The notes under the pieces were generated by a model. That model worked only from the letters and a program-made list of their open reading frames with translations. It had not been told where the DNA came from and ran no database searches. From positions 1 through 34,362 of the IMG/VR virus record IMGVR_UViG_3300017527_000166: a stretch of 34,362 nt of DNA; one strand, given 5' to 3'. Within the stretch, counting starts at the first letter, position 1, and each line of letters starts with the position of its first letter. Shown in pieces: positions 1 to 34,362 of this stretch. The position numbers and the translations under genes are program-made. The DNA comes from a virus.

Positions 1-1
1 A

Positions 2-379
2 GGGAATGGGTTTGCACCGATTCCCAAAGTCTTAGCGGGTCAGAACCTTCGGTTTGAGTACGAATCACCTGCAAAACGGGTGAGGAAACAAGTTGAAGCG
101 TCTGCAGCAAGACTTTGGGCACAGGAAGTCATTGAGCTTTCTGCGGTAAAACCAGAAGTGCTGGACAGGTTAAATGTTGATGAGTACGTGAAAATGTCAG
201 CAGAAGCTAAAGGTATACCGCACAAACTGATAAATGGTGATGAAGTGGTACAGGAAATTCGTGAAGGCCGCGCCCAGGCCGAGCAACAGGCGGCAGAAAT
301 GGATGCTGTTGGGCAGATTGCTGAATTATCGAAAACCGGAGCCGATGCGGCTAACAAGATGGCGCAAGCCGAGGGGTAA
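2..379 (+). CDS. Portal (head-to-tail connector) protein, C-terminal part
   Basis: The reading frame is open from base 2, so the gene starts outside the window and only about 125 C-terminal residues are seen. They begin near GNGFAPIPKV and include FEYESPAKRV, followed by an acidic, Ala/Gln-rich helical tail. This pattern is typical of the C-terminus of the T7-like/BPP-1-like head-tail connecting protein (portal), the dodecameric ring at the capsid vertex that passes DNA and holds the tail. The position just before scaffold and capsid genes agrees. The call rests on the tail region and gene order, since the conserved core lies outside the window. The next gene begins 3 bases after the stop. 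Confidence 0.75.
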   Translation, partial: GNGFAPIPKVLAGQNLRFEYESPAKRVRKQVEASAARLWAQEVIELSAVKPEVLDRLNVDEYVKMSAEAKGIPHKLINGDEVVQEIREGRAQAEQQAAEMDAVGQIAELSKTGADAANKMAQAEG

Positions 380-382
380 TAC

Positions 383-658
383 ATGAGTGACCATTGGATC
401 GAACGCGCGCAGTCAGCGGAAGCAAAACTTCAAACGCTAAAAGACCAATTTGAACCGGTAGTTGATCGGGTTCAACGGTTCAAGACCAATTTCGGCGTGA
501 AAGAAGCGTCAAACGGCGAGATTTCGATAGATTATGTTAAATTGGTAACGAATCTTGGCATGGATGGGGCTATGGAACTCCGCAAAGTCATAGATGAAAC
601 CTATCATGTAAAGGGCGATGCCGGCGAAAAGCCACATATTAAACTCGCCAATGGATGA
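383..658 (+). CDS. Small head-module protein, unknown function
   Basis: A 91-residue protein encoded between portal and scaffold. It has an N-terminal amphipathic, probably coiled-coil segment (about residues 5-35, with AQSAEAKLQTLKDQF) and no membrane segment or signal peptide. I recognise no family. The position suggests a minor head or morphogenesis role, but the sequence shows nothing specific. It follows the portal stop by 3 bases and overlaps the next gene by 8 bases, so it is part of the head operon. Confidence 0.7.
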   Translation: MSDHWIERAQSAEAKLQTLKDQFEPVVDRVQRFKTNFGVKEASNGEISIDYVKLVTNLGMDGAMELRKVIDETYHVKGDAGEKPHIKLANG

Positions 659-938
659 AGAAATACTCGCTGTCATCAATAGCCTTCCATCGACCGAAGG
701 CTATACCCAACAGGCACGATACCATGACTTCAGACGAGTCTTTGATAATGTTGAAGGTCAGAAAGTGCTGGCTGAAATCCTCTCATGGGGCAGGCTGTTC
801 AGAACTCCCGCCCTTGGCAACCCGATAGACCCCAATAAAGCAATGATTACCATCGGTGAGGCAAATTTCGCCAGAAAATTACTGGTTACTTATACACTTG
901 AACCACCAGAACAACCCACGAAACAGGAGAAAGCATAA
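651..938 (+). CDS. Bbp19-like small phage head protein
   Basis: A 95-residue protein. The ATG at 651 (MDEEILAV) is preferred over an in-frame ATG at 618, because it gives an 8-base overlap with the preceding gene instead of a 41-base one. The segment YHDFRRVFDNVEGQKVLAEI and the later GEANFARKLL resemble the small Bbp19-type protein found next to the portal in BPP-1-like podoviruses. Its biochemical role is not known to me. Its stop codon overlaps the scaffold start by one base, which suggests translational coupling. Confidence 0.6.
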   Translation: MDEEILAVINSLPSTEGYTQQARYHDFRRVFDNVEGQKVLAEILSWGRLFRTPALGNPIDPNKAMITIGEANFARKLLVTYTLEPPEQPTKQEKA

Positions 939-1861
939 TGGGCGAAGAAGCAACCGCACCTGAATGGACAGAAAGCATCGAAGATGAAGGTCTGAAAACC
1001 TCTCTAGGCCAATTTGAAACAGTAGATGACTTCTACGCCGCTGCAAAGATTGAAAAGCCGGAAGCGGTCGAGATTGATTGGCGTGAAAGCCTGAAAGACG
1101 AAGACATGAAAAAGTCTGCAGAGCGGTTTGGTTCCGTTGAGGACATTCTCAGATCCAATGCTGACATGCGTAAGCGCGATAGTCAGGTCAGGATTCCAGG
1201 CAAAGATGCCTCTGATGAAGAAAAGGCCAAGTATCACGCCGCTATCGGAGTTCCTGAAAACGCCGAAGCGTATAAATTCCCTGAAAAAGAGAATATGACC
1301 GACGAGGAAAAGGCTTCAAATGACTATTGGAAGGATATTTTTCATGGAACCGACATATCTCAAAAGCAAGCAGACGATTTGATGGAGGGATTAAAGAATG
1401 CTGTCACAAAAAACAAGGAAGCTAATATTAAGGCCAATGAGCAATGGGCAGAAGATAGCTCAGCCGCTCTGAAAGAGAGTTGGAGAGGTGATTATGATAA
1501 AAATGTAGCCATTGCTAATCAAGGATTCAACAAGTTTTTTGAGACTGCAGGGATAGACGTTGATGATATCCGAAGCATTAAAATGGAAAACGGACTATTT
1601 CTAATGGACGATGCACGATTCCTACAAGGGTTCGCTACACTTGGTCGTGAAATGGGCGAAGGCACGTTAGGACCAGCCATGAACGAGGATGAAGTTGAAA
1701 CCATGCAAGGCGAGATTGATAATCTCAGGGCGCAGATCGAAGAAGCCCAGTCTAAAGGCGATTCCAAGAGAGCCAACAGTCTGTTTGCTAAAGAACAGGC
1801 ACTAATTTCCAAGATGTCAGGCAATAAACCCGCCGTAGGTGCATCAGGCCGAACTGTTTAA
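938..1861 (+). CDS. Capsid scaffolding (assembly) protein
   Basis: A 307-residue, strongly acidic, helix-rich protein lying just upstream of the major capsid gene, which is the standard place and composition for a podoviral scaffold that guides procapsid assembly and then leaves. Two similar N-terminal segments are visible (about residues 9-33 and 47-72, each reading like W-x-E-S-x-x-D-E-x-x-K followed by F-x-S/T-V-x-D). The C-terminal 75 residues form a likely coiled coil (EVETMQGEIDNLRAQIEEAQ) ending in a basic/Gly stretch that may contact coat protein. An intrinsic terminator follows 28 bases downstream. Confidence 0.8.
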   Translation: MGEEATAPEWTESIEDEGLKTSLGQFETVDDFYAAAKIEKPEAVEIDWRESLKDEDMKKSAERFGSVEDILRSNADMRKRDSQVRIPGKDASDEEKAKYHAAIGVPENAEAYKFPEKENMTDEEKASNDYWKDIFHGTDISQKQADDLMEGLKNAVTKNKEANIKANEQWAEDSSAALKESWRGDYDKNVAIANQGFNKFFETAGIDVDDIRSIKMENGLFLMDDARFLQGFATLGREMGEGTLGPAMNEDEVETMQGEIDNLRAQIEEAQSKGDSKRANSLFAKEQALISKMSGNKPAVGASGRTV

Positions 1862-1888
1862 TGCTATAATTACATTGCTACCCCTCTT

Positions 1889-1932
1889 AGCCCATAACCG
1901 GTTTCCTCCAAATTGGTTGTGGGCTTTTTTTA
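1889..1932 (+). terminator. Rho-independent terminator after scaffold gene
   Basis: AGCCCATAACC at 1889-1899 pairs with GGTTGTGGGCT at 1915-1925 (11 pairs with one A-C mismatch), followed by a run of seven T. It sits 28 bases after the scaffold stop and would limit read-through into the capsid gene, which seems to have its own promoter. Confidence 0.8.
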
Positions 1933-1961
1933 TTGACAATTAAAGTAGAATGCTCTAATTT
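1933..1961 (+). promoter_or_regulatory. Candidate sigma70-like promoter for the capsid gene
   Basis: TTGACA at 1933-1938 is a perfect -35 box. A 17-base spacer leads to TAATTT at 1956-1961, a fair -10 box. A second reading uses TG at 1951-1952 as an extended -10 with TCTAAT at 1954-1959. The site follows directly on the terminator and is about 150 bases upstream of the capsid start, leaving a long leader. It would let capsid protein be made separately from scaffold. Not tested beyond motif match. Confidence 0.45.
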
Positions 1962-2003
1962 CTACAATATACGTTGCAAAATGCAATGTGGAGCATTATC
2001 CAA

Positions 2004-2072
2004 AGCCCCGAAAACGGCACAATCAGCCCCGAAACCGGCTCACCTGATTAATCCCGCTCTTGGCTCACCTGA
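2004..2072 (+). repeat. Short tandem and direct repeats in the capsid leader
   Basis: AGCCCCGAAAACGGC (2004-2018) recurs with one change at 2025-2039, a period of 21 bases. GGCTCACCTGA occurs at 2037-2047 and again at 2062-2072. AATCAG (2021-2026) and CTGATT (2044-2049) form an inverted pair. All lie in the untranslated stretch between the promoter candidate and the capsid start. They may form leader RNA structure or bind a protein; nothing further can be said. Confidence 0.5.
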
Positions 2073-2111
2073 AGGATAGGCATTTTCTTAGTCTATTACA
2101 GGAGAGCTATT

Positions 2112-3005
2112 ATGAGCACCTCGATTGACCAAGCGTTCATCACTTCTTATGACGCGAAGGTACACGAAGTATTCCAGCGCAAAGGGTCTTATCTCAAAGA
2201 CGCTGTGCGACTAAAGGACGGTGTTGTAGGTTCAACAGCCGTCTTCCAAAAGATCGGTAAAGGTACGGCCACGACCAAAGCGCGTCATGGCACGATCACA
2301 CCGATGAACCAGGATCACACAGCCCCAAGCTGTACGTTGGCCGATTTCTATGCCGGCGACTGGGTTGATAAGCTGGACGAAGCAAAAACCAACATCAATG
2401 AGCGTGATGCGGTCGCTTCCGGCGGTGCAATGGCACTGGGTCGGAAATGTGACGATCAAATCACCACCGTTCTGGATACTACCTCTCAGGCAACTGTTAC
2501 GCTGACGGTATCTTCCATTGCGGCCATCCGTGCTACTGCCGTTGAGTTTGCAGAAGCCGCATGGGATAACGATGTGCCGAATGATGGCGAAGTATATGCC
2601 GTTGTAACGCCTCGTTTCTGGTCACAACTGATGATGGTTGAACAGTTCAGTTCTGCTGATTATGTCGGTACGAATGGTCAGGCATTTAACCAGGGTCCAC
2701 AAGCTGGTAAAGGCAAGTGGAAAGACTGGAACGGCGTTATGTGGAAGATGCAAACAGGCTTGCCTGGTGCTAACACTGCAACCGCCAAATGCTTCATCTG
2801 GCATAAATCAGCAATCGGTTACGCTATCGCCGCCTCTGCAGGCAATATCGCAGGTAATGATTCAGTTTCGGCTGATATTACATGGCATGGTGATCGTGCA
2901 TCCCATTTCGTCAACCACATGATGAGCGGACAGGCTTGTATGATCGACGATACAGGCGTTATTGAGGGGAACCTTGATGACACTGCCGCTATCGCAACAT
3001 CTTAG
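2112..3005 (+). CDS. Major capsid protein
   Basis: A 297-residue protein preceded by a good ribosome site (AGGAGAG, about 7 bases before ATG) and placed right after the scaffold, where podoviruses carry the coat gene. Features seen: N-terminal SIDQAFITSYDAKVHEVFQR, a Gly/Thr-rich segment around residues 45-70, and a C-terminal part with ADITWHGDRASHFVNHMMSG. These resemble the BPP-1-type coat protein family with an HK97-like fold; I did not detect a T7 gp10 pattern. It forms the icosahedral shell. The cement gene follows 10 bases downstream. Confidence 0.85.
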   Translation: MSTSIDQAFITSYDAKVHEVFQRKGSYLKDAVRLKDGVVGSTAVFQKIGKGTATTKARHGTITPMNQDHTAPSCTLADFYAGDWVDKLDEAKTNINERDAVASGGAMALGRKCDDQITTVLDTTSQATVTLTVSSIAAIRATAVEFAEAAWDNDVPNDGEVYAVVTPRFWSQLMMVEQFSSADYVGTNGQAFNQGPQAGKGKWKDWNGVMWKMQTGLPGANTATAKCFIWHKSAIGYAIAASAGNIAGNDSVSADITWHGDRASHFVNHMMSGQACMIDDTGVIEGNLDDTAAIATS

Positions 3006-3015
3006 GAGGTGAATC

Positions 3016-3336
3016 ATGGCTTATACAGCAGGTAATTTAACCCAAATCTCCAACGCTAATGGTTATGGTCTGTATCGGTATGATGATACGGAAGACCCAG
3101 ATGTTATTGAAACGGCGGGATATTTCAATAACCTGGATGATGACCTCAACCTACAGGTTGGTGATCGCATCGACTATACTGAGTGGGCTACAGCAGTCCG
3201 TACAGGCACGATTGCTCAGTACAAGATGTTTATCGTGACAAATGTTATTGCCAACGATGCTGCCGCATCAGCAGGCGCGGTAAATATTGCAGAAGTCGGT
3301 ATCAGTTCTGACGGTGCTATTTCTTCGGGCGCTTAA
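3016..3336 (+). CDS. Probable capsid cement/decoration protein
   Basis: A 106-residue, soluble, acidic, beta-type protein rich in Asn, Asp and Ala, without transmembrane segments. It is directly downstream of the coat gene with a strong ribosome site (TTAGGAGGTG) and followed by a strong terminator, so coat and this protein form a two-gene unit. In BPP-1-like phages the matching position is occupied by the capsid cement protein; similar N-terminal sequences of the type NANGYGLYRY are common there. Function is assigned mainly from position and size. Confidence 0.6.
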   Translation: MAYTAGNLTQISNANGYGLYRYDDTEDPDVIETAGYFNNLDDDLNLQVGDRIDYTEWATAVRTGTIAQYKMFIVTNVIANDAAASAGAVNIAEVGISSDGAISSGA

Positions 3337-3356
3337 TCCTTAACCAAAGCAGTCTC

Positions 3357-3384
3357 AAAAAACCCGCTTAACGGCGGGTTTTTT
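3357..3384 (+). terminator. Strong intrinsic terminator after the capsid unit
   Basis: AAAAAACCCGC (3357-3367) and GCGGGTTTTTT (3374-3384) form a perfect 11-base-pair hairpin with a 6-base loop and a T run. Being A-rich before and T-rich after, it could act on both strands. It separates capsid genes from the sugar block. Confidence 0.9.
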
Positions 3385-3399
3385 GTTTATACTCCCTGA

Positions 3400-3915
3400 A
3401 TGCGCTGTATCGTCGCCGGAAATGCCCTCGGACTTCAATTTGACATAGATCAAGTTTTCGACCGCTATGGCGAATTACCGGTCATTGCGGTGAATGGCGC
3501 ATCGAAGCACGTTAAAGCCTTTGCTCTTTATTCGCAGCACCCAGCCCGATTTATGACCCATGGCTGGATTTCAGGCCAACTCCGTAATTTTGGCGATGAT
3601 TTCACCGTTCATACGAACGGATGGAGTAATTACGAATACATCGACGAACTATGGCCGAATATTATGAATGGTGGCGGGTCAGCATGGGGCGCACGGAAAC
3701 TCGCTGTTGAGTTCGGCTATGATGAAGTCATCTTATGTGGATGCCCGATGATCCCAGGGCCATATGTCGGGAATCACAATCTCTCAGGCTTTATGCACAA
3801 GCCAGAAGTCGTTGATGAACTTTTCCAGCAGATTGAGAAAGACGTAAAGTGGCATGAGGGCTGTGTATCTGCTAGTGGCAGAACTAGGGAATTATTAGGA
3901 GATATTGATGATTAA
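3400..3915 (+). CDS. Putative glycosyltransferase-like protein (DUF115/sialyltransferase-like fold)
   Basis: A 171-residue protein with an N-terminal CIVAGNALG strand-loop (residues 3-11), AVNGASKHV (30-38), and a second nucleotide-binding-like half with GGGSAWGARKLA (91-102) and YDEVILCGCPM (107-117). The S-A/G-x-x-A-x-x-L-A then hydrophobic strand plus G-C-x arrangement is typical of MptE-like/DUF115 and CST-type sialyltransferase-like phage proteins. The C-terminal SGRTRELLGD also fits that group. Substrate is unknown. The start has no clear ribosome site. It opens the sugar block and lies one short frame away from a second glycosyltransferase. Confidence 0.5.
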   Translation: MRCIVAGNALGLQFDIDQVFDRYGELPVIAVNGASKHVKAFALYSQHPARFMTHGWISGQLRNFGDDFTVHTNGWSNYEYIDELWPNIMNGGGSAWGARKLAVEFGYDEVILCGCPMIPGPYVGNHNLSGFMHKPEVVDELFQQIEKDVKWHEGCVSASGRTRELLGDIDD

Positions 3916-3976
3916 TGGCATAAGTAAATCGCAGGTATGGTCAATTAAACACGGAAAGACTAGCTGGACAAAATAG
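3908..3976 (+). pseudogene. 22-residue frame resembling the HTH tail of a homing endonuclease
   Basis: ATG at 3908 to TAG at 3974-3976 encodes a peptide containing GISKSQVWSIKHGKTSW. That pattern (G-hydrophobic-S-x-S-x-V-x-x-I-x-x-G-K-T-W) is like the DNA-binding helix-turn-helix segment at the C-terminus of phage HNH/NUMOD endonucleases. It overlaps the previous gene by 8 bases, and its stop shares a base with the GTG of the next gene. It could be the scar of an endonuclease gene or a small coupling peptide. Evidence is one short motif, so confidence is low. Confidence 0.25.
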
Positions 3977-4497
3977 TGATTACCGTTGTCTGTGTTCTGT
4001 CTAATGCGGGGGGAAAGTACGATTACTCGCATGTAGAGCGTCTGAGGCGACAAATACGGCTTAAACAGCCCTATAAATTCGTTGTTTTAGATGATTCTCC
4101 GTATCCGTCATGGTGGGCTAAAATCTCCCTGTTCGAGCCTGGCCGCTTTACCGGACGGGTGCTGTACCTCGATCTGGATGTTGAGATTGTCGATTATCTG
4201 GATGAGATTGTGGATTATGCCCCGTTTTCTGCGGTTAGGGACTACTTAAATAAAAACCTTATAAATTCAAGCGTTATGTCGTGGAATGCTGGTGAGCAAG
4301 ACCATGTTTACACTAAATTCAAGCCAGAATTTATGAATAAATTTCCCGGCGATCAGGAATACATATATTCCTCCAGTGTTGTCTCAAAATTCCCAAAAAC
4401 ATGGTTCCCGTCTTATAAACATAACTGTAAGGACGGTGTTCCTGATGGAGCGAAGGCAATAATTTATCACGGCTACCCAAAACCATGGGATTTATAG
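3976..4497 (+). CDS. Putative GT-A glycosyltransferase (GT8-like)
   Basis: A 173-residue protein starting at GTG 3976, which overlaps the upstream TAG by one base. It has the hallmarks of a GT-A fold glycosyltransferase: N-terminal ITVVCVLSNAGGKYD, then RVLYLDLDVEIVDYLDEI (61-78) with a D-x-D metal/nucleotide-sugar motif at 66-68, GDQEYIY (125-131), and a C-terminal AIIYHGYPKPWD with the His often used in metal binding in GT8-like enzymes. It probably transfers a sugar from a nucleotide donor; acceptor unknown. An HNH endonuclease relic separates it from the biosynthesis genes. Confidence 0.7.
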   Translation: MITVVCVLSNAGGKYDYSHVERLRRQIRLKQPYKFVVLDDSPYPSWWAKISLFEPGRFTGRVLYLDLDVEIVDYLDEIVDYAPFSAVRDYLNKNLINSSVMSWNAGEQDHVYTKFKPEFMNKFPGDQEYIYSSSVVSKFPKTWFPSYKHNCKDGVPDGAKAIIYHGYPKPWDL

Positions 4498-4521
4498 TGA
4501 AAATTAGATATAATCGGGAAA

Positions 4522-4542
4522 CTGGAAGCAAGGAACTTCCAG
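4522..4542 (+). repeat. Perfect hairpin downstream of the glycosyltransferase
   Basis: CTGGAAG (4522-4528) and CTTCCAG (4536-4542) form a 7-base-pair stem with a 7-base loop, 25 bases after the stop at 4497. There is no T run behind it, so it is not a typical intrinsic terminator. It may be an RNA stability element or part of the mobile-element relic that follows. Confidence 0.5.
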
Positions 4543-4765
4543 CCCCCTAATCATAATGACTGAGGTAACAGCCAAAATGACTAAAGAAATTTTAACACAA
4601 GATTTACTCAACGAGTTATTCGTTTATAACCCAAATACAGGGGTTCTTGCTAACCCTGAGTTGAGTTGCCACCGGGATACTAAGATGTGAGTGGCAGCTC
4701 TGAAGACTTAAACGAAGTGATAAACTAAAAGCGGCTACTATATAGGTGGTCAATTCTAACGTGTT

Positions 4766-4979
4766 GTTCGACAACGAAAAGGAAAACATTATGATTAAAC
4801 AGCACGAATCAAAGTTGATAAAGTCAGTATTAGAAATAACCAAGGATAAGCCAAGGGCTGTTTATCTTACAGACGGGACAAAAATAAACATCGAATACGG
4901 TAAAAACAGAGGTGCATGGCTTAAAATTGGCCCTACGCCGGAATATAACACTGACAACGACAGCTCTTAGTTGTCGAAC
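4766..4979 (+). repeat. 10-bp inverted repeat bounding the unexplained middle of the HNH relic
   Basis: GTTCGACAAC at 4766-4775 and its exact reverse complement GTTGTCGAAC at 4970-4979 enclose a 194-base segment. The right copy ends precisely where recognisable endonuclease sequence resumes. The pair could be a stem closing a structured RNA or the ends of a small inserted element. No target-site duplication was recognised. Confidence 0.5.
4791..4970 (+). CDS. Small ORF inside the HNH relic, unknown
   Basis: An open frame of 59 residues from ATG 4791 (MIKQHESKLIK), with a weak AAGGA ribosome site upstream; the frame itself is open from 4746. The product is mixed-charge and soluble, with no motif I recognise. 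It lies wholly between the arms of a 10-bp inverted repeat in the place where the endonuclease core should be. It may be a real small gene brought in with that segment or a chance frame. Confidence 0.3.
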   Translation: MIKQHESKLIKSVLEITKDKPRAVYLTDGTKINIEYGKNRGAWLKIGPTPEYNTDNDSS

Positions 4980-5144
4980 CGTGTTAATAGAGGTATTAGC
5001 GGTAAAGCAAGGGCAGAGATTAGTTGTCTAAACAAGAACGGGTATTTTCAATTTCGCATTTGATACAACACAAGAGGCATGTTTGGCTAGAAAAAAATAT
5101 GAATCTAATTCTAACTTTCATGATAATCATGGGAAAAGATAAAT

Positions 5145-5510
5145 ATGGCTGTTCGTAACGTAGAAAAGGGATGGGGCGAGGAGATTATCTTTGCCGACCA
5201 TCCAGAATATGCAGGAAAGCTGTTGGTGTTCGATAAAGAGAATGCCCGTTTTTCTATGCACTTTCACCAGTACAAGAAAGAGACTTGGTATGTCATTAAG
5301 GGTCGTTTTCGCCTTGATTACATCGACACCAAGAATGCAGGGAAACTGACAACAGAACTAGATATGGGTGATTCTGTCGATATTCTGCCTTGCACCCCGC
5401 ATCGGCTGGTCTGTCTGACGGACGGCGGCATATTAATCGAAGTGTCTACACAGGACAGCGTTACGGACAATTTTAGGGTAATGCCTGGGGATAGTCAGTG
5501 CTCGACATAA
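5145..5510 (+). CDS. Cupin sugar-phosphate isomerase/epimerase-like protein
   Basis: A 121-residue single-domain cupin. Motif 1 is MHFHQYKKETWYVIKGRF (His-x-His, Glu seven residues after the first His, then Gly) and motif 2 is GDSVDILPCTPHRL (G-x6-P-x2-H). Together they supply the usual three His and one Glu metal site. The N-terminal EKGWGEEIIF resembles the C-terminal cupin of type II mannose-6-phosphate isomerase/GDP-mannose pyrophosphorylase. A role in isomerising or binding a sugar phosphate fits its neighbours. It is the first gene of a set running to 12899 in which nearly every gene overlaps the next, and overlaps the radical SAM gene by 13 bases. Confidence 0.75.
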   Translation: MAVRNVEKGWGEEIIFADHPEYAGKLLVFDKENARFSMHFHQYKKETWYVIKGRFRLDYIDTKNAGKLTTELDMGDSVDILPCTPHRLVCLTDGGILIEVSTQDSVTDNFRVMPGDSQCST

Positions 5511-6892
5511 TCTTAGTGAACCCTGGCGGCAGAGAGGTCATCTATCAGGGGCTTGGGGATGATTTGACAGCAGTGGAGCAACCTTTGTGGTGTAGGCTGA
5601 TTGCCGGCTATCTGATCGACCGTGGGTTCAGTGTCGCGATTATTGATGCCGATGCTGAAGACTTATCTTATGGCGAAGTCGCTGACCGCATTGCAAAGCG
5701 CAAACCTCGATATGTGGGTATGGTGGTTTCGGGTCATCAACCGTCGTCTAGCACCCAACAAATGCTACCCGCAGGAAAGACCTGTACTGCCATCACTAAA
5801 ATACCAGAACTTGAAGATACGCCAATAATAATGATGGGTGGGCATGTTTCAGCCCTGCCGGAGCAAACACTAAAAGAAGAAGACGTTGATTTCGTGGCCG
5901 TTGGAGAGGGTGCTGTAACCCTGTATGAGCTACTAAAGCTAGAACACGTTGGAATGATTGGGTCATCTCAAAAAATACCTGGCCTTGGTTATCTTGATTA
6001 TCGTGGAAGGGCGCATATTAATCCGCCTCCCCCGAATCTTGACCTAGACCAATTACACGGTGATGTATGGCACATGCTACCGATGGAGAAGTATCGGTCA
6101 CATAACTGGCAGTCTGAGGATAGACAGCCTTATGCGGCGATTTATACAAGCCTTCAATGTCCTTTTTCGTGCTCATTCTGCATGATAAACGCTATGTTTG
6201 GTGGGTCTGGTTATCGAACTCGAAAGCCAGAAGACGTAGTTTCTGAAATCAGCATGTTATACAACGAATACGGCGTTAAGACATTCAAGATCATTGACGA
6301 AATGTTCGTCCTCAAGCCCTCTCATTATCTGCCGATCTGTGAAGGATTGGCGACATTGAATCTGGACATAAACATCTGGGCATACGCACGGATAGACACG
6401 GTAAAGCATGATACGCTTGATCTCATGCGCCGTGCTGGAATTAAATGGCTAGCTCTTGGTATTGAGTCGGCTGATGAAGTTGTGAGGGACGGTGCTGAAA
6501 AGTCCATGACCCAGAATGACATTTACGACATCGTTAAGAAAATTCAGAACAGTGGCATTAAGGTCATCGGTAATTTTATTTTCGGTTTGCCTAACGACAG
6601 CATAACCACGATGCAGAAAACCTACGATCTAGCCTGTGATTTGCAGTGCGATTTCGTCAACTTTTATAGTGCTATGCCATACCCTGGGAGCAAGCTGTTT
6701 ACCGAAGCTGATCCACAAGACTTGCCTGAACGCTGGTCTGGATATTCGCAGCACTCGAAAGACTGCAAGCCTTTAGGTAATAAGTACCTGACTGCGGCTG
6801 AGATATTGGCCTTTCGGGATTCAGCCCATTGTCAGTATTTCCATGATGACCCAGAACTCAGCAAACCGCTTGAGAGGGATTTGCTTGAATAA
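5498..6892 (+). CDS. B12-binding-domain radical SAM enzyme
   Basis: A 464-residue protein. Residues 1-145 have the layout of a cobalamin-binding domain (IILVNPGG at 4-11, IIMMGGHVSALPEQ at 110-123, DFVAVGEGAVTLYELL at 131-146), as in B12-dependent radical SAM proteins. The radical SAM core carries CPFSCSFC (Cys 221, 225, 228; C-x3-C-x2-C) for the 4Fe-4S cluster, followed by an HemN/Elp3-like barrel with GNFIFGLP. Such enzymes perform methylations or radical rearrangements at unactivated carbons. Here it probably acts on the sugar or its nucleotide; the exact reaction cannot be read from sequence. GTG start overlaps the cupin gene. Confidence 0.8.
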   Translation: MLDIILVNPGGREVIYQGLGDDLTAVEQPLWCRLIAGYLIDRGFSVAIIDADAEDLSYGEVADRIAKRKPRYVGMVVSGHQPSSSTQQMLPAGKTCTAITKIPELEDTPIIMMGGHVSALPEQTLKEEDVDFVAVGEGAVTLYELLKLEHVGMIGSSQKIPGLGYLDYRGRAHINPPPPNLDLDQLHGDVWHMLPMEKYRSHNWQSEDRQPYAAIYTSLQCPFSCSFCMINAMFGGSGYRTRKPEDVVSEISMLYNEYGVKTFKIIDEMFVLKPSHYLPICEGLATLNLDINIWAYARIDTVKHDTLDLMRRAGIKWLALGIESADEVVRDGAEKSMTQNDIYDIVKKIQNSGIKVIGNFIFGLPNDSITTMQKTYDLACDLQCDFVNFYSAMPYPGSKLFTEADPQDLPERWSGYSQHSKDCKPLGNKYLTAAEILAFRDSAHCQYFHDDPELSKPLERDLLE

Positions 6893-7481
6893 AGAACAAC
6901 TAATCGCCTTTGAGGAATCCATTGCGGAGGAATTTCTGCGCGGTGAGATTCGCTATCCCATCCATCTGGATAACGATAATGAAGACGAACTCATTAAGGT
7001 CTTTGAGAAGTTCAAACTTGGCGATAGCGTTTACGGAAGCTGGAGGATGCACTACAAAGCCTTACTTGCCGGCGTACCTGAGAGCGAACTGAGGAAAGCC
7101 ATTCATCGTGGCGAATCAATGGCACTGAACTTCCCTGAGTACCATGTGTACGGGTCGGCTATTGTCGGCGGGATTGTGCCGATAGCGGTCGGCGCTGCGA
7201 TGGCAATTAAAACTCTCGGCGGGTCAAGTCATGTCTGGTGCTTTATTGGAGACATGACTCGCTTAACAGGGCTTGCTGAAGAATGTATACGTTATTCCTC
7301 ATACCATCAGTTGCCGATTACCTTTGTCACTGAGGACAACGGGGTGAGCGTTTTAACAGATACAAGAGATTGCCATGGCATGAACCAATTACTTGATTTG
7401 GATATGTACCCGAATGAGATAAGTTTCAGGTACAAGTCGAAATATCCGCACAGCGGAGTCGGAAAGCGGGTGGAGTTCTGA
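6885..7481 (+). CDS. ThDP-dependent enzyme, alpha (PP-domain) subunit, E1/transketolase-like
   Basis: About 198 residues from TTG 6885, preceded by GAGAGGG; an in-frame ATG at 6843 would overlap the upstream gene by 50 bases and has no ribosome site. The protein shows SWRMHYKALLAGVP and GSAIVGGIVPIAVGAAMA, then the thiamine-diphosphate/Mg motif as CFIGDM followed 26 residues later by DNGVS (classic form G-D-G-x-N). This is the PP domain of the pyruvate dehydrogenase E1-alpha/transketolase superfamily, but about half the length of usual E1-alpha. With the following gene it should make one ThDP enzyme able to transfer a two-carbon or acyl unit. Confidence 0.8.
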   Translation: MNKEQLIAFEESIAEEFLRGEIRYPIHLDNDNEDELIKVFEKFKLGDSVYGSWRMHYKALLAGVPESELRKAIHRGESMALNFPEYHVYGSAIVGGIVPIAVGAAMAIKTLGGSSHVWCFIGDMTRLTGLAEECIRYSSYHQLPITFVTEDNGVSVLTDTRDCHGMNQLLDLDMYPNEISFRYKSKYPHSGVGKRVEF

Positions 7482-7975
7482 TGTACAAGGATGAACTAAG
7501 TAAAGCCATGTCCATGTTGGCCGAAGATGACCGAACTATTTTTATCGGTCAAGGCGTGAAAGATGGCGGCACGTTTCAAAGCGGGACGCTTACCCATCTG
7601 CCAGTCCATCGGCGCATTGAATTCCCTGTCGCTGAGAACTTTCAGATGGGGGCATCTATTGGCATGGCATTGAACGGTATGATTCCTGTCACCTGTTTTC
7701 CAAGATGGAATTTCATGATCGCCGCTGCCGACCAGTTGGTGAATCATTTATCCGTAATGCGCCCGCATGTCATTGTGCGCGTCGGTGTCGGTTCTAAAGG
7801 AGTTTTAGACCCAGGGCTTCAGCACGTAGGCAACTGGTCTGAGTCATTTCGACTAATGATGCCTGACACCCCAATTATTGAACTATTCGATGAACAGGAG
7901 ATTGTTGATGAATACCGCGCAGCCCTTGAAAGAAACGGCCCCACCATCCTTGTCGAGTTTGCAGACCGCTATTAA
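7481..7975 (+). CDS. ThDP-dependent enzyme, beta (Pyr-domain) subunit
   Basis: A 164-residue partner of the upstream gene, with start and stop sharing one base. RRIEFPVAENFQMGASIGMA carries the Glu (residue 52) that activates the thiamine ring in E1-beta/transketolase Pyr domains, and FMIAAADQLVNHL matches the following helix. The C-terminal transketolase domain of normal E1-beta (about 325 residues) is absent, so the pair is a minimal split ThDP enzyme. Such pairs occur in bacterial surface-sugar loci. I infer carbon-carbon bond formation at a keto sugar; donor is unknown. Confidence 0.8.
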   Translation: MYKDELSKAMSMLAEDDRTIFIGQGVKDGGTFQSGTLTHLPVHRRIEFPVAENFQMGASIGMALNGMIPVTCFPRWNFMIAAADQLVNHLSVMRPHVIVRVGVGSKGVLDPGLQHVGNWSESFRLMMPDTPIIELFDEQEIVDEYRAALERNGPTILVEFADRY

Positions 7976-9086
7976 ACTGCATGAACCGTCGTTTGGTGAA
8001 GACGAAATACAGGCGGTTGTCGATGTTTTAAGATCGACCAATGTTACATCTGGCGGAAAGGTCAGGGAGATGGAAGCACTGTTCGGTGATGAAGCAATTA
8101 TGTGCAACAGTGGTTCTTCCGCCAATCTGCTTGCTATCGCTACCCTGTGTAATCCCTTAACGCCCGACCACCTGAATCGTGGCGATGAAGTCATTGTCTC
8201 TGCCCTTTCGTGGTCTACGACTGTTTGGCCTTTAGTCCAGCACGGACTTGTTCCGGTGATTGTCGATATCGACCCTGAAACCCTGAATCTTGACTTGGAT
8301 CAAGTTTCTGAGGCAATTAGCCCAAAGACAAGGGCAGTGATGCCGGTACATGTTTATGGTAATCCCTGTCATCCGTCAGCATTGCTTCAACTCTGTGAAG
8401 ACAACGGGCTTGCGCTAATCCAGGATTGCTGTGAATCCTTAGGCAATGGTGGTGAAGGCTTAATGTCCACCTACAGTTTTTATTTCTCGCACCATATCAC
8501 GACCCTTGAAGGCGGCATGGTTGTTTGCAAAGACCCTGAACAAGCCGACATTATGCGCTGCATACGGGCGCACGGATGGACGCGGGACATGAAAAACCCC
8601 ATGACCCACCCTTCTATCGACCCAAGGTTCCTGTTTGTTACAGACGGTTATAACTTGAGGGCATCGGAAATCAATGCCGCCATGGGGCTTGTTCAGATGG
8701 GGAAGGCTGACGGGTTCATCAAGCAACGGAAACGAATCGCTGCAATGTTAAAGGTCGTCTTTGAACCGTACAGTGATTGTGTTCGGATGCAAAAGGACGA
8801 AGGTTCAACATGGTTCGGCTTTCCTTTGGTTGGAGTTGGTGTGGACGCAAGAGACTTCAGGGACAACCTTGAGTCGAATGGCATTGAAACTCGCTCACTG
8901 ATCTGTGGGAATGTCGCACGACAGCCTGCGATGAAGCTCTATGAACATCGTATAAAGGGTTCACTCAAACATGCCGATCATGTCATGGAGCACGGATTCT
9001 CTCTGCCCTGTCATCAGAGCATGAAAGAGGCAGATGTAGAACATATACAGACAGTTGTTGATGCTTACTTTATGGATCATTCATGA
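7908..9086 (+). CDS. DegT/DnrJ/EryC1-family PLP/PMP enzyme with His replacing Lys (ColD-like 3-dehydratase)
   Basis: About 392 residues from ATG 7908, which has AGGAG seven bases upstream; an earlier ATG at 7878 lacks such a site. Fold-type I sugar aminotransferase signatures are clear: CNSGSSANLLA, HVYGNPCHP, LIQDCCESLG. In SFYFSHHITTLEGG the residue that normally is the Schiff-base Lys is His (H195 from this start), as in GDP-4-keto-6-deoxymannose 3-dehydratase ColD and RfbH/E1 enzymes. This predicts removal of the C3 hydroxyl rather than transamination. The 68-base overlap with the ThDP gene and the following 4,6-dehydratase support one pathway. Confidence 0.85.
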   Translation: MNTAQPLKETAPPSLSSLQTAIKLHEPSFGEDEIQAVVDVLRSTNVTSGGKVREMEALFGDEAIMCNSGSSANLLAIATLCNPLTPDHLNRGDEVIVSALSWSTTVWPLVQHGLVPVIVDIDPETLNLDLDQVSEAISPKTRAVMPVHVYGNPCHPSALLQLCEDNGLALIQDCCESLGNGGEGLMSTYSFYFSHHITTLEGGMVVCKDPEQADIMRCIRAHGWTRDMKNPMTHPSIDPRFLFVTDGYNLRASEINAAMGLVQMGKADGFIKQRKRIAAMLKVVFEPYSDCVRMQKDEGSTWFGFPLVGVGVDARDFRDNLESNGIETRSLICGNVARQPAMKLYEHRIKGSLKHADHVMEHGFSLPCHQSMKEADVEHIQTVVDAYFMDHS

Positions 9087-10072
9087 ATGTATTGATATCT
9101 GGCATAACCGGATTTGTGGGGAGCAACCTTGTTGACTACCTGCTAAAGAATACTGACTGGACTATCTATGGATTAATGAGATGGGATGACCGTCTTGATA
9201 ATCTCCAGCACTTGATGGAAGAAATCAATAACGGTGGTCGGATCAAACTGATACAGGGTGATCTGGAAGACCTGAACTCGCTTCACCTGGCCGTTGAAGA
9301 ATCTCAGCCTGATTACGTGTTTCACCTCGCGGCACAGTCTTATGTTCAAGCCAGCTTTCGATATGCTGCCAAGACGTTACAGACAAATGTGATTGGCACC
9401 GAGAACCTGATGGATGCGATTAGACGACGTGCCCCTGATGCTTGGGTACATAATTGCTCATCTAGTGAAGTTTACGGCAAAGTTGATGCCGACTATGGCG
9501 CGATAGATGAAGACTGTCCTTTAGCCCCTGCCTCTCCTTACTCAATCTCAAAGATCGGTCAGGACTTTATCGGTCGCTATTACCATGAGGCTTACGGGCT
9601 TAAAGTCTTAACGACAAGAATGTTCACGCATACTGGCCCCCGCAGAGGTGATGTATTTTTCGAGTCGTCCTTTGCCAAGCAGATTGCCATGATTGAAGCC
9701 GGATTGATCGAGCCGCTTATCAAAGTTGGTAATCTCTATTCGATTCGCACCATCGCTGATGTAAGGGATGCGGTTAGGGCTTATCACTTGCTGCTGACTC
9801 ACGACCCTATTGCTGGCGAAGTCTATAATATCGGTGGTACACATACCTGCATGGTAGGGGATGTGCTTGATTATCTGAATAAGTCGAAGATTCCTGTTGT
9901 TGAAGATCGCTCACGCATGAGGCCGCTGGATGCCAACTTTCAGATTCCTGACTACAGTAAGTTCAATGCACATACGGGATGGGAGCCTGAGTTTACTTTT
10001 GAGCAGACCATGGACGACCTTTTGGATTATTGGAGAGAGGAAGTCAAAACTCGGAGGTTCTTGCAGCGATGA
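9083..10072 (+). CDS. NDP-sugar 4,6-dehydratase, GDP-mannose dehydratase-like (SDR)
   Basis: A 329-residue extended SDR. NAD(P) is bound at GITGFVG (7-13); HLAAQSYVQASF (81-92) matches GDP-mannose 4,6-dehydratase (GMD); CSSSEVYG (125-132) carries the Ser and Glu used in dehydration; YSISK (153-157) is the catalytic Tyr-x3-Lys; TGPRRGDVFF follows. It should convert a GDP-hexose or GDP-heptose to the 4-keto-6-deoxy form, the substrate needed by the ColD-like enzyme upstream. Overlaps both neighbours by 4 bases (ATGA). The exact nucleotide and sugar are not certain. Confidence 0.8.
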   Translation: MNVLISGITGFVGSNLVDYLLKNTDWTIYGLMRWDDRLDNLQHLMEEINNGGRIKLIQGDLEDLNSLHLAVEESQPDYVFHLAAQSYVQASFRYAAKTLQTNVIGTENLMDAIRRRAPDAWVHNCSSSEVYGKVDADYGAIDEDCPLAPASPYSISKIGQDFIGRYYHEAYGLKVLTTRMFTHTGPRRGDVFFESSFAKQIAMIEAGLIEPLIKVGNLYSIRTIADVRDAVRAYHLLLTHDPIAGEVYNIGGTHTCMVGDVLDYLNKSKIPVVEDRSRMRPLDANFQIPDYSKFNAHTGWEPEFTFEQTMDDLLDYWREEVKTRRFLQR

Positions 10073-10476
10073 TTATTGCAGTTTCAATGGGTGCCGACCC
10101 TTTACACGTAGGTCATCTGGACTTGATCGACGCAGCGGTCAACTATGGGCGCGTGGTGGTTATCTTGAATTCTGATGATTGGTTGATGAGGAAGAAAAAC
10201 TATATCTTCATGCCTTTCGACGAGAGGAAACGAATTCTTATGTCTATTCGGAATGTCCATCGTGTCATTGGTGTTGATGATTCTGATGATACGGTTTGCA
10301 AGGCACTGAAACTGGTAAGACCCGACTATTTCGCCAATGGTGGCGACAGGACAGAACCAAACGAGAAAGAAGATATGATTTGTGATGCGATTGGTATTAA
10401 ACAGTTGTTTAACGTAGGTGGTGATAAGGTTCAGTCATCATCTCAACTTGTGGAGAATGCAAATAATGGATGTTAA
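10069..10476 (+). CDS. Sugar nucleotidyltransferase, HldE/RfaE2-like
   Basis: A 135-residue cytidylyltransferase-fold enzyme starting at ATG 10069 inside the ATGA overlap, with GGAGG upstream. The active-site H-x-G-H is HVGH (13-16) within GADPLHVGHLDLI; a Gly-Gly-Asp-Arg (GGDR) and a C-terminal DKVQSSSQL (the I/V-S-S-T-like motif) complete the family pattern. HldE C-domain/HldC enzymes join a nucleotide to heptose-1-phosphate; other members use CTP with different substrates. With the kinase that follows it forms a likely activation pair. Confidence 0.75.
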   Translation: MIIAVSMGADPLHVGHLDLIDAAVNYGRVVVILNSDDWLMRKKNYIFMPFDERKRILMSIRNVHRVIGVDDSDDTVCKALKLVRPDYFANGGDRTEPNEKEDMICDAIGIKQLFNVGGDKVQSSSQLVENANNGC

Positions 10477-10496
10477 GTCTTTTTGGGGGAATAATC

Positions 10497-11453
10497 ATGT
10501 TCGTCATTAAAACCCCCCTGAGAGTCAGCTTTGCTGGTGGTGGTACTGATTATAATGAATATTATCGTAGATTTGGTGGTCAAGTCATAACCACGACCAT
10601 CGACAAATACTGCTGCGTAATCGCCCGAAAGATGCCGCCTTTCCTTGGGTCTAAGTATCGTATCTTTTGGTCAAAGGCAGAATCGCCTGATCGAATTGAA
10701 GATATCAAGCACCCTGGAGTCAGGGGTTGTCTTGAGTACATGAAGATGGACGAGGGAATTGAGGTCAACCATGCGGGCGACTTGCCGGCAAGGTCTGGTC
10801 TTGGTTCGTCTTCCTCTTTTACTGTCGGGATGCTACACGCTATTCATAAGATGCGGGGCGAAGAAGTCAGTCAGTCTCAACTTGCCGTGGAAGCGATAGA
10901 GGTCGAACAGGATGTTTTGAAAGAGATGGTCGGCATTCAAGATCAAATTCAATGCGCTCATGGTGGCGTGAATCACCTGAGATTTAATAAAGACGGTAGT
11001 TACAGTATTTCCCCCGTTATTTTTGACTATGCCCGTGTCGAGTCTCACCTGATGTTATGTTTTTCCGGCCTGCAGCGATTTGCCTCCGAGGTTGCTAAAG
11101 ATCAGGTGAGTAACTTCAAGCACAAGGAAATGGAATTACGAGAGATATCAGACATGGTGCCGAGTGTTATCGGGGCGATGAAGCATGATGACATGGAGTT
11201 TCTTGGCAAGCTCATGGATGAATCGTGGGAGCTTAAGAAAAGCCTTTCTGACAAGATAACCAGCCCCGAACTAGACGACCTGTACAAGACTGCCATGAAG
11301 GCGGGCGCTTATGGCGGAAAGCTGTTGGGTGCCGGTGGTGGCGGGTTTTTTCTGTTTGTCGCTCCACCTGAGTTGCACCAGAGTATTGCTGAAAAACTGG
11401 GATTGATCTGTGTTCCGGTAAAGTTTGAGTTTAAGGGAAGTCACGTTCTGTGA
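10497..11453 (+). CDS. GHMP sugar kinase, HddA (heptose-7-phosphate kinase)-like
   Basis: A 318-residue kinase; ATG 10497 has GGGGGA six bases upstream, better than the frame opening at 10470. All three GHMP motifs are present: TPLRVSFAGGGTDY (6-19), DLPARSGLGSSSSF (95-108, ATP loop) and KLLGAGGGGFF near the C-terminus. The first motif is the HddA/sugar-1-kinase form. Known relatives phosphorylate C1 of D-glycero-D-manno-heptose 7-phosphate or related sugars. No heptose isomerase (GmhA) or phosphatase (GmhB) gene is visible, so host enzymes may supply the substrate. Its stop overlaps the next GTG start. Confidence 0.8.
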   Translation: MFVIKTPLRVSFAGGGTDYNEYYRRFGGQVITTTIDKYCCVIARKMPPFLGSKYRIFWSKAESPDRIEDIKHPGVRGCLEYMKMDEGIEVNHAGDLPARSGLGSSSSFTVGMLHAIHKMRGEEVSQSQLAVEAIEVEQDVLKEMVGIQDQIQCAHGGVNHLRFNKDGSYSISPVIFDYARVESHLMLCFSGLQRFASEVAKDQVSNFKHKEMELREISDMVPSVIGAMKHDDMEFLGKLMDESWELKKSLSDKITSPELDDLYKTAMKAGAYGGKLLGAGGGGFFLFVAPPELHQSIAEKLGLICVPVKFEFKGSHVL

Positions 11454-12322
11454 AAGCATTGTTCGTCACAACTGAGTCCGCAGACTGTGAAAATCACGTA
11501 CAAGCGTGGAACAGTGCCTTTCCGAAAGCAGTTGTTCACAAGCATAATCCAACCGGTATTCGCAATGACTGGCAGATAATAGAGGTCGCTAAAAAACTTC
11601 GCCCAGATGTCATTTTCTACATAGGTGCGGTAATGGGTTCTGGAATACCAAGGCCGGGTACATTATTTGACTTAAATCAAATAGCGCCGCTGATTAACTT
11701 TTGCTCCGATGCGGCAGATCAACCATGGGCAGATGCCATGGCGCTTTATAAGAAGCACGGGTGTTTTACGCTCCAGGTTGCTATCGACGGGGCAGATACG
11801 GCAGATTTGGCGACATTGACCCCTGTAGACCCCGCGCCATTCGGGAAGCGGTCTAAAAGCATCCTGTTCGGCTTCTCTGGCTCCGTGGGGCGCTGGAACA
11901 CACGTTCTGAGGTCGTTAATGCGCTTGAGTGGCTAGGCGGCTTAGAAGTCCGCAGGAGAGGTGGAGCCTATCAAGACCACGTAGATTTTATGTGCCGCAC
12001 GAAGTTCTTGTTCAATACGGCATGGACAGGCACAGGACGACGGTTTCATGTCAAGGGTCGTGTTGTTGAGGCGGGGTATGCGAATTGTGCATTGATTGAG
12101 CATGTCGATTCCCCCATTGGCAAATGGTTTCCCGATGGCGCATGGTTTCAATGGAGCACTCCGAGAGATGCGGTAGAAATCGTGAAAAACATTAGCGATG
12201 CGGAAATCGCACGTTCAGCTAAGATATTGAACGAGACAGTGAGAGAAAAGTACACGGCGAAGAAGATTTATCAGGAGATACTGGATGGCGTGGATATTAC
12301 CGAGTCGGTCAAGACCGCATAA
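11450..12322 (+). CDS. GT-B glycosyltransferase, CgeB/family 1-like
   Basis: A 290-residue protein starting at GTG 11450 (GTGA overlap with the kinase stop). The N-terminal half is Rossmann-like (KALFVTTES; RPDVIFYIGAVMG). The C-terminal half has ILFGFSGSVGRWNTR (138-152) and FHVKGRVVEAGYANCALIEH (199-218), the segment of CgeB/glyco_trans_1_2-type GT-B enzymes that binds the donor nucleotide sugar. It probably attaches the pathway product to an acceptor. Overlaps the next gene by 38 bases. Confidence 0.7.
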   Translation: MKALFVTTESADCENHVQAWNSAFPKAVVHKHNPTGIRNDWQIIEVAKKLRPDVIFYIGAVMGSGIPRPGTLFDLNQIAPLINFCSDAADQPWADAMALYKKHGCFTLQVAIDGADTADLATLTPVDPAPFGKRSKSILFGFSGSVGRWNTRSEVVNALEWLGGLEVRRRGGAYQDHVDFMCRTKFLFNTAWTGTGRRFHVKGRVVEAGYANCALIEHVDSPIGKWFPDGAWFQWSTPRDAVEIVKNISDAEIARSAKILNETVREKYTAKKIYQEILDGVDITESVKTA

Positions 12323-12899
12323 TATTAAAAGACTGGTCGATGCTTACCTGAAGACGGGGGCATCTACACCTGTTCTGCTTCGTTTAGATGACGACGACCC
12401 TGCTTTGGATGGATACAAGGAGATTTCCTATCCTGATGGGTGGGTGGTCTGGAAAGCGGAGAGAAAAACGCTCTCTGGATACTACAATGAGGTCTATGAC
12501 CGAACAAATTACGATTGGTATGGATTTATTGCTGATGATGTTATCCCTGAAACCGATGAATGGGACAGAAAATTGATCGAAATTGCAGATTCGGACGGAA
12601 TGGCAGTGCCGGCTGGTGCTCATGGCGACATTAACAGCGAAAACGGCAGTCCACATTTTGTATTAGGCGGCGATTTGGTTAGAGAAACCGGATTTCTGTG
12701 CTTACCTGGCCTGGATAGAATCTATATCGACACTGTTTGGGCGCATATTGCGAGGAAGAAAGGTGTTTTTAGGCATGTTCCTGATGTAGTATTGAAACAC
12801 TTACACTTCTCCAACGGCGCACCAATGGACAAAACTTATCTAAAATCTAATAAAGATAAGGATTTCGCGCTCTTTCAATCTTTCAAAACGGAGAATTAA
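12285..12899 (+). CDS. GT-A (family 2-like) glycosyltransferase
   Basis: A 204-residue protein with N-terminal WILPSRSRPHNIKRLVDAY, an acidic LRLDDDDP (33-39) and FIADDVIPET (81-90). The latter matches the D-D/D-x-D metal-nucleotide site of GT-A enzymes. VVLKHLHF near the C-terminus supplies a His usual in this group. No membrane segment, so it is cytoplasmic. It closes the sugar operon; the next gene begins at once with a tail-module protein, so the block appears co-transcribed with late genes. Confidence 0.7.
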   Translation: MAWILPSRSRPHNIKRLVDAYLKTGASTPVLLRLDDDDPALDGYKEISYPDGWVVWKAERKTLSGYYNEVYDRTNYDWYGFIADDVIPETDEWDRKLIEIADSDGMAVPAGAHGDINSENGSPHFVLGGDLVRETGFLCLPGLDRIYIDTVWAHIARKKGVFRHVPDVVLKHLHFSNGAPMDKTYLKSNKDKDFALFQSFKTEN

Positions 12900-12900
12900 A

Positions 12901-13377
12901 TTGAAGATCAATCCCGAAGTATTCACCACCCCCGACCGCCCGATTATTCGCATTAGAGAGTTTCGTGGGCATGTCGATCTCGATGACCTTATCAGTAAAC
13001 TGATTCATGCACAGGGATGGGGTTCTGGCACTTATTTCTCTGTCCAGTTTATGAACCATGAGCGCAGCAAGATTTTCGCATCTGGTGAATTCATGGTGAC
13101 AATGGCCGATGAAGCACTTGTAACCTCAAATCCTGACTCCCGCAACCCGAATACCAAGATGGTTTCCCATCTGAAGTCTGAAATGGTTGGTGAATGGTTT
13201 GTAACCTCGTTTATCGACGAGCGTGATCCAGCCAGAAAGCAGGATGTAAAAAAGCTGGATGCCGAAGTTAAATGGAATCCTGGCGTTAAAAGGCATCAGG
13301 TGATTGTTGATAACGAAGTCGTATTTGAGTCTGAGGATAAGTCGGATATTGATGACTATCTGAAGAAAGCCGCGTAA
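12901..13377 (+). CDS. Hypothetical protein upstream of tail tube A
   Basis: A 158-residue protein with TTG start at 12901, one base after the previous stop, supported by GGAG seven bases upstream. It is soluble and mixed alpha/beta with no motif I recognise; the last 40 residues contain VKWNPGVKRHQVIVDNEVVF. Its stop overlaps the tail tube A start by one base, so it is likely a small tail or head-completion protein, by position only. Confidence 0.65.
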   Translation: MKINPEVFTTPDRPIIRIREFRGHVDLDDLISKLIHAQGWGSGTYFSVQFMNHERSKIFASGEFMVTMADEALVTSNPDSRNPNTKMVSHLKSEMVGEWFVTSFIDERDPARKQDVKKLDAEVKWNPGVKRHQVIVDNEVVFESEDKSDIDDYLKKAA

Positions 13378-13994
13378 TGCCTAGCAAGACGGAAATCGCA
13401 AATGGGGCACTCCGATTAGTCGGGGCGGGTCGTGTTACCAATGTCGATACAGACGGCACACCAAAGGCGCAGACGGTTCTTGACCTGTACGAAGATGTCA
13501 GGAAAGAACTCCTGCGCTCCCATAACTGGAATTTTGCCACCAAACGGGAAAAACTCGCTCAATCTTCAACGACTCCTGAGTTTGAGTTTGATTACGCTTA
13601 CCCGATACCGTCAGACTGGATTCGTACAAAATCGGTTACTGACAACGATGCTGGGTATTCAACCATTCTCTATCGGATGGAATTTGTCGGGTCGCAGCGG
13701 TGTATTGTCTGCTCTGCTGATCAGGTCTATCTGAGGTACATTTTCAATGCAGAAGACCCCAACAAGTATTCCGCCGACTTTGTTCGTGCTTTTGAGTTAT
13801 TGCTAGGTCGTGACCTTGCCTTGCCTATCACGGCATCAAGAACATTACGGGCGGATCTTGATGCTGAATACAAGCGTGTTATCAGTCAGGCCAAATCAAC
13901 AGACAGTCAGGGTCAATTCCCTGAACTTCGTCCTAGAGGGTCATGGGCAAACTCTCGTCGCGGTTTCCGTAACGACGACTTTCTGAACGATTAA
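13377..13994 (+). CDS. Tail tubular protein A (T7 gp11-like)
   Basis: A 205-residue protein with the family's characteristic opening (SKTEIANGALRLVGAGRV), then LDLYEDVRKELLRSHNWNFA and YPIPSDWIRTKSV. This is the gatekeeper/adaptor that forms the dodecameric ring under the portal in T7-like and BPP-1-like phages; family length is about 190-210. One-base overlaps with genes on both sides indicate translational coupling with tail tube B. Confidence 0.85.
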   Translation: MPSKTEIANGALRLVGAGRVTNVDTDGTPKAQTVLDLYEDVRKELLRSHNWNFATKREKLAQSSTTPEFEFDYAYPIPSDWIRTKSVTDNDAGYSTILYRMEFVGSQRCIVCSADQVYLRYIFNAEDPNKYSADFVRAFELLLGRDLALPITASRTLRADLDAEYKRVISQAKSTDSQGQFPELRPRGSWANSRRGFRNDDFLND

Positions 13995-16492
13995 TGAAAA
14001 TAAGCGACATAATTCCATCGTTGAACGCAGGTGAACTTAGCCCGCGCCTCCATAATCGTCTTGATTTTGCTAAATATAAAAGCGGATTAGCGACCTGTGA
14101 AAACTTCAAGATTCTGCCTGAAGGCGGAATTATGCGTCGTCCCGGCACACGGTTTGTTGCCGAGGCTAAAGAAAGCACAATTAAAGGCCGGCTGAAGAAG
14201 TTTCAATTCTCTGTCACTCAAGCCTATATATTAGAGCTTGGGGAGCATGCGATTAGATTCTATCGGCATCAAGGTCAGATTACTGTTGCGGATACCGATG
14301 CTGCGGTCACGAATGGTAACTTTGATTCAGGAATTACGGATTGGGACGATCAATCGACCGGTGGCGCAGGAAATCAGATTTCACATGACGCGACCAATAA
14401 CCGCCTGACACTTGAGACAAGCGGTGTCGCAGCAGACGATATCGGATGGGCAGAACAGGACATTACGACTACCGATACCAACCAGGAGCATGTTATTCGG
14501 TTTCAGGTGGTTGGCGACCCTGGGGACAAGATTGAGTTTCAGGTCGGCACTTCGTCCAGTGGTGCCGAGACATTGGCCGCTGTTGAAAGACAGGTTGGCT
14601 ATCATTGCATTGCTTTCACGCCGACGACCAGCCCGTTTTATATCCAGTTCAAGAATAAAGGGATAAACGCAGATAAAGACGTTCAGATAGATGATGTCGT
14701 TATTTTGGACGATACCGCAGTTGAGGTTATAACGCCGTGGCCGGAAGCTGCCCTGTTTGATGTTGAAGGACCGCAGAGTGCCGATGAACTCTATATGTTC
14801 CATGATGACTATCCGACACACAAATTACAGCGTTACGGCCATACCTCATGGTCTATCACTCAAGTAGCCTGGCAGGACGGGCCTTATCTTGAGGAAAATA
14901 GTTCTACGACCACGTTACTTCCTTCTGCGGCAACGGGTCTTGGCATAAACCTTACGCTATCGTCTATTGCGGGGGTGAATAGTGGTCTTGGCTGGCAATC
15001 AACCGATATCGGCAGGCTGGTAAGATATAAAAAGTCTACTGCATGGGGGTGGGCTATTATCACCTCTATCACATCAACTACTGTTGCTGTTGCTGATGTT
15101 AAGGCGGATTTTGAGGCCGCACCTGACGCTCAAACTACTTTCAGGTTGGGCGCATGGTCTGGGACAACAGGTTATCCACAGGCATCGTCATTTTTTGAGC
15201 AACGGCTGTATGTAGGCGCAACAACCCATCAGCCGCAGACGTTCGGAGCCTCGCAGACTGCTGACTTTGAGAATTTCACGCCTGATAATCGAGATGGCGA
15301 CAATGACGGGACAATAGAAGACACCGACGCTTTTAATTACACGTTGTCTGCTGATGATGTGAACGCGATTCACTGGATGTCTGCTGGCGCGGACACGTTG
15401 GTTATCGGAACTTCTGGTGGAGAGTGGGTGCCTACATCTTCGGGCATTGTCATAACGCCAAACGATATTACGGTGCGCCGCCAAACGACTCATGGTTCAT
15501 CGCAACGACAACCGGTTCGTATCGGTCATGTTGTGCTTTTTATTCAACGCGCCAAGAGGAAGATCAGGGAATTCGGGTTTTCCTTTGAGGTTGATGGTTA
15601 TGTCGCCCCTGACCTCATTCGACTTGCCCAAAACATCAGTTTCGGTGGAATAACCGAGATGGCATATCAGGAAGAACCTGATTCGACCGTCCATGCGATT
15701 CGTAAAGACGGGCAAATGCCGACAATGACTTACCGCAGAGAGGAAGATGTTGTTGGTTGGAGTCGATATATCTTTGGCGGTTCTTTTGGCTCTGGTAATG
15801 CGGTTGCGGAGTCTGTCAGGACGATCCCAGGCGCAGACGGGTCTGGCCAGGTACAGGACTCAGAGGATCGTGATGAGGTCTGGGTGATAGTGAAAAGAAC
15901 GATAGATGGCGTGACCAAACGATATATTGAGGTCATGGAAGGAGATCATGGCGACAACTTCGATCAGGAAGACGCTTATTATTCTGATTCGCTTATTACC
16001 TATGACGGTTCAGCCACAACATCCATTACAGGGCTATCTCACCTTGAAGGCGAGACAGTAAAGATTCTTGCTGATGGTGCGATTCATGCAGAGAAAACCG
16101 TTTCTGCCGGCGCAATTACATTGGACAGTGAAGCCTCCGTTGTTCAGATTGGCCTTGGCTATTCCCACAAGATGAATTCACTCAAGGTCACTTCTGGCAA
16201 CCCTGCGGGAACTGCACTAGGCAGGATTAAAAGAATCTTTAACATTGTATTTGCCTTGCTGAATACGCAGACCATCAAGTACGGCAATGATTCTACTGAT
16301 CTTGTAACCGAGGACTTCAGGAATTCCAGTGACCCTATGGATGCCGCCTCACCCCTGTTTACCGGTGAGAAAGATGTCGATTTCCATGGCGATTGGGGTT
16401 CAGACAGTCGTATTTATATCGAATCAGATGATCCTGTTCCGTTTACCCTGTTGGCTATCGCACCGAGCGAAGTCGTCAATCCAAGACCATGA
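13994..16492 (+). CDS. Tail tubular protein B / tail nozzle (T7 gp12-like)
   Basis: An 832-residue protein. The N-terminus (IPSLNAGELSPRLHNRLDF, KYKSGLATCENFKILPEGG, MRRPGTRFV) is the family signature of the podoviral tail nozzle, which continues the tail tube and anchors fibres. A middle segment (about residues 95-225) looks like an inserted beta-sandwich or carbohydrate-binding-like domain (VTNGNFDSGITDWDDQ). The later part is beta-rich. Length is close to the T7 homologue (about 790). Confidence 0.85.
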   Translation: MKISDIIPSLNAGELSPRLHNRLDFAKYKSGLATCENFKILPEGGIMRRPGTRFVAEAKESTIKGRLKKFQFSVTQAYILELGEHAIRFYRHQGQITVADTDAAVTNGNFDSGITDWDDQSTGGAGNQISHDATNNRLTLETSGVAADDIGWAEQDITTTDTNQEHVIRFQVVGDPGDKIEFQVGTSSSGAETLAAVERQVGYHCIAFTPTTSPFYIQFKNKGINADKDVQIDDVVILDDTAVEVITPWPEAALFDVEGPQSADELYMFHDDYPTHKLQRYGHTSWSITQVAWQDGPYLEENSSTTTLLPSAATGLGINLTLSSIAGVNSGLGWQSTDIGRLVRYKKSTAWGWAIITSITSTTVAVADVKADFEAAPDAQTTFRLGAWSGTTGYPQASSFFEQRLYVGATTHQPQTFGASQTADFENFTPDNRDGDNDGTIEDTDAFNYTLSADDVNAIHWMSAGADTLVIGTSGGEWVPTSSGIVITPNDITVRRQTTHGSSQRQPVRIGHVVLFIQRAKRKIREFGFSFEVDGYVAPDLIRLAQNISFGGITEMAYQEEPDSTVHAIRKDGQMPTMTYRREEDVVGWSRYIFGGSFGSGNAVAESVRTIPGADGSGQVQDSEDRDEVWVIVKRTIDGVTKRYIEVMEGDHGDNFDQEDAYYSDSLITYDGSATTSITGLSHLEGETVKILADGAIHAEKTVSAGAITLDSEASVVQIGLGYSHKMNSLKVTSGNPAGTALGRIKRIFNIVFALLNTQTIKYGNDSTDLVTEDFRNSSDPMDAASPLFTGEKDVDFHGDWGSDSRIYIESDDPVPFTLLAIAPSEVVNPRP

Positions 16493-16935
16493 TTATCCGC
16501 AAGGCAGATATCGAGACAGATGCCCTTGCTATCATGGAGGGCGCAAAGGATTTTGCCAGACGTACCGAGTTTCCCCATCTCTTGCCGGACAAAGACGAGG
16601 GCTGGTATGCGGTTTTAAGCCGAATCACATCAAGTCCACTTGTTGAAATTATTGTGGCAGAGCATAACAATACAGTTGTTGGGGGTATTGGTCTTCTTTA
16701 CAATGGATGGTCATGGAACCCGAACATACAGGTAGGGGAAGAATTGTTTTGGTGGGTTGATAAAACGGCACCGTTCAAAACTGCTATTCTTTTGATTGAC
16801 CATGCAATGAAGGAAATTGACGAGAAGGGCGCGATACCGATATTCAAATCATTGGCATCAAGTCCTGCGGGTGTTGAGAAGGTATATATGAAACACGGAT
16901 TGAAGTTCATAGAAAATGCGTACATGAGGATATAA
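16489..16935 (+). CDS. GNAT-like N-acyltransferase, T7 gp13 position
   Basis: A 148-residue GNAT-fold protein: MIIRKADIETDALAIMEGAK, then VGGIGLLYNGWSW and a C-terminal GVEKVYMKHGLKFIENAYMR, matching acetyl-CoA-dependent acyltransferase folds. The acetyl-CoA loop (Q/R-x-x-G-x-G/A) is not clearly preserved, so activity is uncertain. It overlaps tail tube B by 4 bases. T7-like phages carry a similar GNAT-like small protein (gp13) needed for virion assembly at this place. Confidence 0.65.
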   Translation: MIIRKADIETDALAIMEGAKDFARRTEFPHLLPDKDEGWYAVLSRITSSPLVEIIVAEHNNTVVGGIGLLYNGWSWNPNIQVGEELFWWVDKTAPFKTAILLIDHAMKEIDEKGAIPIFKSLASSPAGVEKVYMKHGLKFIENAYMRI

Positions 16936-17453
16936 TGCCAGCAGCAACAACATTAATGATGGTATCCGCCGGCATCAGTGCTGTCGGCATGATTGCCCAA
17001 GGGCAGGCCGCTAAGAACCAGGCTGATTATAAATCTGATGTTCAAAGGCAGCAGGCCAAGCGTGAACGCCAGATCGGCAAGATAAACTCCGAAGACTTCC
17101 GCCGTGACCAAAGCAGGTTAATGGCTAAAAGGCGCGCCGCCATGGGCGCTTCTGGTGTTGATATTGGTGTTGGTTCGCCAATGCTTACCGCAGAAGATTT
17201 TGAGGCAGAAACCGAGTTAAGTGCTTTGCGTATCCTTGACGGGGCCAATGCCGGTGCAAGTCGTCTTGAGCAACAGGCTGAGTTGACTGGTTTGGCCGGA
17301 CGCAATGCGAGAACCGGCAGTTATTTCAAGGCGGGTTCCAGTTTGCTGTCTGGTGCGGCGTACTCCAAAGCGTATGGCACTGGAGCAACGCCAAGTTACG
17401 GCGGGACTCCTTATTCTACTGGCGGCGGCTACACGGCCATTCTCCCAAGATAG
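16935..17453 (+). CDS. Internal virion protein (T7 gp14-like)
   Basis: A 172-residue protein with a hydrophobic/small-residue N-terminus (MPAATTLMMVSAGISAVGMI), a basic coiled-coil centre (RQQAKRERQIGKINSEDFRR, RLMAKRRAAMGASGVDIGVG) and a Gly/Ser/Tyr-rich tail. This is the usual pattern of gp14-like ejection proteins, which enter the outer membrane during DNA delivery. One-base overlap with the GNAT gene. Confidence 0.8.
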   Translation: MPAATTLMMVSAGISAVGMIAQGQAAKNQADYKSDVQRQQAKRERQIGKINSEDFRRDQSRLMAKRRAAMGASGVDIGVGSPMLTAEDFEAETELSALRILDGANAGASRLEQQAELTGLAGRNARTGSYFKAGSSLLSGAAYSKAYGTGATPSYGGTPYSTGGGYTAILPR

Positions 17454-17462
17454 GCATAACTT

Positions 17463-19295
17463 ATGGCAATCACACTCCCAAAACCATCACCCAAGGCATT
17501 TACTGAGCTTCCTAGCCGTAGAGCCGTGCCGCTTGCGACTCAGGTGCCTGCTGCGGTGTTAAAGAGCGACCCTGGACTGAATGTGCCTGAAGGGGCATTT
17601 CAGGACGGCTTATCTCATGTCGGTGAATTGGCTCCCGGTATCAGTAAGATGGCGCAAGCGGCGATGCACCAACAAACCAGAGAGGAGCTTGTATCAAGGT
17701 CTTCAGCCAAGAATGGATATCGTCAAATGATGGAAGACGAATATCAAAACACACTAACAACACAGGACTTCTCGAAAGGCGACACGTTACGGTCTTTTGG
17801 AGAAAAGTTGTCCTCCATCAAAATGATTATTCTTGATTCACATACTGGGTCAGAGGATAGTCGGGCTATGCTGGAAGTGTCATTAGGCGACCTGGAGGCA
17901 GATTATATTGGTCGAGCAAGCGGAGAATCTGTCCGTCTTGGTAAAGCACATTTAGAAAAGGCTCTTGGCGATGACATGGAACCACTGCTCAGAAGTGTCA
18001 TGAATAACCCATCAACAGAGAATCTACAGGATCAGATGTTGAATTCTGACCGACTTATCACAAACGAATATGCTGTTGGTCTTACCCCTGATGAAATACC
18101 TTTACGAATTGATGCCGGAAGGGAGATGCTGGCTAGTCGTTTTATTGATTCAAAATTAAGGTCAGGAAAACTTGATGAAGCGCAGGCGGCTTTTTCAGAC
18201 CCGCTAGTGTTTGATTCATTATCAGAGCAGGCAAGGTTAAGAATAAATAAAAACATTAACACGGCGATTGACCAGAGAAATGAGATTAATATAGAGGTCG
18301 CTAAAGCCACGGCAGTCGAGAAAGCCAAGGCGGAAGGGAGAGCGTCCATTATCAAAGCAGCCTTGAATCCGGCTTTATCTGGCGCACCTTCTATAGCCCC
18401 AGAAACAGAAGCAGCATATCAAGGTAATTATTTTGCAGATGGGACTGTTGAAGCTACCGGACATTATGCTGAAGCTATGCGATTATTTGGCGGTGCTCAC
18501 AAATTATATATGTCCGGAATGACCTCTGAGGCAAATGGTCTGATGTCTTCGGCAAAATTTATAATGGAGAACAGCCCAGCTATTGACCGCGCTAAAGAAC
18601 GCGAAAAACCAATATCTATGGAATTATCTAGTTCTCTGGGACTTCCAATGGGAACAACCATGGGAGAAGTAATGGGTATGATCCCTCCGTCACCAGCAGA
18701 AGAAGCGGCTGAAGTTTCTGGAGCGAGAGCGTTAGCTAAAGAGAAAGTTAAAGGGGCTAGAACAATCAGCTTTATTAACGAAGCCGATTTCGTAATAACA
18801 GAACTTTTAGACGATATAAAAATAGACCCCAAACTTGTTGGCGTTGTTGGTTCTATCAGGAAAGGCCTCCAAACAACGAAAGAAGTAATGCTTGATGTCG
18901 GCGCAGATACGTTGGTTGATACTGCGGAAGGTATTTTATGGGATGACCCTGATATTGACCCAGCGTTTAAAGTTTCTGAGGAAGCAATTGGGATGTTTGA
19001 TGTTGATGATCCGAATATTTCAGTAATGAATCTCATAGAAAATTCTATTGCAATGATTCTCGCTAGATTAAGCACCCCACAAGGGCAGCGCATACCAGTA
19101 GATGTAATAAAAGATTCTAGGAAGTTGGCAAAACTGACGGGGATGCAAGGTTCTAAACAAGTACAAACGAGACTTGAATTCCTAAAGAAAATGTTACAGC
19201 GGCGTAAAGAAAGAATTAATAAAAGAATTGGTGAAGATGGTGGGCCGTCATGGATAATAATAGATGGTCAGGTCGTTAAAAAAGGAGCGCAATAA
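17463..19295 (+). CDS. Internal virion (ejection) protein, T7 gp15-like
   Basis: A 610-residue, mostly alpha-helical soluble protein without membrane segments, with N-terminal AFTELPSRRAVPLATQVP and many Ala/Glu/Lys-rich helices. Its place between the gp14-like and the large gp16-like genes fits the periplasmic ejection-tunnel component. Sequence resemblance to T7 gp15 is weak, so the call depends on order. It is shorter than T7 gp15 (about 750). Stop overlaps the next start by one base. Confidence 0.6.
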   Translation: MAITLPKPSPKAFTELPSRRAVPLATQVPAAVLKSDPGLNVPEGAFQDGLSHVGELAPGISKMAQAAMHQQTREELVSRSSAKNGYRQMMEDEYQNTLTTQDFSKGDTLRSFGEKLSSIKMIILDSHTGSEDSRAMLEVSLGDLEADYIGRASGESVRLGKAHLEKALGDDMEPLLRSVMNNPSTENLQDQMLNSDRLITNEYAVGLTPDEIPLRIDAGREMLASRFIDSKLRSGKLDEAQAAFSDPLVFDSLSEQARLRINKNINTAIDQRNEINIEVAKATAVEKAKAEGRASIIKAALNPALSGAPSIAPETEAAYQGNYFADGTVEATGHYAEAMRLFGGAHKLYMSGMTSEANGLMSSAKFIMENSPAIDRAKEREKPISMELSSSLGLPMGTTMGEVMGMIPPSPAEEAAEVSGARALAKEKVKGARTISFINEADFVITELLDDIKIDPKLVGVVGSIRKGLQTTKEVMLDVGADTLVDTAEGILWDDPDIDPAFKVSEEAIGMFDVDDPNISVMNLIENSIAMILARLSTPQGQRIPVDVIKDSRKLAKLTGMQGSKQVQTRLEFLKKMLQRRKERINKRIGEDGGPSWIIIDGQVVKKGAQ

Positions 19296-20881
19296 TGGGT
19301 TTCATGAATCTTGATGTTGGTGGCATTCAACAACAGATTGCAATCCAGGGCGACGAACCGACCGATGATGAATTAAGGGCTATCCTTGAGGCTCATCAAT
19401 CTGGTGTTTTTGGCGAGGATGAGGGTACTGATTTAGATGAACCAATACAACCACAAGAATCTGAAGATTTGCCCGCAGAAAATTTGGTCGCGCCCGAAGG
19501 TCCAATAGGTATTGTCCCCACAGATGTTCGTGAGTCTGTTAGGGAAACGGTTGAGGAACAGAAAGGATTAATGCAGTTTGCTATAGAGGCTGGTCCTAGT
19601 ATTGCAAGCACCCTGCTTGGTGCTGCTGCTGGAGCGCCATTAGGGCCGCTTGGTGTAGTTGGCGGTGGAATGATCGGCGGACTTGGTGGTGAGGTTGCGG
19701 CACAGGAGATAGGGCTTGCCCCAAGTAGTGATGCCGCCCTTGCGCTGAGTGCTGCTGGGCCGTTACTTGGCCCTAGTATTGCTGGTGGGTTTAAATTACT
19801 GGGCCGAGGCGGTGGTTTTGTGTTGAGTAAAGCGCCCTTTGTTAAGTCTGCAAGGGCTATCAATAAAATGGCTTCTTCTGTTGAGGAAATGGAGAGTTTT
19901 GGCACACAAATTCTATTGAAACAAAAAGGGTTGTTATCAAAACCTGCTGGTGATCTATATGAAGCCGTAAGAAAGTCTGGGGTTATCGTACCCAAGAAGG
20001 TTGTTGATAAGAGCATTCAAGTCATTGATGAAATGATAGACAAATTTTCTTTAGTAAAAGGCTTCAGAGAAGTAAATCAGGCTATAAAAGTTTTGAAAGA
20101 TGCCAAGAATGCTTTATTAAAAGAAGATGTATCGTTGGATACGTTCGTGCTTGTGCGTAGTCTTGTTGGAAGGGCTGGGGCCAGGGCTACATCAAAAGGT
20201 GGTGTTCCTGAAGACGCAGCCAAGCACTCTTTTGAGGTAATATCATCTGGCCTAGATGATATTGCTAAGATGAAGAATCTAACAGGAAGACAGGCGAGGA
20301 TCGCCAAGGCTGCGATAAGACGATCAAAACTAGAGTTTTCCATTAAGGATATGGAAGGTGGTATTGCAAAATATATGAAGCCAGTAGACGCTGAATCAGT
20401 TGAATTTAACATCAAGGGGTTTCAAAAGTGGCTAATGGATATAACAAACCCGAAACACAAGAATTTTAATAAAAATTTCGTTGACGCGCTAAAGGACGAT
20501 CTTCCTCATATAAAAGAAAGGGCTGGTGAAATAGCAAAAGTATTAAAATCTAGTAGCCCAGGCGGGCCGGGTTCTCTTGTTGTTCGTGGTCAATCGGCTG
20601 GTATTGGTGCATTAATTGGTGGGTGGTTAGGTGGTGGGACTGGCGCAGCTATTGGTGCTGTTGGTGGCGCAAGTGGCCCTGAAATGCTGGTATCTATTCT
20701 AACGTCAAAAGCCGGAAGCAAGGCTCTTGAGTATGCGCTTAATATAGGCAAGGGTGAGTTAAACCTTAAAACGTGGATGATTATCGGGCAGATTGCTACT
20801 CAATCTCTGTCGCCGGCAAAAGAAACAAAAGTTCCAGAAACATTATCTGGGGCGGCTTTCCATATGCCTCAATCTCTGTAG
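19295..20881 (+). CDS. Internal virion (ejection) protein, gp16-position
   Basis: A 528-residue protein. Residues about 90-155 and 420-460 are Gly/Ala-rich hydrophobic stretches (STLLGAAAGAPLGPLGVVGG; IGALIGGWLGGGTGAAIGAV) like glycine zippers that can insert in membranes. The N-terminus (GIQQQIAIQGDEPTDDELRA) resembles the start of many podoviral ejection proteins. No lytic transglycosylase motif (E-S-x-x-x-P) is visible and it is far shorter than T7 gp16 (about 1300). Role inferred: inner-membrane part of the DNA ejection channel. Confidence 0.6.
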   Translation: MGFMNLDVGGIQQQIAIQGDEPTDDELRAILEAHQSGVFGEDEGTDLDEPIQPQESEDLPAENLVAPEGPIGIVPTDVRESVRETVEEQKGLMQFAIEAGPSIASTLLGAAAGAPLGPLGVVGGGMIGGLGGEVAAQEIGLAPSSDAALALSAAGPLLGPSIAGGFKLLGRGGGFVLSKAPFVKSARAINKMASSVEEMESFGTQILLKQKGLLSKPAGDLYEAVRKSGVIVPKKVVDKSIQVIDEMIDKFSLVKGFREVNQAIKVLKDAKNALLKEDVSLDTFVLVRSLVGRAGARATSKGGVPEDAAKHSFEVISSGLDDIAKMKNLTGRQARIAKAAIRRSKLEFSIKDMEGGIAKYMKPVDAESVEFNIKGFQKWLMDITNPKHKNFNKNFVDALKDDLPHIKERAGEIAKVLKSSSPGGPGSLVVRGQSAGIGALIGGWLGGGTGAAIGAVGGASGPEMLVSILTSKAGSKALEYALNIGKGELNLKTWMIIGQIATQSLSPAKETKVPETLSGAAFHMPQSL

Positions 20882-20890
20882 GAATAGATT

Positions 20891-22213
20891 ATGACCAACA
20901 CAACTGAAGCAACACCACTAAGCTACGACGGCGATGATTCTACCGATGACTTTGCGGTTAGTTGGAAATACTTTCTCAAGTCTCATATCGTCGCTACGCT
21001 GAGAGATTCAGCCGGTGCCGAGACTGTTCAGGTTTTGGATACTGATTATACGCTGACTGCGCCTGGTGATAGCGGCACGTTGTCGATGACTACGCCGCCG
21101 GCTACTGGTGAGACACTGGTTATCACTCTAGAGCCGCCTAACACTCAGTTAAGCGATATCCCTTCAGGTGGTGCTTTCCCTGCGAGTACCGTCGAGGATG
21201 CGCTAGACCTTGCTTCTCAGCGTGATTCTTCTATTGAGGCATTGTTTGACCGTGCCTTGAGAGTGCCGAAAACGGATGGCCGAAGTGCCGCTAATCTTGA
21301 GTTACCGATAGACTCAGACCGCGCCAGTAATTTCCTGTCCTTTGACGCAAACGGCGACCCTATTGCTTCTGCAGGTACAACACCTGATACTGTTGCCGTC
21401 ACTACGTACATGGAAACCTTGCTGGATGATGCGAACGCGGCAGCGGCAAGGACAACGCTTGAAATCAGTTCCGGCACATTAAACGACATCGTAGACGATG
21501 TTTCCCCGCAGCTTGGGGGCGACCTAGATGCAAACGGGTCAAAGATCCTGTTTGATGACGGCGATGGAATTCAGGATGAGAACGACAATGAACTTATCGT
21601 ATTCAATACCATTGCTTCTGCGGTCAACCAGATTGATATCAGCAATGCCGATACAGGTGTTGCGCCAATAGTTGAAGCAACAGGTGGTGATGCCAATATT
21701 GACCTTGACGTTAAAGCCAAAGGCACGGGAGCGATTAATTTCACCGGTCAGGCGATTACCATTGGCTACGCTGCAGCAGGACCGGGCGAACTTCGTTTCT
21801 TTGAAGATTCTGACAACGGCACTCATTACATGGGGTTCAAAGCTCCCGCAGCGGTAACGGCAAGTCTTTCTTATGAGTTGCCTGATGGGGATGGGTCAGA
21901 TACCAACGTATTACAAACCAATGGTTCAGGTGTACTGTCGTGGGTAGCCAACGCTGCGGGGTCGGTGGCAAGAGGCGACATCTCAACAGCTACAGTTAGC
22001 TTGGCCGGGACTGTCTCCAACGGCGCGAAAGACGATATAACATTAACCGCTTATAGTTTTTTCCCGATGATCCATTGCACCGGCAGTGGAAGCACTGGAC
22101 GGGTGGGCGGTCATAATACTGACGGGGCAAGCGCAGATTCTCCAAGGATGGCTATACATGGCGGGGCTAGTGGGACTTCATGGGATGTTGATTACCGGTA
22201 CATACAGGCATAG
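20891..22213 (+). CDS. Tail fibre protein with T7-type N-terminal domain
   Basis: A 440-residue fibre. Residues 1-140 match the T7 tail fibre attachment domain (LSYDGDDSTDDFAVSWKYFL, VLDTDYTLT, ALDLASQRDSSIEALFDRAL). The shaft shows repeats such as LDANGSKILFDDGDGIQDEN and GPGELRFFEDSDNGTHYMGF, as in phage side fibres. The C-terminal 80 residues (from ARGDISTATVSL) form a probable receptor-binding tip. Start has a short spacing from the previous stop (GGAATAG before ATG). Confidence 0.85.
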   Translation: MTNTTEATPLSYDGDDSTDDFAVSWKYFLKSHIVATLRDSAGAETVQVLDTDYTLTAPGDSGTLSMTTPPATGETLVITLEPPNTQLSDIPSGGAFPASTVEDALDLASQRDSSIEALFDRALRVPKTDGRSAANLELPIDSDRASNFLSFDANGDPIASAGTTPDTVAVTTYMETLLDDANAAAARTTLEISSGTLNDIVDDVSPQLGGDLDANGSKILFDDGDGIQDENDNELIVFNTIASAVNQIDISNADTGVAPIVEATGGDANIDLDVKAKGTGAINFTGQAITIGYAAAGPGELRFFEDSDNGTHYMGFKAPAAVTASLSYELPDGDGSDTNVLQTNGSGVLSWVANAAGSVARGDISTATVSLAGTVSNGAKDDITLTAYSFFPMIHCTGSGSTGRVGGHNTDGASADSPRMAIHGGASGTSWDVDYRYIQA

Positions 22214-22222
22214 GAGACTTAA

Positions 22223-22576
22223 ATGAAATCAGTATTCCACGGCGTTACTTACTGCAAATATTTCGTCAATAAAGACACGGGGGAGATGACCCATATTATA
22301 ACTTCTGACGACCCTATACCGGATGCTATGGATATCAACACCGATACAGGGACGCTTGAACCAAATCCTGAGTACGACATTATCACTCAGGAAATCGACT
22401 GTGACCAACATATCCGTGGCCGAGAGCTTATTGAAAACATGGAGCATAAGAGTGGAGATATTTCATTAAAAGCAAATGCTTCAAAGGCGGCAAAGAGAAA
22501 AGTTAAGCACATTTTATCAAAGTCCGAATCAGCGCATAAACGCAAGATGTGGGAAATTAACAGGAGTAAACCATGA
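22223..22576 (+). CDS. Hypothetical protein after the tail fibre
   Basis: A 117-residue protein with GGAGAC before ATG 22223. The N-terminal half is beta-like and acidic (KSVFHGVTYCKYFVNKDTGE), and the C-terminal 45 residues are strongly basic and helical (SKAAKRKVKHILSKSESAHK). I recognise no family. A fibre chaperone or nucleic-acid contact is possible, but nothing in the sequence decides it. It overlaps the next gene by 4 bases. Confidence 0.6.
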   Translation: MKSVFHGVTYCKYFVNKDTGEMTHIITSDDPIPDAMDINTDTGTLEPNPEYDIITQEIDCDQHIRGRELIENMEHKSGDISLKANASKAAKRKVKHILSKSESAHKRKMWEINRSKP

Positions 22577-22857
22577 GCATTATTCAAGGCAATACCACCA
22601 TCGGAGAGGCAAGTGACATTCTTGTTGACCAGGTTGCTGCTGTTGGCGCAATCAAGTATCTGTTCATCCAGAACACCGATGCAGATAACGATTTGTATAT
22701 TCGTCTGGACGGGGCAACAGCATCAGCCGCGAACGGGATCAAGATCGCTGCAACGAAAGCTGTTGAGTTTCGATTGCCGAACATCACGTTCAATAACGAC
22801 ATTACTGCCTTTGCTTCGGGTGCAGACACCACGGTAATTTTCGCTTACGGTGTCTAA
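22573..22857 (+). CDS. Small beta-rich virion-like protein
   Basis: A 94-residue protein without charge clusters or membrane segment, beta-rich, with AIKYLFIQNTDADNDLYIRL and VEFRLPNITFNNDITAFASG. The pattern resembles small phage structural proteins that cap or bind other beta proteins. No named family. One-base overlap with the large tail protein that follows suggests the two are made together. Confidence 0.6.
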   Translation: MSIIQGNTTIGEASDILVDQVAAVGAIKYLFIQNTDADNDLYIRLDGATASAANGIKIAATKAVEFRLPNITFNNDITAFASGADTTVIFAYGV

Positions 22858-25451
22858 TGGATTTTATACCCAATATCTTTGAAGGCGTTTTAATCACGAA
22901 CGATGGTGAAGCCGGGTCATCGGTTGCAGATTTCCAATTCGCTGGAAATGGTCAGGTAGCCCCTGAATACGGGACGGGATCAGAAACCTTCACACGGGCT
23001 GGAACACCTTTAGCTCAAGATTATGAAGGCGTATATCGTGCTGTCCTTGCTGATGAAGTGAGAAGAGTGGGTGGTCGGGTTGTTAGGAATTTGTTGGATT
23101 ATCCAGAAGATTTTAGTAACGCTATATGGGTTGCTCAGGGAGGCGCGGCGAAAGAAGGCGTTGCGTCTGGTGTTGGCCCTGCTGGTGAAGATGCTATGGA
23201 AATATCTTTTGGTGCAACAAGTAGCGCAGGCGTATACGAAAATCATAGCGCGGTTTCAGGCACTCCCTATATTAGTACATTCAAAATAAGAACGGTAACT
23301 GGATCAAGCACTGTTCGCATCGCTGCTGGTGGTGGTAACGCTCCGAATTTTTCATCTGATATTACCATTGACACTAACTGGAAAGAAATAACTCATGCTG
23401 CTACTGCCATTGACACATCAAAGTGGCATCAGCTTATTAATAATGTAGCTGGCAATGCCGCCAATGTTTATGTAATTTATGGGCAACTAGAAGACGCTAC
23501 GGGTCAGGTCGATCAAGTAACCCCATCAGAATACGTCCCTAACGATACTGCTGTAATTGGCGCATCTGATCTGTTTGATACAGATGCTTATTTAAGTGGT
23601 ACGGGTGGTTGGACTGCATACGGCAGCAATACCATTGCAACACTGGCAGGTGAGAACGGAATAGAAGTAACTTATTCAGATGACATACTTGGGGCCTATG
23701 TTTATCTACGCGATTCTGCTGATCTTTCTGCTGATCTAGTCAAGGGGGAATCATACATAATAACCTTTAAGGCCAAAGTAAATAGCGGGTCTGTTGATTA
23801 CCGACTTAATTATGGCTCAACGGTAACTATGGCTACAGTTACTGCAACCAGTTGGACTGATATCGCGTATTCTTTTGTGGCTACTCACGCAACACCTACC
23901 AACATTTTAATGTTATTTAACAATATGGGCGCAGGTGAGATTGCCTACGTTAAAGATATCGTACTCAAAGAAGCCACTACCGGACTTGAATACAAAACAA
24001 CCACCAACGGCAACTCGGTAGCCTCCAACGTAGTAACCGAAGCCGCTGGAACCGCCCTGTACCCCACAGTAACCAAGACAGCCGGGGGCAAGTCGTGGGA
24101 AGCCCCTGCTAAATTCGATAACTGGACAGCAGACACAGTTATAGCTGTTGGTAAACGAATCGTGCCGGAGAGTTGGAGTGCGATAGTCGTTAACCCTGAC
24201 GAAGACCATTATTTTGAATGCACAGCCATTGCCGGTGATGCCAAGACCCATGCAACCACTGAACCAACATGGGATACCACTACAATAGACTCTAGTACGA
24301 CTGTGGACGATCAGGTTACGTGGACGTACAAAGGGCTTAATACGTATAAAGGAATCATGCTTGAGGGGGCTGGGACTAATGAGGTTGATTTTAGTTATGA
24401 AGTAGATAACGCTGTTGGTGGGTGGGGTTTGGATGACAATATAGACGTACCATCTATAGATCAGATAGGTATTACTGGTGCTGCAAACACAGCAACACTG
24501 CTAACTGATAGCGATAACACTAAATTCAGTAACGTCAGAGAAAACATATCAGGGTTAACCATCAACACTGTTTCAGTTATGCGGTTATTTGTAAGAAAAG
24601 ATACTGACACATCAAGATTTCCTATATTTAAAATTCAACGCACAGGGGGGACTGTTAAAACAGTACAGTATTGGCTTAATACGCAAACAGGAGCTACCAC
24701 AATATCTGTAGATCAGGGTTCTGGTCGCATTGCTTCTCACTTAATTAATATCGGTGGTGTTGAGTGGTGGGTAGCAACAATGGAGCATACGGATACAGGT
24801 GGTAATAATGCCGCAATACTAAGAATCTATCCTGCGGGAGGAGTGGTGCTTGGTACAGAGGAAGCAGGGGGTGCTACGCAGGGTTCTATTATAGTAGGTC
24901 AGGCAGAGTTCTATGAATCGACCACCCTCGAAGCAATCCAGTATTCCTCACCAATTCTGACGAGTGGTGCGTCAGCTTCCAGAGTTACAGAGCTATCAGG
25001 CGGCATTAATTACACTGACCCGACAGATAATACTAAGGGTTCATTCTTTATGGGACTTGTGCCATTAATTCCAAGCACAGGGCCAACAGCAAATCAGGGA
25101 TTGCTCAGTATAGATGCGAATAAAAATAATATCTTTACCACAAATGCCACAGAGGGTTTTTACCTTTACGATGACGTTAACTTCACTGACACAACAGGAC
25201 AAGTTTGGGCGGTTGGGGACACACTGAATCTCGCGGGTAGGTGGGATAGTTCAACGAGTAAATCTCAGGTTTCTAATTCCGGGGCTTCCATTGGTTCAGA
25301 GACAGCGTTTGACGGGGCGATTAACGCATCAGGCGGGAAGTTATATGTTATGAATGATGGTAGCGGTGCTGGGTTTTTGATTACGAATCTGGCGATACTG
25401 ACTAACGCAGCAACACAGGCTGAACTAAATATAGCCACGGCGGGAGATTGA
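22857..25451 (+). CDS. Large tail protein with carbohydrate-binding-like modules
   Basis: An 864-residue beta-rich protein. Two modules look like CBM4/9-type jelly rolls: about residues 80-230 (NLLDYPEDFSNAIWVAQGGA ... VYVIYGQLEDATGQV) and 238-375 (LFDTDAYLSGTGGWTAYGSN ... GEIAYVKDIVLKEATTGLEY). A third similar unit is near 500-660 (YKGIMLEGAGTNEVDFSYEV ... GQAEFYESTTLEA), and a lectin/LamG-like end follows (LAGRWDSSTSKSQVSNSGAS, YVMNDGSG). This is typical of phage adhesins that bind surface glycans. No catalytic site was recognised. Expected on the virion beside the T7-type fibre. Confidence 0.65.
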   Translation: MDFIPNIFEGVLITNDGEAGSSVADFQFAGNGQVAPEYGTGSETFTRAGTPLAQDYEGVYRAVLADEVRRVGGRVVRNLLDYPEDFSNAIWVAQGGAAKEGVASGVGPAGEDAMEISFGATSSAGVYENHSAVSGTPYISTFKIRTVTGSSTVRIAAGGGNAPNFSSDITIDTNWKEITHAATAIDTSKWHQLINNVAGNAANVYVIYGQLEDATGQVDQVTPSEYVPNDTAVIGASDLFDTDAYLSGTGGWTAYGSNTIATLAGENGIEVTYSDDILGAYVYLRDSADLSADLVKGESYIITFKAKVNSGSVDYRLNYGSTVTMATVTATSWTDIAYSFVATHATPTNILMLFNNMGAGEIAYVKDIVLKEATTGLEYKTTTNGNSVASNVVTEAAGTALYPTVTKTAGGKSWEAPAKFDNWTADTVIAVGKRIVPESWSAIVVNPDEDHYFECTAIAGDAKTHATTEPTWDTTTIDSSTTVDDQVTWTYKGLNTYKGIMLEGAGTNEVDFSYEVDNAVGGWGLDDNIDVPSIDQIGITGAANTATLLTDSDNTKFSNVRENISGLTINTVSVMRLFVRKDTDTSRFPIFKIQRTGGTVKTVQYWLNTQTGATTISVDQGSGRIASHLINIGGVEWWVATMEHTDTGGNNAAILRIYPAGGVVLGTEEAGGATQGSIIVGQAEFYESTTLEAIQYSSPILTSGASASRVTELSGGINYTDPTDNTKGSFFMGLVPLIPSTGPTANQGLLSIDANKNNIFTTNATEGFYLYDDVNFTDTTGQVWAVGDTLNLAGRWDSSTSKSQVSNSGASIGSETAFDGAINASGGKLYVMNDGSGAGFLITNLAILTNAATQAELNIATAGD

Positions 25452-25452
25452 T

Positions 25453-25980
25453 ATGGCTTATCTTAATTGTTGGATCGCAATCTCCGCACAAGGGCTGGAG
25501 GAGTACAAAGACCGCAGGGATAATCCTGATACTTATTCCGGCCCGATGACCTCTAAAACCTATAAAACGCTTGATAGAATGGCAGACGGCAGACGTGTTC
25601 AAGGAATGTTTGAAACTCCAACAGTCGGAGGGAAGACGTACACACTGTTTAGTCTGTATCTCCGAGGGGGCGCTGCTGTTGCCGATGCTGTTGATGATCT
25701 CACAGATAAGTGGCCCACACATTTTATTGTGGTTGGAGCATGGCACATGGATGGTAGACAGGTTGGTACACAGTGGGAGCTGGATCAGGACGGCGTACCT
25801 ACAGGCAATGTAACGGGAAATCCTTTATATCCTGTACATAACCAGGCATGGAGATTCATGCCTCCAATCAGGGTCTATGATGAGAATGGTGATCTGGTAT
25901 CGAGTACGCCAGCAACTAGTAATGCAGACCTGAGAGATATTAACGTATTGCAGGGCCAGGCTAGTCGTAGATTTACCTAA
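25453..25980 (+). CDS. Hypothetical tail-region protein
   Basis: A 175-residue soluble protein with GGGAG six bases before ATG. It has LNCWIAISAQGLEEYKDRR, FSLYLRGGAAVADAVDDLTD and THFIVVGAWHMDGRQVGTQW. I have no named domain for it; similar proteins are often found between tail fibre and lysis genes in phages. Position suggests a virion or fibre-associated role. Confidence 0.6.
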   Translation: MAYLNCWIAISAQGLEEYKDRRDNPDTYSGPMTSKTYKTLDRMADGRRVQGMFETPTVGGKTYTLFSLYLRGGAAVADAVDDLTDKWPTHFIVVGAWHMDGRQVGTQWELDQDGVPTGNVTGNPLYPVHNQAWRFMPPIRVYDENGDLVSSTPATSNADLRDINVLQGQASRRFT

Positions 25981-25992
25981 TAAGGAACAATA

Positions 25993-26193
25993 ATGACTGA
26001 TAACCATGATTATGAGACAGGCGTGAGGGATGGAGCAATAAAGGCTATCCAGCAAATGCAGGCAACCCAGAACAAACGACTGGATAACCACGATACGCGA
26101 ATACGGCAACAGGAGAAGGTCGTATGGATGCTCATTGGTGCGATAGCGATAATTCAAATTTTTATTCCTGTGCTGAGAGGGCTGATGCCGTGA
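25993..26193 (+). CDS. Small single-TM protein, holin-like
   Basis: A 66-residue protein with GGAAC upstream. The N-terminal 45 residues are hydrophilic and helical (GVRDGAIKAIQQMQATQNKR), and the last 20 form a transmembrane segment (VVWMLIGAIAIIQIFIPVLR). Size, C-terminal membrane helix and place before an endolysin resemble XhlA-like/holin-accessory proteins. Direct holin function is not shown. Stop overlaps the next GTG. Confidence 0.5.
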   Translation: MTDNHDYETGVRDGAIKAIQQMQATQNKRLDNHDTRIRQQEKVVWMLIGAIAIIQIFIPVLRGLMP

Positions 26194-26402
26194 AGGATAA
26201 GGTTGTTTTAATACTGGTGGCTATCACATTGGGCTTCGCTGTGTTCACAGCGATGACTGATAACAACAATGCTGAGCAGGTATTCTTTGATGAGGTCCGA
26301 GAGTTTATGTCGAAGGGTGGCAGAAACACGGCAGAGGACGGGATGCGGAGGGATAAAAAAATATCAGAGTTAATCAAGCGTATGGATGATCTTGAACAAT
26401 GA
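26190..26402 (+). CDS. Small membrane protein, possible holin
   Basis: A 70-residue protein from GTG 26190 (GTGA overlap with the preceding stop). Residues 4-22 form a membrane segment (VVLILVAITLGFAVFTAMT), followed by a charged cytoplasmic or periplasmic tail. It lies directly before the endolysin with a 4-base overlap, as holins or lysis regulators often do. The two small membrane proteins may act as a pair; which is the holin cannot be told. Confidence 0.5.
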   Translation: MKDKVVLILVAITLGFAVFTAMTDNNNAEQVFFDEVREFMSKGGRNTAEDGMRRDKKISELIKRMDDLEQ

Positions 26403-26755
26403 GTCTCGGTAAGAAACAAAGAAAGTTCACCCGCATGGTCGCCAGTCTAATCCTGTGGGCTTATGCCAGGGGTTATGAGATTTCATTAGGGGATGCCTAC
26501 CGTGATCCCAGGGTCTTTGGAAAAGTTGGGGTAAAGAAAGGGTATGGCGGCAAGAACTCCAACCACAAACAACGGTTAGCGATTGACTTGAACTTATTCA
26601 AGGACGGCAAATATTTAACTAAAACCGAAGACCACCGACCGTTAGGTGAGCAGTGGGAGTCAATGGGTGGCGAGTGGGGAGGGGCAAAAAGCAGCAACGG
26701 CAAGAGTCGGAATGATGGGAACCATTATTCTCTACGGTATAACGGCAGATGGTAA
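26399..26755 (+). CDS. Endolysin, M15-family D-Ala-D-Ala/L-Ala-D-Glu peptidase
   Basis: A 118-residue zinc peptidase of the VanY/M15 type. SNHKQRLAIDLNLF gives the S-x-H-x6-D motif (His56, Asp63), and GNHYSL gives the third zinc ligand His109, with Trp/Gly-rich GGEWGG before it. Such enzymes cut peptidoglycan cross-bridge peptides (T5 endolysin is one). There is no signal peptide, so export would need the upstream membrane proteins. The length is that of a single catalytic domain without a cell-wall binding module. Confidence 0.85.
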   Translation: MSLGKKQRKFTRMVASLILWAYARGYEISLGDAYRDPRVFGKVGVKKGYGGKNSNHKQRLAIDLNLFKDGKYLTKTEDHRPLGEQWESMGGEWGGAKSSNGKSRNDGNHYSLRYNGRW

Positions 26756-26765
26756 AAAACCGCAG

Positions 26766-26972
26766 ATGACTGAAAGCAAACTCAACTTGCTATTTATCCT
26801 ATCGATTATCGGGCTGATTGTTCTCTCCGCGTTCTTACCAGGCTGCAGCATTACCAAGGCTTACGACATTCACGCCGAGCATGTGTCTGTGGTGATTCAG
26901 AACAAGTTGGAAACCAGGGAAACGCCGAGATTCAGCGCAGATATGGACAGTGGGATTTACAGGCATTTCTGA
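26766..26972 (+). CDS. Small lipoprotein, possible outer-membrane spanin (Rz1-like)
   Basis: A 68-residue protein from ATG 26766; the frame is open upstream inside the endolysin gene with alternative ATGs at 26712 and 26715. It has a signal sequence (LNLLFILSIIGLIVLSAFLP) followed by a Gly-Cys, a lipobox-like end of the type L-x-G-C, and a short periplasmic part with one His/Val stretch. Placement behind the endolysin fits an o-spanin, but no inner-membrane partner (Rz) is obvious and the usual Pro-rich region is missing. It could equally be another small lipoprotein. Confidence 0.5.
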   Translation: MTESKLNLLFILSIIGLIVLSAFLPGCSITKAYDIHAEHVSVVIQNKLETRETPRFSADMDSGIYRHF

Positions 26973-27361
26973 TGTGTGACCTACACTACAAGCAGGGGTA
27001 CAAGTACCAGGTAGCAAACACGCACACCGTTCAAACGCCTATTAAAGGGTACACGGTAGACCACCACCTTTTTCACCTGTCAGAGGACGGCAGGCTTACA
27101 CTGATGCGTGGTTTCGCATGGGACGGAGCCACATTCTTCCCTGACTTCAAGAGCATTCTGAGGTCGTCTGCATATCACGATTGTTTCTACCAGATGATTG
27201 CTGCTGGTCTGCTACCGATGGAAGTGAAAAAGCCTGTCGATGAATTCCTGAGATACATTTGTGAGGAAGACGGGATGATCAGGATAACTGCCAGGTTAGT
27301 GTATCGGGGTGTGAGATTGAACCCTCGCCCAGACAAGAACCCTGTGCTCACTGTTCCTTGA
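26972..27361 (+). CDS. DUF1353-like protein
   Basis: A 129-residue protein overlapping the previous stop by one base. MRGFAWDGATFFPDFKSIL followed by SSAYHDCFYQMIAAGLLP is the pattern of DUF1353 phage proteins (F-x-W-D-G-A-S then A-x-x-H-D). The conserved His-Asp and Trp-Asp suggest a metal or catalytic site, but no function is established that I know of. It is the last rightward gene and overlaps the last leftward gene tail to tail by 14 bases. Confidence 0.7.
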   Translation: MCDLHYKQGYKYQVANTHTVQTPIKGYTVDHHLFHLSEDGRLTLMRGFAWDGATFFPDFKSILRSSAYHDCFYQMIAAGLLPMEVKKPVDEFLRYICEEDGMIRITARLVYRGVRLNPRPDKNPVLTVP

Positions 27362-27566
27362 GTGCTTCTTTCGCTATGTTCATTAGAAATCGCTCGCGTT
27401 CTGTTACGCCGACTGACTGAGAGCCTACGTAGTACCATATCTTCTCCAGCGCATCTCTCAGCTTTTCATTCTCTGCTTCCAGCTTTTCAATGCGCTCATC
27501 ACATTTTCTTTTAAAGACGGGTAATTCAGGGTTGTGTAGTCTATCTCGTTGGTAAATATCAACCAT
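27348..27566 (-). CDS. Small coiled-coil protein, array member 1
   Basis: About 72 residues from ATG 27566, which has AGGTG six bases upstream; a GTG at 27575 is less likely. Central LEAENEKLRDALEKI is a leucine-zipper-like coil, and the end reads IAKEALKEQ. The same two elements recur in other genes of this arm. Function is unknown. It is the last gene of the leftward operon, overlaps its upstream neighbour and converges on a + strand gene. Confidence 0.6.
   Translation of the reverse strand: MVDIYQRDRLHNPELPVFKRKCDERIEKLEAENEKLRDALEKIWYYVGSQSVGVTERERFLMNIAKEALKEQ
27439..27486 (-). repeat. 48-base direct repeat, first copy (second at 29523-29570)
   Basis: 27439-27486 and 29523-29570 differ at only a few positions. 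Both encode the KLEAEN-x-x-LRDALEKI coil in array members 1 and 6. The copies are about 2 kb apart and in the same orientation, so recombination between them would delete the genes in between. Confidence 0.75.
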
Positions 27567-27903
27567 TATCTTCACCTAACTGGCGTAGTGCGGCTTTCTT
27601 ATCTTTCTTATCTCTCCATTTACCAAGTATTTCCATCATGTAAACTGCTGCCATATCACTCTTGCCGATGTCTTCTAATGCTTTTGCTTTATCAAATTCT
27701 GCGTTAAACCAATCCAAAGCATCCACCAACGGCGCAATCTTCGCTTCAAGTATATCTCTTTGAATCTGTAGCTTAGTATTCTCAATACCATATTGATAAA
27801 CACTATCTTCAAGTTGTTGGTTGAGGGAGTCGGCTAATTCCTCAGAATCGTATGCGTTTTCAGTAGCGTGTTCAGACAACATCTTCTCATCAATTAGTCG
27901 CAT
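27559..27903 (-). CDS. Small helical protein, array member 2
   Basis: About 114 residues from the ATG at 27903, six bases after GGAGG; the longer frame begins at 27924. It is predicted almost all helical (SLNQQLEDSVYQYGIENTKL, ILEAKIAPLVDALDWF). APLVDALDWF is related to the PLV-D/E-AL-E segment of the neighbouring genes. No known domain. Overlaps both flanking genes. Confidence 0.55.
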   Translation of the reverse strand: MRLIDEKMLSEHATENAYDSEELADSLNQQLEDSVYQYGIENTKLQIQRDILEAKIAPLVDALDWFNAEFDKAKALEDIGKSDMAAVYMMEILGKWRDKKDKKAALRQLGEDNG

Positions 27904-28123
27904 CATCAGCCTCCAGTTGGGCAAGGGCTTGTTTGGCTATTTCAGATAGCCTTGATTCTTTGCCGTAGAGTTCTACTTCTAGCCATACTACCTTTTCCAA
28001 CGCCTCCACCAAAGGCTGCACTTGCCCCATGACCGCATTATAGATAACGGTTTCCCGGCAAATATCTATGTCGGATATATCCCGCTCAAGCGCCTGTTTA
28101 ATTATTGCGTGTAATTTAACCAT
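27890..28123 (-). CDS. Small helical protein, array member 3
   Basis: A 77-residue protein with GAGGAGG upstream of ATG 28123. It contains VQPLVEALEKVVWLE and ends in LSEIAKQALAQLEADD, the shared signature of this array. The DNA of its 3' end (27909-27940) is close to a 33-base stretch found in two other array genes. Unknown function; overlaps genes on both sides. Confidence 0.6.
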   Translation of the reverse strand: MVKLHAIIKQALERDISDIDICRETVIYNAVMGQVQPLVEALEKVVWLEVELYGKESRLSEIAKQALAQLEADDATN

Positions 28124-28304
28124 TATCTTCCTCCTCTGGCACTGCTGTAATAACGCAATGACGGTTTCTTGGTAGTTCAGCCTCGCATTGTTTTATTGCT
28201 GCCCGATATTTCTTTGCTGGCTTATGTGTGTCTATAACGGCAAAACCGAACAACAGTATTGTAATAGTTAATACTCCGATTACTGATAGTAGAAAATCAT
28301 CCAT
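28116..28304 (-). CDS. Small single-TM protein
   Basis: A 62-residue protein with a near-perfect ribosome site (GGAGGTGAT) before ATG 28304. Residues 4-24 form a membrane helix (FLLSVIGVLTITILLFGFAV), followed by a basic, Cys-containing tail. No family recognised. Its position within the early operon suggests a host-interaction or lysis-control role, but this is a guess. Confidence 0.6.
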   Translation of the reverse strand: MDDFLLSVIGVLTITILLFGFAVIDTHKPAKKYRAAIKQCEAELPRNRHCVITAVPEEEDNG

Positions 28305-28307
28305 TAA

Positions 28308-28349
28308 TCACCTCCAGACGTTGTTGATGTTATCGAATGGGCTTGTCAT
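28308..28349 (-). other. 13-codon micro-ORF filling the gap before the TM-protein gene
   Basis: ATG 28349 overlaps the upstream stop (ATGA), and the frame MTSPFDNINNVWR ends in TGA at 28308, 4 bases before the next start codon. Its last codons (TGGAGG) contain the ribosome site of the next gene. It may couple translation across the gap instead of making a functional peptide. Could be chance. Confidence 0.25.
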
Positions 28350-28576
28350 TGCATACCTCTGCTTAAAGTTTCTATATCCTCGTCGGCATGTGGGACTTCG
28401 TCATGTACAAATATATACCCATCGTGTTCGCCTGATTTAATCTCCTTGATGTTGTCTGCGACAATCACTCGCCTGCATATCGGACAGTAAATTTCAGTCC
28501 TTAGCTTCGGGCGGCAGATGGAGCAGAACTCTTTTTTAGTGCCGTGTTTACATTGGCTGTTTAATGGGTTGGTCAT
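28346..28576 (-). CDS. Small Cys-rich, zinc-ribbon-like protein
   Basis: A 76-residue protein starting at ATG 28576 in an ATGA overlap with the gene upstream. Cys residues occur as C-x8-C-x2-C (CKHGTKKEFCSIC) and again as C-x2-C (YCPIC), a pattern of one or two zinc ribbons. Zinc binding may serve DNA, RNA or protein contacts; no specific family recognised. The tail is acidic. Confidence 0.6.
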   Translation of the reverse strand: MTNPLNSQCKHGTKKEFCSICRPKLRTEIYCPICRRVIVADNIKEIKSGEHDGYIFVHDEVPHADEDIETLSRGMQ

Positions 28577-28719
28577 ACTATCCACGGAGCCTCGTATACT
28601 TCAAACCAAGTATTTGGCGGGTTGTCGATATGATAGTAATTTATATCTACTCGCATATACCACGCGCCGATATGCAAGTGCCTTACTCCAAATCGGATAT
28701 TGAACCAATCATAGCTCAT
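28573..28719 (-). CDS. 48-residue hypothetical protein
   Basis: Reverse-strand frame from ATG 28719, preceded by GGAGGGG eight bases upstream, to TGA at 28573-28575, which overlaps the next ATG (ATGA). The product (MSYDWFNIRFGVRHLHIGAW at the start, NPPNTWFEVYEAPW near the end) is rich in Trp and Tyr and has no known family. The strong ribosome site and exact coupling at both ends support that it is real, although it is below usual gene-caller length. Confidence 0.6.
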   Translation of the reverse strand: MSYDWFNIRFGVRHLHIGAWYMRVDINYYHIDNPPNTWFEVYEAPWIV

Positions 28720-28756
28720 ATTTCAACCCCTCCAGAATTTTCTTGAAGTCACTCAT
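28709..28756 (-). other. 15-codon micro-ORF coupling two genes
   Basis: ATG 28756 overlaps the upstream stop by 8 bases; the frame MSDFKKILEGLKYEL ends at 28709, overlapping the start of the 48-residue gene. The ribosome site of that gene lies inside it. It looks like a translational-coupling leader of the same type as the micro-ORF at 28308-28349. Confidence 0.3.
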
Positions 28757-28961
28757 CGTCCGCCATTTTCTGCATGGCATCCCAATCAGCCTCCTTCGGT
28801 GGTTCGGGTAATGACCTTTTACCTCGATTGTAGGCATATTCCATTACCGCCCTAATCACTTGGAATTGGGCATTTCTTGTAATGATTATCTCGGTGTTTT
28901 CTAACCAGTCAACAGCCTCATATGCTTTCGCATCGAGGTTTTTATAATCTAATTCATCCAT
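28749..28961 (-). CDS. Small hypothetical protein
   Basis: A 70-residue acidic protein with YKNLDAKAYEAVDWLENTEI and AVMEYAYNRGKR. Helical, soluble, no motif recognised. It overlaps the preceding array gene by 8 bases and belongs to the same leftward operon. It lacks the array's IAKQAL ending. Confidence 0.55.
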   Translation of the reverse strand: MDELDYKNLDAKAYEAVDWLENTEIIITRNAQFQVIRAVMEYAYNRGKRSLPEPPKEADWDAMQKMADDE

Positions 28962-29232
28962 TATTCACCTCCAGTTTGGCAAGGGCTTGTTTGGCTATTT
29001 TAGCGCACTCATTAAATGCTTTATTTGCTCCTACTTGGTGTGCTTGTTCTGCTTCAATTGGTTCATCCATTAACAGGGTTAACCCTTCATGCCCTTTTAT
29101 AAGTTCCAAAGCATCCACCAACGGCTGCACCTTCGCCTCTAGTTGTTGGTAGTTTGAGTATTCAACCCACTCACCATCTAAAGCTAATTCCATATCTGGA
29201 AATTCCCCACACTCGTTGTATCTATCAACCAT
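28954..29232 (-). CDS. Small helical protein, array member 4
   Basis: A 92-residue protein with QQLEAKVQPLVDALELIKG and a C-terminal CAKIAKQALAKLEVNNG. Its last codons share a 33-base identical stretch (28966-28998) with the gene at 29409. Unknown role. Start ATG 29232 lies in the overlap with the upstream gene and has GGAGG in front. Confidence 0.6.
   Translation of the reverse strand: MVDRYNECGEFPDMELALDGEWVEYSNYQQLEAKVQPLVDALELIKGHEGLTLLMDEPIEAEQAHQVGANKAFNECAKIAKQALAKLEVNNG
28966..28998 (-). repeat. 33-base direct repeat shared by array genes
   Basis: The stretch 28966-28998 is identical to 29427-29459, and 27909-27940 matches with few changes. On the coding strand it encodes IAKQALAKLEV and includes the ribosome site of the following gene. 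Near identity of DNA points to recent duplication or gene conversion. Confidence 0.8.
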
Positions 29233-29422
29233 CTTCAGCCTCCTTTAGTGCTTGCTCAGCAAGCTCAATTACCTTCCCTTCATCACCAAATGAGCACAGG
29301 CTTTCCTTGAAGTATGCTATTGATTTCAATGCAGTCCGATACCGCTGGCACTGGGATTTGAGTTTAGCGTATCTTTCTTCATCATAATCTGGCAACCCAT
29401 CTTTATTGCTAATTACACTCAC
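29225..29422 (-). CDS. Small helical protein, array member 5
   Basis: A 65-residue protein containing YRTALKSIAYFKESL and ending ELAEQALKEAEDG, a divergent form of the array signature. Starts at ATG 29422 with GGAGGTGAT upstream inside the preceding gene. Soluble, charged, unknown function. Confidence 0.55.
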   Translation of the reverse strand: MSVISNKDGLPDYDEERYAKLKSQCQRYRTALKSIAYFKESLCSFGDEGKVIELAEQALKEAEDG

Positions 29423-29621
29423 TAATCACCTCCAGTTTGGCAAGGGCTTGTTTGGCTATACCCGATAATTCAACTGAGTCGTACATCATATAAGTGTCGG
29501 TATCGGTTGTATCGTTGTCTGCTATCTTCTCCAGCGCATCTCTCAGCCTTTTGTTCTCGGCTTCCAGCTTATCCCTAGACAAACAACCGCTTTCGTATGC
29601 CTGTTCAATCGGCTCAACCAT
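29409..29621 (-). CDS. Small coiled-coil protein, array member 6
   Basis: About 70 residues from ATG 29621, which has GGGGGAGAG upstream; an in-frame ATG lies at 29684. It contains KLEAENKRLRDALEKIAD, nearly the same coil as in array member 1, and ends SGIAKQALAKLEV, nearly the same as member 4. It thus looks like a recombinant or ancestral form joining both elements. Function unknown. Confidence 0.6.
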   Translation of the reverse strand: MVEPIEQAYESGCLSRDKLEAENKRLRDALEKIADNDTTDTDTYMMYDSVELSGIAKQALAKLEVISECN

Positions 29622-29728
29622 TCTCGCTCTCCCCCGAATTTCCGATAGGCAAACTTGAACTGCTGCCCGTCCCATACCCCACAAATAAATAGAGGCTAGG
29701 AGGGACAGAGCGATTGTTTCGAGTTCGA
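29622..29728 (-). other. 107-base leader without a gene
   Basis: No convincing frame or promoter on the leftward strand apart from the unlikely N-terminal extension of the gene at 29409. It contains AATTCGGGGG (29631-29640 read leftward), shared with the leader at 30252-30261, just in front of the start codon. GTCCC and GGGAC can pair across about 27 bases. Possibly a regulatory 5' region. Confidence 0.35.
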
Positions 29729-30016
29729 TCAGAATGCCAAATCATCACTGAAATCGGCAGGTGGCGCAGAGGGCGCAGACTGTGATTTCGGTTCATCAGT
29801 GAAAATGGACACCATCAACATGTCCCCGACCTTCTTGCCTTTGGAGTGGTTGTAGCGGTTCTGCTTCGCCAGAGCGCCCGAAAGACTAACCGTTGGGTCT
29901 ATCAGGGCGTACTCTCCATTGTCGTTGCTTAGAATGACGCCCAAGCGCACGTAGTCACCTTTAGTCTCGCCATTCTTTTCGTACTCACCTACTTTTGCTG
30001 CTAATCGTTTAGTCAT
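29729..30016 (-). CDS. Small single-strand DNA-binding-like protein
   Basis: A 95-residue protein with GGAAATAAA upstream. The N-terminal part is beta-like (LAAKVGEYEKNGETKGDYVR, LGVILSNDNGEYALIDPTVS). A flexible Ser/Ala/Pro linker (SQSAPSAPPA) is followed by an acidic, aromatic end, DFSDDLAF, as in SSB proteins whose tail recruits partners. Being two genes from a YqaJ exonuclease and an ERF annealing protein, it likely serves the same recombination module. It is not a canonical OB-fold SSB by sequence. Confidence 0.55.
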   Translation of the reverse strand: MTKRLAAKVGEYEKNGETKGDYVRLGVILSNDNGEYALIDPTVSLSGALAKQNRYNHSKGKKVGDMLMVSIFTDEPKSQSAPSAPPADFSDDLAF

Positions 30017-30037
30017 TTTATTTCCTCTCAGTTAAAT

Positions 30038-30238
30038 TCATAATGCTCGTTCGCTTGCCATTTCCTGAAGAAGATCAGGATACTGTTCAGTCAAATCGTC
30101 CAGTTCTTCATCACTCAAATCCTTGCCTGAATCTTTCCACACTGCGGAGCCAAAAAACGAATCACACAGATCAGGCCAATCTGCTGGATCAACACCATCC
30201 ACTTCGATATCTTCGATTTGATTTATGTCAATTTTCAT
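30038..30238 (-). CDS. Small acidic phage protein
   Basis: A 66-residue, highly acidic protein: QIEDIEVDGVDPADWPDLCD, then LSDEELDDLTEQYPDLLQEM. The pattern V-D-G-x-D-x-x-D-x-P-D-x-C-D with a later S/T-x-E-E-L-D is one I recall from many phage small proteins of unknown function. Such DNA-mimic-like charge could block DNA-binding proteins, but that is a guess. Confidence 0.6.
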   Translation of the reverse strand: MKIDINQIEDIEVDGVDPADWPDLCDSFFGSAVWKDSGKDLSDEELDDLTEQYPDLLQEMASERAL

Positions 30239-30336
30239 CCTGTTTCTCCATCCCCCGAATTAAAAAGGCCAGACGTGGTAACAATGCTGAATCGGGGGAG
30301 AGTTGCATTGCCGTAGAATCCGCGCCCAGCCAAACC
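30239..30336 (-). other. 98-base intergenic stretch with long inverted repeat
   Basis: The gap between the exonuclease stop and the acidic protein start. CCCCCGAATT (30252-30261) and AATCGGGGG (30290-30298) pair around a loop of 28 bases, with one bulged A. On the leftward strand the loop ends in CTTTTTAA. The downstream arm carries the same AATTCGGGGG element that precedes the gene at 29409. It may be an RNA structure controlling expression of the genes after the exonuclease. Confidence 0.45.
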
Positions 30337-30945
30337 TTATTTCAGATGCTTCAGCTTTTCTCGTTTCTCAAGCATCTGTTCTACAAATTTGTCCATAGCT
30401 TTTGTAAGCTCAATGATATATTGCTCATCCCGCTCAACGTGGAGGAAGAATGGTTCAATGTCAGGATGGTATACGAAGAAATCACAGAACTCCCTGTCGC
30501 TAACTAGCAGTTGTCCCATGACCTGCGGTTTATAAGTGTTTGGCAATTTACCGCCGAGATGATAACCGACCAGGGTGGAGGCTTTTGGCGACTTGATCTC
30601 TACCAGACCATTGTCATTTACCAGCCCATCAGGCGACATGCCATACCTGCCGTCATCAGTCAGGCAGAATCCTACCTCAGTGACTTCGTTGCCGGTGATG
30701 AACCCGTACTGATCCCGTGCCTCCTGTTCGCGCTCATGTCCCTGTTCTGTCCACTGGTTGCCTTCAAATGCGTCTACAGGCTTTCCTGCCAGCCATTCGG
30801 CCAACAGTTGATCCATATACCCATTTGCCTGTGTTGACTGCTTTCCTGTGGCTGTGAGAATCTTCCCGAATGAGGATGCTGATGGCGTAGCAAGTCTGTC
30901 TATTAGCCACTGTTCGCTGTTCTGTTCTGCGTCAAGTATCTTCAT
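30337..30945 (-). CDS. YqaJ/lambda-type recombination exonuclease
   Basis: A 202-residue PD-(D/E)xK nuclease. N-terminal EQNSEQWLIDRLATPSASSF is the lambda exonuclease/YqaJ opening (Q-G-S-x-x-W-x-x-x-R-x-G-x-x-T/S-A-S). TEQGHEREQEAR gives the helix with conserved Glu, MSPDG (103-107) supplies the metal Asp, and LVEIKSP (114-120) the Glu-x-Lys. It degrades one strand of double-stranded ends, and works with the ERF protein, whose gene overlaps its start by 4 bases. Confidence 0.85.
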   Translation of the reverse strand: MKILDAEQNSEQWLIDRLATPSASSFGKILTATGKQSTQANGYMDQLLAEWLAGKPVDAFEGNQWTEQGHEREQEARDQYGFITGNEVTEVGFCLTDDGRYGMSPDGLVNDNGLVEIKSPKASTLVGYHLGGKLPNTYKPQVMGQLLVSDREFCDFFVYHPDIEPFFLHVERDEQYIIELTKAMDKFVEQMLEKREKLKHLK

Positions 30946-31640
30946 TGTGCTTTCCTCTTACCTTCGATAAGGCGTAGAGCCTTACCGTAATCCGTTTCCT
31001 TCAATTCAGGGATAGAGTTGACCTTCATACCCTTGCAGAACTGGGCTTTATCGCCCTTTACTTCGTCGAGCTTTTTGTTAATTTCCTCTGCCTGTTCTTC
31101 GGTTATCTTGGGTATTGGCTTGCCACCATCGGTGTCCATATCGCTCGATGCCAGCCCAAGAATTGCGTACAAAGTGTACCTCTGCAAATAGGAAACACTT
31201 GAACCGAGGGACTGGATGGAGTTTTTACTGCCTGAATCATCTGGTGGTGCGCTCATGCTGGTGCATTCTGAATGCCCAAGGTTATGGGTAATGCAGCATC
31301 GCACTGTAATCGTCCCAGTGTCATGCTGCTGGGTTTTCCATGAATGCGATAGCCCATGCTCCTGTAGTGCTGGGCGTACAACCTCAAGCGTTTCAGCCAG
31401 CCCTGCATACATAGAGTTATGTGCTTTACGGGTTTTCTCAATGATTAGCGGTTCGTCATTGAATGCGGCCATTGCCTGGTTATAGGCTTTCTTTGCCTCG
31501 TTTGCTTCCCATCGCTCCTGCAATTCCATCAGCTTTTCCATCTTGTCCAGATCAGCATTCTGGCTGACTGCGATATTCAGCAGGTCGGCTGGTGTTGTTA
31601 CTGTTGGTAACTCTGCATTTTTCTTTGCTATCTCGGTCAT
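30942..31640 (-). CDS. ERF-family single-strand annealing recombinase
   Basis: About 232 residues from ATG 31640, seven bases after AAGGAG. Family features: FNDEPLIIEKTRKAHNSMYA, LAETLEVVRPALQEHGLSHS, SLGSSVSYLQRYTLYAILGL with the conserved S-Y-x-x-R-Y, and ASSDMDTDGG. ERF proteins (from P22) anneal complementary strands at exonuclease-made tails. The C-terminal region is charged and helical. Together with the exonuclease and SSB-like protein it forms a Red-type recombination set. Confidence 0.85.
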   Translation of the reverse strand: MTEIAKKNAELPTVTTPADLLNIAVSQNADLDKMEKLMELQERWEANEAKKAYNQAMAAFNDEPLIIEKTRKAHNSMYAGLAETLEVVRPALQEHGLSHSWKTQQHDTGTITVRCCITHNLGHSECTSMSAPPDDSGSKNSIQSLGSSVSYLQRYTLYAILGLASSDMDTDGGKPIPKITEEQAEEINKKLDEVKGDKAQFCKGMKVNSIPELKETDYGKALRLIEGKRKAQ

Positions 31641-31834
31641 TTCTTTTCTCCTTGTTTGTCCCATGCGTCGAGAACACTGTCCCTTGATTCGGCTAGGGCA
31701 TCTCTACCACCTTGGGCTGCCGCCGTCTCGATGGAAAGTTCCACCATCTGCCGGTGATCATCTGTCCATCCAGCCAGTGTCATTTTTAGCGTCTTACATG
31801 CCGTGTCGGCTATTTCCTGTAGTTCTTTGTTCAT
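31637..31834 (-). CDS. Small hypothetical protein
   Basis: A 65-residue, mostly helical, acidic protein (LQEIADTACKTLKMTLAGWT; ALAESRDSVLDAWDKQGEKK). No motif recognised. ATGA overlaps at both ends show it belongs to the recombination operon. Confidence 0.55.
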   Translation of the reverse strand: MNKELQEIADTACKTLKMTLAGWTDDHRQMVELSIETAAAQGGRDALAESRDSVLDAWDKQGEKK

Positions 31835-32001
31835 TGCGCTTGCTCCTTTATTTGATTACTCAATTTCTCTATGCCTTTAGCCAGTTCAGCGGCGTAATTG
31901 CGCCACACGATTAGATTTTCAGCCAGGGAATACTCAAGACTTGCTGGGTCTTGGGATAGGCCGAGGGCAATTTGGTCATCGAGGTTGGTTGGTATTTTCA
32001 T
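31831..32001 (-). CDS. Small hypothetical protein
   Basis: About 56 residues from ATG 32001, chosen because it overlaps the upstream stop as ATGA; the frame extends to 32016. It reads MKIPTNLDDQIALGLSQDPA with a helical tail (GIEKLSNQIKEQ). Unknown function. Confidence 0.5.
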   Translation of the reverse strand: MKIPTNLDDQIALGLSQDPASLEYSLAENLIVWRNYAAELAKGIEKLSNQIKEQAQ

Positions 32002-32105
32002 TTGAATAACTCCCACAGCAAATCAGGAGCCGCACTAGCCACGATTATCACTGCGATCATAAATATCCCGCCGAGGAATCCGTAAGGGTCAAATTGGATT
32101 TTCAT
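31998..32105 (-). CDS. 35-residue transmembrane peptide
   Basis: Frame from ATG 32105 to TGA at 31998-32000, too short for usual gene callers. It has a ribosome site (AGGAG) upstream, and ATGA overlaps at both its start and its stop. The product has a membrane helix (FLGGIFMIAVIIVASAAPDL) flanked by FDPYG and WELFK. Exact coupling on both sides makes it likely real. Role unknown. Confidence 0.55.
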   Translation of the reverse strand: MKIQFDPYGFLGGIFMIAVIIVASAAPDLLWELFK

Positions 32106-32347
32106 CTGGACATCTCCTGAATAACCGTCTGAGATGCGTCATCGATTAACTCAATATCAATTAACTCAGCTAATGTGACACCGAGAACCCCTGTCCGGTA
32201 AGCGTTGCAGATACGTTCCGCCAGTTCGCCCCTGCTCTCGGCACGGTCTAAAATCACGCCCAAAGCGAAAAGCACCTTGTCATCATCCTCACTAGCCATG
32301 TTGAACTCCTTTCGCACGAGGCTGTTATATGTGTCTACTGTGCTCAT
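32102..32347 (-). CDS. Small hypothetical protein
   Basis: An 81-residue helical protein (LVRKEFNMASEDDDKVLFAL, VTLAELIDIELIDDASQTVI). No family recognised; no membrane part. Overlaps neighbours by 4 bases on each side. Confidence 0.55.
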   Translation of the reverse strand: MSTVDTYNSLVRKEFNMASEDDDKVLFALGVILDRAESRGELAERICNAYRTGVLGVTLAELIDIELIDDASQTVIQEMSR

Positions 32348-32883
32348 GCCGATATCCCCTGCTCATCTTTCAGGCCACCATCTGCGTGTTCAGCCTCAAT
32401 CGCAGCCTCGATAATCTCAGCCCATGTATTGTCTGACTCAGGCTCAATGCCGTCAATCTCACATCCGGCATCTTCATCAGGCTCTAATTTCTGACCGTAT
32501 TTATCCCGCGCACCCTTGTATTCTGGATAGCATCTCAGGGTTACGAGAACCGGTACTTCGACATAGACCGTAATGGAATCTTCTGTTGGTTTGCCCATTA
32601 CGCGGCCTCGCACCCAGTTACAGGGACTGTAGTTTTCGTCTTCTACCATTTGAGCGCGATACATGTCTAAAACAGCCGCATCTGCTAATTTCGGGTATAG
32701 ATCGAAATGCTTTATAACTTCTGCATCAGTTGGTCTTTCATCCTGATACCCCTCCTTATCCCCCTGCTGCGTAATATCAGACTGAACCTCTTCGATCATC
32801 AATACCTTGTCACCGTCAGCATCAGCAGCATTAGCCAGCCTGATATCCTCTTCGTCAGTATCGTTTTGGTTTTGCCAGTTCAT
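32344..32883 (-). CDS. Hypothetical acidic protein
   Basis: A 179-residue, very acidic protein without recognised domain. A central part is beta-like (CNWVRGRVMGKPTEDSITVY, VEVPVLVTLRCYPEYKG) between acidic helical ends. It starts directly after the stop of the RHH gene. It might be an early host-takeover or DNA-mimic protein, but no feature proves this. Confidence 0.55.
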   Translation of the reverse strand: MNWQNQNDTDEEDIRLANAADADGDKVLMIEEVQSDITQQGDKEGYQDERPTDAEVIKHFDLYPKLADAAVLDMYRAQMVEDENYSPCNWVRGRVMGKPTEDSITVYVEVPVLVTLRCYPEYKGARDKYGQKLEPDEDAGCEIDGIEPESDNTWAEIIEAAIEAEHADGGLKDEQGISA

Positions 32884-33381
32884 CTAACAACCCCAACCAG
32901 GGGCACCGGTTACTTCGTCTGAAAGTTCAGTGCGTTTCATTTCGCCTTTAGAAACACTGAGAAGGTCATCCCAGTACTCTCGGAGTGTTATTAAATTAAT
33001 ATTAATTCCATTTGCTTTGTCTACAGCATTCGCGCTGGTCGGCCATAGACCATCACACTCACGGACTAATTTCCAAAGAGCCTGTTCTTCATGGCTAAGT
33101 AACTCAGAAAATCTAACGGCAAGTTTTATAAACCGGTCTGGTTCATCTACGTCCCAAACTTGATCAAGCGCATCTTCAGCCGTTCTTGGCCAAGGTTCAT
33201 CTTCGTCTACGCGTATAACAACTTCTTTTAGAGACTGTTCAATTGCCCACTCGATAAAACTCGATGCTGTTCTGCGATGTTTCCTGGCAGCCAGTTCAAC
33301 GCCGTACCGGAGCCTAGGGTCTAACCGTACGGTAACCACTTCCGAGCGCTTTAATTTGCCACCAGAACCTTTCTGTTTCAT
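32884..33381 (-). CDS. Ribbon-helix-helix DNA-binding regulator
   Basis: About 165 residues from ATG 33381, with GAGGGCGAG upstream; the frame opens at 33435, which lies upstream of the predicted transcription start. Residues 12-52 are an Arc/MetJ-type RHH: beta strand SEVVTVRLDPRLRY, then VELAARKHRRTASSFIEWAI. The C-terminal 110 residues are helical and acidic, perhaps for oligomerisation or ligand. It is the first gene of the leftward operon and probably controls the divergent promoters and inverted repeat at 33414-33481. Confidence 0.7.
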   Translation of the reverse strand: MKQKGSGGKLKRSEVVTVRLDPRLRYGVELAARKHRRTASSFIEWAIEQSLKEVVIRVDEDEPWPRTAEDALDQVWDVDEPDRFIKLAVRFSELLSHEEQALWKLVRECDGLWPTSANAVDKANGININLITLREYWDDLLSVSKGEMKRTELSDEVTGAPGWGC

Positions 33382-33413
33382 TGTCTCGCCCTCTGTATTA
33401 ACTCTATGGGGCA

Positions 33414-33442
33414 AGTATAGGAAATTAATTACCATCAGTCAA
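33414..33442 (-). promoter_or_regulatory. Leftward sigma70-like promoter
   Basis: On the - strand TTGACT (33442-33437) and TATACT (33419-33414) are separated by exactly 17 bases, both close to consensus. Transcription should start near 33407, giving a leader of about 26 bases before the RHH gene. It would drive the whole operon down to 27348. Confidence 0.75.
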
Positions 33443-33456
33443 CAATTACCTGTTGA
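33439..33456 (+). promoter_or_regulatory. Operator-like inverted repeat between divergent promoters
   Basis: TCAACA (33439-33444) and TGTTGA (33451-33456) form a perfect 6-base inverted repeat with a 6-base spacer. The left arm overlaps the -35 box of the leftward promoter and the right arm overlaps the -35 box of the rightward promoter, so a dimeric repressor here would affect both. Confidence 0.6.
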
Positions 33457-33481
33457 TTTAATGGAAATACTTTACTATTAT
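33453..33481 (+). promoter_or_regulatory. Rightward sigma70-like promoter, leaderless
   Basis: TTGATT (33453-33458), a 17-base spacer and TATTAT (33476-33481). The predicted transcription start is at about 33488, at the A of the ATG at 33489 or one base before, and no ribosome site lies upstream of that ATG. The mRNA should therefore be leaderless, like phage lambda cI from its maintenance promoter. Confidence 0.6.
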
Positions 33482-33488
33482 ACTGGAC

Positions 33489-33698
33489 ATGAAACCAAAA
33501 ACATTTGAACAGATTATCGGCCAATACCCCTCTATATCAGTCTTTGCTAATGATATGGGATGCAATTACGAGGCAGCTAGAAAGATGGCAAGCAATAATA
33601 GTATCCCCGCAAGGTATTGGAAAAAACTTATTAACTCTACATATCGCAGAGATATTAAGGTGTCATGCAAGGACTTGATAAACATGGCGGCACGATGA
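33489..33698 (+). CDS. Cro/CI-like helix-turn-helix regulator
   Basis: A 69-residue protein. SVFANDMGCNYEAARKMASN followed by SIPARYWKKLI is an HTH of the Cro/YdaS type, in which I-P-A-R-Y-W is a recurrent ending of the recognition region. It probably binds the inverted repeat just upstream and opposes or complements the RHH protein. Apparently translated from a leaderless transcript. Stop overlaps the next ATG as ATGA. Confidence 0.7.
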   Translation: MKPKTFEQIIGQYPSISVFANDMGCNYEAARKMASNNSIPARYWKKLINSTYRRDIKVSCKDLINMAAR

Positions 33699-33790
33699 AC
33701 CTTGAATCAGCAGCCCTGTCCCTCCTGATCGCCATTTATCTATGGGCGATAGGTCGGGCAATACGTGTTACCTGGGAGGTTTACAGATGA
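33695..33790 (+). CDS. 31-residue transmembrane peptide
   Basis: ATG 33695 in an ATGA overlap with the regulator, ending at TGA 33788-33790, which again overlaps the next ATG. The sequence has one membrane helix (ALSLLIAIYLWAIGRAIRV) and a short basic tail. It contains the ribosome site (GGGAGG) of the next gene. May be a functional membrane peptide or a coupling frame. Confidence 0.4.
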   Translation: MNLESAALSLLIAIYLWAIGRAIRVTWEVYR

Positions 33791-34362
33791 TCCACTATCA
33801 CGGCACAAGGATCGGCGGCAAAAAGTGTGACGCGCCAGAAATTCTTAGGGGCAGACATGCACTGGTTAGTTATGCGGAGCCATCTGATCTGCCCATCGTA
33901 ATGGATGTTTGCCAGTCTTTTGTACTGGATAACGGGGCATATTCAGCTTGGAAGCAGACGGGCGGAAGGGTGGATGTTGATGCCTATTACGATTGGGTTA
34001 GTAAATATTCAAAGCACCCTGGGTTCGATTGGTGTCTGATTCCTGATGTGATTGATGGTGATGAACAGGACAACCACATTATGCGAGTGCAGTGGGTGGA
34101 CAGGTGTAATCAGGACGGGAAGATACCTGCCATGCCAGTTTATCACTTCCACGAATCACTTGGACTTCTTAACGAGTTAATCCATTACACTGAAAACGGT
34201 ATATATGCCGGTGTGGCTCTGGGTAGCAGTGGAGAATACCCAACGCCTGGCACTAAAAAATGGTGGTCGAGGGTTGGCGAGATAATGGCGGTAGCTTGTG
34301 ACAAGGACGGTAGACCGCGCTGTAACCTCCACGGGTTGAGAATGTTAGACCCTTTAATATTC
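33787..34362 (+). CDS. TIM-barrel-like phage protein, possible TGT/DpdA-related transglycosylase (3' truncated)
   Basis: At least 192 residues from ATG 33787 (GGGAGG seven bases upstream), running off the window end. Conserved-looking blocks: MIHYHGTRIGG, GRHALVSYAEPSDL, VCQSFVLDNGAYSAWK, LIPDVIDGDEQDN, MPVYHFHES, VALGSSGEYPTPGTKKWW and LHGLRMLDP. I recall proteins with these blocks from many phages. L-D-N-G-A-Y/F could match the catalytic Asp loop of tRNA-guanine transglycosylases and of DpdA enzymes that put 7-deazaguanine into DNA. The link is weak, and no preQ0 synthesis gene is in the window. Confidence 0.45.
   Translation, partial: MIHYHGTRIGGKKCDAPEILRGRHALVSYAEPSDLPIVMDVCQSFVLDNGAYSAWKQTGGRVDVDAYYDWVSKYSKHPGFDWCLIPDVIDGDEQDNHIMRVQWVDRCNQDGKIPAMPVYHFHESLGLLNELIHYTENGIYAGVALGSSGEYPTPGTKKWWSRVGEIMAVACDKDGRPRCNLHGLRMLDPLIF

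Follow-up and report, generated by a model that had tools for sequence, protein, structure and literature searches.

The question raised by this locus is what a small tailed phage makes with a cassette of sugar enzymes lodged between its head and tail genes, and on which molecule the product is placed. The stretch of DNA analysed here (hereafter the window) spans an entire IMG/VR virus record, 34,362 bases long. The genome is incomplete since both window ends carry open genes (the C-terminus of a portal protein at base 2 and a DpdA-like gene at the other end), and over a quarter of the sequence known from it is taken up by the cassette. The reading proposed, with a probability of roughly 0.5, is that of a functional, phage-owned glycan cassette in an exchangeable slot, making a branched dideoxy-heptose that is attached to a virion protein. 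Phage sugar clusters and virion glycosylation are known already; the exchangeable slot, the small-genome setting and a minimal ThDP enzyme pair are new.

Organization of the cassette

The cassette, all on the + strand, consists of two glycosyltransferase-like genes, a gap of 647 bp between the gene at 3976-4497 and the cupin gene (the sole large gap), eight pathway genes and two further transferases (Table 1). All genes named between 3400 and 12899 in a preliminary description of this DNA were found in place, as were the overlaps described at nearly every junction (9 out of 10, from the cupin gene through the gene at 12901) and the location of the block between capsid and tail genes, with the major capsid protein (MCP) upstream and the tail tube and tail proteins downstream. 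The enzyme set of a pathway said to run from 5145 to 12899 was likewise recovered, but not its extent, the pathway proper covering 5145-11453 with the flanking glycosyltransferases outside that span. Several start codons are uncertain (DegT perhaps at ATG 7908, the nucleotidyltransferase perhaps at ATG 10069). Judged by MCP and tail protein, the nearest cultured phages were mostly pelagiphages (38-45%).

Four genes had been described as glycosyltransferase-like, and all four assignments held. The weakest is that of GTa, for which a family search gave no convincing match and the predicted fold (model pLDDT 88.6) matched GT42 CstII with an E value of 7e-4, a probability of 1.00 and a TMq of 0.65.

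Table 1. Coordinates of the cassette genes and neighbouring features in the window.
Feature	Coordinates	Strand	Evidence and remarks
Major capsid protein (MCP)	2112..3005	+	PF19821 E 1e-57; phrog_3437; upstream slot border
g3016, small protein next to MCP	3016..3336	+	model pLDDT 78.6; candidate glycan acceptor
GTa, GT42 (CstII sialyltransferase)-like fold	3400..3915	+	fold match 2x61/1ro7; conserved in family
GTb, glycosyltransferase	3976..4497	+	phrog_1962 E 1.2e-18
Cupin	5145..5510	+	Cupin_2 E 7e-8; WbuC family below cut-off
B12-binding radical SAM enzyme (B12rSAM)	5498..6892	+	Radical_SAM 2e-15; B12-binding 1e-14
TPPa, E1-alpha-like ThDP subunit	6843..7481	+	E1_dh 1e-6; PDH E1 alpha 1e-12
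TPPb, E1-beta-like ThDP subunit	7481..7975	+	Transket_pyr 8e-12; PDH E1 beta 5e-11
DegT-family PMP-type 3-dehydratase (ColD/RfbH-like)	7878..9086	+	DegT 9e-75
NDP-heptose 4,6-dehydratase-like enzyme	9083..10072	+	GDP_Man_Dehyd 2e-73
Sugar-1-phosphate nucleotidyltransferase, RfaE2/TagD type	10030..10476	+	CTP_transf_like 5e-8
Anomeric sugar kinase, HddA-like GHMP	10470..11453	+	GHMP N 2.5e-13, C 8e-12
GTc, glycosyltransferase	11450..12322	+	PF13524 26.0 bits, cut-off 25; conserved in family
GTd, GT2-like glycosyltransferase	12285..12899	+	phrog_14945 E 8e-30
g12901, small late protein	12901..13377	+	downstream slot border; also in empty-slot relatives
Tail tubular protein	13377..13994	+	phrog_394 E 5e-48
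Tail protein	13994-16492		phrog_376
Queuine tRNA-ribosyltransferase/DpdA-like gene	33742-34362		

Predicted enzymes and proposed sugar

The dehydratase had been called GMD-like; its membership of the GDP_Man_Dehyd family stands, but it is nearer to GDP-heptose than to GDP-mannose dehydratases, scoring 320 bits with GDP-D-glycero-D-manno-heptose 4,6-dehydratase (7us5) and 170 bits with the next solved protein. Its SDR motif (S128, E129, Y153, K157) is invariant in 11 phages. The best NCBIfam model for the kinase was NF049969 HddA (D-glycero-D-manno-heptose 7-phosphate kinase; 133 bits, not reaching the cut-off of 600), with 4usm, 3k85 and 4n3o as PDB relatives, and that for the nucleotidyltransferase was TIGR02199 (RfaE domain II), below cut-off; these two enzymes and the B12rSAM all score far under the curated cut-offs. 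Kinase, nucleotidyltransferase and dehydratase each have best relatives that indicate heptose over hexose, so the sugar is probably of heptose origin. The relatives clash in their nucleotides, the dehydratase and ColD relatives using GDP and RfaE2/TagD-type enzymes using ATP or CTP.

The DegT enzyme carries His-His in place of the PLP lysine (FYFSHHITTLEGG; H205/H206, positioned by alignment against ColD and invariant in 12 phages). Its nearest solved relative is a 3-dehydratase rather than an aminotransferase, with ColD (2gms) giving 379 bits by profile and 221 by sequence, a CDP-type 3-dehydrase 308 bits and the best aminotransferase listed 233. These results agree with the deoxy product anticipated in the preliminary description.

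The two ThDP subunits are nearest to pyruvate dehydrogenase E1 alpha and beta, their E1-type scores exceeding their transketolase scores, and are only distantly related to characterised enzymes. The ThDP-binding GD...N residues of TPPa (G136, D137, N166) and E52 in the pyrimidine domain of TPPb, which from family knowledge we take to be the catalytic Glu, are invariant in 12 phages. TPPb comprises 164 aa with Transket_pyr alone and is without the E1-beta C-terminal domain. In antibiotic pathways, two-subunit aKADH2 (E1-type) enzymes add C2 branches to keto-sugars (PMC12247030; PMC4753412). With this precedent and the PDH-E1-like pair, a branch formerly put forward as possible is now likely. 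The aKADH2 enzymes AviB1/AviB2, Pau11/Pau12 and KbDH resemble the phage pair in being E1-alpha/beta-type ThDP pairs in deoxy-sugar pathways and differ in coming from secondary metabolites and in having the domain that TPPb lacks, because of which the pair is likened to them in working and not filed as a member. A further parallel is yersiniose A, in which a 4-keto-3,6-dideoxy sugar is branched by a ThDP enzyme as proposed here; that enzyme, YerE, is however a flavoprotein of the decarboxylase type with a single chain and a CDP-hexose substrate, unlike the E1-type pair with its probable heptose substrate. The minimal viral ThDP pair may thus add C2 branches to sugars, a reaction of E1-type pairs reported so far in antibiotic pathways.

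In the B12rSAM, a B12-binding domain and a CxxxCxxC radical SAM core were both present in profile search and alignment, and the best solved relatives were 9ccb and AprD4 (6fd2). It presumably acts as a C-methyltransferase, but AprD4, which it also resembles, is a diol-dehydratase. The cupin may be a sugar isomerase or epimerase; among the family members compared it is present in the window only and was rejected as a core enzyme on that ground.

Taken together, the relatives of the dehydratase, kinase, nucleotidyltransferase, DegT enzyme and ThDP pair, with the branching precedent, would predict a 3,6-dideoxy, C2-branched heptose. Its route could begin with a host D-glycero-D-manno-heptose phosphate, a feed proposed since the cassette has no recognisable GmhA- or GmhB-like gene; this heptose phosphate would be phosphorylated at C1 by the kinase and activated as the 1-phosphate by the nucleotidyltransferase. 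The 4,6-dehydratase would then give a 6-deoxy-4-keto sugar and 3-dehydration by the DegT enzyme a 3,6-dideoxy-4-keto sugar, on whose keto carbon (C4) the ThDP enzyme would place a C2 (acetyl) branch, the B12rSAM adding a methyl group or making another change. The four transferases would finally attach the finished NDP-3,6-dideoxy-heptose with its branch to a virion protein, with g3016 or the MCP as candidates. A route to erwiniose or caryophyllose via a methylated heptose was dropped, as erwiniose needs the decarboxylase-type ErwE and a long donor (PMC12247030). The same enzymes might instead yield an unbranched or hexose-derived dideoxy-sugar, the ThDP pair being transketolase-like or another carboligase, as its distant kinship and the split transketolase found where the pair would be in one relative (L295) could suggest; with heptose signatures in three separate enzymes and the higher E1-type scores, this outcome appears less likely.

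Recurrence and selection

With the window proteins as tblastn queries, the set was recovered from the equivalent slot of at least 15 related podovirus contigs in IMG/VR, several of them partial (L002 to L011, L021, L057, L092 and L105, with L229, L293, L329 and L197 added later). Two gene orders occur, and the nucleotidyltransferase or the kinase is missing in some members (L006, L197, L005, L008). Since many independent contigs have the set in this slot, it is neither a chance grouping nor a stray host locus, and the late placement noted earlier is conserved across the podovirus family. The cassette is under purifying selection in phages: in the one close pair of this family (L092/L293), dN/dS was 0.052 for the B12rSAM, 0.050 for the MCP and 0.127 and 0.067 for two transferases, and in other phage pairs the cassette genes mostly gave 0.05-0.2, with 0.43 for one DegT pair that may not be orthologous. 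Active-site residues of the enzymes were invariant across 8-13 sequences. The cassette is thus very probably a functional sugar pathway, and the initial view of a phage-borne nucleotide-sugar pathway with its own transferases is supported by its recurrence and low dN/dS. Its supposed rarity is not, IMG/VR holding 124 B12rSAM and 437 mini-ThDP relatives in uncultured phages. The set also occurs in contigs in which the structural genes of this podovirus family were not found (L248, L240 and L331/L374, the last two T4-like as judged by eye).

Whether phage sugar clusters are functional or packaging filler is an open question in the literature (PMC3037559), which leaves room for the cyanophage "stuffer DNA" idea that the cassette is host LPS genes taken up by accident and without function. 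This idea is scarcely credible here, because across at least 12 divergent phages the frames are intact and the active-site residues invariant, purifying selection is strong, and the cassette GC (0.464) is taken as equal to that of the structural genes (0.468). Phages with small genomes hold a selected cassette at one set position within the virion operon and exchange or lose it, so that the question becomes testable on virions.

Bacterial relatives

Rhodospirillales, Alteromonadales and other bacteria have B12rSAM relatives (47-58%), in many cases close to genes for an HddA-like kinase, a DegT enzyme and a ThDP enzyme that is full-length or fused, so that the parts of the cassette are of a bacterial surface-glycan kind. 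Specifically, loci from Rhodospirillales, Alteromonas and Shewanella (L147, L170, L172, L178) share with the phage the B12rSAM (53-58%), the kinase (41-48%), DegT (27-40%) and a ThDP enzyme, and differ in their full-length or fused ThDP enzyme, extra SDRs, HddC-type nucleotidyltransferase (recognised by eye), gene order and chromosomal location. The preliminary description had named the same ordered set in a standard host LPS locus as evidence against its view; this was looked for, and bacterial surface-glycan loci, which share several of the enzymes, did not contain the phage set in its order. Searching the literature on heptose or O-antigen loci for a B12-radical SAM enzyme gave nothing useful.

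The idea that the podovirus cassette genes all share one origin was not upheld for the B12rSAM, which forms three lineages among the bacterial ones, those of the window, L002 and L092 grouping with marine gammaproteobacteria (98/89). Many viral contigs carry the short ThDP pair, whereas it is rare in Pseudomonadota, with one of 299 genomes searched; a strictly viral mini TPPb was rejected, as the chromosome of that genome, G249 (L375), carries a mini ThDP pair with a kinase, DegT and B12rSAM.

An exchangeable slot and the candidate acceptor

In an MCP tree, all 13 placed phages with the set fell into one clade (100/99), with losses and replacements nested inside it. The slot is empty in L097 and L098 (paired at 100/96 within a 99/96 group), contains an FkbM methyltransferase in L101, and in L096 holds PseB-like, cytidylyltransferase, DegT and methyltransferase genes. 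Outside the clade, the slot of L126 is filled by PseB-like, HisF-type, NeuB and cytidylyltransferase genes, that of L111 by a GT29-like gene and that of L135 by a methyltransferase together with a GT2-like gene. The cultured pelagiphage Hodr, which has the MCP, a g3016 homolog and the tail tube, has an empty slot. The pathways of L096 and L126 are, as predicted from their genes, of the nonulosonic-acid type. With contents that differ or are absent among relatives, the slot is therefore a site of gain, loss and exchange of whole pathways. The pattern suggests exchangeable sugar decoration of the phages' own particles.

A virion protein is the likeliest acceptor, at slightly better than even odds, because the cassette lies in the virion operon, is without a clear membrane-spanning protein (only one hydrophobic stretch was seen, in TPPa) and is swapped for other sugar pathways. 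A precedent is offered by the mycobacteriophages Che8 and Rita, which encode glycosyltransferases and for which glycans on the MCP of their capsids are reported (Freeman 2023, in PMC11256854); the passages of that article on these phages describe no such sugar pathway and place the transferases of the related Maravista near the 3' end.

The cassette could instead alter the host surface during infection, for example by LPS capping, and block phage re-adsorption. One proposal is that LPS genes of phages change the cell surface (PMC5332604), and the bacterial relatives of the B12rSAM, kinase, DegT and ThDP enzymes cluster in surface-glycan type loci. This appears unlikely, however, as the cassette yielded no recognisable flippase, polymerase, membrane-anchored transferase or initiating enzyme for a lipid carrier, its position within the virion operon is fixed throughout the clade, and non-homologous pathways are exchanged at exactly that slot. 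Serotype-converting (gtr-type) phages, by comparison, have a membrane flippase and a membrane glycosyltransferase, for which the cassette has no counterpart, its one membrane-like segment being the hydrophobic stretch in TPPa. Attachment to phage DNA bases as a protection against restriction, to which the DpdA-like gene with its hint of 7-deazaguanine DNA could point, is very improbable: no base hydroxylase or hydroxymethylase was recognised in the window, the cassette is a late-region block remote from the recombination genes, and relatives swap it for nonulosonic-acid pathways, a sugar class that is not known on DNA.

Among virion proteins, g3016 is a candidate acceptor that would change with the glycan, because its C-terminus changes with slot content. 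From gene position alone we infer that it is a virion protein; a fold search of the PDB gave no significant match, and by fold it matches solely uncharacterised phage proteins. A C-terminus like VTNVIxNDAAASAGxVNxAE...SS was present in 12 of the 13 phages with the set (the exception being L003) and in none of the four clade relatives without it (L097, L098, L101, L096), giving Fisher values of 0.002, or 0.007 with L097/L098 counted once, both uncorrected for shared ancestry. The protein is longer (184-234 residues) in several phages with other slot contents, and the Hodr homolog (E 9e-6) has 81 residues. As g3016 borders the slot, exchange by linkage explains the covariation of its tail equally well. 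Tentatively, this podovirus lineage might coat its virions with a branched heptose-derived sugar, whole cassettes being swapped with the g3016 tail as the matching acceptor.

Cyanophage counterparts

Cyanophages S-SM2, P-SSM2 and S-SSM7 (PMC3037559) also carry phage-borne nucleotide-sugar genes. Their clusters differ in lying in large T4-like genomes, near tRNAs, without a head-tail slot and with another gene set. In Synechococcus phage S-SM2, an example of the fused short ThDP form (PHROG 34187), a 402-aa mini E1-alpha/beta shares 37% and 35% with TPPa and TPPb, respectively, and its neighbours are annotated as carbohydrate kinase, nucleotidyltransferase and phosphoheptose isomerase.

Variation of the cassette among related phages

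The sugar-pathway and glycosyltransferase cassette, located between the major capsid protein (MCP) and tail tube genes, varied in composition across related loci. In L003, a related contig carrying the module, the region 12602-17173 contained an extra (second) B12-radical SAM gene (23%) and three tandem paralogs of the GTc glycosyltransferase. In L295:4238-9406 the E1-type ThDP pair was replaced by split transketolase-like genes adjoining the GMD, DegT and B12-radical SAM genes. The MCP-tube slot of the related podoviruses L096 and L126 was occupied by nonulosonic-acid type pathways.

The B12-radical SAM genes of L010 (3-2093) and L293 (7389-9656) shared a single interruption site, just ahead of the second Cys of the CxxxCxxC motif; the interrupting element is in-frame and intein-like, with an HNH/NUMOD-like region. 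The short ORF in the 647-bp gap between the glycosyltransferase and cupin genes of the window is perhaps a homing-gene remnant.

Occurrence in other contigs

Contigs L331 (7901-13623) and L374 (1185-6916) both contained B12-radical SAM, TPPa, TPPb, kinase, DegT and SDR genes. By eye, these contigs look T4-like, with the module set adjoining gp47/gp46-like genes. A single stretch of a bacterial chromosome (L375, G249:C1:628000-647900) carried an HddA-like kinase, the mini ThDP pair, DegT and B12-radical SAM. L197 (WGED01000516), labelled as a Cyclobacteriaceae MAG, was binned as bacterial and is a relative of the window phage, with the genes from B12-radical SAM to tail protein in order.

Other genes of the window

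The DpdA-like gene hints at 7-deazaguanine in the phage DNA. As in the window, an acetyltransferase-like gene adjoins the same tail gene in pelagiphages.

Additional window features with PHROG matches
Feature	Window position	Match	E value	Remark
Short ORF, part-HNH-endonuclease-like	4556-4690	phrog_99	0.002	
Acetyltransferase-like gene	16489-16935	phrog_1249		Tail genes on one side, internal virion genes on the other
Queuine tRNA-ribosyltransferase/DpdA-like gene	33742-34362	phrog_887	2e-46	Truncated by record end
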